From: Akkermansiaceae bacterium
Lineage (GTDB): Bacteria; Verrucomicrobiota; Verrucomicrobiia; Verrucomicrobiales; Akkermansiaceae
DNA length: 58,224 nucleotides
Reading direction: 5' to 3'
Assembly (NCBI GenBank): GCA_025354565.1
Contig: JANXMQ010000103.1
Coordinates: 1 to 58,224, forward strand
Numbering within the stretch: the stretch's first letter is position 1; each line of letters begins with the position of its first letter. Shown here piece by piece: positions 1 to 58,224 of this stretch. The position numbers and the translations under genes are program-made. The notes below the pieces were generated by a model. It saw only the letters and a program-made list of their open reading frames with translations, searched no databases and was not told the DNA's origin.

Positions 1-80
1 CCGGGGCGGGTGAAAAGGGAGGGCACGTTGCGGACTGTACTCTCGCGCATCACGATTTGCGATTTTTCCAGCTAAGGAGT

Positions 81-140
81 GGCGACCTTATTGTCGCCTC
101 TTTTCCTTAACCGTAGCGCAGAACGGGACAATAAGGTCCC
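81..140. repeat. REP-like palindrome pair (inverted)
   Basis: Two short hairpins share one 12-nt core in opposite orientation. At 81-98 the arms are ggcgac/gtcgcc around cttatt. At 125-140 the arms are gggac/gtccc around aataag. The reverse complement of the first contains gacaataaggtc, which is also the core of the second. Two inverted copies of one palindrome separated by 26 nt is the layout of a bacterial REP doublet (BIME). No further copy was noticed in this window, so the repeat status across the genome is inferred. Confidence 0.5.
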
Positions 141-161
141 TACTTCCTATCCCACAAATCT

Positions 162-206
162 TGATACACGTGAGTATCACAACATAAACTAACATCTAAT
201 CGTTAG
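162..206. repeat. Two adjacent small inverted repeats
   Basis: At 162-179 tgatac and gtatca flank acgtga, and at 189-206 ctaac and gttag flank an 8-nt spacer. They lie in a gene-poor stretch just right of the REP-like pair. They could be operator-like dyads or chance; no flanking gene is clear enough to assign a regulator. The remainder of 1-268 shows no convincing gene: two frames stay open from base 1 (ending at 75 and at 110), but nothing recognisable is encoded. Confidence 0.2.
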
Positions 207-268
207 TCGGCGGCTAGGTCAATGTCCCTTTTCGGCATTTTTCCGCCCGGTGACCCAGCGAGGGGAGG

Positions 269-445
269 CTACCGTGTATGTTGAACAACTTTAATGCCGT
301 TGGGCAGCGTGTAATACTTGCGGGGCTTTTTGTGGATGTTAGCGCCCCTGCTCCGCTTTTCCTCGGGCATGGCCAGCGTTTTTTCCAGCTCAGGAATCGG
401 CTGGTGCAGGCCGCGTGCTGCGGTCTTGCGGGGAGTGCTTTTCAC
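269..445 (-). CDS. Small basic hypothetical protein (58 aa), doubtful
   Basis: A GTG-initiated frame of 58 codons, ending TAG, on the minus strand. The product is basic and starts VKSTPRKTAARG; it ends with the segment KKPRKYYTLPNGIKVVQHTR, which reads like a real small protein rather than a random translation. An in-frame TAA lies three codons upstream of the GTG, so no longer version exists. No Shine-Dalgarno is obvious. It could be a genuine small nucleic-acid-binding protein, the tail of a decayed gene, or chance. Family not recognised. Confidence 0.3.
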   Translation of the reverse strand: MKSTPRKTAARGLHQPIPELEKTLAMPEEKRSRGANIHKKPRKYYTLPNGIKVVQHTR

Positions 446-459
446 GAAAGGAGCTTACG

Positions 460-507
460 ATGCTAGAAGTCCAAGTCAAGATCACGGACGGCGGACTCGC
501 TTCGTGA
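460..507 (+). other. 15-codon open frame with strong ribosome binding site
   Basis: An excellent Shine-Dalgarno (aaaggag) sits about 7 nt before an ATG that opens MLEVQVKITDGGLAS and then stops at TGA. It is either a leader peptide, the remnant of a gene whose body has been lost, or coincidence. It faces away from the small minus-strand frame at 269-445 and runs toward the 3' end of the minus-strand gene at 512-1114. Confidence 0.2.
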
Positions 508-511
508 ACCC

Positions 512-1114
512 TTAACTTTCCGGTGGTGAGGCGACGAGGGCGAGGGCGTCCATGACAGCGGTGACGGACGGTGGATCGAGGGATTCTGTGACCACGGCGC
601 CGAGGACGAGGCAGCCGTAGGCGGTTTCTACGGGGATGACTTCGAGCGTCGCGCCAGCGCCGATTTTTACATGGACGTTGCCGGCGGAGGCGCCTGGCCG
701 ACGGGAGGCGAGGGCGAGGCTGCGGGCGAGGAAATGCAGGCGACCGTGGTTGCTCTCGTCGAAGATGACGGCACCTTCCCGGTCGAGGATGAAGATGCCG
801 GTTGCTGAGAAGTTTTGCCGCATCCAGTCGCGGAACCGGGTGATCCGATCGAGGAAGGGGCCACGGGCGCTGGTCTGGGTGTCGGCTGGGGCTGGCTCTA
901 GCGGTGCCACGGGTTCTTGGCGCGGTGGGAGCGGCGGCGGCAGGGGCGGCGGGGGGAGGGGAGCGGCGGTCTGAGTGGCGGCGTAGCCGACGAAGGCATC
1001 GTCGAAGCCCGCGTCCGCGATGACGGTGGCGGATTCACGGTGCGGTTTCATCAAGCGGTCCGCCATGTTGCGAACCTCGATGGGATCAAGCCAAGGATAG
1101 ATCGGATCGATCAT
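512..1114 (-). CDS. ParA-partner protein with Pro-rich linker and roadblock-like domain
   Basis: 200 residues. The first ~45 residues are a short charged segment (MIDPIYPWLDPIEVRNMADR). A proline-rich linker (about 50-80, with PPPPLPPPLPP) separates it from a C-terminal ~105-residue part. That part contains GIFILDREGAVIFDES and a following beta-rich stretch (LEVIPVETAYGCLVLGAVV), a pattern I read as Roadblock/LC7-like (MglB-type); this is inference, not a firm family call. The start codon overlaps the stop of the upstream ParA gene by one base (TGATG), so the two are translationally coupled and probably work together, for example in positioning or polarity. No signal peptide or membrane segment is seen, so it is cytoplasmic. 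Confidence 0.75.
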   Translation of the reverse strand: MIDPIYPWLDPIEVRNMADRLMKPHRESATVIADAGFDDAFVGYAATQTAAPLPPPPLPPPLPPRQEPVAPLEPAPADTQTSARGPFLDRITRFRDWMRQNFSATGIFILDREGAVIFDESNHGRLHFLARSLALASRRPGASAGNVHVKIGAGATLEVIPVETAYGCLVLGAVVTESLDPPSVTAVMDALALVASPPES

Positions 1115-1902
1115 CAGGGATGGGCGTGTTGGCCGTTATTCGTTTCAAATTTCGCCTCAATTTCCGCGCGGAGGGAATCGAAAACGATCTGTGCGCCTGC
1201 GCCATCTTCGAGCACGCCGATGGGGAGGCCGCGGGCGCTGGCGCGGACGAAGAGGCCGTCGCGGGGGATCTGGGTTTGGAAGACCATTTCCTGCGGCAGC
1301 AACTGGCGGAGGGCGGCGGCGGCCTCGGTGCTTTCCGCGAGATCGTGTTGGACCATGGTGAGGCAGACACCGAGGACGTTGAGCCGGGGATTCATGACCC
1401 GCAGGCGGTTGAGGCCTTCCAGCAGCTTCGGCACCGAGCGGATGCCTAAGGGTTCGGCCTGTTGGGGAATCATGATCGCGTCGCTCGAAGCGATGACATC
1501 ACTGGTGACGCCGAAGAGTCCGGCGGCGGTGTCGATCAGGCAGAGGTCGAAACCACGGGCGGCGACGCTGCGGAGAAAGGCGCGGACACGGGCGAGGTGG
1601 GCTCCCATGCCGCCGCCGCCAGCCTCGTAATCGCTGGCCTGACCGCTGGCGACGAGGGAGAAAGTTTCCAAGCGGGTGGGGACGATCAGGCGTTCGAGCG
1701 GGATTCCGGGATCTGCGAGGTAGTCGTAAAATCCGGCTAGCAGGCGGGACTGGCGGGTGAGCGACAGGCCGACGGAGCCTTGCGGATCGGCATCGAGGAG
1801 CAGGGTTTTTACACCTGCGCGGGCGAAGGAGTGGGCGAGATTGATGGAGACGGTGGTTTTACCCACGCCTCCTTTTTGGCTGGAAACGGCAATACTGATC
1901 AC
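1114..1902 (-). CDS. ParA/MinD-family ATPase
   Basis: 262 residues beginning at a GTG codon. The deviant Walker A motif KGGVGKTT (residues 10-17), the A' motif DADPQGS (37-43) and the LIDTAAG Walker B-like segment define a ParA-type ATPase that dimerises on ATP. Such proteins bind DNA or surfaces to position chromosomes, plasmids or protein complexes. No N-terminal helix-turn-helix is present, so it is the short form. No ParB or parS site is visible in the window. Its partner is the overlapping downstream gene with a roadblock-like part rather than ParB, which points to protein positioning or polarity more than DNA segregation (inference). It is divergent from the lipoprotein gene at 2017, with 114 bp between. 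Confidence 0.93.
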   Translation of the reverse strand: MISIAVSSQKGGVGKTTVSINLAHSFARAGVKTLLLDADPQGSVGLSLTRQSRLLAGFYDYLADPGIPLERLIVPTRLETFSLVASGQASDYEAGGGGMGAHLARVRAFLRSVAARGFDLCLIDTAAGLFGVTSDVIASSDAIMIPQQAEPLGIRSVPKLLEGLNRLRVMNPRLNVLGVCLTMVQHDLAESTEAAAALRQLLPQEMVFQTQIPRDGLFVRASARGLPIGVLEDGAGAQIVFDSLRAEIEAKFETNNGQHAHP

Positions 1903-1932
1903 GCTGCGCAGGGAATTGTTGCGCGACGGTAG

Positions 1933-1963
1933 CTTCCGCTTGCAACAGCGGAAGTCTTTTCTT
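1933..1963 (+). terminator. Hairpin plus T-rich tract in divergent intergenic region
   Basis: A perfect 8-bp stem (cttccgct / agcggaag) with a 6-nt loop (tgcaac) is followed on the plus strand by tcttttctt. This has the form of an intrinsic terminator or attenuator. It lies 54 nt before the start of the gene at 2017, in the gap between two divergent genes. It cannot be the end of an upstream plus-strand gene, so it may be a leader attenuator for the downstream gene or a 5' UTR structure for the ParA gene. Confidence 0.4.
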
Positions 1964-2016
1964 CATGATGCGGCACCAAGGGCGGCAACAAACCCATCTG
2001 TGCCTCGGTTTTTTTC

Positions 2017-4212
2017 ATGAAATTTAGATTTTCCAACGGTGCGGTCGCAACAGCAGCGGTCTTGTGCGGATGCCTGTTAGGAGTGTTTGGCTGTCGCCGC
2101 AGTAACTCGGGGTCCGCAGCCGTCGGCGGGGTCCCCCGGAGCGCCTCGCAGAATCTGGATGCCAAGAGCCTGGGTGCTTTGCCGGGTGCCATTTATCAGG
2201 GACAGGCGAATTCACTGATCCATTGGCAGCCATGGACGAAGGACACACTGCTGCGGGCGAGGGGGGCCAAGCGGCTGGTGTTCGCAGTCATTGCGATGCC
2301 ACAACAGCCGGGGTATCAGAGTGTGCTGGCGGCTTTGACGAAGGATGCTGGGCTGGTGGATGAGATCAATCACGAGTATGTCTCGGTGCTCATCGACGGC
2401 GATTCGGCCCGCGAGGTTGGCCTGTTAGCCCCGGAGCTGTGTGCGGAAATCCACCAAGGGCTGCAATTGCCATTGTTTGTCTGGCTGACTCCCGCAGGCA
2501 ATCCGGTCGCGTGGATTCCGGTGCCACGGGTATCCGCAGGGAGGGCCGTCGAGTTGTTCAATCAATCCCATGCGATGGTCAACCGCCTGTGGAAGGAGGA
2601 TCTGGCGAATCAGGCTGGGTATGTCTCAAAGAACAGCGCTACGAATAATGTGACCCGTGCTGAGCGGATGACCCAGCGGAGGAATTCCATGCAAGCCAGC
2701 GCGAATCCTGCGGCGGACGTGGAGCGGAGTTTGCGTCAGCTCGCCTCGTTCTATGACCCGCTTTCCCGCAGTTTCGATCAGGCGGGCGGGTTGTTTCCGG
2801 CGGGCTCGGTGGATTTACTGGCGACTGCGGCGATTCACCCAGGGCTGCCTGATGCCGTGCGTTCCCGCTGTTTGGAAACGACCCGTGAGCTGCTGGTCGA
2901 TTTATTCGGGAGTGCGATGTTTGATCCATTGGATGGCGGGGTTTTCACTTCGCGGCGTGGGAATTCCTGGGCCTTGCCGGGGTTTTCCCGCGACTGTATT
3001 TCGCAGGCGCGGGCGGCGGTGGCCTTGATCGATGCCTACCGGGCGACGGGGGATGCGGAGACGCTGGAACGGGCGCTGGGACTCATCAAGTTTGCGGAAA
3101 AATCATTTTCCACCTACGAAGGGCTGTTCTCCATCGGCGCGCAGGCGGAGTCCGAACCGGCAGCTTGGCTGTGGACCGTGGAGGACATCGAGAAAGAACT
3201 GCCACCGGCCGATGCGGTCTGGTGGATCAAGGCGACGAACATGAAGGGCTTGGGGAATTTGCCGTCTGAGGCGGATCCACGCCGCGAGTTTTTCCGCAGC
3301 AACAGTCTCGCCATGAGCAAATCGCCCGCGCGACTCGCGACCGAACAAGGCCAAGCGCTCGAGGTTTTCGCGCCCCGGTATGAAACGGTCCGGCAAAAAC
3401 TGCTCCAGGTCCGCATCGCCAGGCTCGGTCAGACGAGTCGCGACGATTGCTCGCACGCATCGGCGAGCTTCCGCATGGTCTCAGCCTACGCCGCCGCCTT
3501 CGCGGTCACGGGGGATGGGCAATTTCGGGAAAAAGCGCGTGATTTGTTGGGGAAATGCCGGGTCGCATTCACTGAGGGACCACGGCTGAGGCAGTTTTCC
3601 AAACCCGCTCCGGCGACGCATGGCGAGGGGCGCGCTTTTCTCTACGGCCTCGCCTTACAGGCAGCGCTCGACGTCAACGCGATCACCTCGGATGAAAAAT
3701 GGCTCGGCTGGGCCGACGATCTCGCCTCCACGGCGGCGGAACTTTTCACGGGTCCAGGCTATCTCAAGGAATGCCCGGATGACGCGAAAATCCTCGACTT
3801 GCCGATCTCTGACTCGGTGATGCTGTTCGACGATTCCTCCAAAGGACTGCTTTCCTTCGCCGAGTGTCGGCTGGCCGAGCGTGATCGGCCGCTGGTGGCG
3901 GGGCTCGTCGATTTGGTCGTCCCGCTGCCCGCGAGTGCGGCGGACCGACCGGTGCTTTATACGGATTTGTTGCAAGCCACCCTGGCACGAGAACACAAAG
4001 TGATTCTCGTCATCGGTGCTGGACTCTCGCCGGAGATGTTGCTGGTCACCCAGCGGCTGCCCTTGCGGATGATCCAACGCCGCAGTGCGAAACCCGCCGA
4101 TCTCATTCCGGACGGCTCGGTGAAATTGATTTTCGCCAGCGGCGAGACGCGTATGATCTCCACGCCAGCAGCCTTGCAAGAAGCGGTCTTGCCCTCGACC
4201 CCGAAATTGTGA
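2017..4212 (+). CDS. DUF255/YyaL-like lipoprotein without the CxxC motif
   Basis: 731 residues. The N-terminus is a lipoprotein signal peptide with a lipobox ending LGVFGC (Cys about 26). Residues ~85-175 look like the thioredoxin-like DUF255 domain of the YyaL/SPATA20 family, including the typical LPLFVWLTPAGNPV segment. The place where relatives carry a CHWCH-type motif instead reads MPQQPGYQSV, so redox chemistry is unlikely. The remaining ~500 residues resemble the alpha/alpha six-hairpin barrel (N-acylglucosamine epimerase-like) that follows in this family. It probably sits on the envelope facing the periplasm. The next gene follows after 36 nt, and hisB/hisH continue in the same direction. 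Substrate and reaction are unknown. Confidence 0.75.
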   Translation: MKFRFSNGAVATAAVLCGCLLGVFGCRRSNSGSAAVGGVPRSASQNLDAKSLGALPGAIYQGQANSLIHWQPWTKDTLLRARGAKRLVFAVIAMPQQPGYQSVLAALTKDAGLVDEINHEYVSVLIDGDSAREVGLLAPELCAEIHQGLQLPLFVWLTPAGNPVAWIPVPRVSAGRAVELFNQSHAMVNRLWKEDLANQAGYVSKNSATNNVTRAERMTQRRNSMQASANPAADVERSLRQLASFYDPLSRSFDQAGGLFPAGSVDLLATAAIHPGLPDAVRSRCLETTRELLVDLFGSAMFDPLDGGVFTSRRGNSWALPGFSRDCISQARAAVALIDAYRATGDAETLERALGLIKFAEKSFSTYEGLFSIGAQAESEPAAWLWTVEDIEKELPPADAVWWIKATNMKGLGNLPSEADPRREFFRSNSLAMSKSPARLATEQGQALEVFAPRYETVRQKLLQVRIARLGQTSRDDCSHASASFRMVSAYAAAFAVTGDGQFREKARDLLGKCRVAFTEGPRLRQFSKPAPATHGEGRAFLYGLALQAALDVNAITSDEKWLGWADDLASTAAELFTGPGYLKECPDDAKILDLPISDSVMLFDDSSKGLLSFAECRLAERDRPLVAGLVDLVVPLPASAADRPVLYTDLLQATLAREHKVILVIGAGLSPEMLLVTQRLPLRMIQRRSAKPADLIPDGSVKLIFASGETRMISTPAALQEAVLPSTPKL

Positions 4213-4248
4213 ATCCTCCCCCGAGTCCGCCACTTGCGAACCCATTTT

Positions 4249-5304
4249 ATGAAATTGATTTACGCCATCGCCGCATCCTGCCTGTTGATGTTCCTGCTGC
4301 CTTGCAGCGCGGATAAGATCACCCTCAAAGATGGGACCAGCTTTGAAGGCGTGGTCATCAGTGAGGCAGGCAACCAATATGTCATTGAAGTCGCCTTCAC
4401 CAAGACCATCAAGGACGAGCGCAGAATTGCAAAAGCCGACGTCGTGAAAATCGATCGCGACTTGCCGGATGTGCGAGCGTTCGAGGCGCTTGCCAAACTG
4501 GTGCCCACTCCGGATTTGCTGACGGCGGAGGATTATCCGCAGAGGATTTCCGCGGTTGAGAAATTTCTAACTGCCTTTCCACGCGGCACCAAGATCGAAG
4601 CCGCCAAGCAGATTCTCGAAACCCTCAAGGCCGAGTCCGCCAAAATCTCCGCAGGCGGCGTGAAACTGAATGGCGCGGTGATTATGCCCGATCAATACGA
4701 GCCAAATGCCTATGATCTCGACGCCCGCATCATGGAATCGAAGATCCGCACCCTCACTGACCAAGGTCAGGTTGTCGCCGCGCTGCGGATTTTCGCGACC
4801 TTCGACCGCGATTACCGCACCAGCCTATCCTACGGGGCGCTGTTGCCGTTGATCAGACAAGTGATCCAAGGTCACGTCGCCGAGAACAAGGAATTGCTCC
4901 TCACCATCGATGCCCGCATCAAGCAGCGCGACTCGGGCTTGCAAGGCATGTCCACGGAAAATCGCAACATCACAGAGCACGCGATCAAAGCGGAAACCGC
5001 CGAGATCGATGCGCTTTACAAAAGGGAAAAGGACGCGAAGCAGCTCTGGGTCACTCCCAATCCCTATCACAAAGCATCGCTGGATGACACCGTGCGCTTC
5101 GGTGAGCTGGAATTGACCCGCCTCGGCACGGTGAAGACCGTGCTCGGCGTCGAGGGTGGCAAGGCCTACCGGGATGCCTATTCCGTGATTCACAACGGCC
5201 GGACTCTCGCCGCGGTCAGCGCCGCCATAAACAATGCCAAGGCGTCCGGCGTCCCTCGCCGCTACGTTGATCAGCTTGAAAATGCCGCTAGAGGCATTAA
5301 GTAA
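4249..5304 (+). CDS. PTPDL-motif envelope protein
   Basis: 351 residues from the ATG at 4249; a TTG five codons upstream is open but the ATG gives the better signal peptide (MKLIYAIAASCLLMFLLPCSADK). Residues right after cleavage form a small SH3/LSm-like beta segment (ITLKDGTSFEGVVIS) often found at the start of secreted planctomycete and verrucomicrobial proteins. The motif PTPDL follows near residue 80, matching what I know as the PTPDL family of Verrucomicrobia. The rest is helical (TPR-like or coiled-coil) with no catalytic motif. It is exported; function unknown. It sits between the DUF255-like lipoprotein (36 nt upstream) and hisB (22 nt downstream). Confidence 0.8.
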   Translation: MKLIYAIAASCLLMFLLPCSADKITLKDGTSFEGVVISEAGNQYVIEVAFTKTIKDERRIAKADVVKIDRDLPDVRAFEALAKLVPTPDLLTAEDYPQRISAVEKFLTAFPRGTKIEAAKQILETLKAESAKISAGGVKLNGAVIMPDQYEPNAYDLDARIMESKIRTLTDQGQVVAALRIFATFDRDYRTSLSYGALLPLIRQVIQGHVAENKELLLTIDARIKQRDSGLQGMSTENRNITEHAIKAETAEIDALYKREKDAKQLWVTPNPYHKASLDDTVRFGELELTRLGTVKTVLGVEGGKAYRDAYSVIHNGRTLAAVSAAINNAKASGVPRRYVDQLENAARGIK

Positions 5305-5326
5305 ATTTCCCTTCCCGCCCTGAGCC

Positions 5327-5920
5327 ATGGTCACCCACCGCACCGCCAACCGCAGCCGCAAGACCGCAGAGACCTCTATCGAATTGTCGCTCGACATCGA
5401 CGGCACCGGGGTTTCTCGCATCGATACCGGCGTCCCATTTTTCGATCACATGCTGACCTTGTTTGCGAAGCATGGCTTGTTTGATCTCACGGTGAAAACC
5501 GTGGGCGACATCGGGGTGGACTTCCATCACACCATCGAGGACACCGGCATCGTCATCGGCGATTGTCTGCGCGAGGCGCTCGGGACGAAGGCCGGCATCC
5601 GGCGTTATGGTTGCGCTTATTTGCCGATGGATGAAACGCTCGCCCGCGTGGTGGTCGATCTCAGCAACCGCCCGCACCTGGAGTTCCGCGCACCTGCCGG
5701 GACACCCTCGGCACCGAACATGCCGTTCACTCTGGTCGAGGAATTCTGCCGTGCCGTGGCTTCAAATCTGCGCGCCAATATCCACGTCGAGCTGTTATAC
5801 GGGCGCGATGGCCACCACATCGCGGAAGCCATCTTCAAGGGCCTCGCCCGCGCCCTGCGTGACGCCTGCGAGCGGGATGCACGGGTGATTGGAATTCCCA
5901 GCACCAAAGACGCACTGTGA
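5327..5920 (+). CDS. hisB: Imidazoleglycerol-phosphate dehydratase
   Basis: 197 residues, the length of monofunctional HisB. It catalyses dehydration of imidazole glycerol phosphate to imidazole acetol phosphate, the sixth step of histidine synthesis. Family motifs are all present: FFDHML, the metal-binding DFHHTIEDTGI, and the second metal site GRDGHHIAEAIFK. The N-terminus RTANRSRKTAETSIELSLDIDG is also typical. No phosphatase domain is fused. Its stop overlaps the hisH start by 4 nt (GTGA), so the two are translationally coupled; other his genes are outside the window. Confidence 0.98.
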   Translation: MVTHRTANRSRKTAETSIELSLDIDGTGVSRIDTGVPFFDHMLTLFAKHGLFDLTVKTVGDIGVDFHHTIEDTGIVIGDCLREALGTKAGIRRYGCAYLPMDETLARVVVDLSNRPHLEFRAPAGTPSAPNMPFTLVEEFCRAVASNLRANIHVELLYGRDGHHIAEAIFKGLARALRDACERDARVIGIPSTKDAL

Positions 5921-6531
5921 AAGTTGGCATCATCGACTACGGCGGCGGCAATCTCCGCAGCGTCGCCAATGCCCTGCTCGCTCTCGGTCAGGAACCCCAA
6001 GTGATCGCGAGTCCGGACCAAGCGGCGGGCGTCACCCACCTCATTCTCCCCGGCCAAGGAGCCTTTGGCGACTGCATGGAGCGGCTTGAAAATCGCGGGC
6101 TCGATACCTTCCTCAAGGATTGGATCGCAGCGGATCGCCCCTACTTCGGCATCTGTGTCGGCTATCAGATTCTGTTCGATTCCAGCGAGGAAGCGCCCGG
6201 CGTGCGCGGGCTGGGCTGTGTGCCCGGGCGGGTCCGCCGTTTCCGCGATGAACCCGGATTGAAAATCCCGCACATGGGCTGGAATTCCGCCGTCGCCACC
6301 GGCGGCGAAAGCCCTGTCTGGCATGACCTCGGTGCGGAGCCATACTTCTATTATGTCCACTCGTTTTTCCCTGAGCCGCTGGACCCTGCCGTCTGCGTTG
6401 CGGAAACGACTTACGGCACCCAGACCTTCGCCGCCGCCGTGGGTCGGGGCAGACTTTTCGCCTGCCAGTTCCACCCGGAAAAAAGCCAGGACGCGGGGAT
6501 TCGCCTGATCCAGAATTTTCTCAAGCCCTGA
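5917..6531 (+). CDS. hisH: Imidazole glycerol phosphate synthase, glutaminase subunit
   Basis: 204 residues, starting at a GTG that overlaps the end of hisB. HisH hydrolyses glutamine and passes ammonia to HisF, which closes the imidazole ring and releases AICAR. The class I amidotransferase triad is intact: Cys80 in GICVGYQ, His186 and Glu188 in FHPEKS. The oxyanion-strand region PGQGAFGDC and the PHMGWN and YYVHSFF segments are standard. HisF and HisA are not in this window, so the histidine genes are dispersed or continue elsewhere. Confidence 0.98.
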   Translation: MKVGIIDYGGGNLRSVANALLALGQEPQVIASPDQAAGVTHLILPGQGAFGDCMERLENRGLDTFLKDWIAADRPYFGICVGYQILFDSSEEAPGVRGLGCVPGRVRRFRDEPGLKIPHMGWNSAVATGGESPVWHDLGAEPYFYYVHSFFPEPLDPAVCVAETTYGTQTFAAAVGRGRLFACQFHPEKSQDAGIRLIQNFLKP

Positions 6532-6588
6532 ACCTGCAACCACGTCCGCACACGCTGTCCTTCACATTGAATTTTATACGACACTCGG

Positions 6589-8493
6589 TCACCAGTTTCC
6601 GCGAGTGAGGGTCGTATTTTTGCCATTGGTGTTCAGGCCGGTCCAGCCGTCGCCATCGCGGGTGAAACTGCACGGTTTTTTGCCCGGCCATGTGATCTCG
6701 ATCGTGCCGTCATCGAGGAGACGCCAAGTCACTCCTTGATCGTGGCGGAGGACTTCCAATTTCCCGTCTGGATGCACGATCCATTGCTCTTTGTGCTCGG
6801 CCATTTGCACAGCCCACTTGCCGACGAAACCGGCATTGAGAGAGTTGCGGACATACTTGGGCTCGGGCGCGAGCAATTGCACCCAGTCGTCCAGATCTTT
6901 CGCCTGCTCCGCTTGGGCGAGTAGGCGCTTCTTGAGTCCTGCGTCGGTGGTATCGGCAGCGATTCCATTGAGGCGAGTCGCGTAAGCATCCCGGAGGCGG
7001 GTGAGATCGTTGCGGTGGGCGTCCTCGATGCTCTTCTCTTTGGACTGGGCCAGCGCGAAGTTTTTGACGACCTCGTCAGTGAGTCCTTGGAAACCGTCCG
7101 TTGAGGGCACGCGGTTGCCGACGAGCATTCTCCTGAGATTTTCCATGAAAACGGCGTCCTCCTTCTTGCCGGTGTGAGCATGGCTGGCGAATTGGAACAG
7201 TAGGGCATTGACATTGTCTGAGTAGCCGGTGTCGCGCTTTTTGCGGGAATCCAGGATCAAACCGGTGGCGCGCTGGAGCAGCTCAGGATCGCCGGGCGGC
7301 AGGTCATGAGTATTCTCAGAGACGGGATCAGGGTGGGAATCCACGACTGGCGGAGTGACTGGCTCGGTATGGGTGACGGTCTCCGTGGGTTCGGGATTAG
7401 GCGTATAATGTCCCTCCTGCTTGGGCGGATGAGGCGGAGGCGGGATGACCGGATCGGGCGGCTCGGGCGGGAAGGGGACTTTATTTTCCACGCGGCTTCC
7501 TTTGCTAACCGGCTCCGGTTTTTGCAAATGCTCGTAAGTGAGGAAACCAAGCACCGCGAGGATGCCGATCATGAAAAACTTCACCACGCCGCCATCGGTC
7601 TTGGCTTTGGCGCGGGGGGTGACGCGAGCATTGGATGCGCCTTTAGGAGCCAGCGGGCGCAGCGGCACCGCTGCGGTGACGACGGGCACCTTTGGCTTCG
7701 CGGCGGGGGCCCAATTCCCAAGCTCAGTGAGCATCGCCGCCACGCTCGGATAGCGCAGCGCGGGCGTGATGTGGGTGGCCTTGCGCCAAATTGCGTCGAG
7801 TTGAGGATAGCCCGTCACTTTGCTAGGCGGCTCTGTGCATCCCGCGGGGTCGATGCCGCTCAGCAATTGATGCAAAATGACGCCGACGGAGTAGATATCC
7901 GCCAGTTTCCCCGCTTGGTCCGGGTTTTTGAAAACCTCCGGCGCGGTATAGCCGGGCGTGCCCATGACCAGGCCGGATTTCTCCGAGTCCGTCGCGTGGG
8001 CCAGGCCGAAATCCGCCACCTTGGGCTCGGCTTTGGTGGTGAGTAAAATGTTCGAGGGCTTGATGTCGCGGTGGACTATGTCGTGCTCATGGGCATGGGC
8101 CAGCCCAGCGCAGATGCCCTTCACGATGGCCACCGCCTGTGCGGGATCGACCACCTTATTCCAAGCCGCCTCGTGGAGCGACCCGCCCTTCACATACTCC
8201 ATCACGATGTAGGGCATCCCATCCACATTCCCGTAGTCGAAAACGCCGAGCAGATTCGGGTGATTGAGGCGGGCCATCGCCTTCGCCTCCGTGGTGAAAG
8301 ACTCGCGGAACTCCGTGTCCTCGCCGAACTCGTAGAGCAGCACCTTGATCGCCACGTCCCGGTCCAACGAAAGCTGGCAGCCCTTGTAAACCGCCCCCAT
8401 CCCGCCCTGCGCGATGAAGGACTCGATGCCGTATTGCGGCAAAAGCTCCGCCAGATGCTCGGGACTCGGGGCTTGATGGGTTGGGTCACTCAT
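6589..8493 (-). CDS. Transmembrane Ser/Thr protein kinase with C-terminal sensor-like domain
   Basis: 634 residues. The kinase domain spans about 20-260: glycine loop IAQGGMGAVYKG, catalytic Lys50 in VAIKVL, HRDIKPSN (141-148), DFG (161-163) and TPGYTAPE. All key residues are intact, so it should be active; an Arg precedes the catalytic Asp (RD type). One membrane helix lies at ~304-321. Outside it come a proline- and Thr/Val-rich stretch (~330-400), a helical segment, and a last ~75 residues of beta strands (GKWAVQM... to the C-terminus) that look like a small lipocalin/META-like sensor fold. This is the Hanks-type receptor layout common in Verrucomicrobiota and Planctomycetota. No neighbouring target is evident; hisH converges with it. 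Confidence 0.93.
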   Translation of the reverse strand: MSDPTHQAPSPEHLAELLPQYGIESFIAQGGMGAVYKGCQLSLDRDVAIKVLLYEFGEDTEFRESFTTEAKAMARLNHPNLLGVFDYGNVDGMPYIVMEYVKGGSLHEAAWNKVVDPAQAVAIVKGICAGLAHAHEHDIVHRDIKPSNILLTTKAEPKVADFGLAHATDSEKSGLVMGTPGYTAPEVFKNPDQAGKLADIYSVGVILHQLLSGIDPAGCTEPPSKVTGYPQLDAIWRKATHITPALRYPSVAAMLTELGNWAPAAKPKVPVVTAAVPLRPLAPKGASNARVTPRAKAKTDGGVVKFFMIGILAVLGFLTYEHLQKPEPVSKGSRVENKVPFPPEPPDPVIPPPPHPPKQEGHYTPNPEPTETVTHTEPVTPPVVDSHPDPVSENTHDLPPGDPELLQRATGLILDSRKKRDTGYSDNVNALLFQFASHAHTGKKEDAVFMENLRRMLVGNRVPSTDGFQGLTDEVVKNFALAQSKEKSIEDAHRNDLTRLRDAYATRLNGIAADTTDAGLKKRLLAQAEQAKDLDDWVQLLAPEPKYVRNSLNAGFVGKWAVQMAEHKEQWIVHPDGKLEVLRHDQGVTWRLLDDGTIEITWPGKKPCSFTRDGDGWTGLNTNGKNTTLTRGNW

Positions 8494-8696
8494 GGAAATG
8501 GAACTAGCACGGCGCCTGCCTAGCGAAAGCAGCTAGAAAAAGCTACTTTGTTCAAAAAATTTCTTCCAGTGGGACAGCTCGGCACGCCGAGCCATCCTCG
8601 GCTCTCCGTCATCCTTTCCGAGAACGCTTGCCTACCGTCACGGCACGGTCTTACTCCCAAAAAACGCACTGCATTGGTTCTCTGGGAATTTTCTAA

Positions 8697-8812
8697 AGTG
8701 TCCGCGAGTATCGCAAAGTGAGCGGCAACTACACCGCCACTGGCCCAAGTCCCAGCACCTGGACGGACCATCCGCCCACCCGCGCCGCTCTGATCCGACT
8801 GATGCACGCTTA
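8697..8812 (+). pseudogene. Possible coding remnant cut by the MITE-like element
   Basis: After an in-frame TAA, a frame opens that reads SVREYRKVSGNYTATG, then PSPSTWTDHPPTRAALIRLM, and runs into the left end of the element at 8813, stopping inside its terminal repeat. The composition looks like a real protein tail, but there is no start codon context and no homologue that I recognise. The upstream part of the gap (8494-8696) shows only a 6-bp hairpin at 8586-8602 and nothing that reads as a gene. After the element, 8971-9118 holds only the leader of the next gene. Confidence 0.25.
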
Positions 8813-8970
8813 CCTAGCAGCCTGTCGGACTTAGAGCTAAAAACTCGACCAGTCTCAATAAGGTGGGTTTTAAGGGGGGCTATTCTCAATTCAACGCCAA
8901 CTCAGGTTGATCAAAATTCGTACAGCCGATTCTCAGCGCGTTAACTCGCTAAGTCCGACAGGCTGCTAGG
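8813..8970. mobile_element. MITE-like element with 22-bp perfect inverted ends
   Basis: A 158-bp segment is bounded by perfect 22-bp inverted repeats (8813-8834 and 8949-8970; left end begins cctagcagcctgtcggac). The outermost usable 4 bases on each side are CTAG, consistent with either a palindromic target duplication or repeat ends. The interior is AT-richer than the surroundings and encodes nothing. The outer motif cagcctgtcggactta resembles ends of known IS families, so it is probably a non-autonomous derivative mobilised by a transposase elsewhere in the genome. Confidence 0.75.
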
Positions 8971-9118
8971 GGCTGGTCTTGTTTAGGCTTAGGGATCATT
9001 CGGCACTTCTCCATGGAAGCTGCCTCCTTGGGCAAGGAACTGGACAAAGCACTTGATGATGAGCAAGCTCCTCCCAAAAGTAAAACCGCGAAGCCTGTTC
9101 GAACTCACCCACCCTCCG

Positions 9119-10600
9119 ATGAAATCACCGCGTCTGTTATTTCCAGCCTTGGCCATGGCCTCCGCGCTAGCCTGCACCCATGCCACGGGTGCCGATTCCA
9201 AACCGGAGGAAACCGCAGCTTTTGATAGATTGTTCCAGATGGAGAAGCCGGTCACGCCCAAGCGCGGCGTTCACCTGGACTTGAAGGGACTGCCGCCCAC
9301 GCCGGAGCGGTTTGTCGAACTGTTGAAACTCTTTTCCGCCGCGCGCTACAATGTCGTCCTGATCGAATGGGAGGACTCGTTTCCCTGGACCGTGGACCCC
9401 CGCTTCCGCAGCCCGACCGCCTACACGCCCGAGGACATCCACCGTTTCACGGAAATTGCTGCAAAGCTTGGTATCGAACTCATCCCACTGGTGCAATGCC
9501 TGGGGCACATGGAGACGCCGTTGAGCGTGCCGGGCTACGAAAATTTGCGCGAAGTGCCGGACAACTCATCGGGCCTCAATCCACTTGCTCCAGGAGCCAG
9601 AGACCTCGTCCAACGAATGGTCGATGACGTTCTCAAGCTCATGCCTGAGGTGAAGCATTTCCACCTCGGCGGCGACGAGGCAAGGACCTTGGGTCAAAGC
9701 GCGGCCTGCCTCGATTACATCAAAGAGCACGGCAAAGGCGCACTCTACCTGCAGCACGTCGGGCCGATCATGGATCACCTCATTTCCCTCAACATTCGTC
9801 CCATCCTCTGGCACGACATGATGATCGAATGGGATGACGCGGCGCTCGATGCGCTTGCCAAAAAATGCGATCTCATGGTGTGGGGTTATGCGGGCGACCC
9901 GGACACCACCACCGGACATTTTAACACAAAATATATCCAACGTTTCCACGACCACGGCGTCGTCCTGTGGGGGGCCACCGCCTACAAGGGCTGCGAGGGC
10001 GAGACCCGCGAGCGGCACACTGCGGACCGGCCAGTCATCAGCGCACGCGTGGAAAATGCCGAGGCGTGGTCACGCATCGCGCCGCGCTTCGATTTCACCG
10101 GCGTGATCGCGACCGGTTGGAGCCGTTGGAGCGTGGATACTTTGCAATGTGACCCCATCGATGCCGCGTTGGATTCTCTGGTGATGGTCGGCGTGATCCT
10201 GCATGATGGGAAAGCGCCGCAGGGCGGCATCGACGCCTGCATCGACGCCTTGGCCGGGCGGCATGAGAAAGAGCGCTTTGAAGCCTGCAAGAAATCCATG
10301 GAGCGCCTCACGGACCTTCGCCAGCGCGGCTGGTTGCAAGTGCAACGTGTCCGGGAGCAAATCGTGTTAGGTGAAATCGACCCCCGCCGCACCAGCGCCC
10401 GCAGCAAGGTGCAGGGACTCAAGGGGCTTGATCAGTTAGCCGGGATCGTGCGCGAGTCCGAGCGAGTTTCAGCCGAGGTCAAGCGTTCCTTTGATGGCCT
10501 AGTGGCAGCGGTTTGGATCGAGGAATATCTCGCCACGCGGCTCAATCCATTTCGCGAGGAACTCTCCGCATTGAGCGCGTCAGTTCAAGCGGAGAAGTGA
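9119..10600 (+). CDS. Secreted GH20 / hexosaminidase D-like glycosidase
   Basis: 493 residues from the ATG at 9119, which opens a clear signal peptide (MKSPRLLFPALAMASALACT...). An upstream ATG at 9053 would bury that signal behind 22 extra residues. The TIM-barrel begins with RGVHLDLKGLPPTPERF and contains IEWEDSFPW, LVQCLGHMETPL and LNPLAPGARDL, all seen in GH20 hexosaminidase-D-type proteins. The catalytic Asp-Glu pair is D186-E187 in HLGGDEAR. It should remove beta-linked (N-acetyl)hexosamine in a substrate-assisted reaction, in the periplasm or outside. The GH94-like gene follows 31 nt later. Exact substrate is unknown. Confidence 0.85.
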   Translation: MKSPRLLFPALAMASALACTHATGADSKPEETAAFDRLFQMEKPVTPKRGVHLDLKGLPPTPERFVELLKLFSAARYNVVLIEWEDSFPWTVDPRFRSPTAYTPEDIHRFTEIAAKLGIELIPLVQCLGHMETPLSVPGYENLREVPDNSSGLNPLAPGARDLVQRMVDDVLKLMPEVKHFHLGGDEARTLGQSAACLDYIKEHGKGALYLQHVGPIMDHLISLNIRPILWHDMMIEWDDAALDALAKKCDLMVWGYAGDPDTTTGHFNTKYIQRFHDHGVVLWGATAYKGCEGETRERHTADRPVISARVENAEAWSRIAPRFDFTGVIATGWSRWSVDTLQCDPIDAALDSLVMVGVILHDGKAPQGGIDACIDALAGRHEKERFEACKKSMERLTDLRQRGWLQVQRVREQIVLGEIDPRRTSARSKVQGLKGLDQLAGIVRESERVSAEVKRSFDGLVAAVWIEEYLATRLNPFREELSALSASVQAEK

Positions 10601-10631
10601 TCCGATAAATTGCCCACGCCAGATATTACTC

Positions 10632-13600
10632 ATGAACTCACTAAAAAACCCGACCGTTTTCCCCGTCCGCGCCTCAAGCCCTTCCGGCATAAGCGCCGAA
10701 GTGAATGCCAATGGCTCCATCCGCCGGATGGACAGCGGCGACATCATGCTCAATGTCTTCCTTGGAAATGAAGCGGACGGCGGCTTAGCTAACATTTACC
10801 TGCGGCGGCGCGGAGAAACCGTGGAAAGCATTCCCCTGCTAGGACCCAGCAGCCCCGCCGCGTATCATACCGACGAACGCGGGCTATTCGCCAGCGGGAA
10901 CTGGGGTGATCTAACATTCCGCCTGCGGCTCGTGCTGGCGGAGTCCGCCACGGCGTGGTTCTGGCATGTCGAACTGGAAAACACCGGAACCAGCGCCATC
11001 ACTTGCGACCTCATCCACACGCAGGACATCGGCATTGCCCACTATGGAGCGCTGCGGCTCAACGAATACTATGTCTGCCATTACATCGACCACGCCCCGC
11101 TCGAACACGCACTAACAGGTGTGGCTGTTGCCTCGCGGCAAAACCAATCGATGGGCGGACGCTGCCCGTGGACAGTCATCGGATCGCTTGGCAAAGCCGT
11201 TTCCTGGTCCACCGACGCGCTCCAGTTCCACGGCCTCGCCACCCGCGCCGGAGAAACACCTACGGCCTTGCTTTCAGGACTTCCGGGCGAACGCCTGCAA
11301 CACGAGCACTCGCTGGTCGCCATCCAGGACGAGGCTGTGGTGCTGGAGGCGGGCGCGAAATCCTTGCGTGGATTCTTCGGCTGGTTTGAAGCGGACAAAC
11401 CCACCGCCACTTCCGCTGGAGACTCCTGTTGGATCGACGCCGCGCTCGCCCTGCCGGAAGCAACTTGTCCGCCATGGCCCGAGGAAATCCCGGCTAACAG
11501 TCCCGCTCCCGGCCTTTTCACTGCCGCTCCATTTTTGGAAACGGAGGATTTGGATCATGCTGAAATCCGCAAGTTCTTCGGCACGGAACAACGCCACGCC
11601 GAGAATTCTAACGGACGCCTGTGGTCGTTTTTCACGAATCGCGGTGGCCATGTGGTCCTCAAGGAAAAGGAACTCAAAGTGCTCCGCCCGCACGGCCAGA
11701 TCTTGCGATCCGGCGGCTCGCTAACACCCGACGAATCCGCCCTCACCTCCACCGCATGGATGGGTGGCGTGTTCCACTCGATGGTCACGCAAGGCCACGT
11801 GAGCATCAACCGCTTTCTCTCCACCTGCCACACTTACCTTGGTCTGTTCCGCAGCTACGGGCAGCGCGTGCTCGTCGAAACGAACGGCGAATGGAAATTG
11901 TTAGCGATGCCATCGGCGTTTGAAATGAACCCGGATTCGTGCCGCTGGATTTACAAACACGGCGGCGGCGTGATCGAAGTGATATCCACGGCACCGGATG
12001 ATCACCACGAACTCCTCTTGTCGATTTCCGTCCTCGAAGGCGCGCCTGCTAGATTTCTAATCACCCATCACGTCGCGCTCAATGGCGATGACGGCAGTGC
12101 TTCGATTCCTGCGAAATTTGAAATCAACGGCAGTTCCGCCTTTGTCAGCGCCATTCCGGACAGCGATGTGGGCCGCCGTTTTCCCGATGGTGGCTTCCTC
12201 GTCGAAGCGGCGGCAGGCACAGTCGTCGAGCAGATCGGTGGCGACGAACTGCTGTTCGCGGATGGAGTTTCCCACCTCCAGCCGTTCCTCTGTTTCATCA
12301 CTGCGCCCGCCACGAGGGTCGCCTTGGTCATGCGTGGTTGCTTGGTGGATGAGTCCGTTGAACAAACAAAAGATTTCTGGAAAACCATCAGTTCCAGTCT
12401 GCAGATCAGCGCTCCTGCGGCGAGTCCACTGGCTCTGGCCGCCGAGCGTGCGGGCGAGATTTTTCCGTGGTTCATTCACAACGCCCTCGTCCACTATCTT
12501 TCCCCACGCGGTCTCGAACAATACTCCGGCGGTGGTTGGGGTACGCGCGATGTTTGCCAGGGACCGGTCGAACTTCTGCTGGCGCTTGGTCGCTTCAAGC
12601 CGATGCGGGATCTGTTATGCCGGGTTTTCCGGCAGCAGAATACTGACGGCGATTGGCCGCAGTGGTTCATGTTTTTCGACCGCGAGCGCAACATCCGCCC
12701 CGGTGATTCACACGGCGACATCGTTTATTGGCCGCTGCTCGCGCTCGCCCAATATCTATCCGCCACCGGCGATGCCTCTCTGCTAGATGAAACATTGCCA
12801 TTTTTCCATTCGGATGAAAACGCCGCCGAAATGGCGACTATCGGCGGCCACGTCGAGCGTGCGCTGGATCTGATCCGCCGCCGCGTGATCCAAGGCACCA
12901 GCCTCGCCGCCTACGGTCACGGTGATTGGAACGACTCGCTCCAGCCTGCCAAGCCCGACATGCGCGAACGGCTCTGCAGTTCCTGGACCGTGACGCTCAA
13001 CTATCAGACTTTCGTCGCCTTGGCCGCCGCCTTCAGGCACTTGGGAATCGCGGCTCGCGCCAACCAGTTCGAAACTCTAGCAGCAACCATCCTCGAAGAA
13101 TTCCAGCGCATCCTCGTGGTGGACAAGGTCCTCACCGGCCTCGCCTATTTCCAAGAGGGAGGAAAAACCGATTACCTCCTTCATCCCCGCGATGCCACGA
13201 CCGGCTTGTCCTACAGCCTGCTGGCGATGATCCACGCCATCATCAACGACATGTTCAGCCCCGAGCAGGCGGAGGCCCATCTCGCTCTCATCCGAAGCCA
13301 TCTGCTAGGACCCGATGGTGCGCGCCTTTTCGACCGCCCGATGGCTTATCACGGCGGCCTGCAAACCAATTTCCAGCGTGCCGAAAGCGCGAGCTACTTC
13401 GGTCGGGAAATCGGCATCATGTACACCCACGCCCATCTTCGCTACTGCGAAGCACTTGCTCGCTTCGGCGATGCGGATGCCTTCTTCCACGCCCTCAGCC
13501 AGCTCAACCCCATCGCAATTCGCGATCTCGTCACCACCGCCACGCCACGCCAGGCGAACTGTTATTACTCCAGCTCCGACGCGGCGTTTAAAGACCGCTA

Positions 13601-14000
13601 TCAGGCCTTCGATGAATATGACCGTGTGAAAAACAGCGAGGTAAACCTCGAAGGCGGCTGGCGCGTGTATTCCAGCGGTGCGGGCATCGGCGTGCGTCTC
13701 ATCATGCAATGTTTTCTCGGCATTCGTGTGGAAACCGACTCGCTCGTCTTCGATCCCGTGATTCCGACCGGTCTCGACGGTCTAACAGTCTCTCTGAACA
13801 TCGGCGGGCAGCCGGTTGAAATTGTTTATCTAACTGGAACCACCGGACGCGGGCCGGTTTCCATCGTGCTCAATACAGAACCGATAGAATTCGTTCGCGA
13901 AAATAACCCCTATCGTCCCGGTGGTGCCCGCATTTCAAAGTCCTCCTGGGAGGGCCGCCTCACCGGCGCGAACAACCGACTCACGATCATTCTGGAATAA
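10632..14000 (+). CDS. GH94-like glycoside phosphorylase (beta-1,2-oligoglucan phosphorylase type)
   Basis: 1,122 residues with no signal peptide, hence cytoplasmic. The N-terminal third is the beta-sandwich of GH94 (old GT36) and the rest the alpha/alpha barrel. The signature YGHGDWNDSLQPA (residues 761-773, general-acid Asp within GDWND) is plain, together with TRDVCQGPVELLLALGRF. The length fits 1,2-beta-oligoglucan phosphorylases (about 1,100 residues) better than cellobiose phosphorylase (about 800). It would use phosphate to release alpha-glucose 1-phosphate from an oligosaccharide. It probably forms an operon with the GH20-like gene upstream. Family placement is solid; the linkage specificity is inferred from size. 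Confidence 0.85.
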   Translation: MNSLKNPTVFPVRASSPSGISAEVNANGSIRRMDSGDIMLNVFLGNEADGGLANIYLRRRGETVESIPLLGPSSPAAYHTDERGLFASGNWGDLTFRLRLVLAESATAWFWHVELENTGTSAITCDLIHTQDIGIAHYGALRLNEYYVCHYIDHAPLEHALTGVAVASRQNQSMGGRCPWTVIGSLGKAVSWSTDALQFHGLATRAGETPTALLSGLPGERLQHEHSLVAIQDEAVVLEAGAKSLRGFFGWFEADKPTATSAGDSCWIDAALALPEATCPPWPEEIPANSPAPGLFTAAPFLETEDLDHAEIRKFFGTEQRHAENSNGRLWSFFTNRGGHVVLKEKELKVLRPHGQILRSGGSLTPDESALTSTAWMGGVFHSMVTQGHVSINRFLSTCHTYLGLFRSYGQRVLVETNGEWKLLAMPSAFEMNPDSCRWIYKHGGGVIEVISTAPDDHHELLLSISVLEGAPARFLITHHVALNGDDGSASIPAKFEINGSSAFVSAIPDSDVGRRFPDGGFLVEAAAGTVVEQIGGDELLFADGVSHLQPFLCFITAPATRVALVMRGCLVDESVEQTKDFWKTISSSLQISAPAASPLALAAERAGEIFPWFIHNALVHYLSPRGLEQYSGGGWGTRDVCQGPVELLLALGRFKPMRDLLCRVFRQQNTDGDWPQWFMFFDRERNIRPGDSHGDIVYWPLLALAQYLSATGDASLLDETLPFFHSDENAAEMATIGGHVERALDLIRRRVIQGTSLAAYGHGDWNDSLQPAKPDMRERLCSSWTVTLNYQTFVALAAAFRHLGIAARANQFETLAATILEEFQRILVVDKVLTGLAYFQEGGKTDYLLHPRDATTGLSYSLLAMIHAIINDMFSPEQAEAHLALIRSHLLGPDGARLFDRPMAYHGGLQTNFQRAESASYFGREIGIMYTHAHLRYCEALARFGDADAFFHALSQLNPIAIRDLVTTATPRQANCYYSSSDAAFKDRYQAFDEYDRVKNSEVNLEGGWRVYSSGAGIGVRLIMQCFLGIRVETDSLVFDPVIPTGLDGLTVSLNIGGQPVEIVYLTGTTGRGPVSIVLNTEPIEFVRENNPYRPGGARISKSSWEGRLTGANNRLTIILE

Positions 14001-14022
14001 CGAAATCCGGTCGAAACAAGTC

Positions 14023-17000
14023 CTACAATGAATCCTTTGAATGGTCGGTCAGATAGATTTCAGCGATGAATGGGAGACTTGTCACGGCGATGGATTCTCC
14101 TGCGGCATCGATTTCGGCGTGAGTTCCTCGCTCGCATTTCACGGAGGCGAGACGTTTTCCATCTGGCAGCGGCGGGACGATGGTCAGTCCGCCTGGCGGT
14201 AGATTGATGGAACTAACTCTAACTTGAATCACGTCGTCGCTGATGGCGCGGATGCCGAAATCCAACAGGCCGTAGCGAGTCGGCAGGTTATCGACTGTGA
14301 ACCCGTCGTCATCGGCGATCCAAGCCCATGGCATGCCGGAGGCGAGTACCAGAGAGTCCGCCGCCTCGCGTTCTGCGGCGACCATGGAGGCCACGGCGAG
14401 CAGGTATTCCGCAGCGATCCATGTGTGGGGGATGTCGCCGAGGTGGCCAGGCGAGCGCGGGTCGCGCCAGGTGATTTCCGGCCATTGATTCCATTCGCAG
14501 GGGCGGCGGTCGGATAGAAAAAAGTTTAGTAATTCATTCGCGATGTCCCGTTTCCCGAGACGGACAAATGCGCCGATAATCCGGATTTCGTAGGCGGTGT
14601 AGTTGGTCCAGGTTATTTCGCCACGATGCTTGCTGCGAAAGTTTTCGAGATAGGTGTCGAGCATCGCGTTCAGTGGGCCGGGCGGCAACGAATCAGCGAA
14701 GTCGAGCATGGCGATGGCATTGGCGGTGGCGGTGGGATCGAAGTCGGCCCACTCGACCGAGCCGGGAATGTAAGCGAGCCCCTTGTCGGCGATGACCTTG
14801 TTGATCGAATGCAGCAGGTCGCCTTGGAAACGCACGGCTTCGGATTTCCAGCGGTTGGCATCATCGTTAGAACCCATGATTTTCGCGAGATCGGCGGCGG
14901 CTTCGAGACCGCGCACGCCCCAGAAATCATCCCAGTAGGAATGTACGTGGTGGGCGAGGTAGCCTTCGTGGCTGGCGGATTCTGGCAGCAAGCCGTAGCA
15001 CGCGGCGCGTCCGCCGGCTTGGTATTCGGTGGTGAGACGTTCCGCCCGTAGCGAAATCAGATAGGCCGCGGCCTTGCGGACGTGGGGCAGCATTTCTGTG
15101 AGAAATTTCCGATCACAACCATCCCGATAGACCTCGCGAATCCCCCAGAGAAATTGGCCATGACTGTCGTGCTCGACAAGCCAATCGACCCCGTCGCGAT
15201 CCACCACGCAGGGGACGAAGCCGTCTTCTCGCTGGAATTGCGCATACCATGTTAGGAATTCGCGCAGTGCGAACGGCAGCCCGGCCTTGGCGAGGGCGGC
15301 TCCCATGATCACGCAATCCCGCACCCACGAGCGAGTGTAGCGACGCGGGCCGGGCTGGATCGCGGGGCCGTCACGGTTGATGAGGATATGCCCGGCAGCC
15401 GTGCGGAATACCTCGAAGGCGGGTGCGGCGGATTTCGGGATCTGCCATTTTACTGCGCCGAGCGTCTTGTTCCAACGGGCGAGCGCCTTGGCTCTGCCCG
15501 TTTTGGCGGCGGGCTTGGAGTTGCTAAAATAGGGAACTGAAACAGTGACTTCCAGCTTCGATGCAGCGGACGGAAGTTTCCAAGCCATCGCTGCGGAGGC
15601 GATGCCGGTCGGGTCATTAACCTCGTTAGATGGCGGCATTGCACCGTTTGCCAGAGTCCAAAGCACGCCGTTTTCTTCGAACGCTCCGGCCCCGGAGGCG
15701 TCGGCGTCAGGTGTGACTGAAATTTTCCGCCCCTCCACCGTCATGCCGTGGGTCACGCATGTGATGCGGTGGATGGGGCTGAGTCCACCGAGATTGCGGA
15801 AAGCCTGCCACGGTGGATTCACTTGGAACGGCCGCACAGTGACAATCAACCGCGTGTCCGAGGTGGGCTTGCGGCAGGTCAGCCGATAGGTGACGTGAAG
15901 CGTAAGTTTGTCATTCCCGCCGTCGATCCAGGGCATAATTTCCAGCATGATGTCGTCATTTTTCCAAGTGACCGCAGGCATCGGGGCACCGCCTTTTGGC
16001 AGCGAGCCGATGGTTTTCACGTCGCCCCAGGTGATCCGCTTCCCGGCAGTTAGAACGAACGGTTCGAGTGAAAAGCCAGCCTCATCCACTTCCACCATGC
16101 CTTCTTCGTTGATCAGCGCACGGCGTTTTCCTTCCGGGCTACCGACCGGCGTCCAATACGATTGCTCGCGCAACCAGTAGCGTGGAAACCACCCGCGTGG
16201 ATAATCAGCCGCCACGGAATGGATGAATTCGTTAGGCGTGCTGGAGAACGAGTCCGGCCGAAATGATAGAGAACATAACGCAGCGCATTGGCTGTTCGCA
16301 AAGGTGATGCGCAGTAGCCGTCCTTCCACTCCGGGTGTCGGGATATGGCTCTTCAGTCCGAGCGTCGAAGTGGAATGATGGATCGACGTCCATGAATTCC
16401 CATCGGAGGAAAGTTCCACTTCAAACATCCGGCGAGGCAAAGACTCCGGCCAAGTGATGACTATGCCGCCAAATCGCAGGGGTTTCCCGAAATCGACTTC
16501 CCAGCGGGGTTGAGCGTCATGGGTCGCCGCCCGCCATCCAGTTAGACGTTCTGCGGCAAACACCGCCTCTGGAGGAAAACCCTGCTGGTGGCTGGAGGCA
16601 TTGATCGAGCGTGGCGTTTTGAGGGTCTGATCTTCGAACACCGGACATACGAGATCGATCACGCCCTTGCCACCCGTACCGGCGACGATGGCGAATTCCA
16701 CCGAACCGACATCCGTGGGCGCACCGCCGCCGGCGGGGCCCCAGGCGAAGGCTAGATCATGTTCGTGAAAGCGGACGTCTATCCACGAATCCGACAGCTC
16801 GACATTTTCGCGCAAGCGCCGCCAGACATTCGTGTTGCCAGGGTCGGCGATCTTGAACTCGAAATTATTCGACGTCCCCTCCCCTCGCAGCGAGAAGCCA
16901 ATTTCAAAGGTTCCGGGCAGCGTGAACCGGATCACACGCCGGATCACCACGAAGCCGCCACCACCATGGAAATCATAATTCAGGCGCAAACCTGAACTCC

Positions 17001-17106
17001 CGTCCGCCGCTATGATTCGCGTGATCACGCCTTCCGACTGACCGGAAGCGAACACCTGCCAATGGGCAGGATCGTCAAACAGCGAGTCGAACGGATGGTC
17101 GGTCAT
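14023..17106 (-). CDS. Discoidin-domain plus alpha/alpha-barrel glycosidase-like protein
   Basis: 1,027 residues without a signal peptide. An N-terminal beta-sandwich (about 1-165) is followed by an F5/8 type C (discoidin) domain at ~175-285, recognisable by FPPEAVFAAERLTGWRA and RWEVDFGKPLRFGGIVITWP. A linker leads to a six-hairpin alpha/alpha barrel (~590-930) with RRYTRSWVRDCVIMG, FQREDGFVPCVVD and HSYWDDFWGVRG, acid-rich stretches suited to glycoside hydrolysis. I cannot assign a GH number. The gene converges with the GH94-like gene, 22 nt apart at the stops. Its soluble start and the phosphorylase next door suggest intracellular handling of a glycan; alternatively the true start adds a signal not seen here. 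Confidence 0.75.
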   Translation of the reverse strand: MTDHPFDSLFDDPAHWQVFASGQSEGVITRIIAADGSSGLRLNYDFHGGGGFVVIRRVIRFTLPGTFEIGFSLRGEGTSNNFEFKIADPGNTNVWRRLRENVELSDSWIDVRFHEHDLAFAWGPAGGGAPTDVGSVEFAIVAGTGGKGVIDLVCPVFEDQTLKTPRSINASSHQQGFPPEAVFAAERLTGWRAATHDAQPRWEVDFGKPLRFGGIVITWPESLPRRMFEVELSSDGNSWTSIHHSTSTLGLKSHIPTPGVEGRLLRITFANSQCAALCSLSFRPDSFSSTPNEFIHSVAADYPRGWFPRYWLREQSYWTPVGSPEGKRRALINEEGMVEVDEAGFSLEPFVLTAGKRITWGDVKTIGSLPKGGAPMPAVTWKNDDIMLEIMPWIDGGNDKLTLHVTYRLTCRKPTSDTRLIVTVRPFQVNPPWQAFRNLGGLSPIHRITCVTHGMTVEGRKISVTPDADASGAGAFEENGVLWTLANGAMPPSNEVNDPTGIASAAMAWKLPSAASKLEVTVSVPYFSNSKPAAKTGRAKALARWNKTLGAVKWQIPKSAAPAFEVFRTAAGHILINRDGPAIQPGPRRYTRSWVRDCVIMGAALAKAGLPFALREFLTWYAQFQREDGFVPCVVDRDGVDWLVEHDSHGQFLWGIREVYRDGCDRKFLTEMLPHVRKAAAYLISLRAERLTTEYQAGGRAACYGLLPESASHEGYLAHHVHSYWDDFWGVRGLEAAADLAKIMGSNDDANRWKSEAVRFQGDLLHSINKVIADKGLAYIPGSVEWADFDPTATANAIAMLDFADSLPPGPLNAMLDTYLENFRSKHRGEITWTNYTAYEIRIIGAFVRLGKRDIANELLNFFLSDRRPCEWNQWPEITWRDPRSPGHLGDIPHTWIAAEYLLAVASMVAAEREAADSLVLASGMPWAWIADDDGFTVDNLPTRYGLLDFGIRAISDDVIQVRVSSINLPPGGLTIVPPLPDGKRLASVKCERGTHAEIDAAGESIAVTSLPFIAEIYLTDHSKDSL

Positions 17107-17361
17107 GGGTTGGATTTAAAACGGAAGATTACCGGCTTGCTAAACAAATTTTGTGGGCTGGCCGGTGGTCGAGAGAACGGTGCGCCAGAACTCGTCACCC
17201 AGATCGACGCGCTGGCCGCAAGCGGCGAGACGAACCGCACGTCATTGTCAATGGTTCTCCTTACTGCGTTTTTTATGACCTCTTGACGTCTCAAAATCCA
17301 AGCCGATCTGTTCATCAAATGCAGCCATGCACGGCTATTGTGCGCATACCCATTAAACATC

Positions 17362-18132
17362 ATGAAACGTTCATTTTTTCCCCGCGCCCTAGCGGTCACT
17401 TCGCTGTTGCTTCTCGGTAGCGTGACCAGTCAGGCGGAAACCACCGCCGAGCTCATCGCGAAGGGCGATGCAGCCGACAACTCCTTCAATCCATCCAAAG
17501 CTTTGGAAAGCTATCTTCCTGCTGAAAAACTCAATCCCAATGATGTCGGGCTCCTGCTCAGGATCGCACGGCAATATCGACACTTGATGTGTGACGTGTG
17601 GAATGTGAGCGACAAGCTCAAGTATGGAAATATTTCCCTAGCGTATGCGAAACGCGCCGCCGCATTGGCCCCCAACAATTCCGAAGCGCAGCTCTCGCCC
17701 GCCATCACCTACGGGAAAATGCTTCCTTATGAGGGAAAAGCTGAGCAGGTGGCAGCTTCCCCTCTGATCAAAGCGGCGGCGGATCTCGCCCTCAAGTTAG
17801 ATCCACGCAACGATACCGCCTGGCATGTGTTAGGCCGTTGGCACCAGTCACTGGCGAATATTTCGAGTGTTAGGCGAACAATCGGCGAAATCATGTATGG
17901 CAAGCTTCCCGTAGGGACCAACGCAGAGTCGGTCGATTGTTTTAATAAGGCCATTGCACTGAATCCGGGCCGCCTGAGGCATCACATCGAATTGGGCATA
18001 ACCTACGCGCAAATGGGAAACAATGCGGACGCCCGCAAATGCCTTGAGAAGGGGCTGAAAATGCCGAACAAGGAGAAAGATGATTTCGAACTCAAGGAAG
18101 TCGGGAAAGAATCCCTCGCCAAACTGCCCTAG
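17362..18132 (+). CDS. Secreted TPR protein resembling the RMDN family
   Basis: 256 residues. The ATG at 17362 opens a signal peptide (MKRSFFPRALAVTSLLLLGSVTSQA). Several TPR-like units follow. The central part matches the pattern of regulator-of-microtubule-dynamics (RMDN/FAM82) proteins: WHVLGRWHQSLANISSVRR, then IGEIMYGKLPVGT, then CFNKAIALNPGRLRHHIELG, ending with KGLKMPNKEKDDFELKE. In eukaryotes these are tethering/TPR proteins; bacterial copies have no established role. The signal peptide places this one outside the cytoplasm. Its stop codon overlaps that of the convergent amidotransferase gene within the bases CTAG. The 255-bp gap upstream (17107-17361) shows no gene. Confidence 0.8.
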   Translation: MKRSFFPRALAVTSLLLLGSVTSQAETTAELIAKGDAADNSFNPSKALESYLPAEKLNPNDVGLLLRIARQYRHLMCDVWNVSDKLKYGNISLAYAKRAAALAPNNSEAQLSPAITYGKMLPYEGKAEQVAASPLIKAAADLALKLDPRNDTAWHVLGRWHQSLANISSVRRTIGEIMYGKLPVGTNAESVDCFNKAIALNPGRLRHHIELGITYAQMGNNADARKCLEKGLKMPNKEKDDFELKEVGKESLAKLP

Positions 18133-20102
18133 TTTTTGTCCGGCTCCCATATTGGCAGGTCGGCAAGCGAACCCTCAATAAAGGTGTGGTGCCAGAGCTG
18201 CGTGGCGACGACGGCGGCGAGGCCCATTTCCATCGAGAGTCGGGAGACAGAGCTGCCGCGAAGTTGGCGAAACGCCTTGCGCCAATGTTGCACGGCGGCG
18301 ATATCAAAATAGCCGGTGCGTTTCAAGGATTCCTCGCTGAGCAGCTCACCGACGAATTTCGGCTCCGGGTCCATGTGGAAGCTGTCTAACGGCGCACGGA
18401 AGATAACCTTGCTGCGGCGGGCGATATCCTTGGGCAGCCAGCGTTCCGCAACGAGACGCAACAGATGCTTGTCGCGAAAACCTTGCAATTTCCAACTGGG
18501 ATGCAGTTTCGCGGCGAATTCAAAAACCTCCTCATCGAGAAACGGATAGCGCACCTCTACGGACGAGTGCATCGCCACGCGGTCGCCCTTGGCCTGTAGC
18601 AAATGACCGGCCAAGGTGACCCGTGCGCCGACCCACAAGCTTCGATTCAGCGGATGCCAATGCTTGGCGCGTTCGACGTTCATGCCGAGGTCCGCCCAGG
18701 GGGTGGCGTTTTTCAAAATTTCGCGCATCGGCTCGGAATAGAGGCGCAATTTCGAGAGGGCGAGCACGCCGTAGGAATCGATCCATGCGTTCGGACCGCC
18801 GACGGTGGCTTCGAGTCCCTGACGATACTCGCGCGGATACTGGGGAACACCGGTGGCTTTCAAATACGCTCGGCGGGCGACATCGCTGAGCCGCAAGCCG
18901 GGGATGGAATCGAGGCCGCCAAGGATTTTCGCGATTTTATACCACGGGTATCCGGCGAGCCATTCGTCGGCACCTTCGCCAGTGAGGACGACCTTTTGGC
19001 CGTTGCTGTGGACCTTCTGGGCGAGCTGGAGCAGGGCGGCGCATGAGGTATCGACGACCGGGCACTCGGCGGACTGGATGAGCTGCGGATACATTTCCAG
19101 CGCGTCGCTGGGTTTGAAATTCTGCACGATGGGCGGCGCCGTGCCGATGTGTTTTGCGGATTGCTCGGCTCCGCTGAGTTCGTCGAGTTTGGGATCGGTC
19201 ACTCTAACGGTGTAGGTATTGATTGCCGGCCCCTTGATGCGGCAGGCCATGGCAACGATCATGCTGGAGTCGAGTCCTCCTGATAGATAGGCTCCCACCG
19301 GGACATCGGCACGCAGGCGGCGTTCCACTGAGGCGAGCAGGATTTCCTCAAACTGGTCGGTGAGCTTGCGGGCGTCGGTCTCGGGATTTTCGTCGCCCTG
19401 GTCCGGGAAATCCATTTCCCAGTAAGCCTGCTCGCGGATGACGGGTTCGGCGGTGCCTTCGTTGCAGGGGCTGATTTGCAAATAATGGCCTGCGCCGAGG
19501 AGTTGGATGCCCTCGAAGCACGTGACTGGCCCCGGCATCGCAGCGAAGGTAAAAATGGAGTCGATACCGCGTAGGTCGGCCTTCGGCTTGAACATGCCGG
19601 ACGCAAGCAGCCCTTTAATTTCGGAAGCAAATAGTAGCCAATCGCCCTGCCGCGTCCAATATAGCGGGCTGATCCCGAAGCGGTCGCGGCCCAGCGTGAT
19701 CCGATGGCGGCGCTCGTCATACATGGCGATGGCGAACTGCCCGCGCAGCCGCAGAAACATGCCTTCCTCGCTCTCTTCCCAGAGGTGGGGAATGATTTCC
19801 GTATCGCAATGGGTGTGCAAGCGGTGGCCGCGGGCCGTGAGCTCGGCGCGCTTTTCCACGTAGTCGAAAAGCTCGCCATTATAAACAACATGGATGTTGC
19901 CGTCCTCGTTGCACATCGGCTGCTGGCCATCTGCGACCCCGACAATACTCAGCCGCCGCGAAGCAAATGTCAGCCCCGGTCGCCGCAGGAATCCCTCTTC
20001 ATCCGGGCCTCGGTGGATCAGCGCCCGAGACATCCGCTCGACCACGCCATCCGGCACATCTCGTCTTCCCGCCAAGTCAATTACTCCCGCTATGCCGCAC
20101 AT
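18129..20102 (-). CDS. asnB: Asparagine synthetase (glutamine-hydrolysing)-like amidotransferase
   Basis: 657 residues starting at MCGIAGVIDL, which leaves Cys2 as the glutaminase nucleophile after Met removal; an upstream in-frame ATG at 20198 would block that Cys. The GATase domain (about 2-220) has RGPDEEG, SRRLSIVG and YNGELFDY. The synthetase domain carries the PP-loop SGGLDSSM near residue 275. It adenylates a carboxylate and transfers ammonia from glutamine. The gene is divergent from the polyketide synthase with 325 bp between. Many lineage-specific AsnB-like proteins amidate secondary metabolites or envelope polymers, so amidation of a pathway product is possible. Housekeeping asparagine synthesis is the alternative. 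Confidence 0.88.
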   Translation of the reverse strand: MCGIAGVIDLAGRRDVPDGVVERMSRALIHRGPDEEGFLRRPGLTFASRRLSIVGVADGQQPMCNEDGNIHVVYNGELFDYVEKRAELTARGHRLHTHCDTEIIPHLWEESEEGMFLRLRGQFAIAMYDERRHRITLGRDRFGISPLYWTRQGDWLLFASEIKGLLASGMFKPKADLRGIDSIFTFAAMPGPVTCFEGIQLLGAGHYLQISPCNEGTAEPVIREQAYWEMDFPDQGDENPETDARKLTDQFEEILLASVERRLRADVPVGAYLSGGLDSSMIVAMACRIKGPAINTYTVRVTDPKLDELSGAEQSAKHIGTAPPIVQNFKPSDALEMYPQLIQSAECPVVDTSCAALLQLAQKVHSNGQKVVLTGEGADEWLAGYPWYKIAKILGGLDSIPGLRLSDVARRAYLKATGVPQYPREYRQGLEATVGGPNAWIDSYGVLALSKLRLYSEPMREILKNATPWADLGMNVERAKHWHPLNRSLWVGARVTLAGHLLQAKGDRVAMHSSVEVRYPFLDEEVFEFAAKLHPSWKLQGFRDKHLLRLVAERWLPKDIARRSKVIFRAPLDSFHMDPEPKFVGELLSEESLKRTGYFDIAAVQHWRKAFRQLRGSSVSRLSMEMGLAAVVATQLWHHTFIEGSLADLPIWEPDKN

Positions 20103-20120
20103 TTGTGCCGCAACTACTAA

Positions 20121-20130
20121 GTCACGTGAC
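20121..20130. promoter_or_regulatory. Palindromic candidate operator between divergent asnB and PKS
   Basis: The 10-bp perfect palindrome gtcacgtgac lies 19 nt before the asnB start, in the 325-bp region shared with the PKS operon. This is the right place for a regulator of both transcription units, though one palindrome of this length can occur by chance. The rest of the gap (20131-20427) shows no gene, no convincing sigma-70 promoter and no terminator that I can support. Confidence 0.25.
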
Positions 20131-20427
20131 GTGAGAGGCAATCGGTATTTCAATTTATTCCTCGGTCGCGAACTTCGGAAATCATGGGAATTCGCCACCG
20201 GAGCAAGTTCCTGTAGTTCACTCCAACCGCTGGAGGACGTGGCTGGTATCGAGCTAAAATGCCTTGCGCGGTTCCGAGAAAGTTTTTGACTTCACCAGAT
20301 TCCCCACCGAAAACGTCGCAGACAGTGAGACGCGGTCAATAATCCCACCCAAAAAGGTGCCTGACGAAGCAAACCCGGTTCAACTGGCCCAACCTAGCCG
20401 CTTACGCCATCCAACTGAATCTGACTC

Positions 20428-23400
20428 ATGTCCCGTCTCCAGCCTCTGACTCCTTCACCCTCAGTGCATTTAAATAGAGCCCAGAGAGAAATCGGCAAGG
20501 AGGACATTGCCATTATCGGGATCGGCTGTCGCTTTCCAAGCGGGGTGAATGATGCCGAATCTTTCTGGAAACTGCTGGCCGAGGGACGCGATGCCGTGTC
20601 CGAAGTGCCTACCGACCGTTGGAACGTAGAACGCTACTACGACGCCGAACCCGGATTGGCTGGCAAGTCGATCGCCAAGCGCGGTGGTTTCCTCGATCAG
20701 ATCGACCAATTCGACCCGCAGTTTTTCGGGATTTCCCCACGCGAGGCTCCTTACATCGACCCGCAACAACGACTACTGCTAGAGACCGCGTGGGAAGCGA
20801 TCGAGGACGCGGGGCAGGTGCTGGACTTGGAAAAGGGCACCGACATCGGCGTCTTCATGGGAGTTTCCCACAACGACTATCAGAATATCCAAGGCGGCGG
20901 CACGGATCGCAAGGGCATCAGCGCGCACTCGCCGACTGGCAGCGCGCACAGCATCGCGGCCAACCGGATTTCCTACTGCTTTAATCTATCAGGCCCGAGT
21001 CTGTCGATGGACACCGCCTGTTCGTCCGCGCTGACCGCCGTTCATCTGGCGTGCGAATCGCTGCGGGCCGGTCGTTGCAAAATGGCGATGGCGGGCGGGG
21101 TGACGGTGATCATCACGCCGGACGGCTTCATCGGATTTTCCCAAGCGGGAATGCTCTCGCCGGACGGCAAGTGCAAGGCATTCGCGGCCGAGGCCAACGG
21201 CTTTGTCCGCGGCGAAGGTGCGGGCATCGTCTTGCTTAAACCGCTTTCCCAAGCCATTGCGGATGGCGATCCGATTCAAGGGGTGATCCTCGGTTCCGCG
21301 CTGAACCAGGACGGTCATACGAACGGAATTTCCCTGCCTAGCACCGAGGCGCAGACGCAACTTGTGCGTGATGCCTGCGCTGATGCGGGGATCGCACCGG
21401 CGGATGTGGACTTCGTGGAAGCGCACGGCACCGGCACTGCGGTGGGCGATCCCATTGAGGCCATCGCGCTCGCGAACGCCCTTTGCGGAGAGCGCGAAAC
21501 GGCGCTGCCAATCGGCTCGGTGAAAACCAACCTCGGCCACTTGGAAACCGCAGCCGGCGTCGTCGGTCTGATCAAGGGGATGCTGGTCCTCAAACATGGC
21601 GAGATTCCGCCGAGTTTGCATTTTGAAAACCCAAGCCCGCACATCGACATGCCGGGATTGAAACTGCGCGTGCCCACAAAGCTGGAGAAATTTTCTGGCT
21701 CGACCGGTCGCCGCATCGCCGGGGTGAACTCGTTCGGCTTCGGCGGTGCGAACGCGCACGTTATTCTAGCAGAGCCGCCTGTTAGCACGCTCAAGACAGA
21801 GGAAAATTTCCTGCTGGACCGCTCGTGGCCGCTGGTGATTTCCGCGCGTTCCGAGGAGGCGCTTAAAGCCACCGCCGGGCGCTTGGGTGATTGGATCGAG
21901 TCGCACGAGTTGGGTAATGGAACCTCTCCGGTTCTGCCGAAATTGACTTACACACTTGGTGCCCGCCGGAACCACCACGCGCACCGGCTGACGGTCGTCG
22001 CGAGTTCGTCCACCGAACTCACTGAAGAGCTGCGCGAGTTTGCCGCCGGATCGACGGTGGGCAAGGGCCGCGCGTCGTTCACGCCGCGGCCGGAATTTGC
22101 ACCGCGCATCGGTTTCGTCATGAGCGGCCAGGGTCCGCAGTGGTGGGGCATGGGCCGCGAGCTGATGGCCAACGAGCCAGTGTTCCGCGAGGTGATAGAA
22201 GCCTGTGAAGCGGCGATGCGTCCGTATGCGAGTTTCTCGCTGCTGAAGGAACTTAGTCGCGATGAGGCGGATTCGAGAATTCAACTAACTGAAATTGCCC
22301 AACCAGCGATTTTCGCGATGCAGCTCGCGTTAGTGGCGCTGTGGAAATCGCTCGGCGTGGAGCCGGCCGCCGTCGTGGGCCACAGCGTCGGCGAGGTCGC
22401 GGCAGCGTGCGTCGCCGGGATTCTAACATTGGAAGAAGCCGCGCGCGTGATCGTGCTGCGCGCCCGGTTCATGCATGAATGCGCCCGTGGCGAGGGGACC
22501 ATGCTGGCCGTTAGTCTATCCGAAGATGAGGCGTTGGCATTGATCGCCCGCCACGACCCGACGGTGAGCATCGCAGCGTTCAACGGCCCGCGCTCGCTGA
22601 CTCTGGCCGGGGTAAAATCCTCGCTCGAAGCGATCCACGCCGAGCTGGAGCCGCAGAATGTTTTCGCCCGCTTCGTGCGCGTGGATCATCCGTATCATCA
22701 CGCGATGATGCAGCCCGCTGCGGATCGCCTGAACAAGGATCTATCCGATATTTCGCCGAACGAGGAGGCGGTGCCGTTTTTCAGCACGGTCACCGGTGAG
22801 CGTTGCGCGGGCAAAAACTGCGTCGCCGCGCATTGGGGCAAGGGAATCCGCCAGTCGGTCCAGTTCGTGAAGGCCGTCGATGCGGTTGCGGATTTCGGAG
22901 TCGATGTCTGGTTGGAAATCAGCTCGCACCCGGCGCTATCGATGTCGATCACGGAATGTCTAACTGCCCGTGGTCTCAAAGGCCAGGTGACCGCATCCAC
23001 CCGCCGCGACAGAGAACACGAATCCTATCTGGAAGCCGCTCTGGAACTGCATCGGGGTGGGGTGGTTCTTGATTTTTCCGCGATGACTCCGTCGCGAGAA
23101 GTTCTTTCGCTGCCCGCCTATCCATTTGATCGGGCCCGCTGGTGGCACGAGTGCAGTGAACTGCGCGATGCCCGTCTCGCACCGGGTGGAAAAGGCCTGC
23201 TAGACTCCCGCCAACCGCGTGCCACGCCTACATGGACGACCCGTCTCGACGGTCGTCACATGGCTTTCCTCAAGGATCACAAGGTAGATAGCCACATCAT
23301 TTTCCCGGCCGCCGGCTTTGTGGAAATGGCGTTGGAAGCCGGATTGCAATTGTTTGAAGGACGACCGTTCGCGATCGAGGATTTTGAAATCCGCCGTCCG

Positions 23401-26400
23401 CTGATTCTGCCAGATCCCGCGTCGGCGCTGATGATCGAACTCACCTACGAACCTGCCGAGCGCACGTTCACGATTCAGAGCAAGTTCGATCAAGCCGCTT
23501 CATGGTCGGTGCATGTCATCGGCTCGATGCGCAGCGAGCGGACGGAATCCACGTTCGGAAATTCGTTGTTAGAAGCCCCTGATGCCGATCTGGAATCGGA
23601 AGGCGTCGGCGCGTTTTATGGTCACATGAGCGACCTCGGTCTCCGCTACGGCGACGAGTTCAAGCCGATCCGTGAACTGGCCGCTGGAGGCGGGAAATCG
23701 GCGGGTCGCGTTTCACTATCAGAAGCGATTGCATCCCGCGCGTCGGAATACGCACTTCATCCAGTGCTACTAGACGGTGCGCTACAGGTGTTTTCCGCCG
23801 GAGCCAAGACGGTCGAGGATCGCAAGGCAAAGATGAAACTGCCGGTGCGTTTTGCGAGAATCTTATTCCTGCGCACTCCGGGTGCCTCCACCCAAGTCCG
23901 TGCGAAGGTTCTGCATTTTAACGAAGAATTGATCGAAGGCCGCATCGGTCTCTACGACGAATCCGGCCGCCCGTGCGTGCTAGTGGATGGTTTCCGCGCC
24001 GTCAGCATGTCGGCCGTTCGCCGCGCCGGTGCTTCCGGTGGCAGCCGTGATTTGGTTTACCATGTCGATTGGGAACGCACCGCGCCGACCATAGCGCCAT
24101 CCGCACAAGCGCCGATTCCGCTGGCTCAACTTCGGGACGTCGCAAGCAAGGCGCTGGAAGAAGTCATCGACCTGCGCGGTCGCTCCGAACTCGAATCGAT
24201 GATAGCTTCCGAAGATGATTTGGCCGCCGCGCTCATCGCCAGTGGACTTCGCGAAATGGGCGTGAGTGGCGAGTTTTCCGCAAGCTCCCTAGGCGTTGCG
24301 GCGCCCATGCTAACGGTTTTCGGTCGCTTGATGAACAAGCTCACCGAGCGTGGATTGCTCACCGTGAGAGGCGACAAATACGCTCCGACGGCAGCCCTCA
24401 AGACAGCGGCGGATGCAAGCCAGGAGGCACTGCGTGATTTCCTAACCGAGCATCCCGGACATTTACCGGAAGCACTGCTGTGTGCTTCCAGTTGTGGGGA
24501 ATTCGGGGCGATTATCCGTGGCGAAAAAGACGCCGTCCAAGTCCTCTTCGGCGGGGCCAACGCGGATCTGCTAGATCATTTCTACGGCGACGGACTTGTT
24601 TCCAGCCACTGGATGGCCAGCATCGGCTGCGCGGTGCAGGAAGCGGCGCGCAGCCTGCCCGAGGGCCGTGGATTACGGATTCTCGAAGTGGGTGCAGGCA
24701 CCGCTGGCCTGGCCGCACAAGTCCTGCCCCTGCTGGATCGCGGAATTCACAACTATACCTTCACCGACGTTTCCGCCGGATTTTTCTCCGCTGCTAACCA
24801 AAAACTCGCGGCTTTCCCCGAGGTGGAATACAAAGTCCTCGACCTCGAAAAGCCTGCGGCCGATCAGGACTTCGAGCCCGGCAGTTATGATTTCATCGTC
24901 GGCACCAACGTCATTCACGCCGTCGCGGATGTCCGTGTGACCTTGAAAATGCTGCACGAACTACTCGTCCCTGGTGGTACGTTGATGTTCATGGACGTTG
25001 CGACTCCGCAACTTTGGACCGAGTCAGTATTTGGCCTAACACAAGGTTGGTGGCATCTAACCGACCGCGATCTGCGGCCGGATCAACCGCTGATGCAGCG
25101 GGACCAATGGGAGTCTGCGATGAAGCAAGCCGGCTTCACCGAAACCATTTCGATGGCGGGTCTCCGAGGGCCGGAAGGCGAGGGGCAAGTCGCCCTTCTG
25201 GGACGGAAAGCTAGCCAAGTTGTTGCGGAGGTCTCCGCATTGGAAGTGCCGGTCGAAGCCTCATGGGTCATCTTCGCCGACGAATCCGGACTCGGAAATG
25301 AAATCGCCGCGCAAGTCACCGCAGCCGGTTCGCGCTGCCGCATCGTACGCCGGGGAGACAAATTCTCAGACACGGGTGCTGACCATTTCACGGTCCGCGA
25401 TCAAGAGCCTGAAGATTGGAAACAACTTTTCGCCGCGCTCTTGAAGGACACTCCGCCGGAACGTTTTGTCTGGCTGTGGTCACTCGATGAAAACACTAAC
25501 GATGCACTGATGGGCATCGACTCGCTGCTTCACCTAACTCACGCGCTTGAAGCTAACATGGCTGTCGTGAAACTGCGGATCGACCTCGTCACCCGCGGCG
25601 CCCAACCGGTGGGCATCGGCATGGGAGCAACCGCCGTCGCCCAGGCACCTTCTATCGGAATTTTCCGGGTCATCCTCGGCGAGCATCCGAATTTCGCCTG
25701 TCGTGGCATCGACCTCCCGACCGCCGCATCTTCTAACGATCAGGGCCTGCTCTGGAGCGAACTGCTCCACCCGGACACCGAGCGTGAAGTCGCCCTGCGC
25801 GGCGAGGCCCGCTACGTCCAACGCATCACCCGTGGGTTTGAAAATCATGAACAACGCCTCGATTCCTCGGTGCCGCTGCGCCTCGAATCCCGCGAGCGCG
25901 GACTGCTCGACAGCCTGCGTTTCACGCCGTTTGAACTTCCATCGTGCGCACCCGGGGAAGTGCTGATCCACGTGAAAGCCGCGGGTATGAACTTCCGTGA
26001 CGTGCTCAAAGCACTCGCGCTTTACCCCGCAGAAACCGCCGACGCGCGGATCTTCGGCGACGAAGTGGCGGGTGAAGTGATCGCGGTCGGCGTAGGTGTC
26101 ACTCATCTAGCAGTTGGAGACAAGGCGTTCGGTCTCGCAGTTTTCGGGCTGGCGACCCACACGCTGGCCCGCGCCGCCGATGTTCGGAAAATGCCGGACA
26201 ATCTTTCCTACGAAGAAGCCGCGACGCTGCCGGTCGTCTTCATGACGGCATGGTATGCCTTGCGCAACGTCGCCCGGATGAAAGCCGGTGAAAGCATTCT
26301 CGTTCACGCGGGTGCCGGGGGTGTCGGCATGGCGGCGATCCAAATCGCCCATCATCTGGGTGCCGATGTCATCGCCTCTGCCGGAAGTCCGACTAAGCGC

Positions 26401-28110
26401 GCCTTGCTCAAAACGCTCGGCGTCAAACACGTCATCGACTCGCGCCGCGGCGATTTCGCGGAGTCCGTCATGGAGCTAACAAACGGTCGTGGCGTGGACG
26501 TCGTCCTCAACGCGCTCGCCGCCGAAGCGATTCCGATGGGACTTTCCTGCCTCGCCGAGTCCGGGCGTTTCCTCGAAATCGGCAAGCGCGACATTTACAT
26601 GAACTCCCGCATCCCGCTGTGGGGACTGCGCCGGAATTCCTCGTTCCACGTCATCGCCATGGACGCGATCTTCGCGGGCGACGAGGATCAAACCCGCAAT
26701 CTGCTGGCGCAAATCGCCGGTCTGGTCGATCAAGGTGCGCTCACTCCCCTGCCATTCCGTTCGTTCCCCGCAAGCCGGATCGACGCCGCATTCCGGCTCA
26801 TGGCCGGCGGCAAGCACACTGGCAAAGTGGTCGTCGGATTCGCCGAATCCTTCATCCTGCGCAAAGGCGAACCGCCGTTGCCCGCCTTCTCTATCAAATC
26901 GGACGGTGCCTATCTCATCACCGGCGGACTCGGCGGATTTGGCCGGGTGCTCGCGGAGTGGCTCGTCGAGTGCGGCGCACGCCATCTCGTCCTCAGCAGC
27001 CGCAGCGGTGCTTCCACGCCGGAAGCCGTGGAGTTCGTGGCGAAACTCGAAGCCCAGGGAATCAAGGTCACCGTCGCCAAGGCGGACATCGGTTCGCCCG
27101 ACGACGTGAAGCGCCTCGTTGCCGAAATCCCCGCGCTCAAGGGTGTTTTCCACCTCGCGATGGTCATCGACGATGCGCCGCTCTCCGCTCTAACTGCCGA
27201 GCGGCTGCGTGCGGTAATGGCCCCGAAAGCCCACGGCGCGTGGCTGCTGCATGAAAACACGAAGGGCTTGGACCTCGACTGCTTCGTGATGTTCTCGTCA
27301 GTTTCGAGCATCTTCGGCAATCCGGCGCAAGGCAACTACGCGGCGGCAAATGCTTTCCTCGATTCACTTGCCCACCATCGTCGTGCGCTGGGACTTCCCG
27401 CGCTGGCGATCAACTGGGGAGTGTTAGGCGGCGAAGGTTATGTTGCAAGAAACGAGCGTGTTGCCGAGTTCCTTGCCCGTCAAGGCACCGGTGCCCTAAC
27501 ACCTACTGAGGTCACTTCGCTGATGGAGTCCTTCCTGACCGGTCACTCCACTCAGATGTCCGCGATCCGTGTGGACTGGGCGAAATGGCGGCAATCGTTC
27601 CGCGGCATGCAGGACAACCCGCTGGTCGAGCGCATTTTCGCCGCAGGCGTCGAAACGCAGGAAGCCGGCGGTGGTGGCAACGACTGGCGTGCCAAGATCC
27701 AAGCCGCATCGGCAGAAGATCGCAATGGTGTCATCGGCGAGGCCGTGCGCGATGTCGTCGGCTCAGTACTGCGGGTCAAGCCGGACAGCCTCCGCGAAGA
27801 CCAACCTCTAACCGACCTCGGCCTCGACTCACTGATGGGCGTGGAAATCGAGACGATGTTGGAGAGTTCCATCGGCGTCGCACTGCCACCGACCAGCTTG
27901 ATGCGGGCGCGGACGATCGGCCAGATCGCCAACTTGATCGCGGAGCAAATGGGCACCGATTCCGATGCTCCGGCGAAGGTGCTGGTCGCCGAGGCGGCCA
28001 CCAGCAGCGAGGAAATCGACCTCGACTCGATTTCCGATGAGGATCTCGATATTTTGTTAAGTGGCGTGTCGGAGTCTGATGACGCCGCCGACAAAACCCT
28101 CGTCCACTGA
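20428..28110 (+). CDS. Type I polyketide synthase, single fully reducing module with C-methyltransferase
   Basis: 2,560 residues. Domain order: KS ~25-450 (Cys198 in DTACSS, His333 in EAHGTGT, His371 in NLGHLE); AT ~560-850 (Ser653 in GHSVGE, His757 in VDHPYHH, which suggests malonyl); DH ~920-1200 (His951 in HKVDSHIIFP, where Ser replaces the usual Gly; Asp1116 in HPVLLDGALQ); methyltransferase ~1235-1590 with a winged-helix lead-in and SAM loop LEVGAGTAG; structural psiKR ~1610-1800; ER ~1815-2140 (HAGAGGVGMAA); KR ~2155-2390 (TGGLGGFG, Tyr2304; IDD at 2247-2249); ACP with Ser2468 in LGLDSLM. There is no thioesterase; the tail is an acidic segment. The layout equals fungal highly reducing PKSs and is probably iterative, giving a reduced, methyl-branched chain held on the ACP. 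It heads the operon and its stop overlaps the next start. Confidence 0.96.
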   Translation: MSRLQPLTPSPSVHLNRAQREIGKEDIAIIGIGCRFPSGVNDAESFWKLLAEGRDAVSEVPTDRWNVERYYDAEPGLAGKSIAKRGGFLDQIDQFDPQFFGISPREAPYIDPQQRLLLETAWEAIEDAGQVLDLEKGTDIGVFMGVSHNDYQNIQGGGTDRKGISAHSPTGSAHSIAANRISYCFNLSGPSLSMDTACSSALTAVHLACESLRAGRCKMAMAGGVTVIITPDGFIGFSQAGMLSPDGKCKAFAAEANGFVRGEGAGIVLLKPLSQAIADGDPIQGVILGSALNQDGHTNGISLPSTEAQTQLVRDACADAGIAPADVDFVEAHGTGTAVGDPIEAIALANALCGERETALPIGSVKTNLGHLETAAGVVGLIKGMLVLKHGEIPPSLHFENPSPHIDMPGLKLRVPTKLEKFSGSTGRRIAGVNSFGFGGANAHVILAEPPVSTLKTEENFLLDRSWPLVISARSEEALKATAGRLGDWIESHELGNGTSPVLPKLTYTLGARRNHHAHRLTVVASSSTELTEELREFAAGSTVGKGRASFTPRPEFAPRIGFVMSGQGPQWWGMGRELMANEPVFREVIEACEAAMRPYASFSLLKELSRDEADSRIQLTEIAQPAIFAMQLALVALWKSLGVEPAAVVGHSVGEVAAACVAGILTLEEAARVIVLRARFMHECARGEGTMLAVSLSEDEALALIARHDPTVSIAAFNGPRSLTLAGVKSSLEAIHAELEPQNVFARFVRVDHPYHHAMMQPAADRLNKDLSDISPNEEAVPFFSTVTGERCAGKNCVAAHWGKGIRQSVQFVKAVDAVADFGVDVWLEISSHPALSMSITECLTARGLKGQVTASTRRDREHESYLEAALELHRGGVVLDFSAMTPSREVLSLPAYPFDRARWWHECSELRDARLAPGGKGLLDSRQPRATPTWTTRLDGRHMAFLKDHKVDSHIIFPAAGFVEMALEAGLQLFEGRPFAIEDFEIRRPLILPDPASALMIELTYEPAERTFTIQSKFDQAASWSVHVIGSMRSERTESTFGNSLLEAPDADLESEGVGAFYGHMSDLGLRYGDEFKPIRELAAGGGKSAGRVSLSEAIASRASEYALHPVLLDGALQVFSAGAKTVEDRKAKMKLPVRFARILFLRTPGASTQVRAKVLHFNEELIEGRIGLYDESGRPCVLVDGFRAVSMSAVRRAGASGGSRDLVYHVDWERTAPTIAPSAQAPIPLAQLRDVASKALEEVIDLRGRSELESMIASEDDLAAALIASGLREMGVSGEFSASSLGVAAPMLTVFGRLMNKLTERGLLTVRGDKYAPTAALKTAADASQEALRDFLTEHPGHLPEALLCASSCGEFGAIIRGEKDAVQVLFGGANADLLDHFYGDGLVSSHWMASIGCAVQEAARSLPEGRGLRILEVGAGTAGLAAQVLPLLDRGIHNYTFTDVSAGFFSAANQKLAAFPEVEYKVLDLEKPAADQDFEPGSYDFIVGTNVIHAVADVRVTLKMLHELLVPGGTLMFMDVATPQLWTESVFGLTQGWWHLTDRDLRPDQPLMQRDQWESAMKQAGFTETISMAGLRGPEGEGQVALLGRKASQVVAEVSALEVPVEASWVIFADESGLGNEIAAQVTAAGSRCRIVRRGDKFSDTGADHFTVRDQEPEDWKQLFAALLKDTPPERFVWLWSLDENTNDALMGIDSLLHLTHALEANMAVVKLRIDLVTRGAQPVGIGMGATAVAQAPSIGIFRVILGEHPNFACRGIDLPTAASSNDQGLLWSELLHPDTEREVALRGEARYVQRITRGFENHEQRLDSSVPLRLESRERGLLDSLRFTPFELPSCAPGEVLIHVKAAGMNFRDVLKALALYPAETADARIFGDEVAGEVIAVGVGVTHLAVGDKAFGLAVFGLATHTLARAADVRKMPDNLSYEEAATLPVVFMTAWYALRNVARMKAGESILVHAGAGGVGMAAIQIAHHLGADVIASAGSPTKRALLKTLGVKHVIDSRRGDFAESVMELTNGRGVDVVLNALAAEAIPMGLSCLAESGRFLEIGKRDIYMNSRIPLWGLRRNSSFHVIAMDAIFAGDEDQTRNLLAQIAGLVDQGALTPLPFRSFPASRIDAAFRLMAGGKHTGKVVVGFAESFILRKGEPPLPAFSIKSDGAYLITGGLGGFGRVLAEWLVECGARHLVLSSRSGASTPEAVEFVAKLEAQGIKVTVAKADIGSPDDVKRLVAEIPALKGVFHLAMVIDDAPLSALTAERLRAVMAPKAHGAWLLHENTKGLDLDCFVMFSSVSSIFGNPAQGNYAAANAFLDSLAHHRRALGLPALAINWGVLGGEGYVARNERVAEFLARQGTGALTPTEVTSLMESFLTGHSTQMSAIRVDWAKWRQSFRGMQDNPLVERIFAAGVETQEAGGGGNDWRAKIQAASAEDRNGVIGEAVRDVVGSVLRVKPDSLREDQPLTDLGLDSLMGVEIETMLESSIGVALPPTSLMRARTIGQIANLIAEQMGTDSDAPAKVLVAEAATSSEEIDLDSISDEDLDILLSGVSESDDAADKTLVH

Positions 28111-29465
28111 TGTCGGATCCGCGAGCACAATTCAAGCGCTGGCTGGAAAGCGGGGAAGCTCGCCTGCAACCCGTCAGCCTGCCGCAGAGGGAATTGTGGG
28201 AAAATTCGCCTGTCCCGGTTGCCGATGCCGCCAACCACATTTGCGGTGTGATCGAGATCAAGGGACCGATCACCCATGAGCAGTGCGAGGCGGCGCTCCA
28301 GCGGGTGATCGACCGCCACGAGGCGCTGCGGACTTCATTTCTGCCGGGAAAAGAGCGCCCGCTGCAGATGATCCGTACCACCGTCGCGGCGGTGTTAGGG
28401 TATCGCGAGTTGTTAGCGGGCGATGACTTGGAAGCGGTGATGCAGGAAACCTATCGGCAACCGTTCGATCTGCTCCAGGGCCCTGTCCACCGCGTGAAAA
28501 TGATCCGTCGCGGTGCGAATGATCATATCTTGGCGTTTTCCTTACACCACGCCATCGCCGACGGTTGGTCGCTCGGAATTTTCGTGCAGGACCTATGCAC
28601 GGCGTATGTCATGGGTCTAACCGGTCTGCGCAAGACCGTCGCCGTCGGCATGATGGGTTTGAAAAATTCGCTGCCGCCGGTCGCACAAACTTACAGTGAA
28701 TGGGCTGCCACCGAACGGGCATTCTGGCAATCTGAGGAACTCGAACGCCGCGCGGAATTCTGGAAAACCCACCTCGCCGGATCGGCGCGGATCTGGGACG
28801 TAGAGGGGCTATCGGGTCCATTGGAACGCTGGGTTTCAGCCATTCCGGCAGATCTGGTGCGGAGTGTAAAAGCTCTAGCTGTTAGTCACGGCACCACGCT
28901 TTTCAGCACGCTGTTGGCGGCGTTTCAGCTCACACTTTCGAAATCGACAGGCAAGAGCGATATCCTCGTGGGCACGCCAGTCGCGAATCGCAATAAGGAT
29001 TCCATTCGCGAAACGATGGGCTACTTCGCCGGAGTCGTTCCGATTCGCGGGCATGTCGATCCTACGCGGAATTTCTCAGACCACTTGCGAAACGTCTCGG
29101 AAACGACGCTGGATTGCTTCGCCAATGCCATGCCCTTCGCCGAACTTGCCGCCGCAATTGGCGAGAAGCGCGTAACGGGGCAGCATTCCATATTCGACGT
29201 CCGCTTCGCGCTTCAGAACCATCCGGTGCCGGATGTCGTGCTGCCGCGTATTTCCAGCAAACTGCGGATGCGTTCGACTGGCACCGCCCGTTTCGATCTC
29301 GGTTGTGAGATCACTGCGGACGGTGATAGCCTTGAGGTCGTCTGGTTATTTCGCAGCAGGCTTTTACCCCTTGCGGAGATCAAAAACCTCGACCATCTCT
29401 ATCGGGTCACACTCGCCGCTGCCTGCCGCTCGTCTTCACCCACCTTCATGACCGACTCTCGATGA
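28110..29465 (+). CDS. Stand-alone condensation-domain acyltransferase
   Basis: 451 residues, one complete condensation-fold domain. The active-site motif HHxxxDG is intact (His146-His147-Ala-Ile-Ala-Asp151-Gly152). The N-terminal HICGVIEIKGPITHEQCEAA and the later VGTPVANRNKD also match the family. There is no adenylation or carrier domain. Known free-standing members (for example PapA enzymes) move an acyl chain from a carrier protein to an alcohol or amine. Directly after a PKS without thioesterase (1-nt TGATG overlap), its likely job is to release the polyketide by esterification or amidation onto an acceptor. The acceptor cannot be read from the sequence. Confidence 0.92.
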   Translation: MSDPRAQFKRWLESGEARLQPVSLPQRELWENSPVPVADAANHICGVIEIKGPITHEQCEAALQRVIDRHEALRTSFLPGKERPLQMIRTTVAAVLGYRELLAGDDLEAVMQETYRQPFDLLQGPVHRVKMIRRGANDHILAFSLHHAIADGWSLGIFVQDLCTAYVMGLTGLRKTVAVGMMGLKNSLPPVAQTYSEWAATERAFWQSEELERRAEFWKTHLAGSARIWDVEGLSGPLERWVSAIPADLVRSVKALAVSHGTTLFSTLLAAFQLTLSKSTGKSDILVGTPVANRNKDSIRETMGYFAGVVPIRGHVDPTRNFSDHLRNVSETTLDCFANAMPFAELAAAIGEKRVTGQHSIFDVRFALQNHPVPDVVLPRISSKLRMRSTGTARFDLGCEITADGDSLEVVWLFRSRLLPLAEIKNLDHLYRVTLAAACRSSSPTFMTDSR

Positions 29466-30412
29466 AAACGCTGCCACCAGACATCGGCGACGAGCCACAT
29501 TGGGTGAGCCGCCAAGCATTCCAGATCGTGATTTTCATGACTCTTTTCGCCCAGATTGCGATGTTCGTGATCTTGAAGAGCGGAATTTCGCTGTGGTGGG
29601 CCGTGCCGGTTGTGCTGGTCATCAGCCATCTGATGCATGGCGCTGCGGTTGGATTTCATGAAGCATCGCACGGCCTGCTGCGACGCAACCGACGCTTCAA
29701 CGAGTTCGACGGCGTGCTCATCGGCGTGCTGAGTTTCATGAGCTTCAGCCTCTATCGGGCGTCGCATCAATCGCATCATGCGCACTTCACCACGGAAAGA
29801 GATGAGGAACTCTGGCCCTTCGTTTTCATCTCATCGCCACGTTGGTTCCGTATCCTCATCGCCTTCGTGGAACTCACATGTGGACTATTCTTCGTGCCTT
29901 TCCTGTTCCTTCGAACTTTCCTCCGCAAAGGCTCGCCGATCCGTAGCAAGAAGGTCCGCAAACGCATCTGGCAGGAACTCATATTGATGGTTGTAGCTTG
30001 GATCGTGATCCTCTCGACGGTTGCTTACTTCGATCTGTGGAAATATTTCCTGTTGATGTTTTTCATCCCCTCTTTCATCGCGGGAAATCTCCAAAGTTGG
30101 CGGAAATACATCGAGCACGTCGGTCTAACTGGCAGCACGATCAACAGCGGCACCCGCAGTATTGTCGCTAATACTTGGACTGGAAAACTGGTGGCCTTCA
30201 CCTTGTTGCACGAGCCGTTTCACGGCCTGCATCACTTGCACGTCGGTCTTCCGCACGCCGAGCTTCCCAGGCTCGCACCGGAACTTGAGCCCCAGCATCC
30301 AGACGAGATTCATCCATTCCCGAGCTATCATCATGCCATGCTGCATCTGATCCGCAACCTTGCGGATCCGCAGGTGGGTGCCCAATGGCGCACATCCGAC
30401 CCTACCTCATGA
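29462..30412 (+). CDS. Membrane fatty-acid desaturase / hydroxylase
   Basis: 316 residues with about four hydrophobic segments (roughly 20-38, 45-62, 132-152, 172-205). Three histidine clusters of the di-iron membrane desaturase family are present: HEASH (66-70), HQSHH (102-106) and HGLHH (254-258), the last in HEPFHGLHHLH. It should introduce a double bond or hydroxyl into an acyl chain at the inner membrane using O2. Its ATGA overlap with the condensation gene, and with the ABC gene downstream, places it in the same polycistron, so the substrate is probably the PKS product or its acceptor lipid. Confidence 0.93.
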   Translation: MKTLPPDIGDEPHWVSRQAFQIVIFMTLFAQIAMFVILKSGISLWWAVPVVLVISHLMHGAAVGFHEASHGLLRRNRRFNEFDGVLIGVLSFMSFSLYRASHQSHHAHFTTERDEELWPFVFISSPRWFRILIAFVELTCGLFFVPFLFLRTFLRKGSPIRSKKVRKRIWQELILMVVAWIVILSTVAYFDLWKYFLLMFFIPSFIAGNLQSWRKYIEHVGLTGSTINSGTRSIVANTWTGKLVAFTLLHEPFHGLHHLHVGLPHAELPRLAPELEPQHPDEIHPFPSYHHAMLHLIRNLADPQVGAQWRTSDPTS

Positions 30413-31116
30413 AACAAATTCTATCCGACTTCGGGTCCGCCGCCGTATTCGAGGTGACCGGTCTTAAAAAAAACTACGACGATGGCAACGTGCAAGCCTT
30501 GCGCGGCGTGGACTTAAAGATCGACCAAGGAGAATTCGTGGCGATCACCGGTCCGAGTGGTTGTGGGAAATCGACACTGCTGCAGATGCTCGGTGCGCTC
30601 GATTCGCCGAATGACGGTACCTTGAATTACCGTGGAAAATCACTTCCCGGTTTGGCTGATCTTGCCGCTTATCGGGCGAAAGAAATCGGTATTATTTTTC
30701 AGGCGTTCCATCTGCTGCCGACATTCACTGCGGTTGAAAACGTGCAACTGCCGATGTTTGAAAGCGACCGACCCGCTTCGGAGCGAAAGGATCAGGCGAT
30801 CAGTTTGCTGAAAGCCGTGGGCTTGGAACATCGCATCAATCATTTCCCCACTAAACTATCAGGTGGTGAACGTCAGCGTGTCGCCATCGCCCGCAGTCTA
30901 GCCAATGGCCCATCCGTTTTACTCGCCGACGAACCTACGGGAAACCTCGACAGCGAAAACGCGCACATCATCCTCGACCTCATCATCCGCCTTCATCGCG
31001 AACAAAACATGACTCTCGTGCTGGTAACGCACGATCTAACCATCGCCGCCCGCGCGTCACGAACTATCCAGATGATGGACGGACGAATCCTATCCGACAA
31101 CAACGCCACCTCATGA
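30409..31116 (+). CDS. ABC transporter ATPase, MacB/LolD type
   Basis: 235 residues using the ATG at 30409, which overlaps the desaturase stop as ATGA; an ATG at 30385 would add eight residues inside the upstream gene. Walker A GPSGCGKST (48-56), Q-loop Gln98, signature LSGGERQR (150-157), Walker B LLADEPTGNLD and H-loop His208 are all intact. The sequence around KELGIIF-type Q-loop and EPTGNLDSENA is the LolD/MacB/FtsE group, which power lipid or lipoprotein extraction and not import. With the permease next door it forms a complete exporter, presumably for the product of this operon. Confidence 0.96.
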   Translation: MKQILSDFGSAAVFEVTGLKKNYDDGNVQALRGVDLKIDQGEFVAITGPSGCGKSTLLQMLGALDSPNDGTLNYRGKSLPGLADLAAYRAKEIGIIFQAFHLLPTFTAVENVQLPMFESDRPASERKDQAISLLKAVGLEHRINHFPTKLSGGERQRVAIARSLANGPSVLLADEPTGNLDSENAHIILDLIIRLHREQNMTLVLVTHDLTIAARASRTIQMMDGRILSDNNATS

Positions 31117-32228
31117 CATTTTTCACCGTTATCGTGCGTGGGTTGATGAGGCGTCCGGTCCGCACCGGCCTGACACTTGTCGGAATCTCCATCGGCATTG
31201 CCGCCGTCGTGGCCCTAGTCGGTATTTCACGAGGCTTCGAGCAAAGTTGGTCGAAGGGCATGAAGGCACGTGGCACGGACATTGTTGTTAGCAATATGGG
31301 CAACGCGCTCGCTCCGAAGCCTTTCAACTCCTCCCTCCGAGACAGTATCGTTAGTCTCCCGAAAATTGCGGCCACCTGCGGGCTGTTTGTCGATCTAACG
31401 AGCATCGAGAGTTCATCGATGACCATCGTCTCCGCTCGCGAGTGGGGCGGATTTGCTTGGCAAAGTCTCAATCTCGTTTCCGGTCGCCTGCCCAAGGATG
31501 CGATGGAGCCAGTAGTCGTGCTCGGCCAGAATGCCGCGGAAGTGCTCAAGAAAAAGCTTGGCGATCCAATCCAAATTGAAGCCAAGGAATTGACCGTTGT
31601 CGGAATCGTCGATGGCGGCGCACTCGTAGAAAACGGCTCGGTGATCCTGTCTCTGCCGCTCTATCAGAAAATATCTAGCAACGAGGGCAAGATTAACATT
31701 ATCGACATCCGTGCCACTCCAGGCTTGAATGAGGAAGATATAAAAAAGCTATGCGCTGAGATCAATGTCCTCATCCCAGAAGCCCGCGCGATGCCGGCCG
31801 GCGACAATGTGGGCAACAGCCAAGCCTACAAATTCATCAGCGCCATGAGCTGGGGAACCTCGCTGCTGGCGGTGATCGTCGGCGTGTTAGGCGTGATGAA
31901 CACGATGCTCATGACCGTTTTCGAACGGAAGCAGGAAATCTGCATCCTGCTCGCCATCGGCTGGCGGCGTGCCCGCATCATCCGCATGGTGCTTTTGGAA
32001 TCCGCGCTGCTAGGCCTGCTTGGCGGCATCGGCGGGGTGATGATCGGCAGCATCGGCGTGAAGGTCTTGGAGCGGATGCCTGCGATCCACGGTTTACTGG
32101 AACCGGATCTCAGTCCGCGCCTGATGGCGATTTCAGTGGCAATCTCAGTAATCGTGGGCGTCATTAGCGGACTCTATCCTGCCTGGCGCAGCTCGAGGCT
32201 CAAACCGAGTCTCGCGATGCAAGGCTAA
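31113..32228 (+). CDS. MacB/LolCE-type ABC permease
   Basis: 371 residues, four membrane helices in the MacB topology: one near 18-37, a periplasmic domain of ~200 residues, then three at about 246-268, 290-312 and 331-355. The end LYPAWRSSRLKPSLAMQG is the typical FtsX/MacB C-terminal coupling segment. The start overlaps the ATPase stop by 4 nt. These permeases do not form a channel for their cargo but transmit force to the periplasm (mechanotransmission), matching extraction of a lipid from the inner membrane to a carrier such as the protein encoded next. One permease gene means the transporter is probably a homodimer. Confidence 0.95.
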   Translation: MTFFTVIVRGLMRRPVRTGLTLVGISIGIAAVVALVGISRGFEQSWSKGMKARGTDIVVSNMGNALAPKPFNSSLRDSIVSLPKIAATCGLFVDLTSIESSSMTIVSAREWGGFAWQSLNLVSGRLPKDAMEPVVVLGQNAAEVLKKKLGDPIQIEAKELTVVGIVDGGALVENGSVILSLPLYQKISSNEGKINIIDIRATPGLNEEDIKKLCAEINVLIPEARAMPAGDNVGNSQAYKFISAMSWGTSLLAVIVGVLGVMNTMLMTVFERKQEICILLAIGWRRARIIRMVLLESALLGLLGGIGGVMIGSIGVKVLERMPAIHGLLEPDLSPRLMAISVAISVIVGVISGLYPAWRSSRLKPSLAMQG

Positions 32229-32244
32229 CCCGCTCAACCACTCC

Positions 32245-33000
32245 ATGAAATCCTTCCTATCCCTTATTACGCTAGCCGTTCTCGGTCTTCCCGCATCCGC
32301 GCAGGAGCCGGATGCCAAGGCCCTCGCCGCCCAGCTCGCTGGTCTCCAGCAGGACGGCTCGTCTTTCGCCCGGGTCAAGATGGATGGGAAAACGGCTGAG
32401 GGAGCGAAGTTCACATTACAGCTTCAGATCAAGCAACGCCGCACCGCGAAATCGACCGAGCTGCTTTACCAAGTCCTCTGGCCAAAAGAACGCGCCGGCG
32501 AGGCCGTGCTTCTCAAGCAATCCGGTGGAGAGATGTCAGGCACCGTCTTCATTCCGCCGGACAAATTCCAGACTCTTACCGCCGGGCAGATGAAGGAAGC
32601 GCTCTTCGGCAGCTCGCTTTCCTATGCGGATGTGCTCGAAAACTTTTTCACTTGGAACAGCCAGAATATCGTTGGCACGGAGGTGCTGAACAAGGTGAGT
32701 TGCCAAGTTCTCGAATCGCGATCCGGTTCCGCCGCTGTCCGCAGTTGGATCGATATGAAGCGCCTCGTTCCGATGCGGGTGGAAAAATACCTTCCGGCTG
32801 GAACTGCGGTCCGCAGGATCGAGACAAGGTTCGTCACTAACGACGATACCAACCGCAATATCCCCGCGAAGCTTGCCATACAGGATCTCCAGAAAGGCAC
32901 ATCGACCGACCTCGAAGGCTCCAAGCTCAAGCATGGAGTCACCTATGACAACCGCGACTTTACGGCGGAAGGTTTGAAAAACATCAATCCGCCGGGTTAA
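32245..33000 (+). CDS. LolA-like periplasmic outer-membrane lipid/lipoprotein carrier
   Basis: 251 residues with a signal peptide (MKSFLSLITLAVLGLPASA). The mature part is the half-barrel LolA/LolB-like type annotated as outer membrane lipoprotein-sorting protein: FTLQLQIKQRRTAKSTELLY, then SGGEMSGTVFIPPDKFQTL, then CQVLESR..SWIDMKRLVPMRVEKY. No lipobox, so it is soluble in the periplasm. Such carriers shield an acyl group on its way to the outer membrane. The gap to the permease is only 16 nt. Position directly after a LolD/LolCE-like exporter and a lipid-making set is the basis for assigning it to transport of the operon's lipid. Confidence 0.88.
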   Translation: MKSFLSLITLAVLGLPASAQEPDAKALAAQLAGLQQDGSSFARVKMDGKTAEGAKFTLQLQIKQRRTAKSTELLYQVLWPKERAGEAVLLKQSGGEMSGTVFIPPDKFQTLTAGQMKEALFGSSLSYADVLENFFTWNSQNIVGTEVLNKVSCQVLESRSGSAAVRSWIDMKRLVPMRVEKYLPAGTAVRRIETRFVTNDDTNRNIPAKLAIQDLQKGTSTDLEGSKLKHGVTYDNRDFTAEGLKNINPPG

Positions 33001-33149
33001 CCCACCAAGGAGCTTTCCATCTGACCTGGATTCCCTCCAATTCGGAGTCGGGTAGCTGGTAAAAATGATTGCGTCCACGGGTTGTGGCATAGAGTATGTC
33101 GCCCGATTCGATATAGACTCAGGTGTTTTACTAACCGCGAATTCAATCA

Positions 33150-34139
33150 ATGACTGAAATGAACAACCATTTTGCACAGACTCATTCGGCTGCTGAAATT
33201 GCAAAATTCGCGCGTCCGTTAGCCGTCCGACGCGTTCCTCCCTTTGCCCGGATTTTCCTGGCGACTGTTCTGTTTTTCGCGATGTCGTTCGCGGCGAAGG
33301 CCGGCTGGTTTGATAAAAAAGAAGCCGATTTTACAAATTACGAAGTTCCACTCTACCAGCAGATCACCAATCACATCAAGGTCAAGATCTTGGCCCGTCT
33401 TGGCGAGGGCAAGAACACGCGTGACCGTTACTTCATTATTCCTTTTGCCTATCAAAATAAGGCTAACGACCCCGCCTACTCCCATTCGTTCATGACGGTG
33501 ATCCGTGTCCTCGCCGACAACCAGCAACACCAGTTGACAGCGGGGGTCAAGAAACGGACCTACAAGGATCGGGCATTTCAGGCGTTCACGATCAGTTGGT
33601 TGCCATACGATTTCGCGACCAATCCAAATCTTTGCGTTTTCAAGGGATTTGGCAGTCGCATTATCCCGAGTTGGAACCAATGTCCGCTGTCATCAGGACG
33701 GAGCTTCACCTTGGAGGAGACGATCAAGCTGGCGGTAAACGTGAAAAACGCGGTATGCATGTGGGGACCTTACGAGATTTCCAAGGACGGATTTGATATG
33801 GCCGTGAAGCGCCTGCGTCTGCTCGAAGCGGGGGCCATAAAATATCGGGCCGACGACCGCCTTACCCGGGAAAATCACACCGCCATCAATTGTTTCCATG
33901 CCATGGCGGGCCTTACCGAGCTTTTCCCCAAAGGTGGAATCTTCGGCACCGGATTTAATATGTGGGGAATCAATGGCACTTCGAGAGTTCTGCTAGAATA
34001 TAACGAAACCGCGCACATCAAGGGCGTCCTGCTGGAACCTGTCGATGATAAGCAGGACCGCTTCGGATTTGTTTACGCGCCGACACGGGAGAGCGGATAC
34101 TACAATCCGTTTAAAACCGCGTCCGCCTATAAACGATAA
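33150..34139 (+). CDS. Secreted protein of unknown family
   Basis: 329 residues. A hydrophobic segment at ~33-50 ending AKAG is a likely signal peptide or anchor preceded by ~25 polar residues. The mature protein is mixed alpha/beta. Two notable spots are TREN HTAINCFHAMAGLTE (a Cys with nearby His) and GGIFGTGFNMWGINGTSRV, giving a cysteine-plus-glycine layout that loosely recalls NlpC/P60 or papain-like amidases. This is weak and no family is claimed. It follows the LolA-like gene by 149 bp in the same direction and could be a later cistron or independent. The 141-bp gap downstream to the convergent gene has a short stem (gtggaaaaccac) without a T tract. Confidence 0.75.
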   Translation: MTEMNNHFAQTHSAAEIAKFARPLAVRRVPPFARIFLATVLFFAMSFAAKAGWFDKKEADFTNYEVPLYQQITNHIKVKILARLGEGKNTRDRYFIIPFAYQNKANDPAYSHSFMTVIRVLADNQQHQLTAGVKKRTYKDRAFQAFTISWLPYDFATNPNLCVFKGFGSRIIPSWNQCPLSSGRSFTLEETIKLAVNVKNAVCMWGPYEISKDGFDMAVKRLRLLEAGAIKYRADDRLTRENHTAINCFHAMAGLTELFPKGGIFGTGFNMWGINGTSRVLLEYNETAHIKGVLLEPVDDKQDRFGFVYAPTRESGYYNPFKTASAYKR

Positions 34140-34280
34140 TTGGTACACTCCCAAGGCCCCACCATTAATACCAAGATTGCTACCAAACTGGGGCGGTGGA
34201 AAACCACTCCACCGGCAATAACTTCGGTTAGAGCTTCTTGCCGGAGCTGGATAGCGACACTTCAGGCTTTTTCAAGAATG

Positions 34281-36593
34281 CTAGGGTCGTTGATAGATCA
34301 CAACGGTCGTGCGTGGAGACACTTTCGTAATGCTGCCGGGTTCGACCGGCTTGCCCGTGACTAGGTTAGATATTTTCCCCGCGCCCACCGGCACCTTAAG
34401 CTCGAAGGTCTTGTCCGCGCTCATGTTCATGGCAATCGTGTAGGAGCCGTATTTCAATTGATAGAAGTCCCCTTTGCCTGCAAAAATACTTTCGTCACCC
34501 GGCTTGAAACTGACACCTTTCGGAATCATCGCAATCGGCAGCTTTTCCCCGGTATGCGCCGATACGATTTCCGCCGGGTAGCGGTGGCCGCCATTTCCGA
34601 AGCCAAAATTCGTCCAGTTCGGCCTCACGTAATCCATGCCGGATGGCGTGTATTGAATATCACTCGCCACCGTGGCGATGCGATCAAACTGCGGTGTTAG
34701 GTGATGAATCCGACTGAGGAAATTCACGCCATACCGTGCCCGCCAGTAGAGCGAGACGTAGAGGATCTCGTCGCCATTCTTGATCGCCACCACGCCATCC
34801 TCCTCGTCGCTGAAGATGAAGTCAGGCTGGTCCCACGACATCGGCAGACGATGATTCGCCGGAGGCTGCGCCTTGATGGTTTCATAACGCGCCGGCACAC
34901 CCAAGAGTCCGAACGTCGTGCGGAATCCTTTGTCTTCAGCTCCCTTTTGGATCGTCTCGAAAAACTGATTGTCCGCTAACATTTGCTGGCCGTAGCCGAC
35001 CAAATACGGATCCAACGTGTCCGCCGCAACCTGCAATGGCGTACCATCCCAGGACGGGCGCTGATCGTAGGTCACATTGCCGGGGTAATGAGTATCCCGC
35101 CAACCGACGATGGTTTCCACGACCATCGCGCGGTGGCCTTGCTCATCGAGCATCGGATAGCGGAATGGAGCACGAGCTCTCGCGATCTTCACTAACTGCT
35201 CCTTGATCCGGGCGTCTCCCGGTTCGCCCAATGCCGGGCGGGTGGCGGCATAAATCAGCGCGACCCAGTCGAGCACCTCCCCGTAGAGGCCGACGAAGCC
35301 GAGCTCCTTGGTGAGCCCCTTCGCCGTGAGCTGATAGTAGGCGTTTCCAAGGGGCGTCGTGGGCGTGCCGTTTTTCTCGCTGCCCTGCCATGCTTCAAGC
35401 CCGACCGATTCGTAGAGATAACGCAACGCCTGTTTTTCCGGCAGCGCCTTGGAGGGTGTCAGCACGGCGATCCCGCGATTGGCCAGATAGATGCCGTAGA
35501 GGTCGTTAATCATCGACTGGTTGGTGTACAGCCGCCGGTTCTCGCGGTGATCATCCCGACAGGCGACGAGCATGTCGGTGAAAGCCTCGCGGCGGGTGAT
35601 TTGCTGGCCTTTTCCGTTGTCGATTTTTTCGTCCAGCGAAGGATCGAGTTCTTTTTTCAATAGCGTGATCACCCGCCCAGAAGGCCCGAGCCCGAACCAA
35701 TCTGGATTGTAAGTCGATGGCTCTTGGTGAGCGAGTTTTGGGTTCGCTACATAGTTCTGATAGAGCGAATCCAGGCTGACGAGTACCTTCGCCACCGTTT
35801 CCGGCTTGCCTGCGGCATGGCTCCATCCGGTGTGATAGGCTTCTGCCAGGAAAAGGGCCTGCATTTGGTTCGTCGGCTTTTTCGGTGCCTTCAACAGCCC
35901 GTCGATGAAGCCGTTCACCCAGGATTTCACCGCATCGATCACCTCAGGGCCTGGCCCTGTGCGGACGGGAGCGTTCGCCGGATAGACACCCTGCTTCTCG
36001 TCCAGCGGCGGCGTAAAACAGGGATCGGTATGGGTATAGACCCGGTAGATCCCACGAGTCGGCGCAGTCATCGGCTTCTGGTATTGCTTGAAGTCCTTGC
36101 CGTATCCCCAGATCGGTCCACTCGCATGGATCTCACAGCTCACGCGGGTTTTCCCCTTGGTTAGATTCACCGGCAGCAACCCCGTCCGATAGATGAACCG
36201 GCCCGGATAGGAAAACGATCCGACGCCGAAATCCAGCACCTCGATGTCGCCCAGATGGCGGTAACCGACCTGCTTCCCCTCGACATGCAGCGTCATCTGG
36301 TTGGCGTTCACCTCCTCACCCCACAAGCGGATCGTCAGGTAATTCTGCTTTTCCGGATCCACCGTAATCTGGAATTTCAGCACGCCGCCTTTCCAAGAAT
36401 CCCCCTCGGGAAGCAGGACTCGCGCGGATTCGTCGAGTCCGCCTTTGATGACTTTTGATTGCGCCGCATCCACTGCGTGAGCTGATTCAGACGGATCGTT
36501 TCCGAAAACCACCTGATCTAGCACATCAGCCCTGACACAGGCAGATGCGAGGAGGACGATTAAAGCTACGGAGAGGATCGGTTGTCGGCTCAT
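34281..36593 (-). CDS. Large secreted protein of unknown family
   Basis: 770 residues from the ATG at 36593, with signal peptide MSRQPILSVALIVLLASACVRA. An open frame continues upstream in the same phase, but it is the antisense of the membrane-protein frame and lacks coding character. The N-terminal ~150 residues read as a beta sandwich (LTIRLWGEEVNANQMTLHVE). A helical central part with NQSMINDLYGIYLANRGIAV resembles alpha/alpha-toroid lyase or glycosidase cores. A beta-rich C-terminal part follows. No catalytic motif is assignable. The start overlaps the stop of the small membrane-protein gene (ATGA), implying coupling. Confidence 0.75.
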   Translation of the reverse strand: MSRQPILSVALIVLLASACVRADVLDQVVFGNDPSESAHAVDAAQSKVIKGGLDESARVLLPEGDSWKGGVLKFQITVDPEKQNYLTIRLWGEEVNANQMTLHVEGKQVGYRHLGDIEVLDFGVGSFSYPGRFIYRTGLLPVNLTKGKTRVSCEIHASGPIWGYGKDFKQYQKPMTAPTRGIYRVYTHTDPCFTPPLDEKQGVYPANAPVRTGPGPEVIDAVKSWVNGFIDGLLKAPKKPTNQMQALFLAEAYHTGWSHAAGKPETVAKVLVSLDSLYQNYVANPKLAHQEPSTYNPDWFGLGPSGRVITLLKKELDPSLDEKIDNGKGQQITRREAFTDMLVACRDDHRENRRLYTNQSMINDLYGIYLANRGIAVLTPSKALPEKQALRYLYESVGLEAWQGSEKNGTPTTPLGNAYYQLTAKGLTKELGFVGLYGEVLDWVALIYAATRPALGEPGDARIKEQLVKIARARAPFRYPMLDEQGHRAMVVETIVGWRDTHYPGNVTYDQRPSWDGTPLQVAADTLDPYLVGYGQQMLADNQFFETIQKGAEDKGFRTTFGLLGVPARYETIKAQPPANHRLPMSWDQPDFIFSDEEDGVVAIKNGDEILYVSLYWRARYGVNFLSRIHHLTPQFDRIATVASDIQYTPSGMDYVRPNWTNFGFGNGGHRYPAEIVSAHTGEKLPIAMIPKGVSFKPGDESIFAGKGDFYQLKYGSYTIAMNMSADKTFELKVPVGAGKISNLVTGKPVEPGSITKVSPRTTVVIYQRP

Positions 36594-37120
36594 GAGTTGG
36601 CGCGTGGTGGAATGAAGTGTGTCCAATCCGGTATCAGTGAAACAATCCATAAACGCAAGGCAGGAGTGGGGACACGCATATTCGCCACGATCCCCGCAAA
36701 GCCGATGAGTGCCGAGTGAAAAACCATATACGCCGCGTGGGCATTTCCCGCCCCCGGAGCACCCGGCGGGGGGGCATTCAGAGCGAGGAAAAAGGTCACT
36801 GGGGCCAGTGAACCAAGAATCTCCGCCGCCAGCGCGAATGCCGTGAGCTAGGCTAGCAACGATTGGCGGAAGCCCAGTCCCGTTCCGAGCAAGAGTCCTA
36901 ACAGGCCATTCAGGAGGCCGTTGCAGGCAAGGGTGAGCGCGACCAGTAGCGGCATCTTGATCGCAACGTAAACTCCCATTAGGGGGTCCCTCCAGAATCC
37001 GACGGTGAATCCGTAAAGCGCGAAGCCGGTCACCGCCATCAAAGCCGCACGGGCCACCCGCCGAGGCGAGGGAACATCTAGCCAATCCGCCGGGGGATGG
37101 ATCAGTTGGCGCAAGTGCAT
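36590..37120 (-). pseudogene. Small membrane protein gene interrupted by one in-frame amber codon
   Basis: Starting MHLRQLIHPPADWLDVPSPR, a 90-residue frame ends at TAG (36848-36850). The same frame continues after the stop for 85 more codons (LTAFALAAEILGSLAPVTFF, then hydrophobic segments) and ends at TGA in the ATGA overlap with the next gene. Both halves are strongly hydrophobic and read as one ~176-residue protein with about five membrane segments. One nonsense codon in an otherwise undisturbed gene suggests a recent mutation, stop-codon readthrough, or a sequencing error. I recall similar small membrane proteins in Verrucomicrobiota but cannot name a function. Confidence 0.7.
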
Positions 37121-37214
37121 GGGCTAGATCCAAACCGGCATTTGTGAATCCATGATGTGGATCCCGTGATTATCCGGTGAATCTGCGTGATCGTCGATGA
37201 GGGCGGGAAAGTCG

Positions 37215-40200
37215 CTATTTTTTCATCACATCATTGGCTTCCACGCCCTTGCTGTTGGAGCGGCGTTTCATCTCCCATTTTTGGATCTGTTGCTTTTGGA
37301 GGGCTTTATTGGATTCATCGATGTTTTTGAGATACTCGCCCTTTTCAAGCACTTTGGGGCTGGGCAGAGCAGCCTTTGGATCAGAGGTTCCAACAGAATT
37401 CGGAAGCTGTGGTGCCGAAGAGGATTGTAAGACCATGTTCCCGCGGTGGAATGCATAGCGGTTTTCACCCTGCTTCACGATCACCGTCGAGGTGCCATCG
37501 ATGTCCCCGACTTCAAAGACTCCGCGCGGATCGGTCGTGCCGCTTTGCACTTCCTGGTTCTCGCTGCCGAGCGCTTTAACCTCGGCATCCGCCAGTGCTT
37601 TGCCTGTCGCGGCATCCGTAACGGTGGCCCGCACCCGGCCATTCGGATTCTCCTTCACTTCTAACTTGAGCGGGGAAATCAACACCAGTCCGCTGGTGAA
37701 GAGGTTGTCGCCACGTACGATGGCCAGATAGGCACCTTCCTCTTTGACTGGCAACTTCAGCTCTTTTGCTTTCACGGCATAATCCTTGCCGTCACCCAAA
37801 GTAAAAGATTCTCCGGCCTGGGGTGCGATTCCGGCAAGATCCACCCGCGTGATATTGCTGAGGCTTTTCTCGCGCAGATAGAGTTTTAGCAAATCTACTT
37901 TGTATAACAGAACCGCACCTTCCTGGATGTTGCGGTAATCAAGCGTCAGCTTCACCTCCTCACCCGGTTTGTATATCGTCACCTCCGGCAGGCTGACACG
38001 CTTTTCTTCAAACAACGCGATCGCCTGCGCGGCATCCTCATAGACGGACTTCACCTTTTCATACCAGGCGATGGCATCCACAGGCCTGCCTTGCGCATGA
38101 TAGACTTGGGCGGTGACGTAGCGGGCATAGTCGCGGTCCTTGCCATCCCCATTGGCGACCGGGGCAGCGGCGGTTAGGGATTTTTCAAATTCGCCCTGCC
38201 AGAAATATCCCAGTGCCGCCATGTATTTGAAGCTGTCTGCAAAGGGACTGGTGGTGTAGTGTTCCGCGCCCGATGTCGCAGCACTCACCATGCCTGGGTA
38301 ATTTTTCAGCGAAAAATAAACATTCACCCGGCTGAACGCAGCATCGTCCACCTGAGGATCCGTCGGATAGAGCGTGATGAACTGCTCTAGCAAATCTCGA
38401 CTGTGATTTAGCAAGGCATTTTTCTCTAACTTCTTTCCCCCACGGCGCACCGGCAGGGATTCCGCATCCGGGGCCTTGGCACTGAGATCCTGAGCCAGCC
38501 CGATGAGCGAGCCAATGACGTCCTGGCTGTCCGGGTATTCACGCCACAGCCGCTCCTGAAGTTCAACCCCTCCCGAGTAGTCGCCTGCATCTTCGAGCAC
38601 GACGCCAAGTCCCGAATCTTCCAGGAACGCCCCATCGAGTGCGGCGCGAAACACCGTCGCCGCCCGCTCGAATTCATTCAACCGCCGATAGGCTTCTCCC
38701 ACGCGCAACAGCTTCTCAAAAGGAATCACCAGTCGCGGGTGACGTTCGGTGAGTAGCTCGAAGGCACCTATCATCGCCTTGGCATCCGAGTTGTCACGGT
38801 CTGCTAGAATCCACAAGCGCATCTGGGCGGTATCGCGCTCCTCGTCTTGGGTCATTTTACCTCCCGCAAGCGCGTCGAGATGCACCAAGCATTCGGACGC
38901 TTGGTTGCGCTCGAAATGCAGCCGGGCGGCCTCCATGTGTTCATTCCGATTCATGACATAAACATCTGGCGAGGGCTGGCCGGGTGGAAGAATAGTTAGG
39001 GTGTTTGCAGTGCCCCGTCGGCATCTAGCGGGATCGTATGGATCTGCCACTACTGCGCCTTGGGCCGTCCATGTTCCGGGATTCAGCGCGATCATTTCGT
39101 AACTCACATTGCCAATCGTGCCGGGGCCATACCGCAGGCGCAGATGGTTCCCGGTTCGCTCAATCCCTTGGGCGTTGCTCTTCAAGCTTCCTTCGACAAA
39201 GAGACAACCGTCAGGAATGTCCTCGTCAATTTGCAGGAAATTCCCATGGGACTCCCACTTGGCATCGGGGTGATTCGCGATTTTCACGACGACGCATACC
39301 AACTGCCCGTAGGCCGCATTCGTTACTGGTGAAGTGCTCGCTGCATTGAATCGGTTTTCACCCAACATATAGGTGTCATGCAGATAAGTCCGGCTGGCGA
39401 TTTTTGGATACTCCCAGGTTTTAGGGTCATCCGGCAGAGTGGATTTAACTATCGATGCGATCACAACCGCCGGGGATACCCCTTTGACTCGAATGGTTAG
39501 CTTGCCGTCGCTCGGGATAGTTAGAATGTCACCCGGGCTGGCGGTGATGACCTTGCCGTCGGCCAGAATTTCCAAGGAGTCGCCGTCAGCCGCGCGGGGA
39601 AGGGATTTCGCATACTCCATGAGGGCCTGCATCACTTGTCCACGACAGCGGGTGGAACCACCCGGGGCGCTTGCTTGTGAGGTGAGCAGCCAATTGACGA
39701 TGCGGCGGACTTCTGGTGCGGCGGGCTTGAGTTTTGTGGCGCACCACAGCGCGGCGGCCGTTGCTTCTTCCGGTGCGTTGAGACCGGCCACTTCCTTGCT
39801 GCCCGGCCAAAACAAGGTCTCTTCGCCCGCGACGGTTTTACCGGCAGTGCCGGTTTTCAATACCAGGGTGAGCAACTCGCCAGCCTCTTCCTCGCGCCCG
39901 GCGTGGATCATGGCAGCACACAGTCTAACTAAGGCAATCGGCGTGAGTGTTTCACGGACCCGATAGAGGGGATTGAGTAGTGAAAAATCAGCGCTACCCG
40001 CGACCGCCATCGACTGCAGAACCACCGACTTACGTTCGAAATCAGACGCACCGATCCCACCGTAACGACCGGCGACGAACGCGGCCGCGCGTTTCAACAT
40101 CATGTCGCTGATCACCGCTCCTTGGGATTTCGCTTCCAATAAGGAACGCCAGGTGAATGCCGTTGTTAGGAGTCCCGGCGATATATCGATATTCTCCCAT

Positions 40201-43200
40201 GTCCATCCGCCGCCTTCGCGCTCGGTAGCGGCGATTTCGGCGATGAGTGTTGCGAGGTGGGTTTGAAGGGCGGCCTTGGTCGCGGGGTCGCGAGTGCCAG
40301 CGAGTGCGGCGATAACCTGAAGCAGCGAACTGGCGGCATTCTGCGGTTCGCTGGCGTCGATGGTTTCACCCTTGGCACCGAGTGATGCTGCCGGAAACGC
40401 GGCGACATCCAACGCACGGACCAAGCGGAATCCGATGACACCCTCCGCTTTCGGCAGGATCAAGGTATGTTCCCCTTGGGCGAATAATCCGCCGGTTGGG
40501 AGGATGACTGGCACGTTGATGTCGCGTGTCGTTAGATTACCGCTCCATTCCACGCCATTTGCCACGACACTCACTGCCGTTGAACCCTGCTTGTCGGGGG
40601 CTTTGAGCTCCTTGATCAAGCGGGTCGCACTTTCGCCGGGGGCCAGCACACCGAAATCCACCCGGCCGGTGATATCTCCTATCGCATATGACACCGTTAG
40701 ATTAGCGGTTGTCGCGGCGCTGCGATTGGTAATGGAAACGGGAATGGCGAATGTCTGCCCCGGCCTCACACACTCGGGCAGCGACGCATGGACGATCCAT
40801 GGCTCCGGTGCGGGGATGACCAGCGTGTCGCCTGCGATAAAGGATGTTCCGTCCACCGCCCATGCAACGATAGCAGTGGTGTCCGCCGGTTGATTGATAT
40901 TTCCAATTTTTTTCGCGCCCGAGGCATCGGTCTCGAAAGAATCAGAATGAGTCTTTGTGACACCCGGGCGGTCGGATTTCATGAAGGATTGATGCCCCAT
41001 CGCTTCCAAGGGTAAGGGTGCTTTTGAATCATCGTCATCATTCCATCGAATGTCGGTAATTCCCTTGCTAGCGATTCTCACGTCCACTCCTAGGGCATCC
41101 TGCTTGGCGGCTTTGAGGCCGGGGTTGATGACAAACACGCCGCGTTTCGAGGCGTTGTTCACCAGCAGAAACGTGTTGGATTTATTGAATGATATATTGT
41201 TAGATAATAGCAAACTATTGCCCGAATTGAGACTCAATTCCTGTTGCTGGATTCCGTTGAGCTGCATCTGGTCGTTGTCGGATGTAGCAAATGTCCCGTT
41301 AGTCAATTTGCGGGATGTGCCCGGATGGAAAAAGGTGACACTGCTCTCCAGGCTTAGTCCGGTGGAGCGGGTGGGGATCACCACTCGGCCTTCAGGCATG
41401 TAGGGCTCGCCGTTTTTCAGAGTACATGTCCGGGTGAAAACGGTCGCTGCCACCGGATTTCCTGCTAGATCGGTGGTCTTGACGCTGTAATCCCTGGCTC
41501 CGGTGGATGAGAGTTTGACCATCAAGCCGCTGCGGATTTCAAATGGCCGCGATGCCAAATGCACTTGGCGGACATCCATGGCGGCAACCGTGACGCGGAA
41601 ATTCGGCCCATAGGCGGCGGTCGTGGGAATCTCAAACTGATTGGCTCCGGTCTTCAGTGAAACCAATTGATGGCTGAAAAATTCCTGCGCGTGTACGGTG
41701 ATGAGGGCGAAGGGATGGTCGATGCCAGATTGGACCCGGATTTTAAACGGTTGCCCGGCGATTAGATGAGTGGCGTCTGACAACAAGTGGAGCTTTGAAT
41801 CATCCTCGCCACCACTGGCCTGGAGTGTGGATTCCGCTGTCACTTCATGGCCTTGCTTGTCTATTCCTAACAATTTAATCAAGTAGAGTCCGCTTTTCGG
41901 TAATGTGATGTTTTGGGAAACCTTGCCGGTGACGTCGGTTTTCAAGTCTCGTTCAAAGATCGTTGTATCCGTCGCCTGACTGATGAATCCACTGAGCCAT
42001 GGCACTCCTTCGAGGACGCGTCCGGCTTTAGCTGGCTCACGCCGGACGATGGTGAGTTTGAGGGCGGTGGCGAAGTTTTTCCCGCGATAATCGAGCGTCT
42101 TGACTCTGAAATCAAACGGTTCTCCGGCAAGTGCTCCTTCGGGTAAATCCTCAAACGCCATCGAATAGTCGTTTGCGGAAATACGAATAACCTGTGTGTA
42201 GTTCGTATCCAAAGCCGGAACCCTCAACAGGATCGGATAGACTCCAGGCTTCAATAACGTCGTGGGCAATTCGTAAGCCACGCGACCCGACGGATCGAAT
42301 GTGATCTCCGTCTTTGTTCCATCGGGCAGCGTTAGCATGGCCGTGCCCCCCACCACCGGAAGACCGTTAGAATAACTCACGATAAACGCGCCCTTGATCA
42401 CCTCGCCTTGTAAAAACGCCTGTCCCTCCGGGAGGGTGGAAGTGATGTATCCTCGGGGAGAGCCTTCATCCGCATTCACATTAAAATTCGCCTGAAGACT
42501 TTCCTTGCTGTTGAAAACGCGGACCTTGTAATCGCCGCTGGATGCCGAGGGAGGCAAGATGAACTCACCACTGCAGAGTCCCTGCGGGGACCATGTGACA
42601 GGCCCTTCATAGAGCAGTCGTCCATCAGGAAGTTGTGCCCGCCATTTCCAACCATCACCCGCCTCGGGGACTTTAAACGTGCCATCCTTAACGTCCCGGC
42701 GGATGGCGTGCCAGCCGACTTGATCACCGGGTGCATAATCTCCGCGTTCAAACAAAATGCGGGACATTTTCACTGGCGGCGTGCTGAGCCCCAATCCAGC
42801 AAGTGATAGAAAACTGCCGGCCATGCCGCGCGGGGTACTGACTAGGACCCGCATGGAACCAGCCTTTTCGATGCCTTCTGGTTTGGCGCGGAATATGCCG
42901 TCGGCTCCGGATTTGCCGGTGGCGACAATCTTCTCACCATCGCTGACCAGAATGTTCGCATCGACCACATGAACTTTGTCAGGGCCATTCATGACAAAGG
43001 CCAACAATTCGCGGCGGGCGGATTCCACTAACACATCAATATCACTGCGCACGACCAGGGTGGTCGCCTGCCAGTCCTCGCCCTCGACGCGGATGATGCA
43101 CGCGCCTGCTTTGTTGTCAGCGAATTCGACGGGGATTTCCTGTTGAATGGATCGGAAGTGCGCGTAATCCGCCACTTTCACCTCCCAAGTCTTTTCGGGT

Positions 43201-45227
43201 GAGATCAAGTCGATATCTAGCAGGTCGATCGCATCCATCCGATGACGACTGCGGAAGAACGCCTCCACATCCAGCGAATACCGGCTGACTTTGAGTTTTT
43301 CGATATTTCTAACGCTGACTTTAACGGTGGGCGTTTCGTTCAAACGGAAAACGCGTTCCGAGGCGACGGCCAGAGACTTACTGTTCATCAGTTCAACCCG
43401 GCGCTGCGCGGGATTCGCCCAGTTTCCCCAAGTGACACGCTTGAAAGTGGCGAGTCCGTCTTCTAGTCTGCCGAACTCATCACTGATGATGAGGGCGGTA
43501 TTGTAGAGCGCGAGTGAGGATTCCTCGGTGCCGGGATACTTGGTGATGAGTCGTGCCCATTCATCGATGGCTTTTTGGAATTCCAAGGAAATTAGATCCG
43601 CGGCGGCTTTCCGCTCCTTGAGCATTTGCGCAGCGGCGTAGCGGGTCTGGCCGTAGATGAATAGAATCTGTCTCGCTCTCGCATCGAGTGGATAACGACC
43701 GAGAAACGCATCGAACACTTCACGCGCCTTCGCTTCATCGCCGGTTGCGACGGCCGAAAGCCCGGTTTGGAATTCTGCATCGACAATCCCACTTTGTGCC
43801 TGTTGCCATTCGGCTCCGTTAGGCCAAGTGGTGATATATTTCCGCCATTGGTCGATGGCCTCCGCATAGCGTTGGTGGTTGAAATGGATCTGCCCGATGC
43901 GGAAAGCGCCCGACTGTTGGCGGCGTGCCAATTTTTCTGCTAGTGTCATCCCGGTGGCAGGGTCCGGCTTGCGGTTGCTATCGCTGTTAGAATCGAATTT
44001 GAAATTTCCGGTATCCACAAATTCGCGCCACGCCAGGATAGTCTCAGCATCCTTGCTTTGGTGATCGAGCGTCTGCGCGATCTTTTCCGATGCGAGGGAT
44101 GCCGTCGCGTGGGAGGGATGGTCGTGGAGAAAATTGCGGAGTTGTGACAAATAATCCGCCGCATCGTAGCCGGGATTGGGAAGGCGGGAGCGGGAGGGAC
44201 TGGGGGAGCCATTTTGAGCGTTACCCGATGCCGCAGCGAATGGATCGTGTTCCACCTGAGATTCCTGTCCTACTTGATTAGGCAAGAAATCGCCGGTTGA
44301 CTGATTGCCCTGACGGGGTAGCGCGTCGTCACCCTGCGTTGGCGGCCTGTGGTTTGAATCTGGCGGCGCGTAGGTCTGCACAAGCAGCCACGCCGCATCG
44401 CCGGCAAGTGCCTTGTCCGGTGATGTGGGGGGGAGTGCCGCGATCATCGCCGACAAGTTTTTCGCCACCGCTCTTGCATCTCCCCTGTGATTCTGGGCGA
44501 TTAGATTCTCTGCCAAATGCTGGCGGGCTTCCACACGTGGCTTGCCGATGAATTTCACCTTCGGATTCGTTTTACCATTTCCGAAGTCAATCGGCCAATC
44601 TGGATCAAACGACGTCAACCAAGTTTGGAATGCCAACTCGGCTTCCTGAAGGCGGCCAGCTTCATGATAGAGCATGGCCTTGCGATATAGAACCTCTGCT
44701 TGCAGCTCCGTCGTGATCGGCATGTCCAAGACCTTATCATAGAGCAATGCAGACTTCTTCCAATCCGGTTTCGTGGATCTGACATCGCTACCCAAGACGG
44801 GATGTTCCGCCTCTGCCGCGAAGTCGAGCAGGGTTTTCACTAGAATGTCCCTCCTTGCCGGAGAAAAGGCGCGGGCTGCTTCTGCGGCATAAACTGCCTC
44901 GGCCTCCCGGTGTTTCTTCGCTTTTGTTAGTGCGGCCCCTTTGAGAAACTTTGCCTTCATTCCCCACGGCGAATCCGCCGACACGGCCCCGGCTGCGGCA
45001 ATCGCTTCATCCTGCCGATTGGCAAGGTGAAAGCTCAACGCCTTGAGATAGGTCGTATAGTCGGCGGGTCCGGCATCCGCTGGCAGTGCTGCAAATGCAA
45101 CCGCCGCGTCGGGGAATTTTCCTGACTGCAATAACGCCGCAGCATCGTCGAGCGGGCTGCCTGAAAGCGGAGTGACGAAAACGGAACTGGCAAGGGCCAA
45201 CAGGGATGAGATGGCGGCGATTTTCAT
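37215..45227 (-). CDS. Giant alpha-2-macroglobulin-family protein with TPR arrays, no thioester
   Basis: 2,670 residues. A signal peptide (MKIAAISSLLALASSVFVTP) leads to an N-terminal ~600-residue TPR-like region. Next come macroglobulin-like beta domains (about 650-1,250), with LVESARRELLAFVMNGPDKV typical of bacterial MG domains. The A2M core and the alpha/alpha toroid (about 1,600-1,900) follow. The toroid starts where relatives carry CGEQ, but here it reads SEPQNAASSLLQ, so no covalent thioester trap exists. A DUF11-like beta domain, a second TPR region (about 2,090-2,400) and a final carboxypeptidase-regulatory-like domain complete it. It is exported, probably to the periplasm or outer surface. 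The role could be protease trapping or envelope scaffolding. Confidence 0.9.
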   Translation of the reverse strand: MKIAAISSLLALASSVFVTPLSGSPLDDAAALLQSGKFPDAAVAFAALPADAGPADYTTYLKALSFHLANRQDEAIAAAGAVSADSPWGMKAKFLKGAALTKAKKHREAEAVYAAEAARAFSPARRDILVKTLLDFAAEAEHPVLGSDVRSTKPDWKKSALLYDKVLDMPITTELQAEVLYRKAMLYHEAGRLQEAELAFQTWLTSFDPDWPIDFGNGKTNPKVKFIGKPRVEARQHLAENLIAQNHRGDARAVAKNLSAMIAALPPTSPDKALAGDAAWLLVQTYAPPDSNHRPPTQGDDALPRQGNQSTGDFLPNQVGQESQVEHDPFAAASGNAQNGSPSPSRSRLPNPGYDAADYLSQLRNFLHDHPSHATASLASEKIAQTLDHQSKDAETILAWREFVDTGNFKFDSNSDSNRKPDPATGMTLAEKLARRQQSGAFRIGQIHFNHQRYAEAIDQWRKYITTWPNGAEWQQAQSGIVDAEFQTGLSAVATGDEAKAREVFDAFLGRYPLDARARQILFIYGQTRYAAAQMLKERKAAADLISLEFQKAIDEWARLITKYPGTEESSLALYNTALIISDEFGRLEDGLATFKRVTWGNWANPAQRRVELMNSKSLAVASERVFRLNETPTVKVSVRNIEKLKVSRYSLDVEAFFRSRHRMDAIDLLDIDLISPEKTWEVKVADYAHFRSIQQEIPVEFADNKAGACIIRVEGEDWQATTLVVRSDIDVLVESARRELLAFVMNGPDKVHVVDANILVSDGEKIVATGKSGADGIFRAKPEGIEKAGSMRVLVSTPRGMAGSFLSLAGLGLSTPPVKMSRILFERGDYAPGDQVGWHAIRRDVKDGTFKVPEAGDGWKWRAQLPDGRLLYEGPVTWSPQGLCSGEFILPPSASSGDYKVRVFNSKESLQANFNVNADEGSPRGYITSTLPEGQAFLQGEVIKGAFIVSYSNGLPVVGGTAMLTLPDGTKTEITFDPSGRVAYELPTTLLKPGVYPILLRVPALDTNYTQVIRISANDYSMAFEDLPEGALAGEPFDFRVKTLDYRGKNFATALKLTIVRREPAKAGRVLEGVPWLSGFISQATDTTIFERDLKTDVTGKVSQNITLPKSGLYLIKLLGIDKQGHEVTAESTLQASGGEDDSKLHLLSDATHLIAGQPFKIRVQSGIDHPFALITVHAQEFFSHQLVSLKTGANQFEIPTTAAYGPNFRVTVAAMDVRQVHLASRPFEIRSGLMVKLSSTGARDYSVKTTDLAGNPVAATVFTRTCTLKNGEPYMPEGRVVIPTRSTGLSLESSVTFFHPGTSRKLTNGTFATSDNDQMQLNGIQQQELSLNSGNSLLLSNNISFNKSNTFLLVNNASKRGVFVINPGLKAAKQDALGVDVRIASKGITDIRWNDDDDSKAPLPLEAMGHQSFMKSDRPGVTKTHSDSFETDASGAKKIGNINQPADTTAIVAWAVDGTSFIAGDTLVIPAPEPWIVHASLPECVRPGQTFAIPVSITNRSAATTANLTVSYAIGDITGRVDFGVLAPGESATRLIKELKAPDKQGSTAVSVVANGVEWSGNLTTRDINVPVILPTGGLFAQGEHTLILPKAEGVIGFRLVRALDVAAFPAASLGAKGETIDASEPQNAASSLLQVIAALAGTRDPATKAALQTHLATLIAEIAATEREGGGWTWENIDISPGLLTTAFTWRSLLEAKSQGAVISDMMLKRAAAFVAGRYGGIGASDFERKSVVLQSMAVAGSADFSLLNPLYRVRETLTPIALVRLCAAMIHAGREEEAGELLTLVLKTGTAGKTVAGEETLFWPGSKEVAGLNAPEEATAAALWCATKLKPAAPEVRRIVNWLLTSQASAPGGSTRCRGQVMQALMEYAKSLPRAADGDSLEILADGKVITASPGDILTIPSDGKLTIRVKGVSPAVVIASIVKSTLPDDPKTWEYPKIASRTYLHDTYMLGENRFNAASTSPVTNAAYGQLVCVVVKIANHPDAKWESHGNFLQIDEDIPDGCLFVEGSLKSNAQGIERTGNHLRLRYGPGTIGNVSYEMIALNPGTWTAQGAVVADPYDPARCRRGTANTLTILPPGQPSPDVYVMNRNEHMEAARLHFERNQASECLVHLDALAGGKMTQDEERDTAQMRLWILADRDNSDAKAMIGAFELLTERHPRLVIPFEKLLRVGEAYRRLNEFERAATVFRAALDGAFLEDSGLGVVLEDAGDYSGGVELQERLWREYPDSQDVIGSLIGLAQDLSAKAPDAESLPVRRGGKKLEKNALLNHSRDLLEQFITLYPTDPQVDDAAFSRVNVYFSLKNYPGMVSAATSGAEHYTTSPFADSFKYMAALGYFWQGEFEKSLTAAAPVANGDGKDRDYARYVTAQVYHAQGRPVDAIAWYEKVKSVYEDAAQAIALFEEKRVSLPEVTIYKPGEEVKLTLDYRNIQEGAVLLYKVDLLKLYLREKSLSNITRVDLAGIAPQAGESFTLGDGKDYAVKAKELKLPVKEEGAYLAIVRGDNLFTSGLVLISPLKLEVKENPNGRVRATVTDAATGKALADAEVKALGSENQEVQSGTTDPRGVFEVGDIDGTSTVIVKQGENRYAFHRGNMVLQSSSAPQLPNSVGTSDPKAALPSPKVLEKGEYLKNIDESNKALQKQQIQKWEMKRRSNSKGVEANDVMKK

Positions 45228-45325
45228 GGGGGAAGGGGGAGGATGTAGCTAACAAAATCCAATCTATCTGGCGGATCAGAATTGCCAAGTCGCATTATGG
45301 CTTAAAAGCGCCATCGCCGCCCCAT

Positions 45326-45348
45326 TGAAATTCCGTCCTGAAATTCCG
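45326..45348. repeat. Short direct repeat in divergent intergenic region
   Basis: tgaaattccg occurs twice 13 bp apart (45326-45335 and 45339-45348), and a third partial copy (aattccg) lies at about 45381. They are in the 163-bp gap between the divergent macroglobulin-like and SLBB genes. They could be tandem regulator-binding half sites; the evidence is only spacing and identity. Confidence 0.2.
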
Positions 45349-45390
45349 CCCTTGCCAAAGTTACTTTATGCCACAAAGTTAATTCCGCCT

Positions 45391-46011
45391 ATGAAAAATA
45401 CCATGAAACGTCCACTCACCAAGCTTGCCGGGTTTTTGCTCCTCTGCATCCTTGCCAGCCCGGCTTACGCCGGATTGGAGCCCGGAGAACAGATCAACCT
45501 CACCATCCGCGGCGTCGAACCTGCGGAGCAACAGAAAATTTCCGGGATCTATCGTATTGGAGAAACCGGCAGTGTGCGTCTGCCACTGCTGACGGAGCTG
45601 TTGGCTGCCCGTGGCCTGACTCCCGAGCAATTCGCCCGTGCTGCGGAAGCCGCTTATCGAAAGGCGGGAATCTACTCACGCCCGGCCATCGAAGTGGAAA
45701 CCGTGCAAGGAAAGGATCAGCAGGGGCCCGCGCTAATTAGTGTCGGCGGGCAAGTCCGGCGCTCGGGCGACACGCCGTTCCGAAAGGGCATGACCGTCGT
45801 CCAGGCGATCGACAACGCCGGCGGACGCAATGATTTCGGAAGCCGCAATATGTTCCTCATCCGCGATGGAAAACAGTATTGTCTGGATTTCACCAACCTC
45901 GCCCACAAGAACATCGTCCTCCATCCGGGCGATTCCTTGCAGGTCGATGAAAAGGGAATTCTGGATAGATGGAAAGGCAACGAGGAGACGGTGAAGAAAC
46001 TGATGGAGTAA
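45391..46011 (+). CDS. Polysaccharide export-type protein (Poly_export/SLBB)
   Basis: 206 residues from ATG at 45391 (signal peptide ending LASPAYA). An upstream TTG is open but gives no better signal. The Wza-like export domain (LEPGEQINLTIRGVEPAEQQ, GSVRLPLLTELLAARGLTPE) is followed by one SLBB-type segment (ISVGGQVRRSGDTPFRKGMTVVQAI). It lacks a lipobox, unlike canonical Wza, and there is no Wzc, polymerase or glycosyltransferase nearby, so a full capsule locus is not indicated. It should act in the outer-membrane/periplasmic compartment. It is convergent with purB. Confidence 0.85.
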   Translation: MKNTMKRPLTKLAGFLLLCILASPAYAGLEPGEQINLTIRGVEPAEQQKISGIYRIGETGSVRLPLLTELLAARGLTPEQFARAAEAAYRKAGIYSRPAIEVETVQGKDQQGPALISVGGQVRRSGDTPFRKGMTVVQAIDNAGGRNDFGSRNMFLIRDGKQYCLDFTNLAHKNIVLHPGDSLQVDEKGILDRWKGNEETVKKLME

Positions 46012-46044
46012 AATCCAGAATCCTTGTCATGTTAAGACAGCCTC

Positions 46045-47463
46045 TTATAGAATCGAGCCCGGCGCGTAGGCGGCGGCTTGCGGACTGGCGGCTTCGAGTT
46101 TTCTAACTGCCGTAGAGAAGGCCGCGATTTGAGCCTTGGCCGCGCCGGATTCGCGGTCGCCCTTGGCGAGGATCGAATCGAGATCCTCGCGCGAAAGACC
46201 TAACCGCTCGTCACCGGCGAGTCGCTCGATGAGGTTGTTGCGGTCGATTTTACCCTGCCTGAGATCGTTCACGGTGGCGACGGCGTGCTCCTTGATCGCC
46301 TTGTGCGCGGTCTCCCGCCCGACGCCGGATTTCACGGCTTCCATCATGATGGTGGTGGTCATGAGAAAGGGCAGATAGTGGGCAGTCTCGGCGGCAATCA
46401 CGGCCTGATAGGCATCCATCTGGTCGAGGACCGTTAGGAAGGTTTCGAACATTCCGTCGATGGTATAGAAAGAATCCGGCAACATGATGCGGCGGACGAC
46501 AGAGCAGGAAACATCGCCCTCGTTCCATTGGTCGCCCGCGAGGCCGGCGGCCATGGCGAGGTAGCCTTTGAGGATGACATGGAAGCCATTCACGCGTTCG
46601 CAGGATCGGGAGTTCATCTTGTGCGGCATGGCGCTAGAGCCGGTCTGGCCGGGGGCGAAGCCTTCGCTGGCAGTCTCATTGCCCGCCATCAACCGCAGGG
46701 TCTTGCAAAAGGAAGAAGGGCCGGAACACAAATCGGTTAGAGCGGCGACCACGCGGAAATCAAGCGAGCGCGGATAGACTTGGCCGACGTTCGTCCAGAC
46801 GGCGGGCAGGCCGAGGTGAGTGACCACGCGTTGTTCGAGAGCGGTGACTTTTTCCGCATCCCCGTCGAAGAGGGAAAGCTGGTCCATCTGAGTGCCGACC
46901 GCGCCCTTGAGGCCACGGACGGCGTAGGCGGCGATGACCGCATCGAGCGCTTGCAAGCCGCTGAGCAGTTCCTCGCCGAACATGGCGATGCGTTTGCCAA
47001 GCGTGGTCGGCTGGGCCGCGACGTTGTGGGTGCGGGCCGTTAGAACGAGGTCGCCCCATTGTTCCGAGCGCTCGCGAAAACGACGGAGGGTGGCCACGGT
47101 CTTGTCGCGGATAATGAGCAGCGAGCGGTAAACCTGGAGTTGCTCGACGTTTTCCGTGAGGTCGCGCGAGGTCATGCCCTTGTGAACCTGCTCATGGCCG
47201 GCGAGGTCGTTGAACTCCTCGATGCGGGCTTTCACATCGTGGCGGGTGATTTTTTCCCGGGCCATAATGGCTGCGGGATTGACGTTGTCCTTCACAGACT
47301 CGTAAGCGGCGATGGCTTCAGCCGGGACATCCAGCCCAAGCTCGCGCTGGGCTTTCATCACGGCGATCCAAAATTCGCGTTCCAAGACGATGCGCCCCTC
47401 GGCGGACCAGATGGCTTGAAGTGCGGGCGAGGCGTAGCGTTCTGCGAGGACATTGGGAATCAC
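46045..47463 (-). CDS. purB: Adenylosuccinate lyase
   Basis: 472 residues counted from the GTG at 47463 that starts (M)IPNVLAERYASPA, the usual beginning of this subgroup. An open upstream extension runs antisense through the L,D-transpeptidase gene and is discarded. PurB catalyses fumarate elimination from SAICAR and adenylosuccinate in purine synthesis. The fumarate-lyase signature GSSAMPHKMNSRSCER, the TSRDLTENVEQ region and the catalytic-His segment TARTHNVAAQPTT are intact. Length fits the bacterial long form. Divergent from the transpeptidase gene with 129 bp between them. Confidence 0.95.
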   Translation of the reverse strand: MIPNVLAERYASPALQAIWSAEGRIVLEREFWIAVMKAQRELGLDVPAEAIAAYESVKDNVNPAAIMAREKITRHDVKARIEEFNDLAGHEQVHKGMTSRDLTENVEQLQVYRSLLIIRDKTVATLRRFRERSEQWGDLVLTARTHNVAAQPTTLGKRIAMFGEELLSGLQALDAVIAAYAVRGLKGAVGTQMDQLSLFDGDAEKVTALEQRVVTHLGLPAVWTNVGQVYPRSLDFRVVAALTDLCSGPSSFCKTLRLMAGNETASEGFAPGQTGSSAMPHKMNSRSCERVNGFHVILKGYLAMAAGLAGDQWNEGDVSCSVVRRIMLPDSFYTIDGMFETFLTVLDQMDAYQAVIAAETAHYLPFLMTTTIMMEAVKSGVGRETAHKAIKEHAVATVNDLRQGKIDRNNLIERLAGDERLGLSREDLDSILAKGDRESGAAKAQIAAFSTAVRKLEAASPQAAAYAPGSIL

Positions 47464-47592
47464 GCGCACAGCTTGGCGGGCCGAAAATGAAGTTTCAAGA
47501 GACAGTTTGTGCAAGTCCGCTGATCCCTTGCTTGCCCGCCAACAAATGCGGCTTGGCAAAGACGGTCTTCTCGGATTGGGTAACGACCTGCT

Positions 47593-48195
47593 ATGGTTTT
47601 CCGCATGCCAATTCCCCCACCCGCTTGCTGTGTCGCCGTCGGTCTCAGCGTGCTGGCCACCTCGTGCGGACTCTTCCAGCCCGCCCCGCCGCCCAAGGCC
47701 AAGCCAGTCCTTTATGAATGGCGCGATGACAAAGGTCCCGGTGAGGTTGCCGTGGAAATTGACCTTGCCAAACAAATCGCTACTTACCGTCGCGGCGGGA
47801 GGCTCATCGGTTGGTCTTTTGTTTCCACCGGTAGAGAAGGCCACGCTACCGCGACCGGCGACTATACCATCCTCGACAAGCTGCCTCTCCGGATTTCCGG
47901 ACGTTACGGCTGGATCGCGGACGAGGCGGGCAATGTCACCAATGGCGACGCCACACCGCAGAGTCCTGTTCCGCCCGGCAATCATTACTCGGGTGCTCCG
48001 ATGCACCACTGGATGCAGGTCACCACTTACGGGGTGGGCATGCACGCCGGCGAAATCCCCCGCCCCGGCGAGGCCGCTTCACACGGCTGTATCCGCCTGC
48101 CACGGGATTTCGCGCCCTTGTTATATGATGTCACGAAGGTCGGATCACCCGTTAGAATCAAACGGGGAAGTGGTCGGAACAATCCTCTCGACTGA
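47593..48195 (+). CDS. YkuD-type L,D-transpeptidase lipoprotein
   Basis: 200 residues. A lipobox (LATSC, Cys25) ends a signal peptide, followed by a Pro-rich spacer. The YkuD domain contains the catalytic motif with His151, then SHGCIRLP (Ser163, His164, Cys166, Arg168). Such enzymes form 3-3 crosslinks or attach lipoproteins to peptidoglycan. An alternative start at 47605 (MPIPPP) gives an equally good signal. The spacing downstream (48196-48291) holds no gene. Confidence 0.93.
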   Translation: MVFRMPIPPPACCVAVGLSVLATSCGLFQPAPPPKAKPVLYEWRDDKGPGEVAVEIDLAKQIATYRRGGRLIGWSFVSTGREGHATATGDYTILDKLPLRISGRYGWIADEAGNVTNGDATPQSPVPPGNHYSGAPMHHWMQVTTYGVGMHAGEIPRPGEAASHGCIRLPRDFAPLLYDVTKVGSPVRIKRGSGRNNPLD

Positions 48196-48291
48196 CATTT
48201 CTAAAACAAATCAGTTGATCCATTGTAAAACGCATCTCGTTGAGATGAAGCAACCCTCGACCTTACAATAATGGTTGAGAAGGCCCGCCAC

Positions 48292-49650
48292 TCAGGCGAA
48301 CATCCCGCGCCATGCGAGATGTTGAAGCCATGGCTGGAAGGCGAGTTCCGGACAATGGCTGTGGGAAAATGCGGCGAGCTCTCTGCAACTCCGGTTCCCG
48401 TCCATCCTTTCCAGAATCTCGAAGTGCCGTTCTGGAAACAGGCATGGCTTGTGCCACGCGTCCACCAGCGGTAACTTTTTCCGCGCACAATGCAGTCGGA
48501 AGGCATTTAACTTCGGGAAATCGCCCGGCTGGGAGGCATATTCATACGGCTCGATGCGTGGCAAAATCCAGCCGGTGGTGATACCCTCATAAACCTTCCC
48601 GGCCATGTCCCGCGGATCCCATTCCGGCAAAATGGCCAGCACTTCCTCCAACGGCACACAGGCCGGTGCGAACGACGCTATCGCCCGCCAAATTTCCAAA
48701 GCCCCACTCTCGGGCGGCTCCTTCCCCATTCTAACTGAAAACCCTAACATCATGCCCAGCGGAATCGGATCTTCCAGCGGCGCATCATCGCGGCACAGGA
48801 TGCCCGAACGAAACGTCCGCTCCGCTGCCGCATCCGCAGCCATTTGAAATGCTAGTGGATCCTTGACAATCTCTGCTAGAGTTTCGACCATTTCGTCACT
48901 AAGAGTGGATGGGATGTTTTCCGCTGGGTCTGATTCACCCAGCCAGCGCAACCCCGCCTTCAACGCCGCTTGGGCGAAACGATCGAGCGGCCACGGATCA
49001 TTGACAGGCCCAAAATCATCGAAGGCTAGGATCGCTGGTCCCTTGGCTAACATGTCATCGATAATCGCGATTTCCGGCGAGTCCGACTCGGTCACGAAGC
49101 GCAAAATTTCGAGCGCCGAAATGATGTCCCCGCCCCTCGCTTGCTGGATCGCGCGGACCTTCTGAATCACCGGCAAGCGCGCCGCCCAGCCGCATTCCAG
49201 ATTAAAACTCACAGTCGCAATACCCGCTGGACTGAGGTTTTTCCGGCAGAAAACCAGCAGCGCCGCCTTCACCTCATCCGGCACCCATGAGAAAAATCCA
49301 TGCGCAATGATGAAGTCAAACGGTCCATCATCCGCGATGAAATTCCGCAGATCCGCAGTGTGAAATTGCACGTTAGAAGCCCCCGCCGCAGCTGCACTTC
49401 TGTGCGCTTCCCGGATCGATGTTTCCGCCAGATCAATGCCAATGCATTCGCTCTCCGGCCAGCGCAGGGCCAGCGGGATCAGATTGTGCCCGGAACAACA
49501 GCCGATTTCTAAAATCCTTGCCCGCGCTGGATGCGGCGTTTGCAAGCCACCGAGCTGTGCCGCCACCGCACTCACCGCCGGATCCGCTAGAGGATGACTC
49601 ATTGGCGGATAGGCGTGGCTTTCGTAGAGCTCGTGGATCGGGTCATGCAT
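48292..49650 (-). CDS. Class I SAM methyltransferase with methyltransferase-regulatory domain
   Basis: 452 residues. The N-terminal Rossmann domain has motif I LEIGCCSGHNL (residues ~47-57), motif II IGIDLAETSI and the downstream DFIIAHGFFSW. The second half matches the 'methyltransferase regulatory domain' arrangement (PF10119-like): DMLAKGPAILAFDDF and the ~200 residues that follow, rich in helices. Substrate unknown. It lies 6 nt after the spermidine-synthase-like gene and probably shares a transcript with it and rarA. Confidence 0.85.
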   Translation of the reverse strand: MHDPIHELYESHAYPPMSHPLADPAVSAVAAQLGGLQTPHPARARILEIGCCSGHNLIPLALRWPESECIGIDLAETSIREAHRSAAAAGASNVQFHTADLRNFIADDGPFDFIIAHGFFSWVPDEVKAALLVFCRKNLSPAGIATVSFNLECGWAARLPVIQKVRAIQQARGGDIISALEILRFVTESDSPEIAIIDDMLAKGPAILAFDDFGPVNDPWPLDRFAQAALKAGLRWLGESDPAENIPSTLSDEMVETLAEIVKDPLAFQMAADAAAERTFRSGILCRDDAPLEDPIPLGMMLGFSVRMGKEPPESGALEIWRAIASFAPACVPLEEVLAILPEWDPRDMAGKVYEGITTGWILPRIEPYEYASQPGDFPKLNAFRLHCARKKLPLVDAWHKPCLFPERHFEILERMDGNRSCRELAAFSHSHCPELAFQPWLQHLAWRGMFA

Positions 49651-49656
49651 AATCTA

Positions 49657-50394
49657 TCAAATCCGCCGCACCGCCACCCGGTCCCAATACATTCGGTCCC
49701 GCCAATCTTTGAAAACCTCGTCGTATGGATCGAGTTGGCGGCGGGTCATCACGGCCTCTCCAGCCACTAACACCTCATTCATGCCCGCCTCTGTCGTGAG
49801 ACTTCTCACTACTGGGAATGCCTCGCTCAAAATTTTCCGGGTCAGGGATTGCATCGTCCGATGCCCAGCGCCAGTCACCAGATTCACCGCTAACAATCCA
49901 CCTGGAGCCATGGCGCGCCGAAGATGGACTAACAGCTCGGGATTCCATGCTTGCGGGCGGAATACATCGGTTTTCCCCGCGAGGTAAATATCATCGAACA
50001 CCACGTCGAATTTCCGCCGATTCCGCGCCAGCCATGGGTAGGCGTCTGTGGTGATGATCTCGATGTCGAGCGCATCTAATGCCATGTGCTCACGCGCCAG
50101 CGCCACGATCTCCGTGTCGATATCGATGGCTGTCAATTTGCAGTCCGGCAGCAAATGCCGAAGCACCCGATACGCCGTCCCGCCCGCCAGCCCGAGCATC
50201 AGCACCGAGCGCGGTGGCCCCGCCTCGCGCAGCAACGCCGCCGCCGCGATCAGATCCCACGCCAATCCGGTTAGATAGCGCTGACGGTGATGCCAAGCAT
50301 GCAGCGCCCCCGCCACGCGGAACTCCGTCGCCAGATTCGACTTCCAGATTTCCAGCGATTGATAGCGGGTATGAACAACTCCCGTGCGGCGCAT
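49657..50394 (-). CDS. Spermidine synthase-like methyltransferase-fold protein
   Basis: 245 residues from ATG at 50394. A TTG at 50448 overlaps the rarA stop as TTGA and would add 18 residues, so coupled initiation there is possible. The Rossmann core has SVLMLGLAGGTAYRVL, TAIDIDTEIVALAREHM and FDVVFDDIYLAG, the pattern of polyamine-synthase-like proteins. The acidic DDI replaces the usual D-x-P signature, and the N-terminal beta-hairpin domain of true spermidine synthases is only partly present. The substrate is therefore uncertain. It belongs to the minus-strand run rarA, this gene, methyltransferase. Confidence 0.8.
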   Translation of the reverse strand: MRRTGVVHTRYQSLEIWKSNLATEFRVAGALHAWHHRQRYLTGLAWDLIAAAALLREAGPPRSVLMLGLAGGTAYRVLRHLLPDCKLTAIDIDTEIVALAREHMALDALDIEIITTDAYPWLARNRRKFDVVFDDIYLAGKTDVFRPQAWNPELLVHLRRAMAPGGLLAVNLVTGAGHRTMQSLTRKILSEAFPVVRSLTTEAGMNEVLVAGEAVMTRRQLDPYDEVFKDWRDRMYWDRVAVRRI

Positions 50395-50444
50395 TGCAAA
50401 CACACTGCACCGGAACTGCACCGATGGAAGCGTGAAATTCGGCG

Positions 50445-51782
50445 TCAAGCGAGCTTGCTCCGCCAGAAATCCAATCGCTCCTTGATGCGCTTTTCCATAC
50501 CCTGCTCGCCCGGCTGATAGTAAGTCCGGCCCTCAGGTAAATAGGCTTGGGGAATGTATGCCCCCTCGTAGTCATGGGCGTAGAGATATTTCATCGCATC
50601 CTCGGACTCGCCAGAAGCGGCGGCGATTTTCTTGCGGGTATTCGTGCGGAGATGCACCGGCACAGCGAGCGTGCGGCCGTTTTCCACGTCCTCCATGGCC
50701 CTGCCCAGCGCGGCATACGCAGTGTTCGATTTCGGCGCGGTGGCCAGATAGACGGTCGCGTGAGCCAGCGCAATCCGGCCCTCGGGCATTCCGACGAATT
50801 CAAACGCCGCATGAGCATCCAGCGCCACCCGCAACGCCAGCGAATCGGCCAAACCAATGTCTTCCGAGGCAGAAATCACCAGACGCCGGGTGATAAAGCG
50901 CGGGTCCTCGCCAGCGTGCAGCATTTTCGCCAACCAATACAGCGCGGCATCCGGATCCGACCCGCGGATGGATTTGATGAATGCGGAAATCGTGTCGTGA
51001 TGCGCGTCGCCATCAGTATCATAAACCACCGCCTTGCGTTGGATCGACTCTTCCGCGACGGCCAAGGTCAGCCGCACCGCACCCCCGTCACCGCTCGGAG
51101 TGGTTAGGGCCGCCAGTTCGAGCGCACTCAAGGCTTTCCTAACATCCCCATCGGATTTCTCGGCAAGATGCCAGAGCGCCTCTGACGCGGCGTCTATCTG
51201 ATAGTTTCCCAACCCGCGCTCGGCATCCGCAATCGCCCGCTTCAGCACCGTGATGACATCCTCCACCGGTACCGGCTCCAACTGGAAAATCTGCGACCGC
51301 GAGACCAGCGGCGAGTTCACATGGAAATAAGGATTGTGCGTCGTCGCGCCGATGAACCGCACGACTCCCCGCTCGATGTGCGGCAGCAATACGTCTTGCT
51401 GGGCCTTGTTGAAGCGGTGGATCTCGTCGATGAACAGGATGGTCGTCTCGCCCCGCAGGTCACGCCAGGTCCGGGCCTGGTCGATCTTTGCCCGGATTTC
51501 CGCGACGTTGGATTCCACGCCGTTGAGCGATTCGAAACGGGAGCCAGTCGTTCTGGCGATCACGCTGGCAAGGGTGGTTTTCCCCGTCCCCGGTGGTCCA
51601 TAAAAGATCAGCGAGGTGAAACGATCCGACTCGATCGCCCGCCGCAGCAGTTTTCCCGGCGCAAGAATGTGTTGTTGGCCGGCCACCTCGTCGAGCGAGC
51701 GGGGTCGCATCCTCGCCGCTAACGGCTCGGTGGGATCTGGCTTATGGGACGAGGCCGCAGGAGTGGTGAAAAGATCGGACAA
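50445..51782 (-). CDS. rarA: Replication-associated recombination protein A (RarA/MgsA) AAA+ ATPase
   Basis: 445 residues. Walker A GPPGTGKT (62-69), Walker B ILFIDEIH (about 115-122) and sensor-type residues (GATTHNPYFHVNSPLVSR) are intact. The C-terminal tetramerisation part with AKMLHAGEDPRFITRRLVI and AHATVYLATAPKSN is the RarA hallmark. The enzyme acts at stalled replication forks. It is the first gene of a three-gene minus-strand run. The 430-bp gap to the right (51783-52212) holds the hairpins listed separately and no gene. Confidence 0.97.
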   Translation of the reverse strand: MSDLFTTPAASSHKPDPTEPLAARMRPRSLDEVAGQQHILAPGKLLRRAIESDRFTSLIFYGPPGTGKTTLASVIARTTGSRFESLNGVESNVAEIRAKIDQARTWRDLRGETTILFIDEIHRFNKAQQDVLLPHIERGVVRFIGATTHNPYFHVNSPLVSRSQIFQLEPVPVEDVITVLKRAIADAERGLGNYQIDAASEALWHLAEKSDGDVRKALSALELAALTTPSGDGGAVRLTLAVAEESIQRKAVVYDTDGDAHHDTISAFIKSIRGSDPDAALYWLAKMLHAGEDPRFITRRLVISASEDIGLADSLALRVALDAHAAFEFVGMPEGRIALAHATVYLATAPKSNTAYAALGRAMEDVENGRTLAVPVHLRTNTRKKIAAASGESEDAMKYLYAHDYEGAYIPQAYLPEGRTYYQPGEQGMEKRIKERLDFWRSKLA

Positions 51783-52038
51783 GGTGGCTGGGTGGCAGCA
51801 TCACCGTAAGCCGACTGCCATTCCAGCGCATTTTCCTCACGTTACATTCCCGATTTTCAACTTGTCCCAAATTTCAACCCAGATTTCCCCTCTTATGGCC
51901 GATTCTGGGACCACTTGGCCGATATCGAGACGCTAAAAAGCTTCCGATCTCCTGATTTTCAGGTAATTTGATTGCGTTCTGAGGCGCTTCGGCCCCCAAG
52001 AATACTCAGCCAAGAAACCGAGCCAAAAAGTTTCGCCA

Positions 52039-52138
52039 TTGACATCCGGGGGGAAGTCAACCGAACAGGCAAGGTCGAGTGGCTCTGAAAAAAGCGCGCG
52101 TTGTGAGATCCGGGGGGATATTACGGCGCGCGCTTTTT
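52039..52138. promoter_or_regulatory. Two hairpins sharing an identical loop motif
   Basis: Hairpin 1 pairs ttgac/gtcaa (52039-52043 / 52056-52060) around atccggggggaa. Hairpin 2 pairs a perfect 12-bp stem (52089-52100 / 52127-52138, aaaaagcgcgcg with its complement, ending in ttttt) around a 26-nt loop. The 11-mer atccgggggga occurs in both loops (52044-52054 and 52108-52118). Hairpin 2 could serve as a bidirectional terminator, although no gene that it would terminate lies close on either side. The repeated G-run could bind a protein or form G-rich structure. It lies 75 nt before the DUF6807 gene start. Confidence 0.4.
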
Positions 52139-52212
52139 CTTACCCGCATGCCGCTCGAATAAGATCCTGATAGTGTCGATAGATCCGTCAGAGCAGAACG
52201 TATCCGGCGGTC

Positions 52213-53145
52213 ATGAAATGGTTTGTGATTCTCGCCACCCTCTGCGGTGGGGACCTCCTCGCAGGCGATGAAGTCACGGCCACCCGCGAGGGCCGTCAAC
52301 TTGTGCTTCGCGCGGGGAAAAACGAAATCCTTCGCTATCAGGAGGAACCCGGCGATCTGCCGCGACCGGATATTCCGCAAGCCTATCTCCGCGGCGGGTA
52401 TATCCAGTCGATCCATACGCCGTCGGGTCGGCTGATCACTGATGATTTCCCGGCGAATCATTTGCATCATCACGGCGTCTGGAGTCCGTGGACGAAAACT
52501 GAATTTGAAGGCCGCCACCCGGATTTCTGGAACATGGGCGACAAGACAGGAACCGTCGAGTTTGTCGCCCTCGATGCAGTTTGGCAAAACGCTGGCATGG
52601 CTGGATTCAAGGTCCGGCACCGCTTCGTCGATCTCACGGCGACCCCCGCCAAGGTCGCATTGCTGGAGACTTGGGATGTCAGTGTTTCCGCTGTCGATAA
52701 GCGCTATATCATCGACTTCACCTCAACCCAGAATTGCGCCGGTGACTCTCCGCTCAAGCTGCCGCAATACCGATACGGTGGCTTCGGATTCCGCGGCAGT
52801 CAGGCTTGGAATGGCCCGGGAAATTGCAAATTCCTTTCGGCCTCCGGCATCACGGATCGGGCAAAGCTCAACACTTCACGCGAAAAATGGTGCTGGATCG
52901 GCGGCACCGTCGAAGGCCAAACCTGCGGCCTAACAATTTTAGATCATCCTGGAAACTTCCGTTTTCCCCAGCCGATCCGCGCCCATCCCGACCAGCCGTT
53001 TTTCTGTTTCGCTCCACAACAGCTTGGCGACATGGAAATCGTCCCCGGTGCAAACTACATCGCCCGCTACCGTCTGGTCATTGCGGATGGCGCGCCGGAC
53101 GCCACGGCGGCGGAAACCTGGTGGCAGGAATACGCGAAGCCCTAA
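52213..53145 (+). CDS. DUF6807 (PmoA-like) family protein
   Basis: 310 residues with a short signal peptide-like start (MKWFVILATLCGGDLLAG). The family signature HLHHHGVWSPWTKTEF (about 83-98) and later beta-sheet segments QYRYGGFGFRGSQAW and TCGLTILDHPGNFRFP match DUF6807/PmoA-type proteins of Verrucomicrobiota and Planctomycetota. The histidine cluster suggests metal or sugar binding; the reaction is unknown. It converges with nadB, 5 nt apart. Confidence 0.88.
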   Translation: MKWFVILATLCGGDLLAGDEVTATREGRQLVLRAGKNEILRYQEEPGDLPRPDIPQAYLRGGYIQSIHTPSGRLITDDFPANHLHHHGVWSPWTKTEFEGRHPDFWNMGDKTGTVEFVALDAVWQNAGMAGFKVRHRFVDLTATPAKVALLETWDVSVSAVDKRYIIDFTSTQNCAGDSPLKLPQYRYGGFGFRGSQAWNGPGNCKFLSASGITDRAKLNTSREKWCWIGGTVEGQTCGLTILDHPGNFRFPQPIRAHPDQPFFCFAPQQLGDMEIVPGANYIARYRLVIADGAPDATAAETWWQEYAKP

Positions 53146-53150
53146 TCCTA

Positions 53151-54764
53151 TCAGAATTTCCGCAACACCGTATCCGCGCACAGCCGTTCCTCGGTATTCG
53201 GATGATCCAGCGTGTGGTGCAGTCCGCGCGACTCCTTGCGGCGGGTGGCGCATTCCACGATGAGGCCCGCCACAGCGACGAGATTCCGCAGTTCGAGAAT
53301 GTCCGCATTCACCCGGTGGCCCCAGTAAAACTCGCGGACTTCCTTTTTCAAATTCCGCAGCCGGGCGGTCGCGCGGCGCAGGCGGTTGTCGGTGCGGACA
53401 ATGGAAACATAGTCCCACATGAGTCGTCGGATCTCGTCCCAGTTGTGATAGATCACTACCAGTTCGTCCGGCTCGGCGGTGTCGCCATGTTCCCAAGCGG
53501 GGATCACCGGCGGGGGTGGAACGAATTTACCGGGAGGATAGAGCCGCATCATTTCCTCCAACGCACGGCGGGCGATAACATTGCCTTCCAACAGCGAGTT
53601 GGAGGCCAACCGGTTCGCGCCATGCAGGCCGGTACAGCCCACCTCTCCCACCGCGAACAGCCCGCGGATGGTCGTCTTGCCGTTCACATCAGTAAGGACG
53701 CCGCCGCATTGGTAATGCGCGGCTGGCACCACCGGGATCGGCTGGGTCTCACAGTCGAGGCCGAATTTAAGCAATGTCTGATAGATATAGGGAAAGCGCT
53801 CCCGCATGAAGCCCGGCGGCTTGTGGGTGACATCCAGATAGACGCAGTTCGCACCAGTCCGCTTGATCTCGCGGTCGATGGCGCGAGCAACGATGTCACG
53901 CGGGGCCAGCGAGCCGCGTGGGTCGATTTTTTTCGTGAAATCCTCGCCTTTTCCATTAATCAAAATCCCACCCTCACCGCGCACCGCCTCGCTAACAAGG
54001 AACGATCGCGCTTCCGGACCAGTTGCACCCGGATTGTAGAAACAGGTCGGGTGAAATTGGATGAATTCCATGTTGGCAATGGACGCCCCGGCCCGCCAAC
54101 CCAAGGCCACGCCATCGCCCGTCGCGGAGTCGGGATTGGTCGTGTAGAGATAAACTTTTCCGCATCCGCCTGCTGCGAGTATCACCCGGTCGGAGCAGAA
54201 AACCTTTACCTCGTTCGTCTTCGTATCGAGCACATAGGCTCCGAGCACGCGGTCATCCACCACCGCACCGAGCTTGGCGGTCGTGATGAGATCGATGACG
54301 AAATGATCCTCCAGCAATGTTAGGTTAGGCGTTTTACGCGCAGTCTCAATAAGCGCCCTAGCCACCTCCCGCCCGGTCGTGTCGCGCGCATGGAGAATCC
54401 GCCGGTGCGAGTGACCACCTTCTTTCCCGAGCAGGAAATGATCCCCTTCCCGGTCGAATGAAACCCCATAATCCACCAGATCCTCGATCGCCGCCGCGCC
54501 CTCGTGGATGATCGTCCGCACCGCTGCCTCTTTGCACAGTCCGGCTCCAGCGTCCAAAGTGTCGGCCACATGCATTTCCTCCGAGTCACCGGGATCACGC
54601 AGGGCTTCCGGCAACACCGAGGCGATGCCACCCTGTGCCCATGCCGTATTCGATTCATAGGCCGAACCCTTCGTCACCACGATCACCGAGCCATACCGCG
54701 CCGCCCGCAGGGCGAAAGAGAGGCCACCAATACCGGCACCGATCACTAGGAAATCCGCTGTCAT
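53151..54764 (-). CDS. nadB: L-aspartate oxidase
   Basis: 537 residues from ATG at 54764 (MTADFLVIGAGIGG); an open extension upstream reaches 54881 and overlaps the bioD start, so it is not used. NadB oxidises L-aspartate to iminoaspartate for NAD synthesis, using FAD. Seen: dinucleotide-binding GAGIGG (9-14), TAWAQGGIASVL, substrate-region GGHSHRRILHARDTTGRE and the fumarate-reductase-type RGEGGILINGKGEDF. Divergent from bioD with 94 bp between. NadA and NadC are not in the window. Confidence 0.96.
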   Translation of the reverse strand: MTADFLVIGAGIGGLSFALRAARYGSVIVVTKGSAYESNTAWAQGGIASVLPEALRDPGDSEEMHVADTLDAGAGLCKEAAVRTIIHEGAAAIEDLVDYGVSFDREGDHFLLGKEGGHSHRRILHARDTTGREVARALIETARKTPNLTLLEDHFVIDLITTAKLGAVVDDRVLGAYVLDTKTNEVKVFCSDRVILAAGGCGKVYLYTTNPDSATGDGVALGWRAGASIANMEFIQFHPTCFYNPGATGPEARSFLVSEAVRGEGGILINGKGEDFTKKIDPRGSLAPRDIVARAIDREIKRTGANCVYLDVTHKPPGFMRERFPYIYQTLLKFGLDCETQPIPVVPAAHYQCGGVLTDVNGKTTIRGLFAVGEVGCTGLHGANRLASNSLLEGNVIARRALEEMMRLYPPGKFVPPPPVIPAWEHGDTAEPDELVVIYHNWDEIRRLMWDYVSIVRTDNRLRRATARLRNLKKEVREFYWGHRVNADILELRNLVAVAGLIVECATRRKESRGLHHTLDHPNTEERLCADTVLRKF

Positions 54765-54858
54765 CTGGCGTGAGCATGAACCGGTATCTCCCACGGAAAA
54801 GGCAAATTTGTCACAGCCACGACTTGACCCATCCGCCCCGGCAGGCCACGCATCGCAC

Positions 54859-55485
54859 ATGAGCATTTTCATCACCGGCACGGATACCGGAGTCGGGAAA
54901 ACTTATGTCACCCGGCTGATTCTCGAAGCTCTGCGCAACGCGGGTCACGATGCCGTCGGCTACAAGCCCATCGCCTGCGGTGATCGTGAGGATGCCGTTA
55001 TTCTCGCTGCCGCTTCGGGAGAAATCAGCATGGACGAGGTGAATCCGGTTTTCCTCAACACCGCAGTCGCCCCCTACGTCGCCGGGATGTTGGAAAATCG
55101 TACGGTCGATCCCGCCGTAATGTTAGCCGGATTTCACCACCTCGCCGCTCGCCACAAGATCGTCCTGGTCGAGGGCGCGGGTGGCTGGGAAGTCCCACTG
55201 GCAGCGAACTACCGGGTCTCCGATCTGGCGGCGGACTTGAAACTGCCGGTTGTCATCGTCGTTGCAAATCGCCTCGGCGCGCTCAACCACATTTTACTCA
55301 CCGTGAATGCGATCCGCTCCAAGGGCCTGGTCTGCGCGGGGGTCGTCCTCAATCAACTGGCGGACGAAATGGACACCGCCATGATTACCAACAAAAGCGT
55401 GATCGAAGACCTCACCGGAGTCCCACTGCTCGATCACCTGATCCACGGGCAGGATTTTCTTGAGGCGGAAACTTACCTTTTCTGA
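54859..55485 (+). CDS. bioD: Dethiobiotin synthetase
   Basis: 208 residues. P-loop GTDTGVGKT (7-15) and the KPIACGDREDAV segment are typical; the latter normally reads KPVxxG and binds substrate carboxylate. VLVEGAGGWEVPL is the second conserved box. The enzyme forms the ureido ring of dethiobiotin from DAPA, CO2 and ATP. An upstream ATG at 54808 is in frame but lies before the natural MSIFITGTDT start. It is the sole biotin gene here. Confidence 0.95.
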   Translation: MSIFITGTDTGVGKTYVTRLILEALRNAGHDAVGYKPIACGDREDAVILAAASGEISMDEVNPVFLNTAVAPYVAGMLENRTVDPAVMLAGFHHLAARHKIVLVEGAGGWEVPLAANYRVSDLAADLKLPVVIVVANRLGALNHILLTVNAIRSKGLVCAGVVLNQLADEMDTAMITNKSVIEDLTGVPLLDHLIHGQDFLEAETYLF

Positions 55486-55619
55486 TCTGCCTCTCACTAT
55501 TTTTAAAAACACTGGAAAGCATTCCCGGACCTCTCTAGCGTCACGCCATGGCAACACTGACCGTAGGGACGAAAAGGGCTCACCTCCCACTTCGTTTAGA
55601 ATTTAATCCTTAAGATTTA

Positions 55620-57836
55620 GTGCTTCATCTTACCCCCACTCCGCTCACCCTCTGGCTTGGCATCTGCGCCTTGCTCCTCATCGGTGCCTTGTCCTTCATT
55701 TCGTGGAAGCGCAGCCCGCATCCGAAGCGCACCTCGTTGTTAGAGTGCCTGCGTTTTCTCGCCACTCTCGTCGTCGTCGTCCTGCTTTGGCAACCGGAGT
55801 GGCTGACCACTGTCCATCCTGACAGCAAGCCGCAGATCGCGATTCTATGGGATGATTCCAAGTCGATGACCACCGTCGATGCCACCCTGCCACCCATTCT
55901 ATCCGCCAAATCCGAGGTCGTTTCCCGCGCCGACTGGGTGAAAAAAGCCCTCGCTTCTGAGCTCTGGAAACCCCTCGAAGCCAAGGGTGCCAACGACGTC
56001 ACCGCCCTCCCCTTCGCCACCCCGCCCGATGCTTCATCCGCAACCTCTTCAACCCTCGCCGGCACCGACCTCGAAGCCCCGCTAACGGATCTCCTCGCCA
56101 AGCAAACGAACCTTCGCGCCGTCGTCCTCCTCAGCGATGGCGACTACAATCTCGGCCAACCGCCCGTCGTCGCCGCCCAAAAAATGCGCCTGCGCGGCGT
56201 GCCACTGTTTCCGATCCCCGTCGGCAGCAAGGTCCGCCTGCCCGATCTCGATCTCCTATCCGTCACCGCGCCCACCTATGGCATCGTCGGGGAAAACGTG
56301 CAGATCCCCTTCACCATCCGTTCCTCACTCGACCGCCAAGTCCGCACCATCGTCCGCCTCCGCGACGAGGCCGGGCATGAGCACACCAAGGACATCGTCA
56401 TCCCGCCGAACGCCGAGACCTACGACTCCATCCTCTGGCGCTTGGACAAGGAAGGCTCCTCGACCCTCGAACTCTCCATCCCAGTGGCCGATGGCGAGCT
56501 CGTCGCATCGAACAACTCCCGCAAATTTACCATCGCCGGTCGCCCGGAAAAAATCCACGTCCTCCTCATCGAGAGTCTGCCGCGTTGGGAATACCGCTTC
56601 CTGCGCAACGCCCTCTCGCGCGATCCCGGCGTCGAGCTTTCCTGCCTGCTCTTCCACCCCGCGCTCGGCCCCGGCGAGGGCAAGGACTATCTCAAAGAGT
56701 TCCCCGCCAAAATCGAAGACCTTGCGAAATACGATGTCATTTTCATCGGCGATGTCGGCATCGGCAACAACCAACTCACCAAGGAACAATGCACCCTCAT
56801 CCGCGGCCTCGTGGAAAACCAAGCATCCGGACTCATCTTCATGCCCGGCTCCCAGGGCAACGAATTTTCCCTGCTGGATACCGATCTATCCGATCTAATG
56901 CCGGTCATTCTCGACGACACGAACAAACTCGGTCTGGCCGAGTCCATCCCCTCCCCGCTCACCCTCACCACCGAGGGCCGCGCCTCGCTGCTCACCATGT
57001 TAGGAAACAACGAGGAGGAAAACCCCGAGATCTGGCGTCGCCTTCCCGGCTTCTATTGGCACGCCCCCGTCATCAAAGCCAAGGGTGGAGCCGAGGTCCT
57101 CGCCGTCCATGGCAACCGGCGCGGAAAGTTCGGCCCCATCCCGCTGTTAGTCACCAAGCCCGCAGGCAGCGGCAAGGTGCTATTCATGGGCATCGACTCG
57201 GCTTGGCGCTGGCGGCGCGGCGTCGAGGATCTCTATCACTATCGGTTCTGGGGCCAGGTCGCCCGCTGGATGTCCTATCAACGCAACATGGCCGCCGGCC
57301 AACGCGTGAGGCTCTTCTTCAACCCCGAGCGCCCCCAACCCGGCTCCACCGTCACCCTCAATGCCAATGCCTTCGATCCCAATGGCGCACCACTCAAGGA
57401 AGGCACCGTAGCCGTCGATCTCACCGCGCCCGACGGCCGCACCCAGCGCCTCGAACTCCAAAAAAATGATACCGCTTGGGGCGCCTTCAGCGGGCGTTTC
57501 AAGGCCGACCTTCCCGGCGCTTGGAAACTCCGCGCCACCGCCACCGGAGCCGAGGACAAGCCACTCGAAACCACCATCCTCGTCCAAGGCGCGGAAATCG
57601 AAAAAACCGGCCAACCCGCCCGCCCCGAGGTGCTTGAGGAAATGGCCAAAGTCTCGCGTGGCCGTGTCATCCAACCCGCCCAACTCGCCGACCTCATCAA
57701 GGAAATCACCGCCCTGCCCGAGCCCCGCCCGCTGGAAAACCGCATCCCGCTCTGGTCCCACTGGGCCACCGTCACCGCGCTTGTCATCTTGTTAGGAATC
57801 TTCTGGATCGGCCGCAAACTCAACGGCGCGTTCTAA
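55620..57836 (+). CDS. VWA-type membrane protein with amidotransferase-like domain
   Basis: 738 residues from a GTG codon. Two N-terminal membrane helices (about 11-29 and 44-58) and one near 711-730 flank a periplasmic body. After the second helix, DDSKS (78-82) fits the DxSxS MIDAS of von Willebrand A domains, and AVVLLSDGDYNLG is the strand with the later acidic site. A glutamine-amidotransferase-like region (KIHVLLIESLPRWEYRFLRN to GLIFMPGSQGNEFSLL) follows, as in the family of secreted VWA/GAT proteins. It is not accompanied by MoxR or DUF58 genes here. Role unknown, perhaps surface assembly. Confidence 0.85.
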   Translation: MLHLTPTPLTLWLGICALLLIGALSFISWKRSPHPKRTSLLECLRFLATLVVVVLLWQPEWLTTVHPDSKPQIAILWDDSKSMTTVDATLPPILSAKSEVVSRADWVKKALASELWKPLEAKGANDVTALPFATPPDASSATSSTLAGTDLEAPLTDLLAKQTNLRAVVLLSDGDYNLGQPPVVAAQKMRLRGVPLFPIPVGSKVRLPDLDLLSVTAPTYGIVGENVQIPFTIRSSLDRQVRTIVRLRDEAGHEHTKDIVIPPNAETYDSILWRLDKEGSSTLELSIPVADGELVASNNSRKFTIAGRPEKIHVLLIESLPRWEYRFLRNALSRDPGVELSCLLFHPALGPGEGKDYLKEFPAKIEDLAKYDVIFIGDVGIGNNQLTKEQCTLIRGLVENQASGLIFMPGSQGNEFSLLDTDLSDLMPVILDDTNKLGLAESIPSPLTLTTEGRASLLTMLGNNEEENPEIWRRLPGFYWHAPVIKAKGGAEVLAVHGNRRGKFGPIPLLVTKPAGSGKVLFMGIDSAWRWRRGVEDLYHYRFWGQVARWMSYQRNMAAGQRVRLFFNPERPQPGSTVTLNANAFDPNGAPLKEGTVAVDLTAPDGRTQRLELQKNDTAWGAFSGRFKADLPGAWKLRATATGAEDKPLETTILVQGAEIEKTGQPARPEVLEEMAKVSRGRVIQPAQLADLIKEITALPEPRPLENRIPLWSHWATVTALVILLGIFWIGRKLNGAF

Positions 57837-57905
57837 CTGGAGCGCGGAACTTCATTCCGCCTGTTCAACCCGCGCTATCCCCACCAATCACAGAAATCGC
57901 TGTCA

Positions 57906-58224
57906 ATGTCTGTTATTTGGGACTGCCCCGCAGCACGCTTCGGTCGCCTCGTTGAAACGATCTGGAAAACCAGCTCCACCAATCTTGTTCACACAAAGGA
58001 TGGACGAAACAGAATGGGTGGTGTAATGTGGCAGAACAACGTGAAAGCTCACTCACTATCGGTTGCCACTCAGGACAATTACTACTGGTATGACGACCTC
58101 CAGCAGGTCAAGCGGCATGATCGCGGCGACCTCACCCCCTCGTCCGGCCCGCCCTACACCGGCATTGATCCCACCACCCGCCAGCAGCAAGAAGACTTCA
58201 CCTTCGATGAAACCGGCAACTGGA
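57906..58224 (+). CDS. RHS-repeat protein fragment, runs off the right edge
   Basis: From an ATG at 57906 the frame is open through base 58224 (106 codons, incomplete at 3'). Residues from about 58 on read DNYYWYDDLQQVKRHDRGDL and DFTFDETGNW, the YD-repeat style of RHS proteins. The first ~50 residues (MSVIWDCPAARFGRLVETIW) do not look like a signal peptide or an RHS start. It is therefore probably the rear part of a rearranged or truncated RHS gene rather than a normal beginning. The preceding 57837-57905 holds no gene. Confidence 0.65.
   Translation, partial: MSVIWDCPAARFGRLVETIWKTSSTNLVHTKDGRNRMGGVMWQNNVKAHSLSVATQDNYYWYDDLQQVKRHDRGDLTPSSGPPYTGIDPTTRQQQEDFTFDETGNW

Follow-up and report, generated by a model that had tools for sequence, protein, structure and literature searches.

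A polyketide synthase cluster with an ABC pair and a LolA-like carrier is a probable lipid assembly-and-export locus of Verrucomicrobiota

Our study reports on a gene cluster in a 58,224-nucleotide stretch of DNA from an Akkermansiaceae bacterium (the window), in which a reducing polyketide synthase (PKS) is encoded together with modifying enzymes, an ABC pair and a LolA-like carrier. The genes are as follows:

17362..18132, + strand: TPR protein with a signal peptide identified by eye and RMD1-3/TPR Pfam matches; ORF listed from 17338; convergent with AsnB
18129..20102, - strand: AsnB-type glutamine-dependent amidotransferase, divergent from the PKS; MCGIAG start set by orthologues; ORF listed to 20198
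20428..28110, + strand: single-module reducing type I PKS with Pfam domains KS-AT-DH-methyltransferase-ER-KR-ACP
28110..29465, + strand: free-standing condensation-domain protein (COND); PF00668, HHxxxDG
29462..30412, + strand: membrane di-iron desaturase/hydroxylase (DES); FA_desaturase PF00487, three His boxes
30385..31116, + strand: LolD/MacB-type ABC ATPase; ABC_tran; start may be 30409
31113..32228, + strand: MacB/LolCE-fold permease (PERM); MacB_PCD and FtsX, four hydrophobic segments
32245..33000, + strand: Sec-exported soluble LolA-like carrier of the LolA3 type; LolA_like PF17131

From the PKS onwards, successive genes of the six-gene block overlap by 1, 4, 28 and 4 nt, and a 16-nt gap precedes the carrier gene; the 28-nt overlap between DES and the ATPase may shrink to 4 nt if the ATPase begins at its second Met (30409). 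A first-pass annotation had described six genes that overlap by 1-4 nt or lie 16 nt apart; its positions, the 1-, 4- and 4-nt overlaps and the gap stand, while its range holds for the DES/ATPase junction only with the second-Met start. The family names that it gave the six genes are borne out by profile matches and intact motifs, but it missed the AsnB-type and TPR genes to the left, which also belong to the conserved neighborhood. The ORF at 33150-34139 was left out of the cluster because L081, of the same genus, was the only locus in which a homologue was seen.

The catalytic motifs of the PKS are intact across 37 aligned PKSs; the DD and NY residues of the KR are found in every row of the alignment (37/37), and the HPxH motif of the AT, which we take to resemble the malonyl HAFH motif, in 33 of the 37. 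No thioesterase was found among its Pfam matches. The best PDB relative of the PKS is MAS, and its score against the mycobacterial Mas/Pks2-type family NF041183 is 1228.9 bits, below the cut-off of 2400. COND matches PF00668 with 206.8 bits and carries the HHxxxDG motif shared by all 45 aligned sequences; its orthologues, distinct from NRPS C domains, occur in 17 of 384 genomes of the host's class. DES matches PF00487 with 116 bits and its three His boxes are kept in 48/48 aligned sequences; a search of the PDB with a five-sequence profile gave no relative at E 1. Two PPTase-type genes are present in the host genome.

The AsnB-type protein belongs to TIGR01536 (393.3 bits, above the cut-off of 267.1), scores 390 bits against TIGR03108, below that family's cut-off of 816.9, and has the N-terminal Cys in the sequence MCGIAG, as do all 11 aligned proteins. 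Of 17 wide loci, 14 have its gene next to the PKS and divergent from it, three of them across a gap of 2.2-3.1 kb; after leaving out two wide loci fetched through AsnB or permease matches, the count is 12 of 15. Among 16 loci with 0.8-1.2 kb of upstream sequence it stands beside the PKS in eight, being less common in one subtype; it is absent from this position in three of the wide and eight of the shorter loci. Among the searched genomes of this AsnB-less subtype, a close copy was found only in G587, away from the cluster. The AsnB-type gene is the sole such gene found in G000 at E 1e-15, and could for this reason be the housekeeping asparagine synthetase. Homologues of the TPR protein (48-77% identity) were found in 10 of 17 loci whose sequence extends 2 kb or more to the upstream side of the PKS, or 8 of 15 once the two loci fetched through AsnB or permease matches are left out, and sit at three different places with respect to the PKS.

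The best family for the ATPase is TIGR02211 (LolD), at 244.5 bits and under the cut-off of 307.75; against DevA (TIGR02982) it scores 195.5 bits, below 295.8. Walker A, signature and Walker B motifs are present in all 42 aligned sequences. The permease reaches 42 bits against TIGR02212 (LolC/E), whose cut-off of 362.45 is also missed by the host's own LolCE-type protein (two pieces, of 131 and 96 bits) and by all matches in five genomes. A profile of the permease matches MacB structures best (102 bits, against 61 for LolC and 36 for LolF). This last result, together with the frequent presence of PKSs, free C domains and AsnB proteins in antibiotic clusters, could be taken to mean that the PKS makes a diffusible specialized metabolite, with the MacB-type ABC pair as an efflux or self-protection pump and the LolA-like protein as a periplasmic binder. 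We consider this unlikely, as the ATPase and permease are unfused, unlike in MacAB-TolC systems, no MacA-type adaptor or TolC was found among the Pfam matches of the operon, and a soluble LolA-fold carrier is encoded instead. Furthermore, a MacA/MacB/TolC-like set, named by eye from its ORFs (MacB_PCD 171 bits), is present elsewhere in the genome (L095). The predicted fold of the permease separates LolE (Z 24.1, rmsd 7.8 over 357) poorly from MacB (Z 21.4, rmsd 8.4 over 358), so that the case against an efflux pump is a lean rather than a proof. The Pfam matches of the operon also include no RND/MMPL exporter and no discrete FAS-like enzymes, and no Omp85-family protein was found among the 28 window ORFs scanned.

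The first-pass annotation had called the last gene of the block LolA-like, and this holds for both profile and predicted fold, the family being LolA_like PF17131, the only profile reported, and not the canonical LolA family PF03548. The model (pLDDT 89.5) has a LolA fold with three tied nearest structures: 4z48 (Z 26.4, rmsd 2.8 over 225), Porphyromonas gingivalis LolA3 9tp6 (Z 26.2, rmsd 2.8 over 227) and 3bk5 (Z 26.0, rmsd 2.5 over 224). The carrier profile also matches P. gingivalis LolA3. Canonical LolA structures give Z scores of about 9-13 (Pseudomonas aeruginosa LolA 2w7q: 13.0, rmsd 3.6 over 174), and the carrier stands well apart from Escherichia coli LolA. A lipobox-like Cys is missing in 40 of 41 LolA-like sequences, including that of the window; the remaining one (L047) is ambiguous. 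A second PF17131 protein is encoded in the host genome (C219, 54 bits), with no cluster genes beside it (L036).

The initial annotation had named the case in which the trio of ATPase, permease and carrier is the only general lipoprotein sorting system as one that would speak against it. Separate genes are present: the PF03548 match of the host genome lies on contig C56, away from the operon, and a LolCE-type permease is found elsewhere, in addition to the MacAB-TolC-like set. The LolA and LolCE-type genes rule out the housekeeping role and, judged by sequence, the export trio is not the housekeeping Lol machinery. The LolD-like ATPase and LolA fold would also suit a specialized lipoprotein branch, whose cargo would be a neighboring lipoprotein, perhaps anchored by a polyketide acyl chain. 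An alpha/beta-hydrolase protein adjoins several clusters, with a lipobox recognized by eye in L031, L044, L056 and L066, and a polyketide anchor is proposed as an alternative for E. coli ApeA in the part of the source covered (PMC8253772). Neither the window nor most AsnB-type loci showed the hydrolase gene, and the trio accompanies the PKS far more often than it accompanies the hydrolase, which makes this explanation an improbable one.

All six genes are found together in 34 of 44 related Verrucomicrobiota loci, and their order is conserved across records that bear the names Akkermansiaceae, Verrucomicrobiaceae, Chthoniobacteraceae and Opitutus. Among the 384 genomes of the host's class, COND was found in 17, DES in 19 and PERM in 17, with at most four to five candidates scored per genome; COND is accompanied by DES in 17/17 genomes and by PERM in 16/17 (Fisher p about 1e-27 and 4e-26, in a statistic that ignores kinship). 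This is the co-occurrence check proposed with the first-pass annotation, and along with the overlapping genes it supports the claim of one operon serving one system. Two genomes in which the block is split still contain all its parts, in further support of one system: G581 has AsnB, PKS, COND, ATPase, permease and LolA-like genes together and the desaturase on a separate contig, and G579 has the trio on a different contig from PKS-COND-DES. Other genomes depart from the pattern. In G582 the desaturase and the trio lie on different contigs, with no COND orthologue found at E 1e-60. G578 and G580, whose completeness is not given, contain PKS-COND-DES with no close permease found, although G580 retains an ATPase fragment (L039); in G344 the permeases are only 43% identical. 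The desaturase occurs alone in G013 and G364 and the permease alone in G537, trios of the same kind lie without a PKS nearby at L035 and L103, and an internal TGA interrupts the desaturase of G549 and the cluster permease of G510. A chance neighborhood of a PKS operon and a separate envelope operon could account for trios without PKS and PKSs without trio, both of which occur, yet it is highly improbable in view of the synteny and co-occurrence. The carriers of the gene set are soil and water Verrucomicrobiota.

The window cluster is a mosaic, with PKS and COND from one subtype and AsnB, DES and exporter from another. The same mosaic lies on a 1.17-Mb contig of G496 (L081), and an assembly chimera is thus ruled out as its cause. 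On phylogenetic grounds, the window cluster is a recombinant in which PKS and COND were swapped as a unit. PKS and COND also show the tightest distance correlation (r 0.89, with species relatedness uncontrolled). The correlations left out duplicates (L031, L082-L084), near-copies (L057, L064) and L035, and the trees these and L085.

Taken together, we propose that the locus is probably a lipid assembly-and-export cluster using a Lol-like mechanism distinct from the lipoprotein Lol system. The PKS, with its domains intact, would iteratively build, on its ACP, an acyl chain that is reduced and alpha-methyl-branched. The absence of a thioesterase leads us to propose that the free COND releases this chain, unloading it onto an amine or hydroxyl acceptor, and the membrane di-iron enzyme would desaturate or hydroxylate the acyl group. 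Where present, AsnB may add a carboxamide; as it was retained when the PKS was replaced, the head group or acceptor is a likelier site than the PKS starter. The ABC transporter, with the ATPase and the permease each in two copies, would lift the finished lipid out of the inner membrane. The soluble LolA3-type carrier would then receive the lipid and take it through the periplasm to the outer membrane, perhaps together with the TPR protein; no outer-membrane receptor gene was seen at the locus. The product, acceptor and outer-membrane destination are those we infer. A bolder version, which we put forward tentatively as possible and short of probable, is that of a Verrucomicrobiota-specific outer-membrane lipid with a branched polyketide chain, amidated in one subtype, for which a Lol-type route, made up of an ABC extractor and a LolA3-class carrier, has switched from lipoprotein to free-lipid cargo, and of PKS and COND cassettes swapped between lineages on a constant chassis of amidation, desaturation and export.

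Apart from LPS and lipoproteins, the way in which hydrophobic lipids cross the periplasm is an open question in most phyla. The cluster links a defined synthesis enzyme with a defined Lol-like carrier, making cargo and machine testable together, for example in Verrucomicrobium sp. BvORR034 and BvORR106, which have all six genes in records not marked as MAGs. It also suggests a possible role for P. gingivalis LolA3-like carriers, whose function is left open by the LolA3 authors in the part of their account covered.

Each part of the cluster is familiar, and the combination appears to be undescribed: a literature search aimed at it, mostly without subscription papers, found no description of the six-gene combination and, as first noted, no Verrucomicrobiota counterpart. 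The mycobacterial PDIM pathway (Mas, PapA5, LppX, MmpL7) shares a reducing PKS, a free condensation-fold acyltransferase and a LolA-fold carrier; it differs in that its carrier LppX is a lipoprotein, while the window carrier has no lipobox-like Cys, its exporter is MmpL7/DrrABC, and Mas lacks the methyltransferase domain present in the window PKS. The flexirubin synthesis genes differ from those of the window cluster; the DevBCA exporter is MacB-related and the heterocyst glycolipid chain is PKS-made. In some respect, each of the aryl polyene, flexirubin, heterocyst glycolipid and Borrelia BBJ23-29 systems resembles the cluster more closely than the PDIM pathway with which the first-pass annotation compared it.

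According to the parts of these sources covered, the E. coli aryl polyene clusters (ApeL/ApeM/ApeN) likewise give a polyketide-type acyl chain an exporter of its own, which includes a LolA-like chaperone, and a proposed outer-membrane location. They differ in using discrete fatty-acid-synthase-like enzymes, a LolB-like partner and, in place of the ABC pair, an RND transporter; neither a condensation protein nor a desaturase or AsnB is listed in the covered portion of their gene table (PMC8253772). The flexirubin operon of Flavobacterium johnsoniae likewise contains a LolA-fold carrier, proposed to carry the pigment or its precursor, but as a LolA2/LolB2 pair whose pigment-carrier role is untested according to its authors (PMC11885536). 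Heterocyst HgdD-DevBCA is an ABC exporter for a glycolipid that acts with the TolC-like HgdD, and a LolA-like carrier is not mentioned in the part covered (PMC6161253). Fungal SoaA/SoaC resembles the cluster in pairing a highly reducing PKS with an amidotransferase, which converts the acid made by the PKS into its amide, sorbamide; it differs in that a hydrolase frees the acid, and in the part covered none of the named soa genes encodes an exporter (PMC13284220). The Borrelia BBJ23-29 locus differs in its Omp85-family protein and in that no lipid-making gene is named in the part covered, whereas its BBJ26-28 module, matched by description, has the same combination of ATPase, MacB-like permease and Sec-exported LolA-like carrier (PMC13078400).

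The first-pass annotation had read six adjacent genes as one operon for making a polyketide lipid and exporting it to the outer membrane. All six open reading frames lie where it placed them, on the plus strand, and domain scans bear out the families that it named; two neighbouring genes, a TPR gene and an AsnB-type gene, had been missed.

17362-18132, plus strand: TPR protein
18129-20102, minus strand: AsnB-type protein
20428-28110, plus strand: polyketide synthase (PKS), KS-AT-DH-methyltransferase-ER-KR-ACP, with no thioesterase among the domain-scan matches
28110-29465, plus strand: Condensation protein
29462-30412, plus strand: FA_desaturase
30385-31116, plus strand: ABC ATPase, closest to LolD
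31113-32228, plus strand: MacB_PCD/FtsX permease
32245-33000, plus strand: PF17131 LolA_like carrier

The proposed spacing stands for three overlaps (1, 4 and 4 nt) and the final 16-nt gap, but not for the desaturase/ATPase overlap, which is 28 nt, or 4 nt should the second Met be the ATPase start. The window spans an entire contig, one of 257 in a 5.1-Mb genome; it also encodes a 2670-aa protein matching TPR and alpha-2-macroglobulin (MG2, bait region) domains (37215-45227, minus strand) and a SOGP/GH94-type glycoside phosphorylase adjoining a GH20-like protein (10632-14000, plus strand).

A scan with the desaturase alignment against genomes of 84,980 species, which required exact short peptide patterns and so gives a lower bound, found at least 32 loci, all in records named Verrucomicrobiota or its subgroups; the named record with the desaturase closest to the window's bears the label Akkermansiaceae. 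The set was widened with same-phylum genomes and the genomes behind some named loci; the count omits L035 (ATPase, permease and carrier trio only) and L038, L040, L041, L045, L060 and L067 (same genome covered by wider loci). Tblastn matches to all six genes were found in 34 of 44 loci, a few of them near-identical, with some PKS matches among the 34 truncated by contig ends. About 5 kb separates the desaturase from the downstream trio in L061, and the LolA-like gene precedes the ATPase in L031 and L044. The ten incomplete loci comprise L039 (only an ATPase fragment), L042 (no LolA-like match), L043 and L083 (lacking a cluster-type trio), L052 (trio on a different contig), L097 (desaturase elsewhere), L058 (desaturase only), and L051, L053 and L066 (truncated at contig ends). 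An IS200-type transposase (L058:8717-9838) lies immediately upstream of the solitary desaturase in L058, whose genome has no condensation orthologue; this looks like cluster breakage.

Motif alignments used near-full-length rows only, with four genomes present twice. By pattern counts, KS, AT, DH, methyltransferase and ACP motifs are intact in 37/37 PKSs and the ER motif in 35/37 (Ser replaces Ala in two); KR residues are present in all 37 aligned rows. HHxxxDG occurs in 45/45 condensation proteins, the His boxes in 48/48 desaturases and the ABC motifs in 42/42 ATPases. Frames are broken in the L085 desaturase and the L087 permease; in L087 and G510:C13:27879-30174 a TGA interrupts the cluster permease, and an intact permease with a desaturase piece lies on another contig. 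A further condensation-domain protein (1367-aa ORF) is encoded in the window's genome at L096, contig C143, near a PPTase-type gene. The PKS would act iteratively on a chain of putative structure, and the acceptor and order of steps are likewise putative.

Co-occurrence was scored on no more than four to five candidates per genome in 384 class genomes. On that basis, condensation orthologues (8e-127 or better; next match 3.6e-54) occur in 17 genomes, the desaturase in 19 and a permease of at least 54% identity in 17; the desaturase accompanies the condensation protein in 17/17 genomes and the permease in 16/17, the exception being G344 (Fisher p ~1e-27 and ~4e-26, respectively, not corrected for shared ancestry). 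Against a single system stand G578 and G580, where a close permease was not found, and G582, in which desaturase and trio are present without a condensation orthologue. Gene splits within one genome provide a telling natural test of co-function: G581 (L038, L097) carries AsnB, PKS, condensation protein, ATPase, permease and LolA on a single contig and the desaturase on another. In G579 the trio is accompanied by hydrolase and methyltransferase-like genes and lies separate from the PKS, condensation and desaturase genes.

That the trio is simply the general Lol system, with no second copy, is ruled out by a separate PF03548 LolA (contig C56) and LolCE-type permease (C10) in the window's genome; a TolC, MacA and MacB set was identified by eye on C172. 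Among 288 phylum genomes, LolA-like matches at E <= 0.001 occur in 36, and those below 1e-50 are confined to the window's genome plus four more, each of which carries the cluster; the cluster-type carrier is thus not universal. G234, with the trio alone, matches at 2e-20. A Sec signal was seen by eye in the carrier, and a lipobox is absent in 40/41 LolA-like sequences. Against the carrier model (pLDDT 89.5), 4z48, P. gingivalis LolA3 and 3bk5 tie at Z 26, compared with 15.3 for P. gingivalis LolB and about 9-13 for canonical LolA entries. Aligned to the permease model (pLDDT 82.2), the non-canonical S. pneumoniae ABC transporter 5xu1 gives Z 25.8 (rmsd 4.8 over 353), compared with Z 24.1 for LolE (rmsd 7.8 over 357) and Z 21.4 for MacB (rmsd 8.4 over 358); MacB is the permease's best sequence-profile match. 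The exporter's presumed cargo would be a polyketide lipid and its presumed destination the outer membrane.

Of 17 loci that reach 2 kb or more upstream of the PKS, 14 have a divergent AsnB-type gene there, or 12/15 excluding L097 and L100, which entered through AsnB or permease matches; it is missing beside the PKS in L082, L091 and L092. The gap is 2.2-3.1 kb in L083, L089 and L100 and 0.16-0.3 kb in the rest of the 14. Where 0.8-1.2 kb of upstream sequence is available, AsnB is present in 8 of 16 additional loci, and most without it belong to a second cluster subtype; among searched genomes of that subtype only G587 has a close AsnB, located elsewhere. Its N-terminal Cys is kept in 11/11 aligned sequences, and its top solved-structure relative is 7ylz, labelled hydroxyamidotransferase. 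AsnB may have a housekeeping role, since it is the single such gene detected in the window's genome at E 1e-15. The TPR protein, with a signal peptide seen by eye, adjoins the cluster in 10/17 loci at varying positions. Many second-subtype loci carry methyltransferase-like X370 (weak Pfam match) and an alpha/beta hydrolase (L044:15071-18004; homologues in L031, L056, L061, L066, L091, L092 and L099); L031 and L044 have both plus AsnB. The hydrolase bears a lipobox, seen by eye, in L031, L044, L056 and L066.

Quick trees place the window's desaturase and permease with AsnB-type clusters; the LolA-like tree concurs weakly, with only the pairing of the window with L081, its same-genus locus, starred. 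The condensation and PKS (residues 1-900) trees nest the window in the second subtype. Because the groups were named with distances already seen, both p values serve as a guide; the desaturase rejects the alternative grouping (AU p 0.004), and the condensation protein does so weakly (p 0.038). Identity switches in the final ~30 residues of the condensation protein, near window position 29370. Assembly error is ruled out because L081 has the same pattern. Co-variation is tightest between PKS and condensation protein (r 0.89). The simplest reading of these sequences is that synthesis and release may form one unit and amidation, desaturation and export another.

The literature searched yielded no report of a PKS, condensation, desaturase and trio cluster; in the available portions of the sources, a type I PKS is mentioned without detail for Luteolibacter soli (PMC11427321) and soil verrucomicrobial PKS clusters are counted in general (PMC8692599). 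The available excerpts on other systems describe aryl polyene clusters with a LolA-like chaperone and RND transporter (PMC8253772), heterocyst glycolipid export by HgdD-DevBCA (PMC6161253), and flexirubin operons containing LolA2/LolB2, according to their authors the putative first case of such specialisation (PMC11885536). Borrelia BBJ23-29, as excerpted, resembles the trio described here, with the addition of TPR proteins and Omp85 (PMC13078400).
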